DNA of 46,995 nt from Microcaldota archaeon (GTDB lineage: Archaea; Micrarchaeota; Micrarchaeia; Burarchaeales; JACRGF01), in the NCBI GenBank assembly GCA_016212395.1, contig JACRGF010000005.1, positions 1-46,995 on the forward strand, written 5' to 3'. Numbering within the stretch: position 1 is the first letter of the stretch; every line of letters starts with the position of its first letter. The notes below the pieces were generated by a model. That model was not told the DNA's origin. It ran no database searches and worked only from the letters and a program-made list of their open reading frames with translations. The position numbers were made by a program, and so were the translations under genes. Of the stretch, positions 1-46,995 are shown piece after piece.

Positions 1-985
1 AGAATTGCTTCAGCACTATGAAAACGTCTATGAGCGGGATTATTTCAGTGGGCACGTTCATGGGCGCGTTTTCAAGGCGCGTGACAGCGTCACGCGAGCT
101 GGAGGCATGAAGCGTGCCCATGCAGATTTTTCCGATGTTCATTGCAGTCATCAAGTCGCTTGCTTCAGCCCCGCGCACTTCACCGACGATTATCCTGCTC
201 GGCCGCATGCGCAGGCTGTTCTTCACCAAGCCAGCCATTGAAACGCTTTCGCTTGCCTCGAGGCGCGCGCAGTTCTCGTTCGTTTCAGTGTTAAGCTCAA
301 GCGTGTCTTCAATCACTACAACTCGCTCGTTCGGAGGCATGAAGGCAAACAACGCGTTCAGCAAAGTCGTCTTGCCGCTTCCGGGAGTTCCGGCGATGAG
401 AATGTTCGCCGGCTTCAAGCGCAGGCCGTCAGCGTAAAGCCACAATTGCGCGCCCAATGAATAGTTGAGCATTCCGGACTCAATCAAGTCTATTAGGCTG
501 AGAGGCTCGTGCCTGAATTTTCTAATCGTAATCTGCGGGCCCATTGGAGAGCTTGCGACATTCGCCCTGCAACCGTTAGGCAAGTGAAAATCGTTCAGCT
601 CCTCGAGCTTTTCCCTTCCTGAGAAAACGAGGAGTTTTTTTATGAACAAATTCAACTCTTCAAGCGAAGAAAACTTTTTGTTCGAGCGCGCCACTCCTTT
701 CTTTGAAGAGAAAGTAAACGCGGGCTTGAGCGCGTTCACCATAATGTCTTCAACGTCAGCGTCGTTCATGAACTCTTCCAAAATCCCGTATGATAGCACT
801 TCGTCAACTATTTTCTTTTTCTTGTCTTGCGAAATTTTTCCGAAAATTTCTTCAGCGAACTTTGAAACAAGCTGCTCCTGCTCTGCGCGCGACTGGATGA
901 AGGAAATCTTGCCAACGAGCTTTTTGAAAAGCTTTTCCATTCTCGTCTCTTCATCTGTTTTTACTGTTTCAATTTCAAGTTTCAA
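1..985 (-). CDS. CpaF/TadA-family secretion ATPase (partial, C-terminus beyond window)
   Basis: Cytoplasmic hexameric ATPase of the type II/IV secretion and type IV pilus class (GspE/VirB11/CpaF superfamily). About 328 residues are visible before the window ends. The N-terminal region holds the family pattern FMNDADVEDIMVN near residue 75 and GPQITIRKF. Walker A is GTPGSGKTTLLNA (about residue 205), followed by the acidic segment VVVIEDTLEL, the Walker B region RIIVGEVRGAEASD and the His box MGTLHAS. The usual NTGHDGS preceding the His box is altered to NIGKICM. The start is TTG at 985, placed by the Shine-Dalgarno GGTGG six bases upstream; it lies 10 nt after the stop of the upstream membrane gene, so it is the last visible cistron of the six-gene membrane-protein operon. 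The platform protein (TadC/GspF type) may follow to the left. The family call is firm; the machine it powers is inference. Confidence 0.9.
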   Translation of the reverse strand, partial: MKLEIETVKTDEETRMEKLFKKLVGKISFIQSRAEQEQLVSKFAEEIFGKISQDKKKKIVDEVLSYGILEEFMNDADVEDIMVNALKPAFTFSSKKGVARSNKKFSSLEELNLFIKKLLVFSGREKLEELNDFHLPNGCRANVASSPMGPQITIRKFRHEPLSLIDLIESGMLNYSLGAQLWLYADGLRLKPANILIAGTPGSGKTTLLNALFAFMPPNERVVVIEDTLELNTETNENCARLEASESVSMAGLVKNSLRMRPSRIIVGEVRGAEASDLMTAMNIGKICMGTLHASSSRDAVTRLENAPMNVPTEIIPLIDVFIVLKQF

Positions 986-995
986 AAAAACCACC

Positions 996-2141
996 TTAAA
1001 TCAGTTTTACCAGTCCTGACGCGAGTTCTGAAACATCAGCGCCGAACAAGTCAGCAAGAGCTTTCGTGACAGTAAAAGTAATTGTTAGCGCAACGAGCGG
1101 GTAGAGGAAAACTTCATGCATCAGGAACGGTATTATTTTTTCCACTCCAGTAAGCCATCCAGCTGCCTTGTTCGTGTTTTGACTGAGCCACAGCATCGCC
1201 CTAGCGAACGAGTCGAGGTCAGGGGAAGCGTCTTTCTGCGGAATGTACACGTTCGCAGAATCTCCTCCAAGCGTTTCGTACGCAACGCACGCAGCGCTCT
1301 CTATTCCAGTGGCAGGGAGTGCAGAGCCTGGCGCTGCGTGCTGTATTTGCCCGGCGTTAGCAGAGAGCACGAGAGTGAACGCTAGAGGGTAGAAAAAGTA
1401 CAATCCGATAGCAAGCCCTATCATCAGCGCTCCAGCGCCTCGCGTGAGCGGGAACGTGCGCAAAACTATTCCAACTGGAAGAAAGTACGCGAGCATAGTG
1501 TATTTTATCAAGACAAGCAATGCTTTCTGGAAGTAAATAGCAATGAACAAAAAGGAAAGGTTGTGCACTACAAAGTGCGAGAGGTTGACGAACGGGGCGA
1601 GAGCCCAGCCGCTCACTGAAAAAATTCCTCCAACGGAAAACTCGCTTTTCTCAACTACTTCAATGGGAAAGTTGATCGCGTAAAGCCGAGTGTACATTTT
1701 CTTCATGCACTTGAGCGCGCCGTACTCTCTGCCGACAATGCCGTCGGAAACACACTCGCTTCCAGCACAGCCTAAGTAAAACTGGGTTACTTCAAAAGGG
1801 TCGCCTCCTCTAAACTCTGCAGGAATGTTCGCGAGCGGCGCGCCTGTTGCTTCCAAGTCTGTTACTATCGCGCCTGTTTTTTCAAGCATTATGCCAACGA
1901 TTGAAGGCGAAGCTGAACTCAATGCTGCAACCAAGCCGAGCACGAGGATTGATGAGACTGCTGCTTGCACGAATTCCTGCCTTGACCAGCGCTTCAAGTT
2001 AGGCAAGTCGAAAGCAACTGAAAGCATGTACGCTATTGAAACAGTAAAGAAGGAAATGAGCACTGCGAGCAGAGCGTTCGCTTGCCATCCTGCACTCCAC
2101 GTGCTCATCAACGCGCTGACTGCACCGTCCATCCATGCCAA
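996..2141 (-). CDS. Polytopic membrane protein, paralogue 6 of the tandem array
   Basis: 381 residues, with TTG start at 2141 after a good GGAGGT (7 nt spacing). Hydrophobic segments lie near residues 18-40, 55-75, 190-220, 225-262 and 340-365. It shares four blocks with its neighbours: a Trp/Lys/Glu amphipathic loop between the first two membrane segments (LKRWSRQEF), a Pro-containing block (LAPFVNLSHF), the signature LPVGIVLRTFPLTRGAG near residue 221 followed by a Gly-rich membrane helix, and a C-terminal ITFTVTKALADLFGADVS tail ending VKLI. A loop with Cys pairs (GCAGSEC) precedes the third segment. Known families it may resemble are VirB6/TrbL/CedA channel proteins, but that is inference from topology and the adjacent ATPase. 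I do not recognise the family by name. Confidence 0.85.
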   Translation of the reverse strand: MAWMDGAVSALMSTWSAGWQANALLAVLISFFTVSIAYMLSVAFDLPNLKRWSRQEFVQAAVSSILVLGLVAALSSASPSIVGIMLEKTGAIVTDLEATGAPLANIPAEFRGGDPFEVTQFYLGCAGSECVSDGIVGREYGALKCMKKMYTRLYAINFPIEVVEKSEFSVGGIFSVSGWALAPFVNLSHFVVHNLSFLFIAIYFQKALLVLIKYTMLAYFLPVGIVLRTFPLTRGAGALMIGLAIGLYFFYPLAFTLVLSANAGQIQHAAPGSALPATGIESAACVAYETLGGDSANVYIPQKDASPDLDSFARAMLWLSQNTNKAAGWLTGVEKIIPFLMHEVFLYPLVALTITFTVTKALADLFGADVSELASGLVKLI

Positions 2142-2163
2142 ACGAATTACCTCCAAATAATCG

Positions 2164-3981
2164 CTAAATCATTCTAGTCAAGTTTGAAATATCCATTTCT
2201 TCCCCAAGAAACTTTGAAAGGTCCCGCACTAAGTTGATTATTAAAATCAAGTTTATAGTAGGGAGAATAAACGCAGTGACGAACAAAGTTATGGCGAGGT
2301 TAATCAAAGCACTCAACGCAACAGTCGTGCCTCCTATTATCACTGCAAAACCTGCACCCCAAGCAGCCCCGAGCAACAGCCCTGACTTGAAAGGCAGAGT
2401 CAACAGGTTCGCGTACATCAAGAAAATCGCGTTGGTTAAAAGACTGTTCAAAGCAAAACCGCCGGTGTTCTTTAAAATTGATGAAACGCTTGAAGCGCCA
2501 ACTCCAGAGTCGAAAGAACAAGTTGCATCTTCACTGCAAATTCCAGTGCACGTGCCAGTGCTCGCGCTCGCAGGGATTTTTTCGCAATACTTGCTTTCGC
2601 AGTCGTCATTGCTAGTGCAGGATGTTCTTCCCTCGCAAACTGCAGCGCCTCCAGGCAGGACTGCGCAACATTCGTCATTAGCCCTGCACGCTCCGCCTGA
2701 AACACTGCAAGGCTTGCACGCCCAATCGCTTCCTGAAGAATCAATCTCGCCTTTAGAATTGATTTTAACTTTCACGCCAGTGCAGCACTCTTTTTCAACC
2801 CCGGAAAAAGTGCCTGCAGTGTTTTTCTCGAGTTTTCCTGAAACAAGGCAAGGCTTGCACCAGCCCCGGTCAGAGCAAGTTCCGATCGCGCAACGGCCTT
2901 TGAAAGTGCCGTCGTGCGTGCCTCCAATGCAAGTGCACGTGCAAGGGCCAGTCTTGCATGAATGGTCATCATCGCACGCGCGGACAGGATCAGCACCAAC
3001 GCATTCTCTCGAGTAGCAATCACTGTCGATACTGCATTTAGCTCCGCCGCATCTTCCGTTAGGGCTGGTTGGGGAACACTCTGGAGAAAGCGGCTTTTTA
3101 CACGCATCTGGAGCTTTGGAGCAGCAGTCGCTTGCATATTGGCATGTTCCGCTTTCAAGAGCTTGGTCGGATAATTTGTCAGTAAAGTCTTTAGCTACTG
3201 CAGCGTTTATTCCAATTTCTACGGGGTAGAAGAAGAACAAGCCCAAGCCGAGCGCCATGAGCGCGCCTCCAAAACGCCTGGTTGGCTTGAAGCACCTGCA
3301 TACTACTCCAAGCGGAAGCCAGACGGTGAGTGAAGTGAGCATTACGAACTTTAAAATCTCGGCTTGAATCAAGTTCGTAATCCACGCGATAGTGAGCGCG
3401 TTCAACAACATTGAAAAACCGCTCAAGACCGAGCTCATGCCCGAGAACGGGACTGCGTTCGCGCCAATGCCTCCAGGGCTGTTTCCCTGGTAAAAGCTCG
3501 TCGCAAGAGCAACACGCCAGTAAACAATAAGCACGTGAACGTAACCGGAAATTATTTTCTCGTTCAGCCAATTCAAGTAAGAAAAGCAGACGTTGTACAA
3601 CCCGCTGATGCCAGCAGTTCCAGTGAGCGGAGTTATTCCAAGAAGCTGGGGGCCCAATTCATTGCACATCAAGCTCGCAACCCACACTGCATTAGCTACA
3701 ATCACGAGCGAAACCGCTGTTTGGTAGAAGTCGTCTTTCGCTCCAACAACCAAATCAGGCTTCTGGAGAATCTCGCCAACCATGTAAAACAACGCGACGA
3801 GGAAAAAACCAATCAAGCCTCCGATGAGCGAGTAAGTGACCCAGTCGCCCCACAACCCGTGGCCGCAAACATGGTCGCCACGCAAGTCGCTTGGAATCGC
3901 GCTCGAGATAGTGTCACGGCTGCCAATACAGCCGGAAAAGAACACTAATGCCACTGCCAACAGCCAAAATTTTTGGTTCAT
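2164..3981 (-). CDS. Cys-rich polytopic lipoprotein-like membrane protein, paralogue 5
   Basis: 605 residues. It starts with a lipoprotein-type signal (MNQKFWLLAVALVFFSGC). The shared array blocks follow: the amphipathic loop before the second segment, a Pro/Ser block (AVPFSGMSSVL), and the signature LPLGVVCRCFKPTRRFGG with its Gly-rich helix. About 200 residues then carry roughly 35 cysteines, many in CxxDxxC-type pairs (CSIDSDCYSREC, CTSNDDCESKYC), before the final membrane segments and the C-terminal tail GEEMDISNLTRMI. The Cys-rich domain sits exactly where paralogues 1-4 and 6 have shorter or unrelated extracytoplasmic loops, so it is probably a surface-exposed disulfide-bonded insertion. 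Start ATG has GGAG upstream. Function unknown; a subunit of the same apparatus is inferred from the operon. Confidence 0.85.
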   Translation of the reverse strand: MNQKFWLLAVALVFFSGCIGSRDTISSAIPSDLRGDHVCGHGLWGDWVTYSLIGGLIGFFLVALFYMVGEILQKPDLVVGAKDDFYQTAVSLVIVANAVWVASLMCNELGPQLLGITPLTGTAGISGLYNVCFSYLNWLNEKIISGYVHVLIVYWRVALATSFYQGNSPGGIGANAVPFSGMSSVLSGFSMLLNALTIAWITNLIQAEILKFVMLTSLTVWLPLGVVCRCFKPTRRFGGALMALGLGLFFFYPVEIGINAAVAKDFTDKLSDQALESGTCQYASDCCSKAPDACKKPLSPECSPTSPNGRCGGAKCSIDSDCYSRECVGADPVRACDDDHSCKTGPCTCTCIGGTHDGTFKGRCAIGTCSDRGWCKPCLVSGKLEKNTAGTFSGVEKECCTGVKVKINSKGEIDSSGSDWACKPCSVSGGACRANDECCAVLPGGAAVCEGRTSCTSNDDCESKYCEKIPASASTGTCTGICSEDATCSFDSGVGASSVSSILKNTGGFALNSLLTNAIFLMYANLLTLPFKSGLLLGAAWGAGFAVIIGGTTVALSALINLAITLFVTAFILPTINLILIINLVRDLSKFLGEEMDISNLTRMI

Positions 3982-4006
3982 GAAACTCCACTCTGATTTT
4001 ATTTCT

Positions 4007-5197
4007 CTAAATTATTCTCGTTAGCGCGGAAATGTTCACGTCTCCTCCGAGTATTTTCGCGAGCTCTCGCGTGAACGTCAAAGTTATTACGAGGCTTATG
4101 AAAGGCATTATAAAGCCGAGAATGATGAGGAACCACAGCACTTCAGGAGCAAGCGAGAACACGATTGGAAGGAAAATAAACACTGATTTGCTTGACCACA
4201 TGAACATCCAGAACACTACAGCGCCGAAACCTTCCCACATGCCTCGCGACGGGCTGTTGGTAATGTCTTCGTAAAGCGCTCTGAACGTTGCTCCGGCAGC
4301 ATGAAGCGAACACTGCCCCAAATCACTCCAGTTTAGAATAGCGCAGTGGTTGACGAGCACTTGAATGCTCAAATAGTAAGTGAGAGGAAACACTATGTAA
4401 AACCCGAGAGCAATAGCAATCATCGCGCTTCCTCTCGAGCGCGTGAACGGGAAAGAACGAAGCACTATTCCAATTGGCAGGAACAACGCCAGCATTTTTT
4501 CCTTGATGAACCCGATCAACGCCATTTGCCCGTAAAGCCCAGCCAAGCCAATGCCCAAAGCATTCAACAGCATTCCGTTCGCGTCCATGATGGGCCTGAG
4601 GACAACGGCAGGCTGGAACCTGAAGCCCACCCTGCTCGGCATGAGCGATAAAGTCATTGAAGCCCACTGCCCGAAGCCCATGTTAAGCCGGCTGAAAAAC
4701 AAGTATTCTCCAAGCAAAAGGTTTCTTGAAACGTCCAAATACCCCTCGGCAACGCTGAAAGCAGTCGGGTGCTCGGAGTCGTTGAGTACGCTGTGAGTTA
4801 TTCCGGAAAGCATCAACCCGCTTAGAATGTCGCTCGCGTTCACTACCGCGAAAGCAGCGCCGATTATAATTGCAGTCGCGAGCACTTGAAACAACTCGTT
4901 CTTGCCCCACGCGAACAACTCGCGGAAGTTCAACGCGAACGCGAAGCCCATAATCAAAGCAACAATCATGAAGACAAGCACGAGAGCTGCAAGCGAAACT
5001 TGAACCCAGTCAGCAACTTGCATTTCGCAAATTTCCGTTTCGTAGTTCGCGCGCAAGCCTGGACAGCAAATACTTTGCGGGTCGTTTGGATTAAAGTTAG
5101 CCCCATTATCACTGCACGGAATAACTGCTCCAGCGCAACCGCTGAGTGAAAACAACAGGCAACTGATTGCAAGCAATGCAAGCAAATTTTTATTCAT
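4007..5197 (-). CDS. Polytopic lipoprotein-like membrane protein, paralogue 4
   Basis: 396 residues from ATG 5197. Upstream in-frame codons back to 5236 would overlap the preceding gene and spoil the signal peptide. The N-terminus MNKNLLALLAISCLLFSLSGC is a lipoprotein-type signal with lipobox. After a short exposed segment with CSDNGA and ICCPGL come two membrane helices around the loop FRELFAWGKNELFQVLATA. The array signature follows: LPIGIVLRSFPFTRSRGSA, a helix ending PLTYYL, a short outer loop with two Cys, and the terminal tail LTFTRELAKILGGDVNISA then LTRII. It is closest in pattern to paralogues 3 and 6. It is co-transcribed with tight spacing (20-40 nt). Role inferred only from the neighbours and the downstream ATPase. 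Confidence 0.85.
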   Translation of the reverse strand: MNKNLLALLAISCLLFSLSGCAGAVIPCSDNGANFNPNDPQSICCPGLRANYETEICEMQVADWVQVSLAALVLVFMIVALIMGFAFALNFRELFAWGKNELFQVLATAIIIGAAFAVVNASDILSGLMLSGITHSVLNDSEHPTAFSVAEGYLDVSRNLLLGEYLFFSRLNMGFGQWASMTLSLMPSRVGFRFQPAVVLRPIMDANGMLLNALGIGLAGLYGQMALIGFIKEKMLALFLPIGIVLRSFPFTRSRGSAMIAIALGFYIVFPLTYYLSIQVLVNHCAILNWSDLGQCSLHAAGATFRALYEDITNSPSRGMWEGFGAVVFWMFMWSSKSVFIFLPIVFSLAPEVLWFLIILGFIMPFISLVITLTFTRELAKILGGDVNISALTRII

Positions 5198-5232
5198 GGA
5201 AACCAATTCCAAACAAAACCAATCAAAACAAT

Positions 5233-6387
5233 TCAAATTAATCTCGTCAAGCCTGCTATTTCAACGTCTCCTCCAAGCAAGGGGGAGAGGACTTTAATGA
5301 ATGAAATCGTGAGCACGAGTGAAACGAACGGGACGAACGTGGTGAACACTAAGAGCCTGCCCACGCGGTCGAACAGCCCTCCTGTATCCATGAGCAAGTC
5401 TCCGTTCACCCAATTCCACATGCTTGAAGCAAGGCCAGCCTGGTTGGTCTGCATGATGATGCGGTCGCCAGTGCGGGAGTTAGGCTGGAAAGTGTAAGTG
5501 CCGAGGTCGTCAATGTCTGATTGTTTTACTTTAAACAGCCAGTTTCCAACGCAAGGCTTGGAGTAATCATAAGCTCCAGTAGCGTCCAGGCACGTTGAGT
5601 AAATCGCGTCTTTCGCGAAAACGTAGGAAAGCGGGAACACGAAGTACAAGCCGAGCGCGATCGCGATCATCAAGCCTCCGAGCTTGCGCGTGAAGAAAAA
5701 AGTTCGGCAGAGTATGCCTATGCACATGAACGACGGGAACAAAGCGGTTTGGACTAGCTTCAGCACGTACTGCTGTGCTTTCACGAGCATCATTATCTTC
5801 ATGAGAGAGTCAAAGCAGATGGTCAAGCTGTTTGAAATCATTGAAGTGCCTGCAAAAGGAGTGAAGCTGAACGAGTACCACGGAGGGTTGATTGACTCGA
5901 CGAACAAGTTCATTCCGGACATTATGAGGAACCACGTGTTCAACTGGAGAATGTTCTTGTTCATTTCGCGCACGTCGCTGTAAATAGACTTCAGCATTTT
6001 CTGGCCGAGCTCGATAGGGCAGTCTTCAGGCTGGCTGCAGCCGAGCGTGCTGCCGAAGGAATCAAACGTCAACTGGTTTATAGTGGTTATGAAGAACAAG
6101 ACGTTCGCGACTATCAAGCCTGTCGCGAGCAGTTGGCCGAACTCGCTCTTGCTCCACGCGAGCAACTCCTTGTGGTTGATGATGGACGCGCCCATGTACA
6201 TGAGCACTGCAACGAAAGTGGAAATGAGCATTGCAGCAAAAATCGCGGTCTTCCACTGGAAGAACATGAAATTGAAAATTTGCGCGCCGTTGAAAACCGG
6301 AAACCCTCCGCCAGCGCCAATGCTCACGCAACCAAAGGAAAAAAACAATGCGGACAACGCCAGCAGTGAAAACAGTTTCAAACGCAT
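5233..6387 (-). CDS. Polytopic lipoprotein-like membrane protein, paralogue 3
   Basis: 384 residues from ATG 6387 (MRLKLFSLLALSALFFSFGC, lipoprotein-type signal). The reading frame stays open upstream to 6621, but that stretch translates a repetitive spacer into Cys/Phe/Val repeats and is not believable protein; no clear Shine-Dalgarno marks 6387. Shared blocks: the loop HKELLAWSKSEFGQLLATG, the Pro-Ala-Gly block FSFTPFAGTSMISNSL, the signature GILCRTFFFTRKLGGL, a helix ending FPLSYVF, an outer loop with two Cys, and the tail SPLLGGDVEIAGLTRLI. In this copy the Leu-Pro that opens the signature elsewhere is replaced (LFPSFMCIGILCR). Operon member; function inferred from context. Confidence 0.83.
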   Translation of the reverse strand: MRLKLFSLLALSALFFSFGCVSIGAGGGFPVFNGAQIFNFMFFQWKTAIFAAMLISTFVAVLMYMGASIINHKELLAWSKSEFGQLLATGLIVANVLFFITTINQLTFDSFGSTLGCSQPEDCPIELGQKMLKSIYSDVREMNKNILQLNTWFLIMSGMNLFVESINPPWYSFSFTPFAGTSMISNSLTICFDSLMKIMMLVKAQQYVLKLVQTALFPSFMCIGILCRTFFFTRKLGGLMIAIALGLYFVFPLSYVFAKDAIYSTCLDATGAYDYSKPCVGNWLFKVKQSDIDDLGTYTFQPNSRTGDRIIMQTNQAGLASSMWNWVNGDLLMDTGGLFDRVGRLLVFTTFVPFVSLVLTISFIKVLSPLLGGDVEIAGLTRLI

Positions 6388-6655
6388 ACGAAACAACTCG
6401 TTACTCTTGCAAACGCATACAACCAAACACTCACGAAAACAACATGAACAAAACAACTTCGAACAACAAAAAACCCCGCAAAACAATTCACGCAAGCAAA
6501 CGACGCATACAACCAAACACTCACGAAAACAACACGCAAAACGATTTTCACGCGAAAACTTTTTTTGTTCATGCACACTCAAAACGATTTTCGCGCGCGA
6601 GCAAGTTTTCTTCACACGCAAACAACAATAATCTCGAAATACTTTTTTTCAGATT
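6388..6655. repeat. Repetitive A/C spacer inside the operon, with a 32-bp direct repeat
   Basis: 6413-6444 and 6503-6534 are identical over 32 bases (90-bp period), with further degenerate copies of CGCATAC and ACGATTTTC. It is G/T-rich on the transcript. No protein is credible here. Confidence 0.75.
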
Positions 6656-7609
6656 TCACCCGAATTTCATTATCAATTCTCTGTTGAGGGCTTTAATGAA
6701 TGTTATTGTTATCACCATTGACATTGACGGCAGGAACAACGCTTGCGGGATGATGTGCGCAATTGTTACGAACGCGTTGCACATTTGGTTGAATATTACA
6801 CTCGTGAAAATTATGAATGCAGGGTCTGGAGTTGGCGCGACGAGCGTGTAGTAGCACGCGTCGAATATCCTGAACATGCCGTCAGGAGCGTTCAAGTCAT
6901 GCCACAACACTTGCTGTGCGCGGTCGTACACGGCGTAAGTGAGCGGGAGTATTATGAACAAGCCGAACGCAGTGGCTATCGCGAAAGCGCCTGCCTCGCG
7001 CGTTGGAGAGAAAACGCGCAAGAGAATGCCGACAGGCAAGAGGATAGTGAAGGCAGTTGCCTGAATAAACTGAAGCCCTAACTGCTGTGCGAAAAGGCTG
7101 GAAACAAAGACAGGCACGAAAGTTTCAATAACTCCAAGCGAACTTTCAATTCCCTTAAAGCCAGCAAGAGGGTTGTACGAATAACCCCACGAAGGCTGAG
7201 CAACTTGAACAGTATAACTCGAGTACATTTCCGCGTACACTTGCAGAGTGATTAACGCCTTCAAGGATTCAGTCGCAAGGTTGCTAACGCGCGCCAAGTA
7301 CTCGTTCGCAACTTCAAAATGGCCGACGTCAGTGCCAGTGCCTGCCTTTCCCGAAAGTTGGGTGGCAAGCGTGCACGCAACTCCTGAAGCGAACAAGCAG
7401 TTCGCGAGAAGAAAACAAGAAATTACCGCCTGCCAAATTTCCATTCGCACGTAAGCTTCCCAATCCGCGCGCTTGAATAAACGCGCAGCCATGAACATCG
7501 CGCCGAGAATAATGAGCACTGCGAGAACAGCAGTGCGGATAGCCCCGCCCATGGCTCCGCCACCAGCAGGGTCAATAAACACGTCCAAAGGCGCGCAATA
7601 CGACGGCAA
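6656..7609 (-). CDS. Polytopic membrane protein, paralogue 2 (lacks conserved C-terminal tail)
   Basis: 317 residues from TTG 7609, with a G-run nine bases upstream; a start 19 codons further in (MGGAIRT) is possible. It has no lipoprotein signal. The blocks are present: loop ADWEAYVRMEIWQAVISC, Pro-Leu-Ala-Gly block YSYNPLAGFKGI, signature LPVGILLRVFSPTREAGA followed by a helix ending ILPLTYAVYD, then the last membrane segment VITITFIKALN. The protein stops at RELIMKFG, so the GGDVxIxxLTRII-type tail found in the four typical copies is missing. It is the shortest of the six. Spacing to paralogue 1 upstream is 45 nt of C/A-rich spacer. Whether the tail loss reflects specialisation or truncation cannot be told from sequence alone. 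Confidence 0.82.
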   Translation of the reverse strand: MPSYCAPLDVFIDPAGGGAMGGAIRTAVLAVLIILGAMFMAARLFKRADWEAYVRMEIWQAVISCFLLANCLFASGVACTLATQLSGKAGTGTDVGHFEVANEYLARVSNLATESLKALITLQVYAEMYSSYTVQVAQPSWGYSYNPLAGFKGIESSLGVIETFVPVFVSSLFAQQLGLQFIQATAFTILLPVGILLRVFSPTREAGAFAIATAFGLFIILPLTYAVYDRAQQVLWHDLNAPDGMFRIFDACYYTLVAPTPDPAFIIFTSVIFNQMCNAFVTIAHIIPQALFLPSMSMVITITFIKALNRELIMKFG

Positions 7610-7654
7610 AACAAACTACCCCCAAAACCACAAAACTACTAAACTCCAAAACCA

Positions 7655-9448
7655 TCATATTATTTTACTCAACCCGGCAAGGCTTGATTCTCCTCCGAGC
7701 GATGTTGAAATGCTTCTGAAAAACGTTATTGAAATGATTATCGAAACCACAGTAAGCACGAGGACGAAAGTCGTTTTCGACATTACGACAGGCAAAGACC
7801 ACGACGGGTCTGTAATAGCAATCCCATTGGCAGTAAGCGAAGTGTAACAGCTTGAAGAAATGTCGTTGACTAGCACGTCGTCGCAAGTGAGAAAATCATA
7901 GGCAGTGCTGACCATGAAGTTCGGGCTCAGCAAGCCCAACGCGCTGGAGCCGAGGTTTAACGCTGAACCGAAAATCTGCTTTATCGGAATGCCGACTGAA
8001 CTCGCCAACCCGCCGGCAGACCAGCCTGAAGCCCGCTTCAGCCAGTCAACAAAACTCCAATGGCCAGCAGGCTCGACTACTTTCACAGTGCAGCGAGACT
8101 CGTCAGTAACATCAAAAGTAGAGCCGGGGATGAGTATAGAGTCTTCCGCCCACTTTATTTTTACAGTCACGTTGTACTCTCCGAGTTCTTCAAACTCGCC
8201 AGTGCACTCTTTAGGCAAGTAATCGTCGTTAAGGAAAATGCCTTTGCAATCTTCAGAACCAAGAAGAGGAGGCCAGTCGTAAGGAGATTCGGTTGCGAGA
8301 ACAGGAGTTGTAGGCATGTAAGGCGGGTAAGGCCCGGCAGCATCCCCTACTTTCGTAACGTATACTTCGTAAGTGCCGGCAATCATTTCACTGACATCCC
8401 CGTCGCCATCATCGTCAAAAATGTCAGCTTGAGGCGTTGCTTTAGGAGCAGCAATAGTGAAAATAAAAGGGTAGTCCGCGTCTTTTTCAAGAGTTTTGCT
8501 GGGGCAGTTGAGGAAGACTTTCGGAAACGCGTCCGCAGCATCCGCACCGTTCAGGTTTGCAGCTGCTTGGTAATCCTCGAAAGTGCTTCCAGTATTAGTG
8601 AACTCGTACTTGTCTAAATTCAACGCGTGCAAGCCATGCTCGTACATTCCCTTGTCAAGCGCGAGAGTAAGCGGGTAGACGACGTAGAGCGCGATGCAGA
8701 ACGCGATCATTGTAGAGCCTAGCCTGCGAGTGATTGGGAAAGTGCGCAGCAAAAGCGAAAATGGAAGAAGCAGGGTAATCACGCTGTTTTTCACAAAGTC
8801 AAGCAAAGCAATTTGAGCCCACAAGTTGATCAAGACAACCGCGATAAAATCAGCTATAGTTACCACTGCGTTGGTAACCTGGCCCAAGCCAGCGAGAGGC
8901 GAAAACCCAGTGCCCCACAACGCCATGCCACCTACTCCGAAGAATGGGATGTGGAAGGAAGTGCCGATAGAACCGAGAGTTCCCATTGACGCGTCGAACA
9001 CGAGCAAGCGCAGGTAAGTGACTTTCAAATCATCAAGCGTTTCGTTCAAGTACTCTTCGCCGACTTGAATGTGAGTCTTGCCGTGCGCTACGAGAGGCGA
9101 AACAAAATTGTTCATCACTAAAAGGCTTGCAATGACAGCGCCGAAAATAACTGCTGACACTGCAACTTCGTACAACTCGCGCTTCACCCACGCGTTCAAC
9201 TCAGGAGAACGCAGGAACTCGGCAAGCATGTACGCAATCGCGATAATGAAAAAAGAAATGAGCAGAGAGAGAACGCCAGGAGCCCAAAAATTCGCGCTCC
9301 CGCCCCAAAACAACGTCAAGCCCTCGCGAAAACAAGCCTCGAAAGGATTGGAATACGCTGAACAAGCGTCGATGGCGCGGGAGAGGCACTCTTGCGTTGA
9401 AATGCTGCCACACGATGCTGAAATCGGAGTATACACCAACCAGTTCAC
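7655..9448 (-). CDS. Polytopic membrane protein with large outer domain, paralogue 1 (operon head)
   Basis: 597 residues from GTG 9448. The frame extends to GTG 9472, but the TATA box at 9472-9483 predicts transcription starting near 9450, so the inner GTG is preferred and is nearly leaderless. An exposed Cys-containing N-terminal segment precedes two helices around the loop LNAWVKRELYEVAVSAVIF, the block GTGFSPLAGLGQV and the signature LPFSLLLRTFPITRRLGST. A roughly 170-residue extracytoplasmic insertion with a calcium-loop-like DDDGDGDVSEM and a beta-rich tail (YNVTVKIKWAED) comes next, then the final helices and SLGGESSLAGLSKII. First gene of the six-paralogue operon. The insertion is unrelated to the Cys domain of paralogue 5, although it sits at the same point. 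Confidence 0.84.
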   Translation of the reverse strand: MNWLVYTPISASCGSISTQECLSRAIDACSAYSNPFEACFREGLTLFWGGSANFWAPGVLSLLISFFIIAIAYMLAEFLRSPELNAWVKRELYEVAVSAVIFGAVIASLLVMNNFVSPLVAHGKTHIQVGEEYLNETLDDLKVTYLRLLVFDASMGTLGSIGTSFHIPFFGVGGMALWGTGFSPLAGLGQVTNAVVTIADFIAVVLINLWAQIALLDFVKNSVITLLLPFSLLLRTFPITRRLGSTMIAFCIALYVVYPLTLALDKGMYEHGLHALNLDKYEFTNTGSTFEDYQAAANLNGADAADAFPKVFLNCPSKTLEKDADYPFIFTIAAPKATPQADIFDDDGDGDVSEMIAGTYEVYVTKVGDAAGPYPPYMPTTPVLATESPYDWPPLLGSEDCKGIFLNDDYLPKECTGEFEELGEYNVTVKIKWAEDSILIPGSTFDVTDESRCTVKVVEPAGHWSFVDWLKRASGWSAGGLASSVGIPIKQIFGSALNLGSSALGLLSPNFMVSTAYDFLTCDDVLVNDISSSCYTSLTANGIAITDPSWSLPVVMSKTTFVLVLTVVSIIISITFFRSISTSLGGESSLAGLSKII

Positions 9449-9471
9449 CTGAAGAAAAAAATTCCCTTGCA

Positions 9472-9483
9472 CTATTTATATAG
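9472..9483. promoter_or_regulatory. Symmetric TATA box shared by divergent genes
   Basis: CTATTTATATAG is nearly its own reverse complement. Its centre is 27-29 nt from the plus-strand Nudix ATG (9506) and from the minus-strand GTG (9448), the archaeal TATA-to-start distance in both directions. Neither start has a convincing Shine-Dalgarno sequence, so both messages are probably leaderless and one TATA box may serve both genes. Confidence 0.65.
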
Positions 9484-9505
9484 TTGCTGTTTTAAATTCC
9501 CTTTC

Positions 9506-9970
9506 ATGCAGGAATTCTCGTCAGGCGCAGTAGTCTACAGGCTGGAGGAAGGAAAGCCTCTTTACCTCATACTCCACTACGAGGAAAGGCACTGGGACTT
9601 TCCGAAAGGAAAAATCGAGGGAAGCGAAACACTGCTCGAAACCGCGAAAAGAGAAATAAAAGAAGAAACAGGAATAACGCAACTCGAATTCGACGAGCAA
9701 TTCAAAGAAAAAATAACGTACTTCTACAAGCACGCTGGAAAAACAATATTCAAGCAAGTAGACTTCTTCCTCGCGCGCACGACGCAAGAACAAGCAACGC
9801 TTTCAAGCGAACACACTGAAAGCGAGTGGCTTGAATTCGAAAAAGCGCTAGAACGCTTGACGCACGAAAACGCGAAGCAACTGCTCAAAAAAGCAAATGA
9901 ACTAGTAAAACAAAAAAAAATAGAAACAACAAACACGCAAACAAAAAATGAGCAAACAACACGAAAATAA
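9506..9970 (+). CDS. Nudix hydrolase (diadenosine tetraphosphatase-like)
   Basis: 154 residues from ATG 9506. Complete Nudix box: G-KIEGS-E then seven residues and REIKEETGI (about residues 38-60), which binds Mg2+ and hydrolyses nucleoside diphosphates linked to a moiety X. The N-terminus (SSGAVVYRLEEGKPLYLIL, then HWDFPKGK) is typical of the bis(5'-nucleosyl)-tetraphosphatase group, which removes Ap4A. The C-terminal 30 residues are Lys/Thr/Gln-rich and grade into the A/C-rich spacer, so the natural end may once have been earlier. It is transcribed divergently from the membrane-protein operon through one TATA box; there is no functional link beyond position. Substrate not provable from sequence. 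Confidence 0.9.
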   Translation: MQEFSSGAVVYRLEEGKPLYLILHYEERHWDFPKGKIEGSETLLETAKREIKEETGITQLEFDEQFKEKITYFYKHAGKTIFKQVDFFLARTTQEQATLSSEHTESEWLEFEKALERLTHENAKQLLKKANELVKQKKIETTNTQTKNEQTTRK

Positions 9971-10196
9971 ACTAACAACAAGCGCGCGGAAAGCAAACGA
10001 GCAGACAAACACGCAGAAAATACCACTGGAAAAAAAGCATGCTCAAAAACAAGCGGCAACAACACACGAACACGCGAAAAAAACAGCACGCGACAAACAA
10101 AAACGAACGCACGACACAAGCAGAAAACGCAAACAAACGAAAAAAAAGACGCGCGCACGAACACGCAACCGCATACAGCGAAAAACAAAAAATTAA
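9948..10196 (+). CDS. Possible small Lys/Arg-rich ORF (doubtful)
   Basis: An 82-residue frame overlapping the last 23 bases of the Nudix gene. It is almost entirely Lys, Arg, Thr, Gln and His with no hydrophobic core or recognised motif, and it lies in an A/C-rich spacer of the kind found elsewhere in the window as non-coding DNA. No Shine-Dalgarno is visible. It could be a disordered nucleic-acid-binding peptide, but composition alone explains the open frame. Confidence 0.2.
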   Translation: MSKQHENKLTTSARKANEQTNTQKIPLEKKHAQKQAATTHEHAKKTARDKQKRTHDTSRKRKQTKKKTRARTRNRIQRKTKN

Positions 10197-10224
10197 TTAA
10201 ATACTGGAGTGCTAAGTGATTGCT

Positions 10225-10812
10225 ATGGGAAGGAAACGAGGTCAGGCAGCCATTGAGTCGGCTACGCCGACTGCTCGCGTCTTGCGAGGTCAAGCCGCGA
10301 TGGAGTACGTCATTACTTACGGTTGGGCTTTAGCCTTGCTCGTAGTGGCATTGACTGTCTTGTACAGTTTGGGAATTCTTAACCCTGCGCGTTATCTTCC
10401 GCAAGAATGCTCTTTCTCGCCCAGCGTGAACTGCGAGTATTACAGGATAGAGAGAGTGTCAGGCACGCAGTACAATTTGAAAGCAGGGTTTACGAACGGC
10501 TTGGGGTTTAAAATAAAACTGAAAGAATTGGCAGTAGCGAGCGATGGAACGCTTGGAACAGCAGGAGGCTTTGGATGGCAGAAGGGATTGAATCTTTACA
10601 GTTTTTCTTCAACTGAAATAATAAACGACGGAGAACAGTTCAACTTGACTGCGAGCTTCACGCCAGTGTCAGGCCCGTCTGTAGGCTCGCTCGAGAGGAT
10701 ACGGGCAACGCTCACGTACTGGAACTGCGACGCAGTGGACTGCAATGACGCTGGCGCGCCGACGCACGTTGTTTCAGGAAGGATAAACACGAACGTAGAG
10801 CCGATGAGTTAA
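10225..10812 (+). CDS. Class III signal peptide (type IV pilin-like) protein with duplicated processing site
   Basis: 195 residues from ATG 10225, which lies about 26 nt after TTAAATA; GTG 10216 with GGAG upstream is the alternative. An archaeal prepilin signal is present twice: RKRGQAAIES, then 16 codons later VLRGQAAMEYVITYGWALAL. Only the second is followed by the hydrophobic stem needed for pilin assembly, so cleavage by an EppA/PibD-type peptidase before that Gln is expected. The mature part is a beta-rich domain with two Cys pairs (ECSFSPSVNC; NCDAVDC). The segment between the two signals encodes two short DNA hairpins (10256-10272, 10274-10288). It is probably a major or minor pilin; the pilin cluster at 19-23 kb and the ATPase at 1-985 are likely partners. 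Confidence 0.85.
   Translation: MGRKRGQAAIESATPTARVLRGQAAMEYVITYGWALALLVVALTVLYSLGILNPARYLPQECSFSPSVNCEYYRIERVSGTQYNLKAGFTNGLGFKIKLKELAVASDGTLGTAGGFGWQKGLNLYSFSSTEIINDGEQFNLTASFTPVSGPSVGSLERIRATLTYWNCDAVDCNDAGAPTHVVSGRINTNVEPMS
10237..10306. repeat. 22-bp imperfect direct repeats flanking two hairpins inside the pilin gene
   Basis: Copies at 10237-10258 and 10285-10306 match at 18 of 22 positions with an in-frame 48-bp period. Between and overlapping them are AGTCGGC-TAC-GCCGACT (10256-10272) and CTCGC-GTCTT-GCGAG (10274-10288). The arrangement looks like an in-frame insertion or duplication around a small palindrome. Confidence 0.6.
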
Positions 10813-11003
10813 CCGAACGTTTGGACTGCGGGGCACGAGTTGTTGAAAGCGAGAAGGCTGTGAACTCCGAGCCTGAAAGTTAGCAGGAAGCGCGAGTTGC
10901 TGCAAGCGAAAAGGCTGCGAACATCGAGCTTGCTTAAAAAAGACGCTTGTTTTTTCTCGTGGCGTGAAAGTTTTTTAAACCTCTCGCGAGCATTAGTAAT
11001 CGC
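10813..11003. repeat. Spacer with 40-bp imperfect direct repeat and SMC promoter
   Basis: 10833-10872 and 10890-10929 match at 33 of 40 bases (57-bp period), and no gene fits. Further right, TTTTTTAAAC (about 10970-10979) lies 27 nt before the SMC ATG and is its probable TATA box. Confidence 0.6.
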
Positions 11004-14000
11004 ATGAATAAAGGCGATTCAGTCGAAGCGATGGAACAACCCCGAGAGGAGAAAATAACGGGGAACGGAAAGCCGTTTATTGCTAGGCTGAAGGCGCGAA
11101 ATTTCAAGTCTTTCAGGTCAATAGACTTGCCCATGCCCCACGGGTTCGTTTGCCTCACTGGGCCAAACGGTTCTGGAAAGAGCAACTTCCTCGACTGCAT
11201 TCGTTTTGCTTTGGGCGAGACGAGCTTGAAGGCGATACGCTCTAAGAAGGTGAACGACTTGATTTCGAGCGGGGCGCGCGCTGCAGTCATTCACTTGTTG
11301 CTTGACAATGACGGGAAGCAGATTGAAGTAAAGCGCGCTATTCGAGAAGACGGGAAGACTTTGTACAAGCTGAATGGGAAGAGGATGACGCGCATTGCAG
11401 TGATGGATTCGCTCAAGCCAATGGGAATGGAGATCGGCTCTCACAACGTTATAGCGCAAGGTGAAGTTGAAAGAATTATTCACATGAGCCCAAAGGAACG
11501 CAGGGAGATTATTGACGGAGTTGCAGGCATAAGCGATTTCGAAGAAAAAAAGAAGGAGGCGTTGCGCGAGCTTGCAGTAGTCGAAACGAAAATCAACGAC
11601 GCGTCCATAGTTTTAAAGGAACGGGAAGGCTACTTGCTGGAGTTGGAGCGCGAGAAAGAGGAAGCGATAAAGTACAACGGGTTGAAAGGCGAGCAGAGAA
11701 AATTAAAGGCAAGCGTGCTTCACATGGAGCTTGTGAAAGTAGAAAAGGATTTCACGCGCGCTGCTGAAAAGCATGTTGAGCTTGAAAGCCAGTCAGGCGC
11801 CATGCAAAGCGAGGCGGAAAAGCTGGGCCAGCAAGTGGCAAAGCTTTCAAGCGAGAAAGAGCAAGTGGTGAACGGAATAAACGATTTGGGCGCGCGCAAC
11901 AAGGCGTTCGCCGAGACGCAGGAGTTGAAGTCCGCGATTGGGATGGACGAGAACAACTTGAACTTGAAGAAAGCAGAAGCAGACAGGCTCGGGAAACGCG
12001 CTGAAACGCTCGAGAAAGAAAGAAAAACGCTGAGCGAAAAAGCAGGCGCGTGGAGTTCAGAGAACAGGAAGCACGCAGGCGAGCTGGCATCACTCAAAGC
12101 TGAAGCAGCGAAAATCGAGAGCCACTTGGAGACTGCTGAAAAGTCTGCGAAAGAAAAGCAAGGCGAGGCGACAAAGCTTCAGAATGCTGTTGAAAAACTT
12201 TCAAGAGAAACAGAAGCAGAAAAAGACTTGCTGAGGGAAGCAGAGTTTGAAGTTGCGACTTCAAGGGAACTGCTCGCGAGCAAGAACAGGGAGCTTGAAA
12301 GGCTGAAGTCTGAATTTACTGCAAGCACGAAAACAAGCGGGCTGGAAAGCCAAATAGGCGAGCTTCAGGAAGAGCAAAAAAGCTTGACGAGAGAACTCGA
12401 CGACTTGTTCAAGAAAGAGAGGGAGTTGAACAAGCAGGGAGTTGAAGTTGACGGGGAAGTGCTTCGCGCGAAGGAAGAATGGGCAACGTTGAAAGTAGTC
12501 GCGGGAAAAACAACGCTCAACTCGGGATTGGACTTGGTAAAGCAGTTGAAAGAAAAAAACGTTGTTGATGGAATTTACGGGACTGTGGAGGAAGTGTGTT
12601 CGTTCGCGCCAGAGTACGCGATTGCAGTTGAAGCTTCAGCAGGGAACAGGCTGAATTATGTAGTGGTTGAAACTGTCGACGACGCATCGCAGGCGATAAG
12701 CCACTTGAAGCAGAAGAAAGCTGGAAGGTGCACGTTCATTCCGTTGCAGAGGAGCGTGCGCGCAATAGACGCTGAAACAATGAAAGTAGTAAAATCTCCT
12801 CACGCGCTCGGGCTGTTGATGGACTTCGTGAAGTTTGACGCGCGCTTCGCACCGGCAATGAATTACGTGTTCGGAGACACTGTGCTCGTGCGGGACATTG
12901 AAGCGGCAAAAAAAGTGGGCATTGGGAAAGCGCGCATGGTGACTTTAGACGGAGACTTGATTGAAACAACAAGCGTGCTCACAGGAGGATTTTTCAAGAG
13001 CAGGATGAACTTGAAGGAAAAAAAACAGCTCGAGAAAGTGGAGGAACAGCTCGCGGAATTAAAAGCAGAACAGCAGAAAGTGATCGACTCGCTTTACGAA
13101 TTGCGCGAGCGCATGAGCTTGAAAAGGCGCGAGCGTTCAGAGCTTGAAGTGAAAATGAAGGGATTCGAGATAGAACTGAAGGGAATTGCAGACAAGAGCG
13201 AGGCGGACAGAAAAAGAACAACAGCAATGGGAGAACTTGAGAAGGAAGCGCGCAAGCTCTCTGAGAAAATAGCGCAGAAAGAAGGCGAGTTCAAGCACGC
13301 GAAAGAAAAACTGTCTAAACTCGAAGCGGAAAAAACAAGGCTGAAGGCAAGCCTTGAGCAAGCAACGCAGACTGAAGACGAAAAGAAAGTAATAGAACTC
13401 AAGGAAAAAGTCGCTGAATTAAAGAACGCAGTGAGGGAAAAGGAAACTATTCTAGGCGGGAAAGCCACTGAAATAAGCGTTCTTGAAACAAGGCTCGCGA
13501 ACTTGAACAGTGAACTTGCGGAGTTGAAGAAGGAGGAGAAGAGCATTGAAAGCGAAGCGAAGCAACTCAACACGCGCTTGGGCGAGGCGAGGAAAGCGCT
13601 TGAAAAGAAAGAAGAGGAACTGCGCACTGTAAGCACCAAGATGGAAAAGCTGTTCGCGCGCAGGGACACGCTCAACAAGGAAATAGACGTAGTGTCAGTG
13701 GAGAAAGGAAAAATTGACGCGCAACTCTCGAAGATAAGGGAGGATAAAATAAGAGTGGAAACGCAGAAGAGCGTGCTCGAACAGCGCTTAGTTGACTTCA
13801 AGTCGGAATATGCTGCTTTCGAGGGAGTTGAAGTGGTTGAAGGAAAAAAGAATGAAATGGAGGCGCGCCTGCTTGAAGCGGAAAAAGAACTCGAATCGCT
13901 TGGAATGGTGAACTTGCGCGCTCCTGAAATATATGAAGAGAAAAAGAAGGACTTGGAGGAAGTGAAAGGGAAAGTGGAGAAGCTGGCAGAGGAAAAAACA

Positions 14001-14483
14001 GCAGTAACCAACATGATTGACGAGATAGAAGCGAAAAAGACAGCGATATTCCACGAGACGTTCAGCAAAGTGAACGAAAACTTTAAGCGCTTGTTCAACT
14101 ACGTGTTCAAAGGCGCAGGCACGCTGTTATTGCAAGACCCGTACAACGTGTTCAACTCAGGCTTGATGATTAAAGTGACTATAGACGGGAAGGAAAGGTA
14201 TATTGAAGCGATGAGCGGAGGGGAAAAAAGCCTGCTCGCGCTGTTGTTCGTGTTCAGCATTCACATGCACCACCCGGCGCCATTCTACATTCTCGACGAG
14301 GCTGAAGCGTCGCTCGACAAGCTGAACAGCAAGCGCCTCGCGGACTTGCTGAAAGAACTAAGCAAAGACACGCAATTTATCGTCGTGAGCCACAACGACG
14401 TGGTAATATCGAACGCGGACATTGCCTTCGGAGTAACGAGAACTGAAGACGGAAGCAAAATCGTGGGAATAAACCTGAAATAG
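11004..14483 (+). CDS. smc: Chromosome segregation protein SMC
   Basis: 1159 residues, full family length. Walker A GPNGSGKS at residues 53-60 heads the N-terminal ATPase half. Long heptad-rich coiled coils run from about 170 to 500 and 665 to 1000. Between them is a hinge (about 507-660: NVVDGIYGTVEEV through GCR-type folds to LTGGFFKS) that dimerises the protein. The C-terminal half has the ABC signature MSGGEKSLLALL (about 1069) and Walker B FYILDEAEASLD (about 1093), then the switch His in VVSHND. SMC dimers extrude DNA loops and compact or segregate chromosomes together with ScpA/ScpB-type kleisin partners, which are not in this window. ATG 11004 is 27 nt from the TATA box, so it is leaderless. 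N-terminal residues 1-23 precede the usual SMC start and look like an unstructured extension. Confidence 0.97.
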   Translation: MNKGDSVEAMEQPREEKITGNGKPFIARLKARNFKSFRSIDLPMPHGFVCLTGPNGSGKSNFLDCIRFALGETSLKAIRSKKVNDLISSGARAAVIHLLLDNDGKQIEVKRAIREDGKTLYKLNGKRMTRIAVMDSLKPMGMEIGSHNVIAQGEVERIIHMSPKERREIIDGVAGISDFEEKKKEALRELAVVETKINDASIVLKEREGYLLELEREKEEAIKYNGLKGEQRKLKASVLHMELVKVEKDFTRAAEKHVELESQSGAMQSEAEKLGQQVAKLSSEKEQVVNGINDLGARNKAFAETQELKSAIGMDENNLNLKKAEADRLGKRAETLEKERKTLSEKAGAWSSENRKHAGELASLKAEAAKIESHLETAEKSAKEKQGEATKLQNAVEKLSRETEAEKDLLREAEFEVATSRELLASKNRELERLKSEFTASTKTSGLESQIGELQEEQKSLTRELDDLFKKERELNKQGVEVDGEVLRAKEEWATLKVVAGKTTLNSGLDLVKQLKEKNVVDGIYGTVEEVCSFAPEYAIAVEASAGNRLNYVVVETVDDASQAISHLKQKKAGRCTFIPLQRSVRAIDAETMKVVKSPHALGLLMDFVKFDARFAPAMNYVFGDTVLVRDIEAAKKVGIGKARMVTLDGDLIETTSVLTGGFFKSRMNLKEKKQLEKVEEQLAELKAEQQKVIDSLYELRERMSLKRRERSELEVKMKGFEIELKGIADKSEADRKRTTAMGELEKEARKLSEKIAQKEGEFKHAKEKLSKLEAEKTRLKASLEQATQTEDEKKVIELKEKVAELKNAVREKETILGGKATEISVLETRLANLNSELAELKKEEKSIESEAKQLNTRLGEARKALEKKEEELRTVSTKMEKLFARRDTLNKEIDVVSVEKGKIDAQLSKIREDKIRVETQKSVLEQRLVDFKSEYAAFEGVEVVEGKKNEMEARLLEAEKELESLGMVNLRAPEIYEEKKKDLEEVKGKVEKLAEEKTAVTNMIDEIEAKKTAIFHETFSKVNENFKRLFNYVFKGAGTLLLQDPYNVFNSGLMIKVTIDGKERYIEAMSGGEKSLLALLFVFSIHMHHPAPFYILDEAEASLDKLNSKRLADLLKELSKDTQFIVVSHNDVVISNADIAFGVTRTEDGSKIVGINLK

Positions 14484-14581
14484 AAGTAGGGAATGCGAAC
14501 TGCGCAAAACTATTTCGTCGTTTTATTGCATGCCAGCGCTTTCGCTCGTTTTTTAATTGTTTTCAGTGAATGAGTTTGTTC

Positions 14582-15604
14582 ATGAACAGGCTGAAACGTT
14601 TTTTTGATTTGAGTGAAGTCGACGCGCTCGTGCTCGCGAACGGAGACGCAGCGCGCGAAGCAGACTCGAACTTTTCCTATTTCTCTGGAGTGGAATTGGA
14701 CAACAGCATCCTCATATTGAAGCCGAAGGAAAAAGTGCTTCTCGTTTCACCTTTGAATTTCGAGCTTGCGAAAGAAAAATTTTCCGGGAGAATCGAAAAA
14801 TTCGAGCGCGGGAAAGCTTGGAGGAAGGCAGAAGAATTCTTGCGCAATGAAAAAAAAATCGGGTTGAATTTTGACTCGGTTACTCTGCGCGCGTGGAAGA
14901 AAATGCGCGGGCTGCGCGGGAAAGCAACAGACGTTTCAAAGCAACTGCTTGAACTGCGCGCTGTGAAAGAAGAAAACGAAGTGGAAAAAATAAGGAAAGC
15001 AGTGAGAATTGCGGAAAGAATATTGAGGGAAGCGGAAAACGATTTGAAGGTTGGAGCAAGCGAAAAGCAAGTCGCGGGCAGTTTGAAAAAGCGTGCGCTT
15101 GATGAAGGAGTTGAAGTTTCTTTTGAGCCTATTGTTTCTTTCGGGAAAAACACGCGCTTCCCGCACTCGAAGCCGACTGGAAAAAAACTGGCGCGAGGCG
15201 AACACGTGCTGATAGACTTTGGAGTGAGAGTGGGCGGGTACTGCTCTGACTTGGCAAGATGCTTTTTCCCAGCAAGCGGAAGAGGGGAAGCGGAAAAAAC
15301 TTACGAGGAATTGAAGGAAGTGATGAAGGAGATTGCTAGTTTTATTCGCCCTGGAGTTGAAGCAAGCGAAGCTGCAAAATACGCGAACAAACTGATAATC
15401 AAAGCGGGATTCCCGAAAATGATTCACTCGCTCGGGCACGGGGTTGGGCTGCAAGTGCACGAGTCCCCGAAAATAAGCGTGAAAAGCAAAGACGTTTTCC
15501 GAAAAGGGATGGTGTTCGCGCTTGAGCCTGCTGTTTACACTGAAAAATTCGGGGCAAGGTTTGAAGAAAACTTTTTCATAAGGAAAAAAACAGAAAAAAT
15601 ATAA
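14582..15604 (+). CDS. M24 metallopeptidase, Xaa-Pro aminopeptidase-like
   Basis: 340 residues from ATG 14582, placed 27 nt after TTTTAATT; ATG 14570 would add four residues. An N-terminal creatinase-type domain (1-125) precedes the pita-bread catalytic domain. Metal ligands are visible in order: Asp in VLIDFGVRVGG, Asp in YCSDLAR, His in HSLGHGVGLQVHE, Glu in FALEPAVY and Glu in RFEENFFI. These bind two divalent metals that activate water to cut the bond before proline. It is cytoplasmic and probably acts in peptide turnover. The family is clear; whether it is an aminopeptidase P or a prolidase cannot be decided. It lies 98 nt after smc with its own promoter, so co-regulation is unlikely. 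Confidence 0.9.
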   Translation: MNRLKRFFDLSEVDALVLANGDAAREADSNFSYFSGVELDNSILILKPKEKVLLVSPLNFELAKEKFSGRIEKFERGKAWRKAEEFLRNEKKIGLNFDSVTLRAWKKMRGLRGKATDVSKQLLELRAVKEENEVEKIRKAVRIAERILREAENDLKVGASEKQVAGSLKKRALDEGVEVSFEPIVSFGKNTRFPHSKPTGKKLARGEHVLIDFGVRVGGYCSDLARCFFPASGRGEAEKTYEELKEVMKEIASFIRPGVEASEAAKYANKLIIKAGFPKMIHSLGHGVGLQVHESPKISVKSKDVFRKGMVFALEPAVYTEKFGARFEENFFIRKKTEKI

Positions 15605-15614
15605 AGAAAAAAAA

Positions 15615-16580
15615 TTAATACTCGTCTTTCAGCGTTGCTTGTTCTGGTTTTGCAAAGTTTCTTCCGAGCTTGAACGACGCGTTTTCCCCGTCTGTCTCGA
15701 GAAAGTCAGGCGCGTGCTCGCCTATCTGCTTGTAGTAGAGCGAGAGTATTTTCGCGTAGTTGCTTGCGACTTTCGTCTTGTCCGACTCGCAGTCTTTGAA
15801 TATGAGCTTGAGCACTTTCGACGTTTGCAGGCTGGCCAAGTCGCACCCGAGTATTTCCTCCATCGCGTGCTCTACTTCCCTCAACTCGTAATCGAACGCC
15901 GGCTGGTATGCTGTCGGGTCCCACTGCCAGCAGAACAAGTTGTACAAGAACGGAAGCGAAACGTACTTCACGTCAAGCTTTAGCTTCGGCGCGTGCTCTT
16001 CCGGAAACGCTGCTTTCGCGCCTGATTTGACGCTCGAGCCAGAGCCCGAGAGCACTATGCCTTGCTCGGAGAGTTCCTTCAGCTTTCGCTCGACGGCGGT
16101 TTCAGTGAACTTCAAAACATCCTTGTGAAGAGGAACAGTGCCAATGTATTTGACGAGTTTTTTTTCGCTGTAGAACGCTTCCATGTGCGCAATCAAGTCC
16201 TTGTAGGAAAACGTTGGGCTTATTGAAAGAAAGTTTTCGAACGCAGTGCTCAACTCGTCGGAGTCAGGGTTGGCTTTGTGCCACTTCTGCCTTGCTTTCC
16301 TCGCCTTGTCGCTCAAATCGCGAAGTATTTTCTCGTAAACTTCAAGCACTTCCTTTCCATTGTGGAGAACGAGCAGGTCGTCAGAGCTGATTTGCTTTCC
16401 GACCTCGATTTCCTTGATGTTTTCCTCCATTCCTGACTTTACGCCCTTGAAAGCACAGGTGTAAACGTGCAACGCTACAATATGAAACAGCGGAGCGTTG
16501 GAAGGATTAATGCCGAAACTCTTTCGTACTTCCTCGTAATTCTTCAACTCTTGCTTTGCTGGTGAAACGTCGCTTTTCAT
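15615..16580 (-). CDS. Uncharacterised protein, 321 aa
   Basis: Start ATG 16580 is fixed by GGAGG eight bases upstream; the frame is open a further ten codons. No signal peptide, membrane segment or familiar motif. The middle (residues 60-130) is charged and helical. A short Gly/Ser linker (SGSGSSVKSG) near residue 200 divides two alpha-rich halves, the second containing the aromatic stretch LPFLYNLFCWQWDP. It is convergent with the M24 peptidase gene, 10 nt apart, and divergent from the small basic gene at 16693. I do not recognise it. Codon use resembles the neighbours, so there is no sign of recent transfer. Confidence 0.75.
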   Translation of the reverse strand: MKSDVSPAKQELKNYEEVRKSFGINPSNAPLFHIVALHVYTCAFKGVKSGMEENIKEIEVGKQISSDDLLVLHNGKEVLEVYEKILRDLSDKARKARQKWHKANPDSDELSTAFENFLSISPTFSYKDLIAHMEAFYSEKKLVKYIGTVPLHKDVLKFTETAVERKLKELSEQGIVLSGSGSSVKSGAKAAFPEEHAPKLKLDVKYVSLPFLYNLFCWQWDPTAYQPAFDYELREVEHAMEEILGCDLASLQTSKVLKLIFKDCESDKTKVASNYAKILSLYYKQIGEHAPDFLETDGENASFKLGRNFAKPEQATLKDEY

Positions 16581-16645
16581 GCCTAAAACCTCCACACACT
16601 CTGAAAACAACTGCTTCAGGACAAGGTTACTTTATTCGCATGAGC

Positions 16646-16692
16646 AGTATTTAAATGTTGTGCTATAAAAAAAAAATTCAGGTGGCAACACA
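16646..16692 (+). promoter_or_regulatory. Promoter and Shine-Dalgarno for the small basic gene
   Basis: TATTTAAATG near 16649 and TATAAAAAAA near 16665 are candidate TATA boxes. AGGTGG at 16680-16685 lies seven bases before ATG 16693. This is one of the few unit-head genes here with a real Shine-Dalgarno. Confidence 0.55.
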
Positions 16693-17070
16693 ATGGTTCT
16701 AGGATTGGGAAGAATTTTTGGAAGAGTATTCCGCTCCATAATAAGAGGCACTGGAGAAATAGGAAAGAGGCTCATTAAAACCCCGACAGGCCACCTTGTT
16801 CAAGTGTTCCGCGTTTCTCGCAACGTGAAATCAACTGAATTCAAGAAAACAATGAGCGAAGCAAAGCCAACGCAGGAAGAACAAGCCCAATTCTACGCTG
16901 AAGCGCCTGGCTTCGTCAACTACGTAACGAACTTGTACACTAAAGGAAGAAACAGGAACTTGATAGCGCAAAGAAAGCCGATCAAAATGCTTTCAAAAAC
17001 TCCGGCAAAACAAGCGGCAACCCCAAAGCCAGCAGAAAAAAAACAGCAGAAGACAGCAATGGCGGCGTAA
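16693..17070 (+). CDS. Small basic uncharacterised protein, 125 aa
   Basis: The N-terminus has Gly, Arg and hydrophobic residues in an amphipathic pattern (LGLGRIFGRVFRSIIRG), followed by a mixed alpha/beta middle and a Lys/Ala/Pro/Gln tail (TPAKQAATPKPAEKKQQK) that is probably disordered. Net charge is strongly positive, which would suit nucleic-acid or membrane-surface binding, but no motif supports either. A strong Shine-Dalgarno and an adjacent TATA box suggest good expression. The hairpin array at 17111-17180 lies just downstream. Confidence 0.7.
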   Translation: MVLGLGRIFGRVFRSIIRGTGEIGKRLIKTPTGHLVQVFRVSRNVKSTEFKKTMSEAKPTQEEQAQFYAEAPGFVNYVTNLYTKGRNRNLIAQRKPIKMLSKTPAKQAATPKPAEKKQQKTAMAA

Positions 17071-17110
17071 GCCAAAACTCAAAACAAGCCAGAACAACAG
17101 GCAAAATCAT

Positions 17111-17180
17111 CGACAACGCTTGCGTTGTCGAGCAGTCGGCAACACGAACAAGTGTTGCCGAGCAGTCGACAGCAGTCGAC
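17111..17180. repeat. Tandem perfect hairpins separated by AGCAGT
   Basis: CGACAACGC-TT-GCGTTGTCG (17111-17130), then AGCAGT, then CGGCAACAC-GAACAA-GTGTTGCCG (17137-17160), then AGCAGT and GTCGAC-AGCA-GTCGAC (17165-17180). The stems are perfect and AGCAGT recurs between them. The rest of the spacer to 17365 is A-rich with no gene. It could be a transcript 3' end or a palindromic mobile element. Confidence 0.75.
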
Positions 17181-17365
17181 TCAATCGGCAGCAGCAGACT
17201 CAACTCGAAACTCCTAAACAGAAAAATCTTAACAGCAATGCCTGCGTGAGCGAACGAAAAAGCAAGCGCACGAAAAAAAAACACAACGCAAAAACTGGCA
17301 AAAAACGCGCATAAAAATAGGCGAGCAAAACTAACAGCCTGATTCTCGCACGCGCCGCTTCCTTT

Positions 17366-18121
17366 TTATTTTGACGGCTTTTTCTTTGCAATGTTCCACA
17401 AATGCTCGAAATGCTGGCGGTAAGTGCCTGCCAAGTTCTTGTTTTCTATGCGTATAACTGTAGGAGGGAACCCCCAGCTGACTATCGCGATTTTGCTTGC
17501 GTAAATGAAAGTGTTCGTCGGGTTGAACTCCTTTTCAGGCAAGAAACGGTAAGTGGTTGACGGGCCGGCGAACTGGAAAACGCCCTGGCGGTTGGAAGTG
17601 ATTACACGCTCGCTTATTTTCCTTGACTTCAGGCATTCAAAGTATTTCGGCATGAATGCAGGCAGGGCATCACGGTACTTTGAATCGTCAATGCCAGTGA
17701 TTAAAACTTCCTTTGCAGTCCGCATTATGTCAGTGAGGAAAACTTTCAAGCCTTCTCTCCCTTCAAACACTTCCACTTTAGTCGAAATTTTCGGAAAGCC
17801 GGCCATTGCGGAAAGCTGGGGCAATATCGACTTCAGTTTTTCTTTGCTGTCTTCAAGCCTGCCGGCTTCTTCATTCAAGTACTCCTCGATTTTTTCAGGC
17901 TCTGCTGCAATGAAATATTTTTTCGAGTTTCTCGTCACGTAGCTCACGAGGCCCTTGCTTAAAAGCGTCTCGAGCTTGTCGTAAACGTTTGGCCGGTATA
18001 TTCCGGTCTTTGACGCTATTTCGTACGCGGAAAGCGAGCCGCTTGAAAGCAAAGCCAAGTATATCGCGGTTTCATTTTCTGAAAGCCCTATTTGCTTGAG
18101 CACTTCCTGTTCTTTCGCCAT
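17366..18121 (-). CDS. TrmB-family transcriptional regulator
   Basis: 251 residues from ATG 18121 (TATA about 25 nt upstream, leaderless). The frame extends upstream into the divergent gene, so the longer version is rejected. Residues 1-80 form a winged helix: GLSENETAIYLALLSSGSLS, then ASKTGIYRPNVYDKLETLL as recognition helix and a wing ending SYVTRNSKKYF. A coiled-coil linker follows (PEKIEEYLNEEAGRLEDSKE) and a phospholipase-D-like effector domain (TKVEVFEGREGLKVFLTDI, then VLITGIDDSKY). TrmB proteins sense sugars or other metabolites in archaea. It is divergent from the radical SAM gene 88 nt away, which it might control; that is inference. Confidence 0.88.
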   Translation of the reverse strand: MAKEQEVLKQIGLSENETAIYLALLSSGSLSAYEIASKTGIYRPNVYDKLETLLSKGLVSYVTRNSKKYFIAAEPEKIEEYLNEEAGRLEDSKEKLKSILPQLSAMAGFPKISTKVEVFEGREGLKVFLTDIMRTAKEVLITGIDDSKYRDALPAFMPKYFECLKSRKISERVITSNRQGVFQFAGPSTTYRFLPEKEFNPTNTFIYASKIAIVSWGFPPTVIRIENKNLAGTYRQHFEHLWNIAKKKPSK

Positions 18122-18209
18122 GATGTGAATGGAACGCGAATGGATATAAGAGTTTCGTTTGAGGCTCGGACGACAAGAAATTAAATAGGCGAATAGAGTA
18201 ATATAAGGC

Positions 18210-19223
18210 ATGAGAAGGGAAGTCGTAAAGCGCGTGAGGGAACTTCGCAGGAGCTTTGCATCAATAAAGCCGATGGTGCATGACCCGAGGGCTCCGGCGT
18301 TCGTGGAAACCGCGCAAGCGATTGTAAAAGGCAAAGCGTCAGAAAGGCAGCTCGTCGCGTTGAGAACTCCGCACTGCACGCACGGAAAATGCACTATGTG
18401 CGGGTTCAAGTCGCAAGGAGTTGAAAAAACGAGTTTTGAGGATTTAAAGGCGCAGTTTGACGGAATAAAATTGATTGAAACAGGACGGGTTTCATTGTGC
18501 AGCGAGAGCTCGCTTTTCCACTTGAAAGTGCCTTTCAGTTTTTTGGAGTTTGCATTCAGAAAACTCGCAGGGACAAGAGTTCAGGAAATAGACTTGGAAA
18601 CATGCGCTGCAGATGTTGTGAGAAACATTGGAAATATCGAGAGGCTGAATGCGCTTCTTCGAAAAAGCCAGCAGCTTTTCGTCGGCATGGGCTTGGAGTC
18701 TCAAGACGACTTCGTGCGCAGCGTTTTGATTGGAAAAAAGCTGTTGAAAAAATTGTTTGAAAAAGCGATTGGCTTGCTGGCTAGCGCTGGCGTCGGGGCG
18801 TTCGCATACGTTATCCTCAAGTCCCCGGGATTGGAGGAAAAGGAAGCAGTGGAAGAATGCGTTCGCACGATAGAGTATTTCTTCAGCGTTGCAAGGCGAA
18901 CGGGAATAAAACACGCGAGGGCAACGCTCAAGCCATTGTTCATCCCGAGAGGCACGATAGTAGAAAAACTGTTTGAAGAAGGGCTTGTTGCGCCTCCAAA
19001 GTTATGGGCAGTAATCGAAGTTTTAAAGAGAATCCACCAGCTTGGAAACGTGTTCGCGCCTTTGACAGACGAAGGATTGGCTGAAGGAAGGATTGCTGAA
19101 AACTGCGCGAAATGCACTGGCAAAGTCAAGGAAGCGATTAGAACGTTCAACGCAACGCAAGACATAAAGCCGTTGCAGAAACTCTCCTGCGAATGCAAAG
19201 AGGAATGGAAAAATGAAGACTGA
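18210..19223 (+). CDS. Radical SAM protein, archaeosine-biosynthesis RaSEA/COG1244-like
   Basis: 337 residues, leaderless ATG 18210. The FeS ligand motif is CTHGKCTMCGF near residue 56 (C-x4-C-x2-C), preceded by VALRTPH. Further family-like elements are VSLCSESSLFHL, VQEIDLETCAADV, LFVGMGLESQDD and LKPLFIPRGT, consistent with a MiaB/Elp3-like TIM barrel that generates the 5'-deoxyadenosyl radical. The C-terminus has four Cys in CAKC and CEC patterns. RaSEA works with ArcS to convert modified preQ0 to archaeosine at position 15 of tRNA; no ArcS or TGT gene is in this window. The Cys spacing is shorter than I recall for typical members, so the substrate is less certain than the superfamily. Confidence 0.65.
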   Translation: MRREVVKRVRELRRSFASIKPMVHDPRAPAFVETAQAIVKGKASERQLVALRTPHCTHGKCTMCGFKSQGVEKTSFEDLKAQFDGIKLIETGRVSLCSESSLFHLKVPFSFLEFAFRKLAGTRVQEIDLETCAADVVRNIGNIERLNALLRKSQQLFVGMGLESQDDFVRSVLIGKKLLKKLFEKAIGLLASAGVGAFAYVILKSPGLEEKEAVEECVRTIEYFFSVARRTGIKHARATLKPLFIPRGTIVEKLFEEGLVAPPKLWAVIEVLKRIHQLGNVFAPLTDEGLAEGRIAENCAKCTGKVKEAIRTFNATQDIKPLQKLSCECKEEWKNED

Positions 19224-19277
19224 CCGAAGACGTTCCAACCGCGCCGAAACTCCAAAACCTCAAAACTCCAAAACTTT

Positions 19278-19859
19278 TTATTCATACCACGCGTTTATTT
19301 TCAACTGCGCCAAGTCGTTGTCAATAGTTATGACGCGGGTTACTTCTACTAGTTCTTTCGGGCTGGGTGATGCGAGCAAGTCGCATTTTCCAACGCAGTT
19401 GTAGAAGACTCTGTTCGTTTCAATCGTCGCGTTAAACTCGTAAGCAAAGTTTAGTTTTTGCTTCAGCTTCTTGTAGTTGGGGGTAAAGTCGGCAGTAAGG
19501 TATGTGATGAGCGCATTCATTTTTTCGTTGCTCAGCTCGTTTTTCTCTAGGGAACTCATTAATCCGATTTGCTTCGCGTTTTCGATGTCTGTTGCAGAAG
19601 CATGCCAGTCGCTTGGGCTTCCGGGAGTAAGCAACGCGTCTGACAAGCGCAGTGTTTCGCGGACGAGGTCAGCGCGCGCTTCTTTCTGCATCGTGGGGCT
19701 CGCGCCGAACCAGTAGGAATAGAGAAGTGCTACTGCTACGAGGAACACTACTCCTCCAATGATTGCATCGTAAGAAAAGAATTGCCCTTTCTTGCTGTTG
19801 CGGACTTCGCGCGTGAACGCGCTGCACTCGAGCATTCTTTTCCTAGTTTTGTTCGACAT
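19278..19859 (-). CDS. Pilin-like protein, class III-type N-terminus
   Basis: 193 residues from ATG 19859, set by GGAG about ten bases upstream; it overlaps the preceding gene's end by 17 nt. Basic residues and NSKKGQFFSYDAIIGG lead into a single hydrophobic helix VVFLVAVALLYSYWFG, the layout of an archaeal prepilin with cleavage after KKG. The remainder is extracytoplasmic, alpha-rich, with two Cys (NCVGKC). Last gene of a five-gene minus-strand pilin operon. It probably forms part of a type IV pilus-like fibre or its minor-pilin tip; which part is unknown. Confidence 0.78.
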   Translation of the reverse strand: MSNKTRKRMLECSAFTREVRNSKKGQFFSYDAIIGGVVFLVAVALLYSYWFGASPTMQKEARADLVRETLRLSDALLTPGSPSDWHASATDIENAKQIGLMSSLEKNELSNEKMNALITYLTADFTPNYKKLKQKLNFAYEFNATIETNRVFYNCVGKCDLLASPSPKELVEVTRVITIDNDLAQLKINAWYE

Positions 19860-20304
19860 GCAAATTCTCTCCTTCAATCTTGATGATTACTTTCTTCGAC
19901 TTGTCTATAGTTGCAGACTCGTAGGGCGGAAGCGCTCCAGAGCGAGTCAAGTCTATCAAGTCCACAGTAACAAGGTAGACGTATGAAAAGTTTTTTCCTC
20001 CGCGCAAGTAATCAAGGGACACGTAACCGTTTTTTTGTACAGTCAAATTGTAATCAATAACGCCCAAGAGTTTAGAGGGAGGCGAGTACTCTTTGTAATA
20101 ACCGTCGCCTATTGCAGCTGCAAAGCTGAGTTCTTCAGCGAAATTCGTCGCGATTTGAACAGCGAATTGTTCTTCCCTTTCAAAGAGCACTTGCTGCTGG
20201 TTTGAAGCAGTCAACGCTATGAAGGCAAGCAAGACGAGCAGGAACGAGCCGAAGTACAACACGAACTCGACTGCTGCTTGTGCTTTCAACTTTCCGTGTT
20301 TCAA
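19843..20304 (-). CDS. Pilin-like protein, class III signal peptide
   Basis: 153 residues from TTG 20304, with GGTGG five bases upstream; longer in-frame versions cover only a Cys/Phe-rich translation of the A/C spacer. The N-terminus KHGKLKAQAAVEFVLYFGSF is a standard class III motif (QAAVEF), followed by a hydrophobic stem LLVLLAFIALT. The mature domain is beta-rich with Tyr/Asn strands (DYNLTVQKNGYVSLDYL). It overlaps the next gene, indicating translational coupling. A structural or minor pilin of the same operon. Confidence 0.82.
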   Translation of the reverse strand: MKHGKLKAQAAVEFVLYFGSFLLVLLAFIALTASNQQQVLFEREEQFAVQIATNFAEELSFAAAIGDGYYKEYSPPSKLLGVIDYNLTVQKNGYVSLDYLRGGKNFSYVYLVTVDLIDLTRSGALPPYESATIDKSKKVIIKIEGENLHVEQN

Positions 20305-20470
20305 CCAAACCACCAATTTCAAACAAACACGCACGAAACAATTCAAACAACATTTCAAACAAAAACATTCAAACGCAATAAACAATTCACGCAAACAAAA
20401 ACGTTCACTCCGAAACTTCTTGCTTTATCCTCCAGCTAAACACAACCAATTTTCAAACTATTGCCAGCAT

Positions 20471-20935
20471 TCAATTCACTGCAGTTATTTCAACTGCCAA
20501 CTCGCCTGCTGGAAGCCGTGTTAGCTTCAAGCGCAGCGAAACCAAGCCAGTGCCAGGCGTGTCCATCCAAGCTTGGCCTGCTGGCGCGCTCACGCGCGGA
20601 ATCGTCATCATTACAACGTCGGTCTTGCCGTAACTCGTGATTGTTTTGAACGTTACTTCATTGCCCAAGCTTCCCGGCGCCACGCCGCCAATCTCCACGC
20701 GCTCTACTCCTTGAGGAATGAACACGTGCACTGTTTTTTCCGAATTCCCGCCTTGGTAGTAAAGCTCGTCGCACGCTTCAGCAATCATTTTAACTGAATT
20801 GCGCGCTTGAAGAACGTTCGCCTCGTCCGAACCCTGCTGGGACGCGCCTTGAAGCAGCACGAGCAAAGCAATGCTCGCTAGAAAAATGAACGAAAGCACG
20901 GAAACCATTTCAATTCCAGACTGGCCTTTTTTCAT
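20471..20935 (-). CDS. Pilin-like protein, class III signal peptide
   Basis: 154 residues from ATG 20935 (GGTG nine bases upstream). MKKGQSGIEMVSVLSFIFLA is a textbook archaeal prepilin N-terminus with cleavage before Gln and Glu at +5, followed by the hydrophobic helix SIALLVLLQ. A helical segment continues (NSVKMIAEACDEL), then a beta domain. 20 nt after the previous pilin gene in the operon. The spacer downstream (20305-20470) is A/C-rich and repetitive. Confidence 0.84.
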   Translation of the reverse strand: MKKGQSGIEMVSVLSFIFLASIALLVLLQGASQQGSDEANVLQARNSVKMIAEACDELYYQGGNSEKTVHVFIPQGVERVEIGGVAPGSLGNEVTFKTITSYGKTDVVMMTIPRVSAPAGQAWMDTPGTGLVSLRLKLTRLPAGELAVEITAVN

Positions 20936-20955
20936 GGTATAATACACCTTGATAG

Positions 20956-22653
20956 TTATTCAACGCACGCGTTCGAGTCGCACTCGTCGCCCTCGCAACG
21001 CAGTTCGCTCACGCCGTAATAATTCGAGTGGTCCAAGTCAAGCAGGAAATGCCCGAGCGGCACGTCGTTGTCGTCTTCGCACATTTCAACGTCCTTGCAC
21101 CCAGGCATTCCTTTTATCTTGCCCTCGTCAATGCTCGTCCCGTAATAAACGTGGTCAACACGCGAATCAGGGTCGCGCGCCCACATTCCAACGAGCATCG
21201 TTTCAACGCCCGCACTGCCTCCGAGCGATGACGGCCGCAAGCCAGCAAGCCTCTGAAGGAAGCTCGGCGCGTCTCCGTCCTCCAAGTAATAACCGCAAAT
21301 CGCGGTTTCCCTCAACGCTTCAATATCGTAAATAAAGTGGCCGATGCTCGGCTCGAATGAATTGCACCAGCCAGGCGAATCGATCAACACTGCCTTGTTG
21401 CTGTCAACGTACTCTTGCGGGAAAACGTGCGTGCTCGTGAAAGAGCCAGTCATTCCAGTAGTCACGAACGGAACGCTGACCAAGTTGGCGTACCGCGTGT
21501 TGCCTTTATCAGGGCACACTGAAACAGCACAACCTTCTGAAACTTCAACGCGCGAAACGCGCGAAGCACAATCCAAGCAATTGCCAGTCTCGTTCTCTGT
21601 AAAGTAAGTGCACGTGCACTCTCCGTAAACTTCAGTTTCAGTGCCGAACACGTTGCTCGGAGCGCCGTCCACTATTACTCCGACGAACTGGTCAAGCACG
21701 CGGTTGTTGCACTCGCCTGGAGCAATATCATCCTCGAAAATAGCAGTAATTTCTTCTCCTTCGTTGCAGTAGTCTGAAACGTCTTCAACAAACAACAAGT
21801 ACTGTCCGGGGTTAGTTTCTCTGAGGCCAGGCGAGCTCGTGACGTTTCCGTAAGCCCATCCTTTCCCGCGCGAACCCTCGCCAACTAAGACAGGAGCTAA
21901 ATCTGAAAGCGAATTGTTGGAAGAATAAATCTGCCTAATCGTCGCGTCCCAAACGCTCGCAAGCGTATTATCCCCATACTCGCCGTTGTGCGCCTTGTAA
22001 TCCATGAGAGTAATGAAAGCGTCTAGAGTTCCGTTGATTGGAATTCTTGCAACTATGGGGTTGAGCGAATCGTACGAGCGGTTCAACTGAAGCGTTTTGT
22101 CATTGTTTGAAATGCTGACGTTCGCCTCAAGCACTAAATCAACGTGCCACGCGTCAGACTGTTGAACACCACAATTTTCAACTTCAAAAGCAAAATTCAA
22201 CCCAATCCTATTAGTAGACTTGTTAAGCGAATCAACCCAATGCATCAGCGTGTCCTCGCGCTCAGCCAGAATAGTAGCATCGTCAGCAAAACGAGTTCCG
22301 TTCACAATAATACTGCACAACTCTGCTTGAACCTTTGCAGGAGTTGGAAAAATCTTGTTGATTGAATGCTCGTGAGGAACATTATCTATCTTTCTGCCAC
22401 CTTCGCTTATAACATCCATGCTCAGGTTGTACAACGCGCGCCTTCCAATGAATTCAACGTGCGAAGCAACGCTTTCCCTCGACGATTGCAAGGCTGCTTG
22501 CTCGAGCGCGAACGCCTCCATCTTCGAAGAAACACGCGCTTCCACTTGCTTTTGCGCGGCAAGCCACACGCTCGTAGAAACGAGAATAAATGAGAGGAAC
22601 ACTACTGCCATCAACGTGAAAAAAAAGCCTTTGCGAAAACCAAACAAAACCAT
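20956..22653 (-). CDS. Large pilin-like surface protein, 565 aa
   Basis: Starts at ATG 22653. MVLFGFRKGFFFTLMAVVFL puts a hydrophobic stem right after a basic-Gly site, as in the pilins beside it. A long coiled or helical stalk follows (QKQVEARVSSKMEAFALEQ), then a large beta-rich extracytoplasmic domain with many N-x-S/T sequons and Cys pairs (CTCTYFTENETGNCLDC; CAVSVCPDKG). Such an oversized subunit would suit a pilus tip or adhesin. No enzymatic motif was seen. The C-terminus is acidic with Cys (CEGDECDSNACVE). Role inferred from the N-terminus and operon position. Confidence 0.78.
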   Translation of the reverse strand: MVLFGFRKGFFFTLMAVVFLSFILVSTSVWLAAQKQVEARVSSKMEAFALEQAALQSSRESVASHVEFIGRRALYNLSMDVISEGGRKIDNVPHEHSINKIFPTPAKVQAELCSIIVNGTRFADDATILAEREDTLMHWVDSLNKSTNRIGLNFAFEVENCGVQQSDAWHVDLVLEANVSISNNDKTLQLNRSYDSLNPIVARIPINGTLDAFITLMDYKAHNGEYGDNTLASVWDATIRQIYSSNNSLSDLAPVLVGEGSRGKGWAYGNVTSSPGLRETNPGQYLLFVEDVSDYCNEGEEITAIFEDDIAPGECNNRVLDQFVGVIVDGAPSNVFGTETEVYGECTCTYFTENETGNCLDCASRVSRVEVSEGCAVSVCPDKGNTRYANLVSVPFVTTGMTGSFTSTHVFPQEYVDSNKAVLIDSPGWCNSFEPSIGHFIYDIEALRETAICGYYLEDGDAPSFLQRLAGLRPSSLGGSAGVETMLVGMWARDPDSRVDHVYYGTSIDEGKIKGMPGCKDVEMCEDDNDVPLGHFLLDLDHSNYYGVSELRCEGDECDSNACVE

Positions 22654-22668
22654 GCAAAACACACTCAA

Positions 22669-22799
22669 ACAAAACTTCTAAACACAAAACTCCAAAACCT
22701 CTAAACTCCAAAACATTTTCACACACTCAAAACAATTCAAAACCACATAGACAAAACTTCTAAACCCCAAAACTCCTAAACTTCGCAACTCCAAAACTT
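22669..22799. repeat. Heptad-like CAAAACT/CTAAACT spacer repeats
   Basis: Irregular repetition of CCAAAAC, CAAAACT and CTAAACT on the plus strand (G/T-rich on the transcribed minus strand). The same motif fills spacers at about 7614-7654, 19245-19277 and 29593-29675. No gene is seen here. Confidence 0.6.
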
Positions 22800-23450
22800 C
22801 TAAATCCATACTTCCAAGCGCACTAGAGTCGGACCGTATTTTTCTCCAGTAGTGTACAATGAACGCTCTCGTCCGCACGGGTACTTGCCTCCGTTGCAGC
22901 TTCCGTACTCGAACGGCGAGCCTCCGGCATCGTCGTAAATTTTGAACCCGTCAACTGTTTTTGAAACGCTTGCTTTCAAGCGCGAGGACGCGCATCGTTT
23001 GGAGGTTGAAGGTGAATCCACTCGCGTAGAGTTGGCGTAAACCCATTTGTTTAAAGTCAAGTCGAAAAAACTGAATTGGTAGCAGTACTGCGGGGGGATG
23101 ACGTCGTTCAAAAACTCGTCGCCAATGCTTCCTGCGAGTTCCAAGTCAGTGTCGCTTCCGCGCGATGAGAGAGTCGCTATTTCCTGCAAGGGAGTGCTGT
23201 CCAGCTCTTTCAAGTCAGAGGCTGAAGCAATGCTGAATGCGAGCGAGCTTGGAGCGTCGCGGATTTTGAACGAGTCCATTGCCTGCAAGCCGTCTTTAGC
23301 CAAGTAGAACGTTTGCTCGAATGAAGGGTAAAACGTTTTCGAAGCGTTAAGCAGAAGCAGGAGAGTGAAAATTCCGAATAAAATGACGGTGAGGGAAATG
23401 AATGCATCTAGAGTGAAGATGAAACCCTTCCCGAGCTTTTCAACGCGCAT
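22800..23450 (-). CDS. Pilin-like protein heading the five-gene operon
   Basis: 216 residues from ATG 23450, which is 27 nt from an AT-rich TATA region (TTTATATTAATT) and so probably leaderless. The N-terminus MRVEKLGKGFIFTLDAFISL leads into the helix TVILFGIFTLLLLLN, the same basic-Gly plus hydrophobic-stem layout as the next gene. The exposed part has four Cys and Gly/Ser loops (YGSCNGGKYPCGRERS). It is divergent from the Thr/Pro-rich lipoprotein gene, possibly sharing the promoter region. Component of the pilus-like apparatus by context. Confidence 0.78.
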   Translation of the reverse strand: MRVEKLGKGFIFTLDAFISLTVILFGIFTLLLLLNASKTFYPSFEQTFYLAKDGLQAMDSFKIRDAPSSLAFSIASASDLKELDSTPLQEIATLSSRGSDTDLELAGSIGDEFLNDVIPPQYCYQFSFFDLTLNKWVYANSTRVDSPSTSKRCASSRLKASVSKTVDGFKIYDDAGGSPFEYGSCNGGKYPCGRERSLYTTGEKYGPTLVRLEVWI

Positions 23451-23523
23451 ATGAACAAACGTTTTGGACACGAATTAATATAAAAAACATTCCTTTCAAA
23501 GTGTTATCATAGGGGTGACGGAC

Positions 23524-24909
23524 GTGAACAAACAAATAACAGTATTATTGCTGGCAGTAGCATTAGTGCTTTTTTTCGGGTGCACGGGAAAGTACGGAAA
23601 GTTCTTGGAAGTACAAAACGAAACTGCGATAGGCGACACTCCGCCCGCGCCTCCTGAAGAACAAGAGCAAAACACGACGGTAACTCCAAACACTCCGCCA
23701 ACAACACCCGGAACAACCACACCTTCAGCACAAAACACTACGCTAACGCCACCAAAGCCGTCAACACAAAATACGACAGTAACTCCGACGATTCCACCAA
23801 CCCCTCCAACGCCAACAATCCCTCCAACTTCTTCAAATGAAACATTAACTCCAACTCCTTCTCCAGTCCCGCCGAGCCCAACGCCAGCCCAAAACCAGTC
23901 TGCAGCAGGGGAAACCGTGACTATTCAGCCGAACACGCTCGCCATAATTTACTTCGGTTCGCTCGGGTCGCAATCGAGTTCGCTCACCGTCAAAAAATAC
24001 GATTCTATTACTGAGAACACTTACTCGTTATCAACCATTACTTCAACGTCAACGGCTTACGCGATTTTGGGGTACATTCCTTCGTTGAGCGAAACGTACT
24101 TGATAGACGAGACGACGTCTTACAGTTACTCGAGGAGCACTCTGCACGCGAGGACAGTTGGAGGCAAGGTGGTTATTCTCAACGAGCGCGGGGAAAGAAA
24201 CCCGGCAATAGGGGACGTTGACGTGAAAAACATTATTACCGGAGAAAGAATGTACTCAGTGACGCTGTACCCGCAATCTTCTGCAGGCGACTGGGCTATC
24301 GTCGGAAACGCGATTTATTACACGACGCCTATAAGCACGGACTTGTACGGAAAACGAACCGGAGGCGGCCACTTGTACAAACGGGATTTCGCTTCAAGCA
24401 GTTCAGTAAAATTGCTTGACTACCAGTACCCGCCGAACGGTATTGGAAGCTTGTACGCAGTCGGAGACAAGCTGTACGACGTGAGGTTTTCCTACGACGC
24501 GAAAACGGAAAGCCGAAATTACGCGGTAAGCGAGCGCAGCACGAGCACTGGAGAAATAACCAAAGAGATAACGAGCTTTTCTTACTCGAGCTACGCGACG
24601 TTTTACGACGGCGAGACAGCGTTGTATTTCGTGTTGAAAGACCCGAACGCTGAAGTTTACGAAGTCTACCGCATTACGAACGGAGACGCTGAACCAATAT
24701 TCGCAGTAGAACTCGAAGCAGGAGAAACAGGCTTGGGCAGGCTCGACGAGTCGAACGGCTACTTGTTCGTGCCAGTCTTGTCAAAAAACAAAAACACGCT
24801 CATAAAATACAGCTTGAACGACCGCACGAGCGAGGAAGTGAACATCGGCTCGCTCGCGGAAAGCGGCTCGCTCTCAGGCGCGGAATACACGCTGTTGAAC
24901 CCGCAGTAA
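23524..24909 (+). CDS. Thr/Pro-rich surface lipoprotein with beta-propeller-like domain
   Basis: 461 residues. GTG 23524 is preferred over GTG 23515 because GGGGTGA (23512-23518) makes a Shine-Dalgarno five bases before it. The signal MNKQITVLLLAVALVLFFGC ends in a lipobox. Residues 35-135 are a Thr/Pro/Asn linker (NTTVTPNTPP repeats) of the kind glycosylated on archaeal cell surfaces. The C-terminal 320 residues have regularly spaced Tyr/Gly/Asp beta strands (LYAVGDKLYDVRFSYD) resembling a propeller. No catalytic motif is seen. It is divergent from the pilin operon, which suggests co-expression at the surface. Confidence 0.8.
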   Translation: MNKQITVLLLAVALVLFFGCTGKYGKFLEVQNETAIGDTPPAPPEEQEQNTTVTPNTPPTTPGTTTPSAQNTTLTPPKPSTQNTTVTPTIPPTPPTPTIPPTSSNETLTPTPSPVPPSPTPAQNQSAAGETVTIQPNTLAIIYFGSLGSQSSSLTVKKYDSITENTYSLSTITSTSTAYAILGYIPSLSETYLIDETTSYSYSRSTLHARTVGGKVVILNERGERNPAIGDVDVKNIITGERMYSVTLYPQSSAGDWAIVGNAIYYTTPISTDLYGKRTGGGHLYKRDFASSSSVKLLDYQYPPNGIGSLYAVGDKLYDVRFSYDAKTESRNYAVSERSTSTGEITKEITSFSYSSYATFYDGETALYFVLKDPNAEVYEVYRITNGDAEPIFAVELEAGETGLGRLDESNGYLFVPVLSKNKNTLIKYSLNDRTSEEVNIGSLAESGSLSGAEYTLLNPQ

Positions 24910-24929
24910 AACTTTGCGATAGCGTTAAA

Positions 24930-25079
24930 CTACACGCTTTTTTTCGCGTGCTTTATTATCTCAACGTTGCAAGAGTGGCGGGCAGAGCACCATTCCTCGC
25001 ATTTTTCCGCCCAACGCTTTTCTTCATAAACCAGCTTGCACGCGTCACAAGAGTACAAGCCGTTCTTCACAGAAACCAT
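24930..25079 (-). CDS. Small Cys-rich (zinc-binding-like) protein, 49 aa
   Basis: Short gene starting at ATG 25079, about 25 nt after TTTATAAATATT, so leaderless; the frame further upstream is rejected on that ground. The pattern YSCDACKLVYEEKRWAEKC, then EEWC and SCNVEIIKHA matches, from memory, a widespread archaeal family of about 50 residues with a CxxC zinc knuckle and a conserved Trp-Ala-Glu-Lys-Cys. Function unknown. A gene this short would often be missed. Confidence 0.7.
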   Translation of the reverse strand: MVSVKNGLYSCDACKLVYEEKRWAEKCEEWCSARHSCNVEIIKHAKKSV

Positions 25080-25155
25080 GCAGGCATAACTCGAGCAATA
25101 TTTATAAACAAAATAAAACTTCTTTTGCAGTTCAAGGCAATGCTTCGACACGCGT

Positions 25156-25758
25156 TCACTCGCATTCTGAATAGCCTGTCCCGCACTCGTTGCAAGTTTG
25201 CTGTCCGTACCCGCAACCGCCTTGCAGCGGGCAGACTTTAACGCTTCCAGGAACGCACGTTTTCTTTACTATGCACGCGCTCCACTCTCCGTTCGCGCAC
25301 ACGCTCACTCCATAACAGTTTGAAGAAGTAGAACAATTCTTCTGCATTCCTGCAGAACACTCGCTTTTCTTTTGAGGAAGCAGGGAAGGCGTGCCGGAAA
25401 AGCTTTCTCCTGAAAACGTCGTGCGCTGAAGAAAATTCGTGTAAAACAAGTAAGCAGCCAGCAACGCGACGCACAACAACGCGAAGAGAATGGCTTTAGT
25501 CAGGAAAGGGCAGAAACGTTTTTTCTGTTCTTGATAGTGAGAAGAAACAGGATGCTGTGCAGAAGCAGCTGCAGGCACAGGAGTTTTCTTGCGTGAAATT
25601 ATTCTGCCTTCAACGTTTGCTTGTTTTTCTTTTTGCTTCAGCAAAGCGTGCCTTGTTTTCCCTGCTTGCTTTTGCTTCAGAAAAGCTTGTTTTGTTTTCT
25701 CCGCTTGCTGTTTCAGCGAAACTTGTTTTGCTTTATTCAGCGGTTGCTTTTTTTTCAT
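25156..25758 (-). CDS. Single-pass membrane protein with basic N-terminus and Cys-rich outer domain
   Basis: 200 residues, ATG with GAGGTGG eight bases upstream. Residues 1-65 are Lys/Gln-rich and contain imperfect repeats (KQAFLKQKQAGKTRHALLKQ). One membrane helix lies near residues 88-107 (AILFALLCVALLAAYLF). The exterior 90 residues carry 13 Cys in a pattern CYGVSVCANGEWSAC, then CGYGQQTCNECGTGYSEC, similar to disulfide-bonded surface repeats. It is 21 nt downstream of sppA and may share its transcript. The cytoplasmic basic tail might bind nucleic acid; that is only a guess. Confidence 0.75.
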   Translation of the reverse strand: MKKKQPLNKAKQVSLKQQAEKTKQAFLKQKQAGKTRHALLKQKEKQANVEGRIISRKKTPVPAAASAQHPVSSHYQEQKKRFCPFLTKAILFALLCVALLAAYLFYTNFLQRTTFSGESFSGTPSLLPQKKSECSAGMQKNCSTSSNCYGVSVCANGEWSACIVKKTCVPGSVKVCPLQGGCGYGQQTCNECGTGYSECE

Positions 25759-25779
25759 TCTTCAACCACCTCAATAATT

Positions 25780-26718
25780 TCAACTGTAAGACAAGCTGAC
25801 TTTCTGCGGGCTTGAAGAAAACGTTTGCCTCAAGTCAGACGCAGCGCCTTGCAGCAATTCTTCGAAAAAGCCTTTGCTTGTCTTGAAAACGCAGGTTTTC
25901 ACTTCGCCTTGCATTCCAGCAAGCTCGGCAGCCTTGCTGACTGCAGCCTGCTTGTCGCCCAGCTCGTCCACCAAGCCGAGTTTGAACGCTTGCCTTCCAG
26001 TGAGAATGCGCGCGTCTGAAACGCTTTCAAGGTTAGCTTGAGTGAAGCGTGGCTTGCCCTTCCTGCCTTCTTCTACTGCTTTCTTGAATTCTTGGAACGA
26101 CTCGTCAACTATCGCTTGAAGAATTTCAACTTCCTTTTCAGTAGGAGGCCTCGTCGGGTCTCCAATGTCCTTCAACTCGCCGGTCTTTACAGTAGTGAAA
26201 TTCATTCCCAGCTTGCTGAATAATTGGGAATAGTCTTCGAAAGTAGCGCGCGCGCCAATGCTTCCAGTAATAGCGTCAGGAGAGCTTACTATATAATCAG
26301 AGCCAACACCCAAGTAATAACCGCCCGAGGCAGCGACTTCCCTGAAAAACGCTACTTTCGGCTTGCCGAAATTTTTGAGCGCTGAATACATTTCACTGCT
26401 CGCGACAACGCTTCCTCCAGGAGAATTCACTTCAACAACAATCGCCTGCACATCGCTCCTGCTGCTCGCTTCCTCCAGCAACTCCGCGAAATCGTCGGAG
26501 TCAGCAACAACGCCAGAGAACAAGCCTGAGTCTCCGCTCGTGGCAATAACGCCGTCAACGCTAACCACTCCAACGCACGGTTCGGGAAACAACGCTGAAA
26601 GAAAGCTCACTAGAAAAAAACTGCCCACGAACAAGCCGGCAATCACCACGCCGGCAAACACGAGCAACGCAACAACCAAAAGCAATTTCGCCTTCCTGCT
26701 CTTGAAATTAAATTTCAA
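25780..26718 (-). CDS. sppA: Signal peptide peptidase SppA (S49)
   Basis: 312 residues from TTG 26718 (GAGGTG six bases upstream). An N-terminal membrane anchor (residues 11-45) precedes a crotonase-like protease domain. The nucleophile is Ser131 in REVAASGGYYLG and the general base Lys183 in KTGELKDIGDPTR, with the supporting motifs NSPGGSV and TGSIGARA. It cuts signal peptides left in the membrane after secretion, acting outside the cytoplasmic face. Length fits archaeal SppA. Two Cys near the ends (FPEPC; KTCVF) are unusual and could form a disulfide. It fits the secretory theme (SecD/F, many lipoproteins). Confidence 0.93.
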   Translation of the reverse strand: MKFNFKSRKAKLLLVVALLVFAGVVIAGLFVGSFFLVSFLSALFPEPCVGVVSVDGVIATSGDSGLFSGVVADSDDFAELLEEASSRSDVQAIVVEVNSPGGSVVASSEMYSALKNFGKPKVAFFREVAASGGYYLGVGSDYIVSSPDAITGSIGARATFEDYSQLFSKLGMNFTTVKTGELKDIGDPTRPPTEKEVEILQAIVDESFQEFKKAVEEGRKGKPRFTQANLESVSDARILTGRQAFKLGLVDELGDKQAAVSKAAELAGMQGEVKTCVFKTSKGFFEELLQGAASDLRQTFSSSPQKVSLSYS

Positions 26719-26796
26719 ACAAAACACCTCTCGCACGCACGAGACACTCTTTCGAGCACGCAATTTAAATAAATTGTTTGTCGCATTAAATTGGTC

Positions 26797-27315
26797 ATGA
26801 ACGACTTGGACTTGCTTGCATTGCTGTTGTTCATCCTGCCTGCTTACGTTGCGAACGCGTCTCCAGTGCTTTTCGGAGGAGGCGCGCCAGTGGACTTGAA
26901 GGGAAAATTCTGCGACAGGAAGAGAGTGTTCGGAGACGGCAAGACGTGGCGCGGGCTAATCGCAGGAATAGCGTGCGGAAGCCTGGTTGGAGTGGCTGAA
27001 ACATTCTTCTTCTCGAACAACGTTTTCATGCTGCAAGGTTTTCTTCTTTCTACAGGAGCGCTCGCAGGCGACTTGCTGGGAAGTTTTATCAAGAGGCGTT
27101 CGGGAATAAAGAGAGGCCAGCCGTCATTCCTCCTCGACCAGCTAATGTTCTTGTTCATAGCGTTATTGTTCGCAGCGCCAGTGCTCGCGAGCGAAAACGC
27201 GCCATTCAAGCTAACGCCAACAGGCTTGCTCGTGCTTGTAGTCTTAACCTACTTCCTGCACGTTTCAACTAATTATTTCGCGAACAAGGCAGGCTTGAAG
27301 AAAGTGCCTTGGTAA
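26797..27315 (+). CDS. carS: CDP-archaeol synthase
   Basis: 172 residues from ATG 26797, about 28 nt after ATTTAAATA. Polytopic CarS/DUF46 family: an N-terminal helix YVANASPVLFGGGAPVD, the catalytic loop RVFGDGKTWRGLIAG, a helix with GALAGDLLGSFIKRR (Asp-rich metal site) and RGQPSFLLDQLMF. It transfers CTP to digeranylgeranylglyceryl phosphate to make CDP-archaeol, the precursor of archaeal polar lipids. It is diagnostic of archaeal membranes. The gene is alone on its strand, divergent from sppA. Confidence 0.95.
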   Translation: MNDLDLLALLLFILPAYVANASPVLFGGGAPVDLKGKFCDRKRVFGDGKTWRGLIAGIACGSLVGVAETFFFSNNVFMLQGFLLSTGALAGDLLGSFIKRRSGIKRGQPSFLLDQLMFLFIALLFAAPVLASENAPFKLTPTGLLVLVVLTYFLHVSTNYFANKAGLKKVPW

Positions 27316-27433
27316 AAAAAAAAAGCAAGGCGAAAACAACAACTTTTCCTCACTGCAGTTCACGACGTTGAAACTGCTGGGTTTAATAGGCAGAAAAGCC
27401 ATAATTATACTAGAGATAGCGCAGGGGGAGTTT

Positions 27434-28183
27434 ATGGCTCAAGTTAGAGTGGAAGCAATAGTCCGGCAGGCGATTTACAAGCCTGATGTTTTCGAGAAGG
27501 CGAAAAGGCGAGTGGAACGAGTTTTCGCTTTAAAGAGAAACAGGGGAGGGCTGAGCTTAAAGTGGGGGCTCATAGACTTGCTCGGAGGAAGGAGCGGAAG
27601 GATAGAGAGCGGAACGCTTACCGGATTTTACGACGCGCAGTACGGGGAATACAGCAAGGCGAGTGATGCTTTGCGCAGGGAAAGCGAGAACGTTTTGGAA
27701 CAAAACCCGCAGTTGAGGAGGTTAGACGTAGTGGCTGAAAAGCTTTTCGAAGGAGGGACGTTCAAAGTGCTTGGCGTGAAAAGCGTAATGCAAAAAACAG
27801 GAGCGCCTGCGAGAAGGCGCGAAACGCTTGAAGGAATAACTGCGGGAATAAGAGTGGAATCTGAAGACAGAATGGTTGCGGGAGTGCTCACGCTGGATTT
27901 GAAAGGAGAAGAAGTAAAGTTCACGAAGCTTGAAGTAGTGGATGGCAAGAACGGGAAAGCGTTTCTCGTGAGGCTGAGCCTGCCAACAGGGGGAGTAGTA
28001 GTGGAAGAATTCAGCTCGGTGTTTGAGCTTCAAGATTGCAAGTCGGAACGCGAAACAGCCAACACGCCGTTGAGCATCAAAGACGAATCAAAGAGAAAAT
28101 GGCCTTACACGAAGATAAACGACGTAGTGGGAATGCTGGCCCGGAGGATTTACGGAGTTCAGAAGAGAGAATTCGAGTTGTGA
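27434..28183 (+). CDS. Uncharacterised protein, 249 aa
   Basis: ATG 27434 is chosen because of the GGGGGAG just upstream; the frame begins at 27368. Soluble, basic N-terminal half (DVFEKAKRRVERVFALKRN) and a beta-rich C-terminal half (GVLTLDLKGEEVKFTKLEVV). No recognised motif, signal or membrane segment. TATA-like ATAATTATAC near 27401. Convergent with HPS-RraA, separated by two inverted repeats. Function unknown. Confidence 0.7.
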   Translation: MAQVRVEAIVRQAIYKPDVFEKAKRRVERVFALKRNRGGLSLKWGLIDLLGGRSGRIESGTLTGFYDAQYGEYSKASDALRRESENVLEQNPQLRRLDVVAEKLFEGGTFKVLGVKSVMQKTGAPARRRETLEGITAGIRVESEDRMVAGVLTLDLKGEEVKFTKLEVVDGKNGKAFLVRLSLPTGGVVVEEFSSVFELQDCKSERETANTPLSIKDESKRKWPYTKINDVVGMLARRIYGVQKREFEL

Positions 28184-28189
28184 ACTTAT

Positions 28190-28278
28190 AGTAAATCGCG
28201 TATATTTTTGAATTTACAATGCGCGATTTACTGCTAGCAAATAAGCACGAAATGTTCAAATATCTGGCTTATTTGCTA
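28190..28278. repeat. Two back-to-back inverted repeats in a convergent spacer
   Basis: AGTAAATCGCG (28190-28200) pairs with CGCGATTTACT (28222-28232), 11 bp. TAGCAAATAAGC (28235-28246) pairs with GCTTATTTGCTA (28267-28278), 12 bp. Both are perfect. They lie between converging genes, so a two-way terminator is the simplest reading. The TAGCAAA ends recur at 39598. Confidence 0.7.
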
Positions 28279-29592
28279 TCACTTCATTATTTTCTCCCAT
28301 TTTTTCAAGCGCAAAACTTCCCCGAGCGAGCTTCCGTTCTTTATTTCCTTCAAAACTCGTTCTTCCTTTTCCTTCACGTCTTTAGCTCTCTTCGCGATTT
28401 CCAAAGCGTTCTCCCCTGGAATTATTACTACTCCTGAATCGTCTGCCAAAATCCAGTCGCCTGGCTTGACAGCTCTGCCTCCGCATTCTATTGCAACGTT
28501 CGTTTCGCCAAACCCTTTAGGCTCGCCCGTGCAGGGAGTAACGAACTTCGCGAAAGCAGGGAAACCCATTTTCCTTATTTCTTCAACATCGCGAATTCCG
28601 CCGTTTATTACAACGCCTGAAAGTTTTTTTCTTTTCGCGCTCTCGCTTGCAAGCGCGCCCCACACTGCCTTTTCCACTCCCCCGCAATCAACTACTATAA
28701 CGTCGCCTTCACTAGCCTCGTCTATTGCTTCCACTGGCTTTGCCCAGTCGCCTGGAAAAGCACGAGCTGTAAACGCTTTGCCTACTGCCTTCAAGCCAGG
28801 AGTAATGCTGAGAATGCCGCGCATTCCACCTTCGCGGTGCATCGCGTCGCTCGCATTGCAACTTGAAACGGAAAAAAGCAAGGAACGAATTTCATCGTCA
28901 ACAGAAAGAAGGGAAGGTTGCTTTTCCTTTGAACCGCTGCTTGCAGTTTGCTTTTTCGCAGTATTCAACTGCATGCTTGTTTTTATCTCCTGTGCTGCTG
29001 AGCGGACGTCCGCGTTCTTCGTAATCCCTCCGCCCACGACAATAACATCAGCGCCTGCCTCGACGTATTCAGAAACGTTTTCAGCAGTAATACCACCTGC
29101 AACAGCAACCTTGCATTTTACTGCTTTCCTCACTTCGCGTAGAATGGAGAGGGGAAGCATTCCGCGCATTTGCTGGTCTATGCCAACGTGCACGCCAACT
29201 ATTTGAACTCCGAGTTTTTCGAGTTGCTTCGCGCGCTCTGCAGGATTGACAACATTTAAGATGTCTGCTTCAACGAGCGCGCCGAATTTTTTGCCTGCTT
29301 CCACTGCCTCGCGGATAGTCGCGTCGTCTGCAGCGCCGAGAACGGTTACAACGCCAGCGCCTGCCTTGGCAGCCATTTCAACTTCCAAAGCACCCACGTC
29401 CATTATTTTCAAGTCAGCAACAATAGTCTTGCTGGGAAAAAGCTTGCGCAACTCGCGCACTACTCGAATGCCTTCGCTCTTCACGAGAGGAGTGCCTGCC
29501 TCAAGCCAGTCCACGAACTCGCTTGCCTCTCGCGCGACAGCCAACGCGCGCTCGGAGTCAACAAAATCCAAAGCCAACTGAAGAAACGCCAT
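28279..29592 (-). CDS. Hexulose-6-phosphate synthase fused to RraA-like domain
   Basis: 437 residues from ATG 29592. Residues 1-205 are a KDPG-aldolase-type TIM barrel of 3-hexulose-6-phosphate synthase: LQLALDFVDSERAL, IVADLKIMDVG, VHVGIDQQ, VAVAGGITAEN and VIVVGGGITKN. A Lys/Gln/Ser linker (TAKKQTASSGSKEKQPS) joins it to an RraA fold (GDVIVVDCGG, VVINGGIRDVEEI, PGDWILADDSGVVIIP) and a helical tail. In archaea, HPS run backwards makes ribulose-5-phosphate and formaldehyde for pentose supply; forwards it fixes formaldehyde. The fused partner is annotated in other archaea as a ribonuclease regulator, but RraA-like domains can be aldolases. No PHI gene is seen here. Confidence 0.9.
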   Translation of the reverse strand: MAFLQLALDFVDSERALAVAREASEFVDWLEAGTPLVKSEGIRVVRELRKLFPSKTIVADLKIMDVGALEVEMAAKAGAGVVTVLGAADDATIREAVEAGKKFGALVEADILNVVNPAERAKQLEKLGVQIVGVHVGIDQQMRGMLPLSILREVRKAVKCKVAVAGGITAENVSEYVEAGADVIVVGGGITKNADVRSAAQEIKTSMQLNTAKKQTASSGSKEKQPSLLSVDDEIRSLLFSVSSCNASDAMHREGGMRGILSITPGLKAVGKAFTARAFPGDWAKPVEAIDEASEGDVIVVDCGGVEKAVWGALASESAKRKKLSGVVINGGIRDVEEIRKMGFPAFAKFVTPCTGEPKGFGETNVAIECGGRAVKPGDWILADDSGVVIIPGENALEIAKRAKDVKEKEERVLKEIKNGSSLGEVLRLKKWEKIMK

Positions 29593-29752
29593 AAACACGC
29601 AACCCAAAACCATCAAAACTGCAAAACTACAAAACTTCTAAACTACAAAACCCCAAAACTCCAAAACCCGCCAAAAATAATTAGGGACTAACTCGTTTAA
29701 ACGGTTTTCGCTCAGGAGAAAAAACAAGAGGAAAAAAAATTTGCAATGCAGG
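29593..29752. other. Spacer: CAAAACT repeats and direct repeat copy 1
   Basis: 29593-29675 is CAAAACT/CTAAACT repetition. 29697-29712 is TTAAACGGTTTTCGCT, the left copy of a 16-bp direct repeat whose right copy is 30579-30594. No coding sequence is recognised. Confidence 0.6.
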
Positions 29753-29914
29753 TTAGTCAAGGGCTTTCAGTTGCTTGGACCAAACGCGGTTGGGGGTTTT
29801 CTTGAGCCATGCAACGTACTGATCGAGGAATTCCAGCCGCTCGCGCAAGTTTTGCTTTTTTTGCCTTTTCAACTCCTGCAAATCGACGTTTGGGAAACTA
29901 GTCAAGGGATTCAC
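29753..29914 (-). CDS. Small partner protein of the nucleotidyltransferase, 53 aa
   Basis: GTG 29914 lies within the last codons of the upstream gene (17-nt overlap), so translation is coupled. The product is charged and helical (QKKQNLRERLEFLDQYVAWL, then KTPNRVWSKQ). From memory, similar short proteins with a conserved Trp-Ser-Lys/Arg-Gln accompany nucleotidyltransferase-like genes in other archaea. Likely antitoxin or assembly partner; not proven. Confidence 0.6.
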   Translation of the reverse strand: MNPLTSFPNVDLQELKRQKKQNLRERLEFLDQYVAWLKKTPNRVWSKQLKALD

Positions 29915-30518
29915 CTGTAACTTCTTGAAATTTCTTGTTGGAAATGCTTAGCTTGCTCAGCATGTCCTTAAGCAACGGCATATTTAAATGCTCTTTTAAG
30001 AGCTTGTATAGAAACCGCGCGTCTTCCTTGTCTTTATCAGAACCCAGCCATAGTTTAAACGCGATTTGAAGTTCCAACTGCGAAATGTATAAGCGCTGGC
30101 CGTTGCACTCTACTTCCAACCGGTTTTCAAGGCAATAGCGATCCAAGGGAGTTTTCAACGGCTTGAATTCAATATTGGGGATAACTGAGCCTTTTCGATG
30201 GAAGCGCAAGGCAATGCCGCTGGAAAAAAGTTCAAACGCAAGTTTTGGGTCTGAGGTATTAAGGCACGCAAAGTCATTGGATGCAATGCTCCAAAATTCG
30301 GAAAACCGCTCGAACGGCAAGTCTTCCACGAAAATATCCACGTCTTCAGTGCTTCTATCCCTCCCGAAGAACAACGCTACATAACCTGAAATGAGAACGT
30401 ATTTCACCCCCGCCTTGCTTAAATGCTGAACGAAGGAAAAAACAAACCGGTCAATCGCGCGGAGATCCTTGTCGAAAACAATTCTTTTCGAAGTATAAAT
30501 TATGTCCACAACACTCAT
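29898..30518 (-). CDS. Nucleotidyltransferase-like protein (AbiEii/MNT-type toxin candidate)
   Basis: 206 residues. The core motif is VLISGYVALFFGRDRSTEDVD, with Gly-Ser-type turn, Arg and D-x-D (EDVDIF), the metal-binding pattern of the polymerase-beta nucleotidyltransferase fold; the usual first Gly of the turn is Ser-Gly. The helical C-terminal part (LQIAFKLWLGSDKDKEDARF) is typical of proteins grouped with AbiEii/DUF6036. In toxin-antitoxin systems such enzymes add nucleotides to tRNA or modify the partner. It overlaps the 53-residue gene. ATG 30518 sits next to AAGAGG; GTG 30509 is an alternative start. Confidence 0.75.
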   Translation of the reverse strand: MSVVDIIYTSKRIVFDKDLRAIDRFVFSFVQHLSKAGVKYVLISGYVALFFGRDRSTEDVDIFVEDLPFERFSEFWSIASNDFACLNTSDPKLAFELFSSGIALRFHRKGSVIPNIEFKPLKTPLDRYCLENRLEVECNGQRLYISQLELQIAFKLWLGSDKDKEDARFLYKLLKEHLNMPLLKDMLSKLSISNKKFQEVTGESLD

Positions 30519-30647
30519 CCTCTTGCCAAGTAAAAAACGAGGACAAAAATTAAAAGCATATAGATATGGCCACGCATATTAAACGGTTTTCGCTGGAAAC
30601 AACTGGGTTACGCTATGTTTTTATATTTCGCCAATTTATACAATAAT

Positions 30648-30842
30648 ATGGCAAAAACAGTATCCATTGAAATGATTCACGAAGATTTGGAAATCCTGAA
30701 AAAAGACATGGCAGAACTGAAGGCGCTGTTTTTAGAGCCGAAGCTAAAAAAAGAAATCGTGGACAAAGTAAGGCAAGCCAGGAAAAGAATAGCTGCAGTT
30801 TACGTTTCCAACGAAGATATCAAAAAAGAGTTCGGTGTCTGA
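30648..30842 (+). CDS. RelB-like antitoxin
   Basis: 64 residues from ATG 30648, 26 nt after TTTTTATATTTC (leaderless). An N-terminal strand-helix (TVSIEMIHEDLEILKKDMAE) and a C-terminal toxin-wrapping helix ending SNEDIKKEFGV, the same DxxKxxxGV-like end as the antitoxin at 31757. It directly precedes the RelE gene with TGA/GTG adjacent. It binds and neutralises the toxin and usually represses the operon. Confidence 0.8.
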   Translation: MAKTVSIEMIHEDLEILKKDMAELKALFLEPKLKKEIVDKVRQARKRIAAVYVSNEDIKKEFGV

Positions 30843-31100
30843 GTGGCTTACGAAATAAGGTGGGATGAAAAAGCCCGCGAATTCTTGAGAAAAATCCAAT
30901 TTGAAGACGCTCAAAGGATAATAAGGAAAGTCAACGGCATTGCAGACTTTCCAGAACATTATTTGGGCTCGTTAGTAGAAGTGAAAGCATACAAGCTTAG
31001 AGTAGGCGACTACCGTGCCATCATAGACCTGGACAAAAACAATAAGATCATTTCAGTCTTATTCATAGGGCACAGAAAAAACATTTACGACAAGTTCTAG
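30843..31100 (+). CDS. relE: RelE/ParE-family toxin
   Basis: 85 residues, GTG immediately after the antitoxin stop. Pattern YEIRWDEKAREFLRKI, then YKLRVGDYRAIIDLD and VLFIGHRKNIYDKF is the standard RelE fold: two helices then a four-strand sheet ending in GHRKNIY. RelE toxins cut mRNA in the ribosomal A site; the catalytic Arg and Tyr/His candidates are RVGDYR and GHRKNIY. Same family as the toxin at 31503 on the other strand, yet sequences differ through most of their length. Confidence 0.9.
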   Translation: MAYEIRWDEKAREFLRKIQFEDAQRIIRKVNGIADFPEHYLGSLVEVKAYKLRVGDYRAIIDLDKNNKIISVLFIGHRKNIYDKF

Positions 31101-31123
31101 CACAAGAATTCATGGAAAAACAG

Positions 31124-31492
31124 TCAAGCCATTTTCTCAAGCGCAGCGTCTATCGCGTAGACGAGCGCATTGTTTTTCTTGCGCGCTTCTTCTGTTCTTA
31201 ACGCGCGCAATTCGTCTTCAACTATTTTCGCGTGGTAGTCGCCGAGAAGCTGGACTGCCTTAACCCTGTCTGCAGGGGCAGTGTTGGAGTTGCATGCTGC
31301 GCGAATCAAAACGTGAAACAACGCAGTCAACGGGTGAAGATTGCCTTCACGCACTGCTTTCGCAGCTTCGCGCGCGTCTTCCAGCATTCGCTGGCTGCGG
31401 AAGCCTCGTTTGTCCATGTCTTGCACGAGACGCGATGCTGTTTGCATGTTATCGCCTGTTTGCCTGCGCACAGGCTGCCTGGTTGGGTTCAT
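31124..31492 (-). CDS. Uncharacterised 122-aa cargo protein of the RelBE cassette
   Basis: Begins at ATG 31492 (GAGGCG upstream), 10 nt after the RelE stop. Alpha-helical and soluble with no known motif. A basic N-terminus (NPTRQPVRRQTGDN) precedes helices (MLEDAREAAKAVREG; ADRVKAVQLLGDYHAKI). It is co-transcribed with the antitoxin and toxin, so it might modulate the module or be a passenger. The frame continues upstream over the RelE gene and that extension is rejected. Confidence 0.65.
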   Translation of the reverse strand: MNPTRQPVRRQTGDNMQTASRLVQDMDKRGFRSQRMLEDAREAAKAVREGNLHPLTALFHVLIRAACNSNTAPADRVKAVQLLGDYHAKIVEDELRALRTEEARKKNNALVYAIDAALEKMA

Positions 31493-31502
31493 AAGTTTCG
31501 CC

Positions 31503-31760
31503 TCATGCTTTTTTGTATATGTTTTTTCTGTGCCCAAAGGACAGGATGAAAACAATTTTTTCCTTATGCATGATTTTTGCAATGACTCGGTAGTCTCCAA
31601 CGCACAGTTTGTAGTCTTCCCGCTCAACAAGGCGTTCGAAAAAGTGAATTGGATTGCCTGAAGTTGAATCAAGCTTGTCGAGAATACGCTTGGCAGTCGG
31701 GTTGTCCAGTTTTTTCAGCTGGGACAATGACTCTTCGGAAAAAACGAGCTTGAAAGTCAT
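31503..31760 (-). CDS. relE: RelE-family toxin (second module)
   Basis: 85 residues, ATG overlapping the antitoxin stop by 4 nt. FKLVFSEESLSQLKKLD, then YKLCVGDYRVIAKIM and LSFGHRKNIYKKA follow the RelE pattern. The mRNA-interferase role is from family knowledge. In place of the YKLRVGDYR of the first module it has YKLCVGDYR, losing one Arg. Second of three genes in the cassette. Confidence 0.9.
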   Translation of the reverse strand: MTFKLVFSEESLSQLKKLDNPTAKRILDKLDSTSGNPIHFFERLVEREDYKLCVGDYRVIAKIMHKEKIVFILSFGHRKNIYKKA

Positions 31761-32002
31761 TGTTTTATCCCCAGTTGTTTTCGAACGTCTTCAGAAGAGT
31801 AAGCCCTATTGTGGCGGATGTCGGACAATCCGCGGAGCAAGGACACTCTAAACTCTTTGGAATACTCGCCTTCATCATCGCCTTGAGGCACCAAGTCAAG
31901 CAAAGCATTCAGCAACTCGTCGTACGTCTCGCGAAACGACGACTTCAATTCAGACAAGCGCGCGCGAGTAGTTTCATCGATCTGGATAGTCGTATAAGCC
32001 AT
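31757..32002 (-). CDS. RHH/RelB-type antitoxin (second module)
   Basis: 81 residues, ATG 32002 with TTGGTGG eight bases upstream and a TATA-like TGTATAATTA further back. N-terminal ribbon-helix-helix-like segment TTIQIDETTRARLSELKSSF for DNA binding; C-terminal EDVRKQLGI for toxin binding. It should repress its own operon. Confidence 0.82.
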   Translation of the reverse strand: MAYTTIQIDETTRARLSELKSSFRETYDELLNALLDLVPQGDDEGEYSKEFRVSLLRGLSDIRHNRAYSSEDVRKQLGIKQ

Positions 32003-32101
32003 GTATAACCACCAATAGAGTAATTATACAAACATGCATAAAAACGTTTGTTCCTGCAAAAAAAGTCAGGGAAAAACAGTCAAGCCCGCCTTCCAATTTG
32101 T

Positions 32102-33328
32102 TTATGCTCTCGTCAGCTTGTAGAGGTTGTCTTTGATTATTGCTGCTAAAAACGAGTTTAACTTGGCGTCGTTTCTTTCTCTTGCGAGTTTAGTTAATGA
32201 AAGGTATTCTTGCCTCGCGTTCGAGTAGATGTTTATCAGCGGGAATCCTCGCCGCAGCAGCACGTAATTCCACACGAGGCGCGTTGCCCTGCTGTTTCCG
32301 TCTTCAAATGGGTGAATGTGCTGGAACTCGTTGTAAACAAAAGATGCGAACTTGACGGTTTCTTTAACGCCTCGTTTTTTGGATAAAAATTCATTTATCT
32401 TCCTGCACAACTCTTCCAGCTTCGGCAGAATTTCAGAAAAATAAGAGACTTTGTAAAAAGGGTTTCCTTGAATTGAAACATTCGCGGAACGAAAGCCTTC
32501 CCTGACGCCGGAATTGAACACGATAATTCTGTGAAGATCTATAACAAACTGGATTGAAAGAGGCTCGTTCAAGTGAGCCAGCAAGTAGTTTACGGCTGAG
32601 TAATAGTTTTTGACTTCATTAGCTTCCTTCAATTTCTTGTCTGCAGGAACGATGTCGTGAAGAATAAGGTCTTTTGACTGTTCCAGCGTAAACGTGTTGC
32701 CTTCCAATTGAGTCGAAGCAGAAGTAAACTCGATTTTCTGCTGTTCTTCAACATCTGCAAAACCAACGCCTTTTTCGAGCGCCTTAAACCCAGCCAGCAA
32801 ATTTTCAATTTCCTTATAAGAATCATTGGAGACCGCAGGCTTTCCAGCCTGTTTTTCTTTCTTCTTCAAGCCAAACAAACTCAAAACATCCTCAAAAACA
32901 GGCTCACGGACGAGCTTGGCTGCCAACGGCTTTTTCGAAACTATGAAAAGCAAATTAACCATGGACAAATAAGCCAAGTACTTCCTGGCAGTACGATAAT
33001 TCAAATGCTTGAAGTCAGCCAGCAAAACTTCTTCCTTGCCGGAAGCAACTTGAACCACATTTGCAAACTCTCGAGTCAAAAAAAAGTTGTAATTAACCCC
33101 TCTATTTCTGCAAAACTTCATTATGCTGAAAATACTCCAAACTCTTGCACTGTCCGTCATAGGCTCGTACAAGCCACGCGCTTCTTGGGAAACCAAACTT
33201 TCACGCAAAAGCTGGGCAAGCCTCTGCCTAACAGAAGAAGGTTTAGAGCCAACCTTTTCAGCCAAGACGCTGAGCCGAGCCTTCTTCAACTCAAACAACG
33301 CAAACAAAACGTCCCATTTACTTTTCAT
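32102..33328 (-). CDS. fic: Fic-domain protein with N-terminal winged helix
   Basis: 408 residues from ATG 33328 (leaderless, 27 nt from TTTATAAATA). Residues 1-60 are a helix-turn-helix (LFELKKARLSVLAEKVGSKP) likely to bind the operator next to the promoter. The inhibitory helix motif EFTSASTQLEGN (about 205) and the catalytic loop HPFEDGNSRATR (about 345) identify a Fic enzyme, which transfers AMP or another nucleotide to protein hydroxyls. The loop reads Gly-Asn-Ser-Arg where the consensus is Gly-Asn-Gly-Arg; the second Gly helps bind the phosphate, so activity may be altered. Part of the toxin-antitoxin island. Confidence 0.88.
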   Translation of the reverse strand: MKSKWDVLFALFELKKARLSVLAEKVGSKPSSVRQRLAQLLRESLVSQEARGLYEPMTDSARVWSIFSIMKFCRNRGVNYNFFLTREFANVVQVASGKEEVLLADFKHLNYRTARKYLAYLSMVNLLFIVSKKPLAAKLVREPVFEDVLSLFGLKKKEKQAGKPAVSNDSYKEIENLLAGFKALEKGVGFADVEEQQKIEFTSASTQLEGNTFTLEQSKDLILHDIVPADKKLKEANEVKNYYSAVNYLLAHLNEPLSIQFVIDLHRIIVFNSGVREGFRSANVSIQGNPFYKVSYFSEILPKLEELCRKINEFLSKKRGVKETVKFASFVYNEFQHIHPFEDGNSRATRLVWNYVLLRRGFPLINIYSNARQEYLSLTKLARERNDAKLNSFLAAIIKDNLYKLTRA

Positions 33329-33348
33329 GCAATAATTAAGAAAAAAAC

Positions 33349-33421
33349 AGTTTATAAATATTACCATAATGCACTAAAAGTGAACAATTATTCACTTTTA
33401 ATGCAATATTGCACTAAAAGT
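33349..33421 (-). promoter_or_regulatory. fic promoter with palindromic operator
   Basis: TATA TTTATAAATA at 33351-33360. Upstream for the minus-strand gene, TGCACTAAAAGTGAA (33370-33384) mirrors TTCACTTTTAATGCA (33391-33405) at 14 of 15 positions around a 6-nt spacer, and TGCACTAAAAGT recurs at 33410-33421. Binding there would block or recruit transcription factors beside the TATA box. Confidence 0.7.
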
Positions 33422-33507
33422 AAAGAAGAAAAGGGGTTTTGTGAGCCGCGCTGATTAGCTCAACAATGTTTTCGTTCACAAACTATTAGAGACGTTTCAA
33501 TTTGAGT

Positions 33508-34242
33508 TTACAATCTTCGCCTCATGTTTTTTTCTGCTTGCTTCAGGTTTTTCTTGTTGTCGAACGAGGATAGAATGCGAACTAGTTGTTTCTTGTTTTT
33601 TCTTTTCAGTTTTCGAGCGAAGAAAGCGATGTTCGGAAGCGCGCGGACAACGTTGTCCACAATGGAAACATTTGCGGTTTGCGAAGTGCGCGAGAGAGGG
33701 TTCAAGTCTATTGCAATCACTTTTTTCTTCATTCTGCGCAGTGCCTGCGTTCTATCCCCGTCTTCTAATGGAACGAGAACAACGTTTGCAGAAAAAATTC
33801 CATTCGCACAAACGTGAGAACGAGCAGAAGCCAATGCAGGAATTTTCTTGTCTGGTTTTTCTCCGAGAATTTTTGTTTTGAATTTTTGTTTGAAGAGCTG
33901 GACTGTTTTTTTTCTGCGTGCTGGAGAATCGTAAAACAAGTTTACTTCAATCTTCGAATTTGTTTCACGCGCCAGTGAAACTATTTCTTTCGGGCAGAGC
34001 ACGGCAGTGTTTCCGTTCACTGAGATTACGGGGGAATGCGCGAGCAGAAGAAGAGCGGCTGCAGCTTGCTCTGCTTTTCTTGCTTCGCTCGTTGTTTTTT
34101 CGCCAATCAAGTAGTCGAACGCTTCCCCCCTGCCGAAAGCAATCAATCCACTAGGCGCAGTAATGCCTTTTTTCACTCCGTCTACTAGCGCGTGGCGTTG
34201 TTTCAAGGAGGAATAACGAGGGTGAGAAAGTGGGAGTTTCAT
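33508..34242 (-). CDS. 4-phosphopantoate--beta-alanine ligase
   Basis: 244 residues. Archaea-specific coenzyme A enzyme (DUF137, phosphopantothenate synthetase) joining 4-phosphopantoate and beta-alanine with ATP. Family hallmarks: HPRYSSLKQRHALVDGVKKG at the N-terminus, then APSGLIAFGRGEAFDYLIGE, SVNGNTAVLCPKEIV, IEVNLFYDSPAR and SIVDNVVRALPNI. Cytoplasmic. Its C-terminus is Lys/Arg-rich and longer than needed. 16 nt downstream of secD, so read from the same transcript, perhaps only by position. Confidence 0.93.
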   Translation of the reverse strand: MKLPLSHPRYSSLKQRHALVDGVKKGITAPSGLIAFGRGEAFDYLIGEKTTSEARKAEQAAAALLLLAHSPVISVNGNTAVLCPKEIVSLARETNSKIEVNLFYDSPARRKKTVQLFKQKFKTKILGEKPDKKIPALASARSHVCANGIFSANVVLVPLEDGDRTQALRRMKKKVIAIDLNPLSRTSQTANVSIVDNVVRALPNIAFFARKLKRKNKKQLVRILSSFDNKKNLKQAEKNMRRRL

Positions 34243-34258
34243 TCCGATTCCGTTTTTG

Positions 34259-35857
34259 TTATTCGTTTTTTTCTTTTAAAAATATTTTCTCGACTATTGC
34301 TCCGTAGGCAGGGCGGGAGATGAGCACTCCGAGCAGGTACCCGAGAATTGTCGAGGTTGCAAAGCCGATGATTTCAACCAAGCCGGAGAACATTAGCGGA
34401 AGCAAAGCAAGAATGGCGACGAGCGCGTTTGTTGAAATGACTTCGAACGCTCGGCCGAGCTTTCTTTTTGAAGTAGAGTGAGTCAAGCCTGTTTCCACTC
34501 CGTCTTCCTTCTTGAGCGCTTCGTCGGTAATAATGATTTGCGCGTCAACGCTCACGCCCATTGCAGCAATAATGCCTGCCATTGCGCTCAAGTCTATAGT
34601 GCCGACTCCGCCAATAATGCAGACGAGAATGATGAGTTCGGCAACTGAAACGAATATGACTGGAATGAAAATGCGCGGAGCGCGGTATCGGACTGCAATC
34701 AAGAGAATAATCGCTGCGAAAGCAACAACAGCACCGAGGATGGAGTAGCGCAGGAATTCAGCGCCAAGAGGCGCGGGAATAGTAGTCGCGCTTCCAACAA
34801 GAATTTGCACTGGGATAGCTCCTCCGCTTAGAATGCTTTTCAATTTTTTAGTCTCGTACTGCGCGTTGTCGTATTGCTCTCTAACGCTCGCGCCCCTGCC
34901 TCTCCCGCTTATTTGGTACATTTGGTTCAACTGGCCTTCAGTAACTCCGGACTGGAGAGTCGGAGAAGACAATAAGCCGACTGCCTCCCACTGCTCGAGC
35001 GACAAGCCTTTGTCAGTGGAAGTTACTTCTGGCATTAATTGCGCGCGCGTTTTCTTGACGATAGTGAAATTCATTTCAGAGAGTTTCGCGATCGTCTCGT
35101 TGTCCAAGTCGTCTGGAATTAATGCTTTCGTTTCATTCTTGTTTTGAATAGAGTCGAGTTCTGTTTGCGTCGCGTTCCAGTTGTTCTCGTCTAGAATTAT
35201 GAGCCCGATGTCTGACGCGCCTTCCTTCATTAACGCTTTTTTCAAGAGCGGCTCGAGTTCAGTTTCAGGGAACGAGTCGTTGTAAACAGCATCGCGCGGA
35301 GCAATTATCACTGCGCGTTCTGGCCTGTCGAGAAACATGTAGAGAGGGTAATTCGCCTTGCCTTTCGCAGCGTCAGCGAACACTTGCGCGCCTTTCTGCG
35401 TGACTGAAAAGCCTATAGACCATTCAACCACGTTCGCGCGAGTGGAAGGATTAGCAGGCCGAATGGAAGAAGGAATAATTTCTTTTCCAGTAATCGCAAC
35501 CTTGCCGTCAACAACTCCTTCAAAATTTCCTTGTTGCTTCACGAGCTTTTCAATCTCGTTCACCAAGCCAATGTCGCTTTTAGGGACTTCAACGTAAATC
35601 TCCGAATCGCCTACACCGCGCACGCGCACTTGAGTCAACCCGAACTTTGTAGTCCTCGTCTTCACAGTGTTGATTATTTCATCCATTGTGTAAGCTTCAA
35701 CTGCTTTCTCGAGCGACAAAGGAATGCGCGTTCCACCCTCGAATTCAATTCCGAAGTGAATCCCGCGCCACAACGCGAGCGACAACGCCAGCAAGACAAC
35801 TAGAGAAAGCAGAAGAATGCGCTTGTCTTTTATTAGTTCGTGAAACGCGTCAGCCAT
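34259..35857 (-). CDS. secD: Protein translocase subunit SecD
   Basis: 532 residues. Six-helix RND-type subunit that, with SecF, uses ion gradients to pull secreted proteins through SecYE. N-terminal helix, then the P1 domain with GIEFEGGTRIPLSLE, a long exterior head (to about 360), then helices with SMAGIIAAMGVSVDAQIIIT (the D-x-Q proton-relay region) and FATSTILGYLLGVLISRP. Directly follows secF; order secF-secD is usual in archaea. No unusual residues seen. Confidence 0.95.
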   Translation of the reverse strand: MADAFHELIKDKRILLLSLVVLLALSLALWRGIHFGIEFEGGTRIPLSLEKAVEAYTMDEIINTVKTRTTKFGLTQVRVRGVGDSEIYVEVPKSDIGLVNEIEKLVKQQGNFEGVVDGKVAITGKEIIPSSIRPANPSTRANVVEWSIGFSVTQKGAQVFADAAKGKANYPLYMFLDRPERAVIIAPRDAVYNDSFPETELEPLLKKALMKEGASDIGLIILDENNWNATQTELDSIQNKNETKALIPDDLDNETIAKLSEMNFTIVKKTRAQLMPEVTSTDKGLSLEQWEAVGLLSSPTLQSGVTEGQLNQMYQISGRGRGASVREQYDNAQYETKKLKSILSGGAIPVQILVGSATTIPAPLGAEFLRYSILGAVVAFAAIILLIAVRYRAPRIFIPVIFVSVAELIILVCIIGGVGTIDLSAMAGIIAAMGVSVDAQIIITDEALKKEDGVETGLTHSTSKRKLGRAFEVISTNALVAILALLPLMFSGLVEIIGFATSTILGYLLGVLISRPAYGAIVEKIFLKEKNE

Positions 35858-35941
35858 TGTTTAAACACCTTAAATGCCATCATTTTATTTTTCCATTTTG
35901 CTTTCCAGTTGTTTTCTTTTCCACGTTGTTTTGTCTTTGTT

Positions 35942-37099
35942 TTATTTTCCGCCTTTTCTTTCTATATACCATAATACTATTGGGGCGTTGAAGAACCACG
36001 TTGCGATAATGTCGCCTATCAAGCCGCAGACTGCAACTGCGGCTATTTGGTAGTAAGTGGGGATTCTAACGAAGAACGACAACAGCAATAGCGAAGCGAA
36101 CACGGTGAGTGCAGCCAAGCTCATTGTAACTCCTGTTTTCATTGTTTCGCGCGCGCGCTGGCGTGCCGTTCCCTCAGAGCGCTTGAGCGTGCGAATAGTA
36201 AGAAGAACGTCGGTGTCGAGTGAAAAGCCTATGAGCATGAGCAATGCAGCGAAAGAAGAGAGCGTCAACGGAATTCCGAACAACCCCATCGCACCCATTG
36301 CTATTATAATGTCTGAAGCAGCTCCAGTGAGCACTGCAACTGAAGGAATGACAGAGCGGAACACGATGAATACCACGACCATGCTTAACACTGCCGCGAA
36401 TATTACTACGCTCACTGCTTTCTGGAGGAAGAAAGAGCTAAGCGAAGGGCTCACGTCGTTAAAAGAGTAGGAAGCGTGAGAGAGCGAGGGGGGAATTGCT
36501 TGAAGGACTTTCGCGCGGTACGTTTCTTTTGCTTTCGAAAAACTCGCGCGCACTATTTTGTCCAACTCGTGCAAGTCAGAGTAATTGCGCGGGATAGGGC
36601 CAGTTAACTCTTCGCAATCGCGCAAAACGTTTTCGCCTAAAACGTAGAGGTCGGCTTTTTCAGAATCATATTGAGACTTGTATAATGCAAGCCGCGCCAA
36701 ATCGTCTTGAGTCGCCCTGCCGCTTGCCTGCAAGCGCTCTAACTCTTGAACGAAAGGCTCGAGCCTGCTCGCGTCCTCGTACTTCGGGAAAAACTGTTTG
36801 ATGCTCGTTTCTGCAGAGGCGAGCCGGTCGTTCTGTGAAATCTGGGCTTCCAAAACAACGCCAGTCGGGTTCGGGTATTTCTCTATTGAAACTTCCTTCA
36901 CGCCAATAGCACGCAAGTTCGCTTCAAGCTCTGCCTCGTCGACAACACGCTCATTAGTCTGGATGGTAATGAGAATGCCTCCCTTCAACTCCACGCCTGC
37001 AGGAATTTTCGGAATGAAAAATAGCGAGAGCAGAATCAAGGCTAGAGGAAGAATGACGAGCTTCTTATAATCCCCAGCGTACAAGTCAGGAAAATCCAT
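35942..37099 (-). CDS. secF: Protein translocase subunit SecF
   Basis: 385 residues, ATG 37099 with GGGAG upstream and TTTAAATTATT further back. Helix 1, the extracytoplasmic domain with GVELKGGILITIQTNERV, then helices with GASDIIIAMGAMGLFGIPLT and the signature GFSLDTDVLLTIRTLKR. The exterior domain is larger than in bacterial SecF, containing an added helical stretch around residues 120-190 with one Cys (RDCEELTG). Confidence 0.95.
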   Translation of the reverse strand: MDFPDLYAGDYKKLVILPLALILLSLFFIPKIPAGVELKGGILITIQTNERVVDEAELEANLRAIGVKEVSIEKYPNPTGVVLEAQISQNDRLASAETSIKQFFPKYEDASRLEPFVQELERLQASGRATQDDLARLALYKSQYDSEKADLYVLGENVLRDCEELTGPIPRNYSDLHELDKIVRASFSKAKETYRAKVLQAIPPSLSHASYSFNDVSPSLSSFFLQKAVSVVIFAAVLSMVVVFIVFRSVIPSVAVLTGAASDIIIAMGAMGLFGIPLTLSSFAALLMLIGFSLDTDVLLTIRTLKRSEGTARQRARETMKTGVTMSLAALTVFASLLLLSFFVRIPTYYQIAAVAVCGLIGDIIATWFFNAPIVLWYIERKGGK

Positions 37100-37270
37100 T
37101 CAAAAACCTTTAACTCCCACAAGAAAACAAGTTATTGGAGACAAATAATTTAAACCAATTGCCTTGCATCAAAGACTCGAGACGACGATTTTCGGAGTGC
37201 GCGCCAATCAACGCGCTGCTTTCAAGGGGAAAAAAAAACATTTTTATACGTTGGCGTCATACGCTTACTC

Positions 37271-39241
37271 ATGAAAAAACTCGAGTTTATAGCCTTGCTT
37301 CTTGTTTTCGGAATTGTAGCAACAGGATTTGTTTTAGCGCAAGACGCTTCAAGCGGAACGCCTCCAGCTGAAGGAGGTGGAAGCGCGCCGCCAACGAGTG
37401 GTGGTGGAGATTATTCAACGCCTCCTTCAAGCGGAGGAGGTAGTTATCCGAGTGGCGGAGGCAGTTATCCTTCAGGAAGTGGAGGTTACCCGAGTGGAAG
37501 TTATCCAGTGCCTCCAGCAGGCAGCGAAGGAGGTTATCCGACGAGTGGCGGTGAAGGAGCGAGTGGGGGGTATCCGAGCGAAGGGGGTTATCCGTCTGGC
37601 AGTGAGGGAAGTTTTCCGAGTGGGAATGGAACTGGGAGTGGAGGGAGTTTCATTGTTTCGCCGAGTGGAGGGCCTGTGGGATGCGCGAGTGCTGAAGAGT
37701 GTTCTGCTTACTGCAGTGCAAACCCGAGCGCTGGCGGGTGCGGGGTTATAAACAACAGAGGGACAGGCGGTTTTGTTGTTTCGACTGGCGGAGAGCCTGG
37801 AAACTATTCAGGCGGGGGAGGACTGTCTTCAGGCGCGAATGGCGGTCCTGGAGGTTGCACTACGCAAGAAGAGTGCCAAGCTTATTGCAATGCAAACCCG
37901 GATGAGTGTGATGGCGGAGGGCTTGGAGGCGCGCCTTCTTTTGGTGAAGGCGAACCTGGCTTTGAGCCTGGGGGTCCTCAAGGCGAGAGGGGTGAGGGCC
38001 AGCGTGAAAGGAAGCGGAGAGAACCTCCGCGCAGGCCTGAAGGCAGAGGCCCGCCTGAAACTATTCCGCCAGAGATTAGGGAGGCTGGAGCAACACAGGA
38101 TTTCGTTGACATGATGTGCGTAATGGCGCGTTTTAATTCGCAGAGGTTTGTTATAGCGACTGAAACTGCGGAACAGCATTTCATGCAGTTGAGTGGCGAG
38201 ATTGAAATCGATTCTACAAAGCTTCAGGAACTGCGCGAGAGGATTCAAGTGCGCGCCGAGGAATTGTGCAGTGCGAACGAAGCGAACTTTGGCTCTGCAA
38301 TGAAATCGTTCATGAGCACGATGGAAGGCCCTGACGGCATGGAGGCTGCCATGAACGATATTGGAAACCAGGTTGAAACTCAAATGAAAGAGAAAATGGA
38401 GGCAATGCAAGCTGAAATGCAGCCGAGGATAGAGCGGATGAACGAGTTGAGGAGGCAGATTCAAGAGATTGACGCGATGAAGCGCGACGTTGCTTTTTCA
38501 GGCGCGAGCGGCGAGGCACTGCAAGTGTTCGACCAGCAGAAACAGCCGTTGTACGAGGAAATGCAGAGGCTGGGCGAAGAAATGAAACTGCAGGGGGAAC
38601 AGGCGAGAGCACTGGGAAGCAACCTCGAGACAGTGTTCAACGGGCTCGGGGAAAAAATGGAGGCGAACTTTGACGAAAACTCTGCGGAGTTCACCGCGTT
38701 CAAAATGGAGATGGCTGAAAAGCAAATGGCGTTGTTCACGAAAGTGTTCGACATTAAAATGGAGGAAGTGAAGAAGCAGAAGGAAAAACTCGAGGCGGAC
38801 GGGATTGACGCGAGCGTTTTTGACGAGCTCATCGCTTGGGCGGAGTCGAAGAAAACCGAGGCGCAAAGCGTTTTCTCTTCTGGAAACGAAGAGCAGATGG
38901 AAGCGTTCATGAAGGGAATGGACGCGTCAGGCAACGAGTGGGAAGCAAAGATAGACGCCGCTATTTCAACGCAAATAGAAGAAAAAATAGAACGCAAGTG
39001 GAGCGAGTTGAAGCCCACTATTGAGGAGGGAATCGCGTTGGCGGAAGAAAACGATTTGGACACGACGCAAATAAGAACAATCGTTGCTGAACTCGAGCAG
39101 ATCCAGGTTGACTACAAGACAGCACAGGGAGAACAGAAACGCGAGTTGCACTCGAAAGCGAAAGGCAAGTTTGAAGAATTAAAGGCGGAATGGGAGTATT
39201 TGAGGGCTGAACTCGAGTGGGCTATAGAGCAGGAAGGATAA
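37271..39241 (+). CDS. Secreted Gly/Ser/Pro-rich repeat and coiled-coil protein
   Basis: 656 residues, leaderless ATG 37271 (TTTTTATAC 27 nt upstream). A signal peptide (residues 1-24, ending VLAQD) leads into about 100 residues of GGYPSG-type repeats. Next come two copies of a Cys motif: CASAEECSAYCSANPSAGGC and CTTQEECQAYCNANPDEC, about 60 residues apart. From memory this EEC-x-x-YC unit recurs in DPANN surface proteins. After a basic/acidic Pro stretch (residues 235-265), residues 270-656 are a long charged coiled coil. It looks like a stalk that projects from or links to the cell surface. Confidence 0.82.
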   Translation: MKKLEFIALLLVFGIVATGFVLAQDASSGTPPAEGGGSAPPTSGGGDYSTPPSSGGGSYPSGGGSYPSGSGGYPSGSYPVPPAGSEGGYPTSGGEGASGGYPSEGGYPSGSEGSFPSGNGTGSGGSFIVSPSGGPVGCASAEECSAYCSANPSAGGCGVINNRGTGGFVVSTGGEPGNYSGGGGLSSGANGGPGGCTTQEECQAYCNANPDECDGGGLGGAPSFGEGEPGFEPGGPQGERGEGQRERKRREPPRRPEGRGPPETIPPEIREAGATQDFVDMMCVMARFNSQRFVIATETAEQHFMQLSGEIEIDSTKLQELRERIQVRAEELCSANEANFGSAMKSFMSTMEGPDGMEAAMNDIGNQVETQMKEKMEAMQAEMQPRIERMNELRRQIQEIDAMKRDVAFSGASGEALQVFDQQKQPLYEEMQRLGEEMKLQGEQARALGSNLETVFNGLGEKMEANFDENSAEFTAFKMEMAEKQMALFTKVFDIKMEEVKKQKEKLEADGIDASVFDELIAWAESKKTEAQSVFSSGNEEQMEAFMKGMDASGNEWEAKIDAAISTQIEEKIERKWSELKPTIEEGIALAEENDLDTTQIRTIVAELEQIQVDYKTAQGEQKRELHSKAKGKFEELKAEWEYLRAELEWAIEQEG

Positions 39242-39301
39242 GAATAAAGAGCATGAATGGAAAGTTCGGTGAATAAACAAGCAGGGACTATGGGTGGTGT
39301 T

Positions 39302-39592
39302 GTGAAAAAATTTTTTGTATTGCTGTTGGCTGCAAGCTTGCTGTTATTCGGGTGCGCGCAAACTCAAGAGCAACCGCAAGCAGGAGAGTCGAACAAAACG
39401 CTGAACGAAACGCCTAAAACCCTCAAAGAAACTACTTTGGCGGAAAAAACGAAACAAAAACTCGCAGCGCTTCCACCGGAACTCCCTGACTTGTACCGCT
39501 CGAAAGAAACAAGCATTGATTTGGGGACAGACATTCTTGAAAACCCGTTCCCTGACAAGCCAAATCTTGGAAGCGAGTCAAACAATTCGTAA
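39302..39592 (+). CDS. Small putative lipoprotein, 96 aa
   Basis: GTG 39302 is preferred (GGGTGG upstream; product MKKFFVLLLAASLLLFGC with a lipobox); ATG 39290 and 39257 are in frame. The mature part is polar, Lys/Thr/Glu-rich with a conserved-looking Pro-rich end. It starts 60 nt after the coiled-coil gene and is probably co-transcribed. No function recognised. Confidence 0.65.
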   Translation: MKKFFVLLLAASLLLFGCAQTQEQPQAGESNKTLNETPKTLKETTLAEKTKQKLAALPPELPDLYRSKETSIDLGTDILENPFPDKPNLGSESNNS

Positions 39593-39597
39593 CGTTA

Positions 39598-39734
39598 TAG
39601 CAAACCACGAGAGTAATGCGGCAAAAGTCTAATGATTCTTTCTCGTGGTTTGCTAGAAGCAGAGCCGATGTCGAGCTTCGCTCGACAGCTTTACACGACT
39701 AAGTCGTGTAAACCAAATTACTTTTCGGCTCTGC
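39598..39734. repeat. Inverted repeat plus three-way-junction element
   Basis: TAGCAAACCACGAGA (39598-39612) pairs perfectly with 39641-39655. Then GCAGAGCCGA (39659-39668) pairs with TCGGCTCTGC (39725-39734), enclosing TGTCGAGC-TTC-GCTCGACA (39669-39687) and TTTACACGAC-TAA-GTCGTGTAAA (39690-39712). All stems are perfect. The remainder to 39778 holds no gene. Could be a convergent terminator, an RNA, or an inserted element. Confidence 0.75.
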
Positions 39735-39778
39735 CGTAGTTTCGCACTGATGGTGTCCATCTGCATTGCTGCCAGCGT

Positions 39779-40513
39779 TTATCTCGCGTTCGTTTCACTG
39801 CCGTATTGCTTTGGAGTGGTTTGCGCATCACTCGAGCCAGCGAACTCCGCGTCAACGCGCCCGCGTATTTCCTCGACGTTCACGCCTGCTTTTTCGAACG
39901 CCTTGCGCAATTCGCCTGCAAAATTCTCGCGTTGTTCAGGATGCTCGCAAAACAATCGAGCGAGGGCGATTGGAACGTTTTCAGCTTTGCCTTCCAACCC
40001 TTTAGAGTTAGGCTCGAGCGCGCCAGCCAAGTCTTCAAGCTCGCGCGCGGAAAATTCGGAAACGCTTTTTTCAGCGAACGCGTGCCTGAATTTTTCTTTG
40101 CTCGCACTCTCGAGCAATGCGGAAAGCACGCCAGCGCTTTTCGCTGAAAAAGCAATGCGCCAAATTTCTTCGTTCAACACGTCCGGGCTCTGCGCGTCAA
40201 CAAGCAAGCCAAGCCTGCTCGCAAACCCGAGGGCGCTTAAGGATTTTTCCAGCGCGTCGCTGCAAACTCGAGTTGGAATTCCAGCGCTTATTGCAGAGCA
40301 CACTGCGTTCACTGCGTGAATAAGTTCTTCACTTTTGAAATCAGGCTTTGCTTTTTCGATTGCCTGCGACGCTTGCACGCGCATCGTCTGGCTCGGCTCT
40401 GGGCGTTGGTGAACTCTATCGTACCTCGTAAAATCAAGAATGGTTCCGGCATGAGCTTGCGCGACAGTTTTAGCCTTGCCTTGCTGGCTGGGAGCTTGCT
40501 TTGCATTAGACAT
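39779..40513 (-). CDS. Uncharacterised soluble protein, 244 aa
   Basis: ATG 40513 lies 27 nt from TTTTTATAC, so leaderless; upstream frame extension is rejected. A disordered Gln/Ala/Lys start is followed by helical repeats rich in Ala, Glu and Leu (KSEELIHAVNAVCSAISAG; FCEHPEQRENFAGELRKAFE) suggestive of an alpha-solenoid. Three Cys. Nothing matches a family I know. Convergent with the lipoprotein gene across the structured element. Confidence 0.7.
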   Translation of the reverse strand: MSNAKQAPSQQGKAKTVAQAHAGTILDFTRYDRVHQRPEPSQTMRVQASQAIEKAKPDFKSEELIHAVNAVCSAISAGIPTRVCSDALEKSLSALGFASRLGLLVDAQSPDVLNEEIWRIAFSAKSAGVLSALLESASKEKFRHAFAEKSVSEFSARELEDLAGALEPNSKGLEGKAENVPIALARLFCEHPEQRENFAGELRKAFEKAGVNVEEIRGRVDAEFAGSSDAQTTPKQYGSETNAR

Positions 40514-40698
40514 ATGACAGGGGAGTATGCGTTCGGGAGTATAAAAAAGTTTCGCAGAACTGTGAACTGGTTTCTTCACTCGTTTTGGCGACGAAACGTT
40601 TGCTTTTCCAATAATTGAAACGCTGTTGCTTAACAGCATAGTATAGCAGAGGTTTATAATTTATGCGCTTCAAATAAGAATTGACAATGGTGGTATAT

Positions 40699-40890
40699 AT
40701 GAAGGGAAAAGTGAAGATGTTTAACACCGCGCGTGGATTCGGATTTATCACGGGCGACGACGGGAAAGACGTGTACGTGCACACTTCTTCTATTGAAGGC
40801 GGTGCAGCTCTGGCAGTCGGCGACGCTGTAGAATACGAAGTAGAAGCAGGCGAACGCGGGCCAAGAGCGAAAGGCGTGAAAAAAGTTTAA
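40699..40890 (+). CDS. Cold-shock domain protein
   Basis: 63 residues from ATG 40699, with GGTGG five bases upstream; TTTATAATT at about 40653. One [23 protein letters not shown] with RNP1-like GFGFI, and VYVHTSS as RNP2. It binds single-stranded RNA or DNA and melts structure. CSPs are patchy in archaea, so gain from bacteria is possible; base composition gives no clear sign. Confidence 0.93.
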
Positions 40891-40936
40891 AAAGAGTTTT
40901 CTGAAAACAGCAAGCAGGCAAACTCAACACTTAGCT

Positions 40937-43084
40937 TTAGCTTAACGCGAAGAGAGACTTGAAAATCCTGAAAAAAACAGTTAACAGTTCAATAAAGCTC
41001 TTGCTGCAGTCGCCACGGCATTTTGTTTCTCCTTTCTCGCAGGCTCCGTCACCGCATTTGCTTGTTTCGAGAGTTTCACGATCGCTTGTCGCACAGAAAG
41101 GCGTGATTTCTTTCTTTTCCTTTCCGTCCACTTTCAATCCATAGTAACTGCATTCACCTGCATTCCCAGCGTCAACAACGTATTCCCAAGTGATGGCGTT
41201 TCCAGTGTTTGGCTCTATGAGAAAGGAATGGTTTTGAACAGAGTGCGTTGAACCGTCAGCAGTTTTGTAGTTAGAGTTGAAAGTTATTTCTACGGATTCG
41301 TTACCGTTGCTGACGACTGCCAGTTCGCAGTATATTTTGTACTTTAAGCAAGAAGGAGAAGAACATGTTTCTTTGAATGCATAGCATTGGTCTTTGTGCT
41401 TGTTCCACTTGACGCACGTTTGCTGCTTGCTAGTGCAATCGCCGTCCAAGCACGAGCGAGCTGTTTCTCCGAAAAAACGCGCGTTTACAAAATGCTCTTC
41501 GGAAACGCAGAAAGAGTTTTGCTCAAAAGAGGAAGCGTTGAACTTGTTCGAGTAAGTTTGGCTGAAATTGCTTGCTGTTGGATAGTACGTTTGGCTTGAG
41601 TTGGTTGTTGGACTCGCTTGGCTGGAGTTGCTTGTTGAACCGTCTGGCCAGATAGTGTTTGGGCAGTTGTTGCTTATCCAGTCAACTTGCCGGGTGAGCG
41701 TCAAGTCCCATTTCTCTTCGCCGAGAACAGCGTAAAGAGAATTAGGGTTGTCTTGCTTGCGGTGGATGCTGTCAGGGCACGTCTTGTCGTAATAATCGCC
41801 AGCCATGCTGTTGTTTCGAACAGGAGAAATGCTTGCAGGCCCGTCTCCAACACCTATTGCTAATAGTTCTCCTGGGACTGCCGCCGCGTAAATAACTCCT
41901 TCCTTGCCTATTGCAGGAGACGAGATGAAGCCGCCCCTGCCATCTTCAATCCTCCACTTTTCTTTGCCTTCAAGAGTGTAAGCAAAAAAGTATCCTGCAA
42001 GCGACCCAAAGTAAATCGTCCCGTCCGCGCCGATTGCCGGAGAAGAGCTTAACGATTCGAAGCTTGAAGGCGTTTCAGCACGCCATAATTCCCTGCCGTC
42101 TGGAGTGAGAGCATGAAAAACCCCGCCCCAATCGCCGAAGTAAATAGTTCCGTCTTTGCCGAGGGCGGGCGAGACGCTCATGCCCGAGTCGAGTGGAAAT
42201 TTCCATTTTTCTTTTCCATCAGGAGTTAAGGCGTAAAACTTTCCATTTTTAGGGTTTATTCTCCCCTTCACTCCAATGTAAATCGTCTCATCAGCGCCGA
42301 TGACTGCAGACCCTTCAACTATTCCATCAGGCATGAACGTCCACTTTATCGACCCGTCTGGGTTGAACGCGTAAACGCAACTTGCGAAAGTGCCAATGCT
42401 CGAGTCTAAACACCCTCCCGACGTGACGATTGTGCCGTCAGAAGCGAATACTGCAGTGGACGTAACTCCAGCAGACCCAGTGTCATGCTTCCACTTCAGA
42501 GTGCCGTCAGGGTTGATGGCGTAAAGCGTTCCGCCAATCTCCTGCGGCTTGCCGCTTTCGCGAGGCGGGTAGTTTTCGCTTCCAACGTAAATAGTGCCGT
42601 CAGGCGCAATAGTTGGAGACGACCAAACGTTTTTGAACAAGTGGACGGGGTAACGCCATTTTTCACTGCCGTCAGGATTAACCGCAATGAGCCAGTTCGC
42701 CATTGTAACAAAATAAATAGTGCCATCCTTGGAAACTGCGGGAGTGCTTTGCGCGCACGAGGACGTGTTCCATTCCTTGGAAAAAACAGGCTCTCCGCCG
42801 TCAAACTGCCACTTTTTCGTGCCGTTCGGGCTTACAGCGTAAAGGTCGCAGTCATGAGAAGGAATGTATATTGCCCCATCTGAAGCCAAGACAGGCGAAG
42901 CTTCTATTCCGCCTGAAGTTTTGAACTTCCACAAAACCGCTCCATTCACTTCACTAGTGTCATAAATTGAAAGTCCAGTCCCGCGAGCGTCACCGTGAAA
43001 AACAGGCCAAGCAGAATCAGCAGGCTGGGCATTAGCAGAATTGACGAAGAAGAATAACATGAAAACAAAAATTATATTCTTCAT
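40937..43084 (-). CDS. Secreted PQQ-type beta-propeller protein with Cys-rich C-terminus
   Basis: 715 residues with a signal peptide (1-20). Residues 25-430 hold eight or so repeats of the outer PQQ-propeller kind (SPAIGADGTIYFGSLAGYFF and variants DGTIYVG, PDGSEKWRY). No Cys pair or Trp docking typical of PQQ dehydrogenases is evident, so it is likely structural or a binding scaffold. A Ser/Asn linker (TNSSQTYYPTASNFSQ) leads to a Cys-rich domain with CGDGACEKGETKCRGDC, then a hydrophobic C-terminal anchor (LLTVFFRIFKSLFA). An inverted repeat CCTCGTT/AACGAGG (43091-43116) lies just upstream. Confidence 0.87.
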   Translation of the reverse strand: MKNIIFVFMLFFFVNSANAQPADSAWPVFHGDARGTGLSIYDTSEVNGAVLWKFKTSGGIEASPVLASDGAIYIPSHDCDLYAVSPNGTKKWQFDGGEPVFSKEWNTSSCAQSTPAVSKDGTIYFVTMANWLIAVNPDGSEKWRYPVHLFKNVWSSPTIAPDGTIYVGSENYPPRESGKPQEIGGTLYAINPDGTLKWKHDTGSAGVTSTAVFASDGTIVTSGGCLDSSIGTFASCVYAFNPDGSIKWTFMPDGIVEGSAVIGADETIYIGVKGRINPKNGKFYALTPDGKEKWKFPLDSGMSVSPALGKDGTIYFGDWGGVFHALTPDGRELWRAETPSSFESLSSSPAIGADGTIYFGSLAGYFFAYTLEGKEKWRIEDGRGGFISSPAIGKEGVIYAAAVPGELLAIGVGDGPASISPVRNNSMAGDYYDKTCPDSIHRKQDNPNSLYAVLGEEKWDLTLTRQVDWISNNCPNTIWPDGSTSNSSQASPTTNSSQTYYPTASNFSQTYSNKFNASSFEQNSFCVSEEHFVNARFFGETARSCLDGDCTSKQQTCVKWNKHKDQCYAFKETCSSPSCLKYKIYCELAVVSNGNESVEITFNSNYKTADGSTHSVQNHSFLIEPNTGNAITWEYVVDAGNAGECSYYGLKVDGKEKKEITPFCATSDRETLETSKCGDGACEKGETKCRGDCSKSFIELLTVFFRIFKSLFALS

Positions 43085-43161
43085 TTCCCGCCTCGTTTTC
43101 AGTAGGAATAACGAGGTTATTAATACTTTTCAAACGCCATAATAGCGAAGGCATTGCACAT

Positions 43162-43237
43162 ATGGCTACAAACTACACGCTTTACAAGTTGTAGCCATTA
43201 TGACCACAATATTTATAAATATATAATGTGTAGCCAT
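43162..43237 (+). promoter_or_regulatory. Second fic promoter with TTGTAGCCAT operators
   Basis: ATGGCTACAA (43162-43171) and TTGTAGCCAT (43189-43198) form a perfect 10-bp inverted repeat. TGTAGCCAT recurs at 43229-43237, so operator copies flank the TATA box ATTTATAAATATA (about 43210-43222), which is 27 nt from the fic ATG. Confidence 0.7.
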
Positions 43238-43241
43238 ATAC

Positions 43242-44183
43242 ATGTCGTTTATTGAAAAACAGCGCCATGGAAACGGATTTTATTGCTACCTAGTAAAAAA
43301 TGTGCGCCTCTCTCCTTCGAAAGTAAAAAAGGTGAGGATTTTCCTCGGTAAGGAAGTTCCGCCACACGATAAACTGCAGGAGCTTTTTAAGGAAATAGAA
43401 AAGAAAGCGCCAAAACCATATTCCTCAAAATGGCTCCCTAAAGAAACTTTGGAACAGGTAGAAGATTTGCATGCGTCGGTAGCCGTATTCAAAAGTTTTC
43501 CAAATGAAGTTGTGCCGACGGACTTCTTGGTTCGATTTACGTATAACACTAATGCGATTGAAGGAAACCCGCTTACATTAAGGCAAACTGCGCTTATTCT
43601 ATCAGATAATATCGCGCCCCAGGGTGCGAGAACAGGTGATGTGGTGGAGGTAATGAATGGCAAGGATGCGTGGGAATTTGTCAAGAACTGCAAAAGCAGC
43701 GTAAATGAAAAATTCTTGCAAAATGTCCAGTACGAAGTTACTAAGAACACTAAATGCAGGTTGCAGGGAGAATACCGTGACAGTGAAGTTTTAATAGGAG
43801 GCTCTGAATGGAAACCACCGCACGCCAAGGAAGTTCCTGTACGAATGAAAAAGATGGTCGCAGAATACAGAAAATTAAAGCGTAAGTTGCATCCAGTCGA
43901 ATTGGCAACCTGGGTTCACAACAACATAGTTCAGATACACCCTTTCACTGATGGCAATGGGAGAACAGCAAGATTGTTGATGAACTGGACATTGATTAGA
44001 AAGAAATTTCCACCAGTAGTGATAAGCGTGCAGAATAAGGAACAGTATTATTATGCGATAGAAGCAGCTGATAGAGGAGACCAAAAACCGTTTGCAGTTT
44101 TCCTTGCAAAACAGCTTTTAGCGCAATACTTTGAACTGGAAAAAAAAAGCCGGGATAGGCAACAGACTGTTCGAGAACAGTGA
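43242..44183 (+). CDS. fic: Fic-domain AMPylase-like protein
   Basis: 313 residues, leaderless ATG 43242. Inhibitory motif YNTNAIEGNPLT (about residue 103, T/S-x3-E-G/N type) and full catalytic loop HPFTDGNGRTARLLMNW (about 234), so the enzyme should be active once the inhibitory Glu is displaced. The N-terminal 90 residues carry a Lys-rich beta segment (RLSPSKVKKVRIFLGKE). The promoter operators suggest repression by an unlinked factor. Less like the other Fic gene here than expected for a duplication. Confidence 0.92.
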   Translation: MSFIEKQRHGNGFYCYLVKNVRLSPSKVKKVRIFLGKEVPPHDKLQELFKEIEKKAPKPYSSKWLPKETLEQVEDLHASVAVFKSFPNEVVPTDFLVRFTYNTNAIEGNPLTLRQTALILSDNIAPQGARTGDVVEVMNGKDAWEFVKNCKSSVNEKFLQNVQYEVTKNTKCRLQGEYRDSEVLIGGSEWKPPHAKEVPVRMKKMVAEYRKLKRKLHPVELATWVHNNIVQIHPFTDGNGRTARLLMNWTLIRKKFPPVVISVQNKEQYYYAIEAADRGDQKPFAVFLAKQLLAQYFELEKKSRDRQQTVREQ

Positions 44184-44322
44184 ACAGGAATGCAGGGGAA
44201 GAAACCTCTGACCATATCTGAGGACGCTCTGCCATTTTGCCCTTTTTGTCGAGGTGGATCTTGCATAAGTTCTATTTAAGGCTGGCCTGAGGCAGATTAG
44301 GCAATTGACTTTAAGACGATAG
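44184..44322. other. Spacer after fic, nothing recognised
   Basis: 139 bases with no frame, repeat or promoter that I can support. Confidence 0.5.
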
Positions 44323-44503
44323 CATACTACGGCTCTGTAGAAAACATGCATGGCAGCAGCACCGCCAATACGCCGCCACGCCTGTGGCAGCCCGCTTTGA
44401 GGGCTGGTCGCCTCGAGGCGACTGTCGCCAAGCGCCACCGCATCGTTGGCGGTGGCGGCGGACGTGCTGCTGCCACAAGCATTTCTACAGAGCCACATAC
44501 TAC
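44323..44503. mobile_element. MITE-like element with 8-bp target duplication
   Basis: Terminal inverted repeats about 30 bp long, 44331-44361 and 44465-44494, begin GGCTCTGTAGAAA and end TGGCAGCAGCA, with a few differences inside. CATACTAC flanks both sides (44323-44330; 44496-44503). The GC-rich core has four hairpins: 44375-44388, 44388-44406, 44407-44422 (GTCGCCTC-GAGGCGAC) and 44433-44457 (9-bp stem). No transposase is encoded. An 8-bp duplication and this end type recall IS6- or IS1595-like families, unproven. Confidence 0.72.
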
Positions 44504-44614
44504 AAACTACAACTAAACTAATATTTTCTTAGAATTTTAGTAAAATAACATTATTAAATTGTAAACTTTCATAAAAAAGATAAGTTTAAATATGTATAGC
44601 ACCACAATAACTGC

Positions 44615-45835
44615 ATGGACTACGTACCAAGAGATGCTGAACCAGAAATAGAAAAATGGTTGGACGATAAAGAGATAATACTCATTCGAGGGCCGAGACA
44701 AAGCGGAAAAACCACACTACTAAGAAGGATACGTGAAACCCTGCTAAAAAGAGGGGTAGATGAAAAAGATATTGTATTGATAACATTTGAAGACGACTTG
44801 GAACGAATGAAATTCGAAAAAGACCCCAAAGAATTTATAGGTTTCCATCAGACGAAAAAGACATGGTTCTTATTCGATGAAGCCCAGTATGTAAAGGAGA
44901 TAGGGAAAACACTGAAGCTGCTCTATGACATGTATCCAAATGCCAAATTTATTGCTACGGGCTCATCATCTTTTGACTTGACGGAATTAGGAAAATATTT
45001 AGTAGGTAGAGTGATATTCATAGATGTCCTGCCCTTCAGTTTTCTGGAGTTCCTCAGAGCAAAAAGTCCAAAACATGAAAAGAAACTCGTGGAACTGAAG
45101 GCAGAAACCTTGGCAGGGAAGGCAACAGAAACCGGATTCCTGGGAGATTTCAATTCCTATCTCAAGGAATACCTGAAGTATGGCGCATACCCCCGCATTG
45201 CTCTGGAAGAGGACGAATTTAAAAAAGCAGAGCTCTTGAAAACTCTGTTTTCTAATTATGTGGAGAAAGACGTAGTCGCCAGATTCGGGAACAAGTATCG
45301 GGAACCGGCAATCCTTCTGTTGAAAACCCTTGCCTCATCTGTTGGCGGTCCGGTAAAATACGAGACGCTTAGCCAGCAATCCGGAATCTCGTATAACGAA
45401 GTGAAGGCCATTTTGCCTCTATTGCAGGATTCCTTTGTAATAAGCATAGTCAGGCCGTTCCATAGGAATATCTCCACTGAAATAAGAAAAAATCCGAAGG
45501 TGTATTTCTTGGACAATGGTTTCAGGAATAACTTACTCGGTGATTTCTCAGGGGCTATAACCGGCCCAGCGTTGGAGAATTTCATTTACTGCGAACTTAG
45601 ACAATTAGGGGAAGTAAAATATTGGCGGACTGCATCCGGCGGAGAACTGGACTTCGTAGTTGGCAATCTGGAAATGGCCGTTGAAGTCAAGAAAGCTGGC
45701 AAGACAACAAGATCATTTGCAAATTTCCTATCGGAATATACACCAAAAAAGACTTTTATAGTATCGCTGGGTGAATTAGGAGAAGGAAAAGCAAATGAAA
45801 AAAAGTATTTCAAAGTACCCGCAGTATATTTGTAG
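44615..45835 (+). CDS. AAA_14/DUF4143 ATPase
   Basis: 406 residues, leaderless ATG 44615 (GTTTAAATATG 27 nt upstream). Walker A IRGPRQSGKTTLLR (about residue 29), Walker B TWFLFDEAQYVKEIGK (about 88), sensor FIATGSSSFDL. The C-terminal DUF4143 domain has GALPR-like KYGAYPRIAL, a winged helix (YETLSQQSGISYNEVKAIL) and the nuclease-like end GGELDFVVGN, then MAVEVKK (D-x-x-x, E-x-K). This family is scattered and much duplicated in archaea, with unknown role, sometimes seen as mobile. Codon use is more A/T and AGA-like than the membrane-protein operon, which may reflect transfer. Confidence 0.9.
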   Translation: MDYVPRDAEPEIEKWLDDKEIILIRGPRQSGKTTLLRRIRETLLKRGVDEKDIVLITFEDDLERMKFEKDPKEFIGFHQTKKTWFLFDEAQYVKEIGKTLKLLYDMYPNAKFIATGSSSFDLTELGKYLVGRVIFIDVLPFSFLEFLRAKSPKHEKKLVELKAETLAGKATETGFLGDFNSYLKEYLKYGAYPRIALEEDEFKKAELLKTLFSNYVEKDVVARFGNKYREPAILLLKTLASSVGGPVKYETLSQQSGISYNEVKAILPLLQDSFVISIVRPFHRNISTEIRKNPKVYFLDNGFRNNLLGDFSGAITGPALENFIYCELRQLGEVKYWRTASGGELDFVVGNLEMAVEVKKAGKTTRSFANFLSEYTPKKTFIVSLGELGEGKANEKKYFKVPAVYL

Positions 45836-45971
45836 CTATAATTATCCTTTGTTCACTAATGATTCCTTATATTTAACCGAAACAAACAACATTAATTTAT
45901 CAGGAGATACCGTACCATGGATATTTTTTTAATCAAAATAATACTTGCATTTTTCATGCTTGCATTTTGCC

Positions 45972-46214
45972 TCAGATGCTTATCACTTTGTCGCATAACT
46001 GCACGATTTCAGCATGGACTGCTTTATCAGTCTCGTTTTCCAAACAAAGCAGTATCCCTCTTGACCCGTTCATTCTCATTCTCGTCAAAATACTGTGCGT
46101 GAATCTTGTAAAAACATCGGATTTGTTGTAAATAAGCATGGTGCTTATCGAATCAATAAAAATAAATTTGTTGCCTTTTATTTTTTCGGTTGCTTTGTTT
46201 CTAAAGTTTTGCAT
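45972..46214 (-). pseudogene. Fragment of a RecA/KaiC-like (RAD55-type) ATPase
   Basis: An 80-residue frame KFIFIDSISTMLIYNKSDVF, then ILTRMRMNGSRGILLCLENE resembles the Walker B half of small archaeal KaiC-like ATPases. No Walker A or upstream half is intact; the 46215-46440 region has only interrupted frames. Probably a decayed gene, and the call is tentative. Confidence 0.4.
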
Positions 46215-46611
46215 TTTTTCTTACGTCGATGGTTTGTCTGCTGCGTGAAAACTCACGCCGTAATCGCTGAACAAAATTTTTTGCGTTATCCATGCTCGTC
46301 ACGTCGAAACCACTGTTTTCCTGTTTTTGAACGGCAAAACACGCTCTCCGACGTAAACAACCCTCCAGAAAACGAAAAGTTTTCCCGAACGATTACGACG
46401 TTAATTTCGCATGCTCGTTATTTTCTCTGACCAACAAAAACCGAGAGTTTTTATGGTCCACAAAACTGCTTCAGCAGTTTTGTTGGACGTTCAAAATTTT
46501 GCAAAAGTTTAGTCATGAAATAAGTTCCTTCGATAAAAAAGAAGAGCTTGGAATTTCTCAGGAATACACGAAAAAAACGGTTGGGAAATATCCAGGGGAT
46601 AATGAAGCAGA
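46215..46611. other. Gene-free stretch with one strong hairpin
   Basis: About 400 bases without a believable gene; the left part may be decayed ATPase sequence. TCCACAAAACTGC (46457-46469) pairs with 46474-46487 through a four-base TTCA loop with one bulged base. Confidence 0.5.
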
Positions 46612-46663
46612 TGCAGGGGACGAGATTTGAACTCGCGCAGGCCTAAGCCATCAGATTTTGAGT

Positions 46664-46686
46664 TTCGTCAAGCAAACTTTTGCTTT
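46664..46686 (-). other. tRNA intron 2 (23 nt)
   Basis: Exon bases CGTC pair with GACG inside the intron; bulges AGA and AAA flank that helix, and cutting after the second base of each gives the exact mature stem. The intron itself folds as AAGCAAA/TTTGCTT. Confidence 0.85.
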
Positions 46687-46704
46687 CTGACGCGTTTGAC
46701 CAGG

Positions 46705-46736
46705 TTGCAGCAATGGGTTGTTTGCCAACCGATTGA
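46705..46736 (-). other. tRNA intron 1 (32 nt)
   Basis: Exon GCGG pairs with intron CTGC (one G-T pair); bulges AGT and AAC flank the helix and predict the GCGGAG/CCTGG junction. The intron folds as CAAT-C-GGTTG over CAACC-C-ATTG. Confidence 0.85.
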
Positions 46737-46771
46737 CTCCGCCACCCCTGCGAATGAACGCAAGTGAATGA

Positions 46772-46843
46772 GCAGGGGCTTGAGTCGCCGAAGCGACTTG
46801 GCGGGCATTCGAACAACAGTTCGAATCCAACCGCCACCCCTGC
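46772..46843 (-). repeat. 72-nt structured element duplicating the tRNA 5' end
   Basis: On the minus strand it begins GCAGGGGTGGCGG, identical to the tRNA's first 13 bases, and ends CCCCTGC, closing a 7-bp stem. Inside are ATTCGAAC-TGTT-GTTCGAAT and AGTCGC-TTCG-GCGACT. Its end is 20 nt before the tRNA. It has no T loop or anticodon arm, so it is not a second tRNA. Confidence 0.7.
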
Positions 46844-46851
46844 TTAAAACG

Positions 46852-46995
46852 TTTACAGTCTTGAGTCTTTGTTAGTCTCGAATGCTTGATTTCGAGAATA
46901 ATGCAGTTTTTGTTCGTGAACGTTTAAATCAGTGAGTGTTCCTGCTGTTTTTTGCGTGTTTGCAGTGTCCGACGATTTATTAAGGCATCCAAGTG
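46852..46995. other. Right-end spacer, nothing firm
   Basis: No gene. CTCGAA/TTCGAG near 46877-46896 is a 6-bp hairpin. ATTTAAACG around 46920-46928 may be a TATA box for the minus-strand tRNA unit, but the distance is long. Confidence 0.35.

Follow-up and report, generated by a model that had tools for sequence, protein, structure and literature searches.

VirB6 is among the least understood components of type IV secretion systems (T4SSs), and the opening of its channel is debated. In the R388 (Trw) system VirB6 is a homo-pentamer that is thought to carry the five-start pilus, and the motor is six-fold (PMC9259494). The rvh T4SS of Rickettsia, a bacterial system with VirB8-B11, contains five VirB6 paralogs (rvhB6a-e) that are diverged, extended and furnished with large flanking domains (PMC2653234). 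Patescibacteria, which include epibionts with small genomes, possess a minimal T4SS whose loci hold arrays of pilin genes (PMC12102498). The archaeal Ced/Ted systems of Thermoproteota (CedA/CedE, CedA1/TedC and CedB/CedD) combine a VirB2-like pilin and a VirB4/HerA-type ATPase with a polytopic CedA-type protein. A relation through a pilin-like hairpin has been reported for CedA and CedA1 (PMC9905601), and CedA together with CedE suggests a two-part hetero-oligomer (PMC11868833).

The window, by which we mean the whole 46,995-nucleotide stretch of DNA analysed, is contig C18 of a 67-contig, 1.37 Mb genome from Micrarchaeota. This phylum of very small archaea is known mostly from metagenomes. 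The window carries six consecutive genes (p1-p6, Table 1) that we propose, with a probability of roughly 60%, to encode the VirB6/CedA-like membrane channel or pilus platform of a minimal archaeal T4SS of the Ced/Ted type. A search of mainly open-access journal papers found no description of such a system for Micrarchaeota. With the subunit family present in 143 of 156 sampled genomes, the phylum would gain a near-universal machine for transfer or contact. Six distinct subunits of conserved order would also let stoichiometry and subunit roles be deduced from genome sequences and probed one gene at a time.

Table 1. Features of the array and its surroundings in the window.
Feature	Positions	Strand	Remarks
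Whole six-gene array	996-9472	minus	consecutive genes
p1, subunit 1, 605 aa	7655..9472	minus	p1 profile 338 bits, runner-up 163
p2, subunit 2, 317 aa, compact	6656..7609	minus	sole position lacking the C-terminal GGD..LxRhh tail
p3, subunit 3, about 384 aa	5233..6387	minus	ORF opens at 6621
p4, subunit 4, 409 aa	4007..5236	minus	modelled structurally
p4 signature block LPIGIVLRSFPFTRSRGS, residues 253-270; as LPIGIVLRSFPFTRSRGSA	4424..4480	minus	kink between two long helices
p5, subunit 5, 605 aa	2164..3981	minus	cysteine-rich insert, probably extracellular
p6, subunit 6, 386 aa	996..2156	minus	
T2SSE-family (CpaF/TadA/VirB11-like) ATPase	2..994	minus	truncated by contig end
Archaeal type IV pilin-like gene	10216-10812	plus	class III signal sequence (GQAAMEYVITYGW); on the opposite strand, close upstream of the array
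secD/secF-like pair	34259-37099	minus	

The initial annotation had described six tandem paralogous membrane-protein genes on the minus strand, and this description was borne out, as one iteratively built profile matches all six (E <= 1e-61). The array begins at position 996 as proposed; its end, given as 9448, lies 24 bases further, at the first GTG. The signature block that had been noticed in these proteins was found again, for example in p4, as was the C-terminal tail in five of the six, with p2 as the exception. An ATPase of the T2SSE family does adjoin the array and runs off the end of the contig. We placed the start of p3 on the basis of the profile and an M-R-L-K-L-F-S signal sequence; its N-terminus is lipobox-like. 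In p1 a large variable insert separates the signature helices from the last helix, at a site equivalent to that of the cysteine-rich insert of p5 (residues about 270-500). The p5 proteins of most other arrays lack an insert this large there.

With p4 as the query, the other five array members were recovered from the window genome with E-values of 4.9e-19 to 4.5e-11; E-values of our scripted searches refer to small sets. The same query recovered a second six-gene array on contig C67 and one lone copy on contig C33. The second array (locus L009, 237-8697) belongs to a different sub-lineage, and pairs of arrays from two sub-lineages occur in other genomes too. It is adjoined by a divergently transcribed gene (8864-15355) for a 2163-aa coiled-coil protein with a signal sequence. 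The lone copy (locus L010, 10305-11856) is strongly diverged and is preceded by a gene for a 125-aa pilin-like protein, with which it possibly forms a third, minimal system in this genome.

Comparison across Micrarchaeota, the one phylum surveyed, revealed that the number and order of the subunits are fixed. Each of the 35 full arrays contains six genes, and profiles specific for each position read p1-p2-p3-p4-p5-p6 in all of them. These profiles were trained on 18 arrays of six genes from the window genome and its relatives; the 17 held-out arrays, whose loci were found solely by way of the adjacent ATPase family, follow the same order (17/17) with a smallest margin of 12 bits over the next position. 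In one array (L055) a frame break cuts p5 in two. Arrays of five or seven were absent from those examined, the lone copy being the only alternative form. A tree of the core region from 18 arrays gave every position its own clade (p2-p6, 18/18; p1, 17/18) free of intruders from six-gene arrays. In a tree of 34 arrays p2, p3, p5 and p6 were monophyletic, and the largest pure clade of p1 and of p4 held 18 of the 34. Identity is about 22% between positions within one array and 29% at the same position between arrays; the diversity of an alignment of 16 p4 proteins was too high for pattern scans. The six paralogs are much more than a local duplication, and the idea of six diverged, obligatory subunits gains support.

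The genes of the arrays run head-to-tail with a median spacing of 0 bp; 92% of the spacings fall within 30 bp and 43% of the junctions overlap. Divergence at one position is mirrored at the others (r 0.90-0.94 against a permutation maximum of 0.30), to which shared species history contributes. None of the 36 p2 proteins examined ends in the tail noticed earlier, which is widespread, though variable, elsewhere. Long inserts of up to about 580 aa are found mainly at the N-terminus, shortly after it or ahead of the last helix; p3 has a further site after helix 2. A recent local duplication was rejected, since every position has its own lineage, and so is an assembly artefact, given 35 arrays from many genomes, some of them complete.

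In many genomes the array is part of an operon with the order: VirB2-like pilin gene or genes (family c2), p1-p6, two genes of family c1, c3, genes for small proteins, c7 and c8. The complete genomes of Ca. Fermentimicrarchaeum limneticum (CP058998) and Ca. Micrarchaeum A_DKE (NZ_CP060530) contain this operon together with its array. In many loci family c2 is represented by one to three proteins that resemble pilins (about 104-126 aa), and in some loci by none within the stretch retrieved. The best PDB match of its profile is TrwL, the VirB2 pilin of R388, at a weak E-value of 0.0096, and its match to T4SS_pilin/TrbC in Pfam is likewise weak and below the cut-off. Family c3 is an ATPase of about 510 aa from the HerA/VirB4 superfamily that adjoins arrays in loci of the Fermentimicrarchaeum type and of Micrarchaeaceae. 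Its profile lies nearest to CedD (5.7e-18) and CedB (4.7e-16), both under NCBIfam's own cut-offs, and matches in the PDB the VirB4-like structure 4ag5 (3e-15) and the HerA-type 8wiv (4e-19). Family c8 proteins have about 800 aa and an N-terminal signal or anchor. Two loci (L037 and L039) hold an equivalent operon with one paralog and one c1, in which the single paralog sits between pilin and c1.

Family c1 consists of membrane-anchored proteins of about 275 aa in which a TM hairpin is joined to a domain resembling the N-domain of VirB4. Compared with PDB sequences, the c1 profile yielded chance matches only. The predicted c1 structure (pLDDT 87) found as its top Foldseek match chain 7o41_B of the R388 inner-membrane complex (probability 0.99, E 0.022), which we read as VirB4 from the size of the chain and the title of the entry. 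This model weakly indicates a VirB4 N-domain fold. Because of the structural match, VirB4 seems to be split in Micrarchaeota into an N-domain protein (c1) and a separate motor (c3).

The subunit family and c1 occur in 143 and 144, respectively, of the same 156 genomes. Their presence agrees in 155 (12 genomes lack both) and is discordant in one, in raw counts that ignore phylogeny. This co-occurrence, like the fixed number and order, the operon linkage, the family of the ATPase and the weak pilin similarity, is read directly from sequence. It counts against our reading that arrays of the window's own lineage show no linkage to the pilin/VirB4 locus; in the window genome three copies of c2 together with c1, c3, c7 and c8 lie on contig C37 (locus L138) without paralogs, and both arrays lie elsewhere. 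The function of the arrays could have diverged, since there are two arrays per genome and one VirB4-like locus. An intein that includes a LAGLIDADG endonuclease domain (Intein_splicing 5e-16, LAGLIDADG_3 5e-9) interrupts the VirB4/CedB-like ATPase gene at L138 (2665-5829, plus strand).

Structural analysis of the subunits was performed with p4. In the predicted structure (pLDDT 76, rising to 88-96 over the greater part of the helical core) long helices form a bundle, with a kink at the signature block. Foldseek found no significant match for it in the PDB (E 0.71). The R388 stalk chain 8rtd_L (268 residues), possibly TrwI/VirB6 to judge from its length and from the presence of TrwI in entry 8rtd, ranked third of 198 at the same non-significant E of 0.71 and had the best query-normalised TM-score among the 50 best of these matches. 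When array profiles were aligned by hhalign with ten plasmid VirB6 proteins, P ranged from 0.025 to 0.33, which is not significant; the best match of the all-position profile, also not significant, falls on the signature block. None of the six belongs to any Pfam family, VirB6/TrbL being absent at E <= 1, and their profiles found nothing in the PDB. The sole lead in NCBIfam is a weak match of p1 to CedE, the CedA paralog of Saccharolobus (E 0.0026). The N-terminal hairpin of each subunit resembles the pilin (P 1e-4 to 9e-4; controls from other families mostly 0.1-0.6, one at 0.004). The models weakly suggest a VirB6-like fold. A virus-borne element was considered and set aside: viral contigs contain no relative of p4 and only remote relatives of the ATPases, so there is no sign of such an element, and Foldseek found nothing for the p4 model among viral models.

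The Micrarchaeota operon resembles Ced/Ted in being archaeal and in its VirB2-like pilin, its ATPase of the CedB/CedD kind and its CedA-like polytopic protein with a pilin-like N-terminal hairpin. It differs in having six CedA-type proteins rather than one or two and in dividing the ATPase between two proteins, a short one with the N-domain and another with the motor; the sequence similarity is only weak. Counterparts of VirB2, VirB4 and VirB6 are proposed as in R388, whose presumed VirB4 chain is closest to the c1 model; unlike in R388, no homo-pentameric VirB6, outer-membrane complex, VirB11 or relaxase was found linked to the arrays. The likeness to the rvh system, drawn from its published description, lies in diverged, extended VirB6 paralogs, whereas their number there is five (four in Ehrlichia), with one copy missing from one Rickettsia genome. 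The statement of the initial annotation that no described system has this many tandem copies is only marginally right; six exceeds five, but the five VirB6 proteins of Rickettsia are a precedent (PMC2653234). The minimal T4SS of Patescibacteria is bacterial and its arrays are of pilins, not VirB6. What distinguishes the Micrarchaeota case is that the number six is strict, that the order holds across the phylum and that the system is archaeal.

We infer that the six VirB6/CedA-like subunits, whose divergence is ancient, would each contribute one copy to a hetero-oligomeric ring or dome within the cytoplasmic membrane; that they act in a single complex is suggested by arrays that are complete, ordered and tightly packed. 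VirB2-like pilins would be assembled on, or threaded through, this platform, which a VirB4/CedB-like hexameric ATPase may drive from the cytoplasm, held by the TM-anchored VirB4-N-domain-like proteins. The large inserts, which lie at the N-terminus or ahead of the last helix and vary with position and lineage, probably face outward and may contact a partner cell. The idea, put forward at first, of a secretion or pilus system with a multi-subunit, VirB6/CedA-like membrane part gains support; its link to the CpaF/TadA ATPase does not. Since VirB6 of R388 is pentameric (PMC9259494), six does not follow from known geometry. A stricter version, to which we give slightly less than even odds, is an obligate, phylum-wide hetero-hexamer with one copy of each subunit in a fixed position and a symmetry matched to the six-fold ATPase instead of the five-fold pilus. 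Such a ring would be asymmetric by design, because p2 never carries the C-terminal tail of the others.

DNA is the most likely cargo by analogy with Ced, and is favoured because the relatives of the ATPase are CedD/CedB and HerA. The system may instead be an adhesive or protein-delivery pilus for contact with host cells, which we regard as unlikely yet a serious contender, and which rivals our reading in its cargo part only. Cultivated DPANN archaea depend on host-cell contact (PMC11291902), genes for large surface proteins come after the VirB4-like locus, and in Patescibacteria, where T4SS loci have pilin arrays, virB6 is essential in an epibiont (PMC12102498). Against this stands the profile proximity of the ATPase to DNA-import CedD/CedB and to HerA, which does not settle the cargo.

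The six could also be alternative subunits, each building a homo-oligomeric channel or platform that has its own outward domains and serves certain partners or conditions. The strong variability of the inserts by position and lineage and the homo-pentamers of R388 and Dot/Icm (PMC9259494, PMC12857230) would fit this arrangement. We think it improbable: with genomes of ~1 Mb, alternatives would be expected to disappear and change places independently of one another, and we found 0/35 partial arrays, a fixed order, near-zero spacing and mirrored divergence. It is very unlikely that the six stem from some unrelated membrane protein, such as a transporter or surface-layer anchor, that was expanded in this lineage and happens to sit in a T4SS operon. 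The lack of significant homology to any named family is consistent with such an origin, but presence and absence follow c1 even where the two are unlinked, a single-copy version occupies the same place in the equivalent operon, and the subunits carry the pilin-like hairpin.

The initial annotation had tied the array functionally to the CpaF/TadA-type ATPase and asked whether this ATPase always follows. It follows only in the window among the arrays examined. Its orthologs in relatives of the order (54-62% identity) stand alone among unrelated genes with no T2SSF (TadC/GspF) neighbour, and six genomes with arrays (G007, G009, G011, G012, G014 and G015) have no close full-length ortholog. As other arrays lack it and its orthologs are solitary, we judge it an incidental neighbour outside the conserved system, in which the linked motor is, by its sequence, of a different type, VirB4/CedB/HerA. 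A Tad/type IV pilus-like or VirB11-driven system made of array and CpaF/TadA ATPase is therefore largely refuted and highly improbable, despite their adjacency on one strand in the window and a T2SSE gene that directly follows a VirB2-like pilin gene at another locus (L090). A conserved linkage to T2SSE and T2SSF, as in a Tad/CpaF or archaeal type IV pilus system, was not found. The pilin and VirB11/CpaF-like ATPase genes at L090 (20286-21521) lie about 5 kb from the c1-c3-c7-c8 operon. The secD/secF-like pair of the window has a homologous pair at L040 (7907-10761, minus strand), located directly downstream of p6 of an array.
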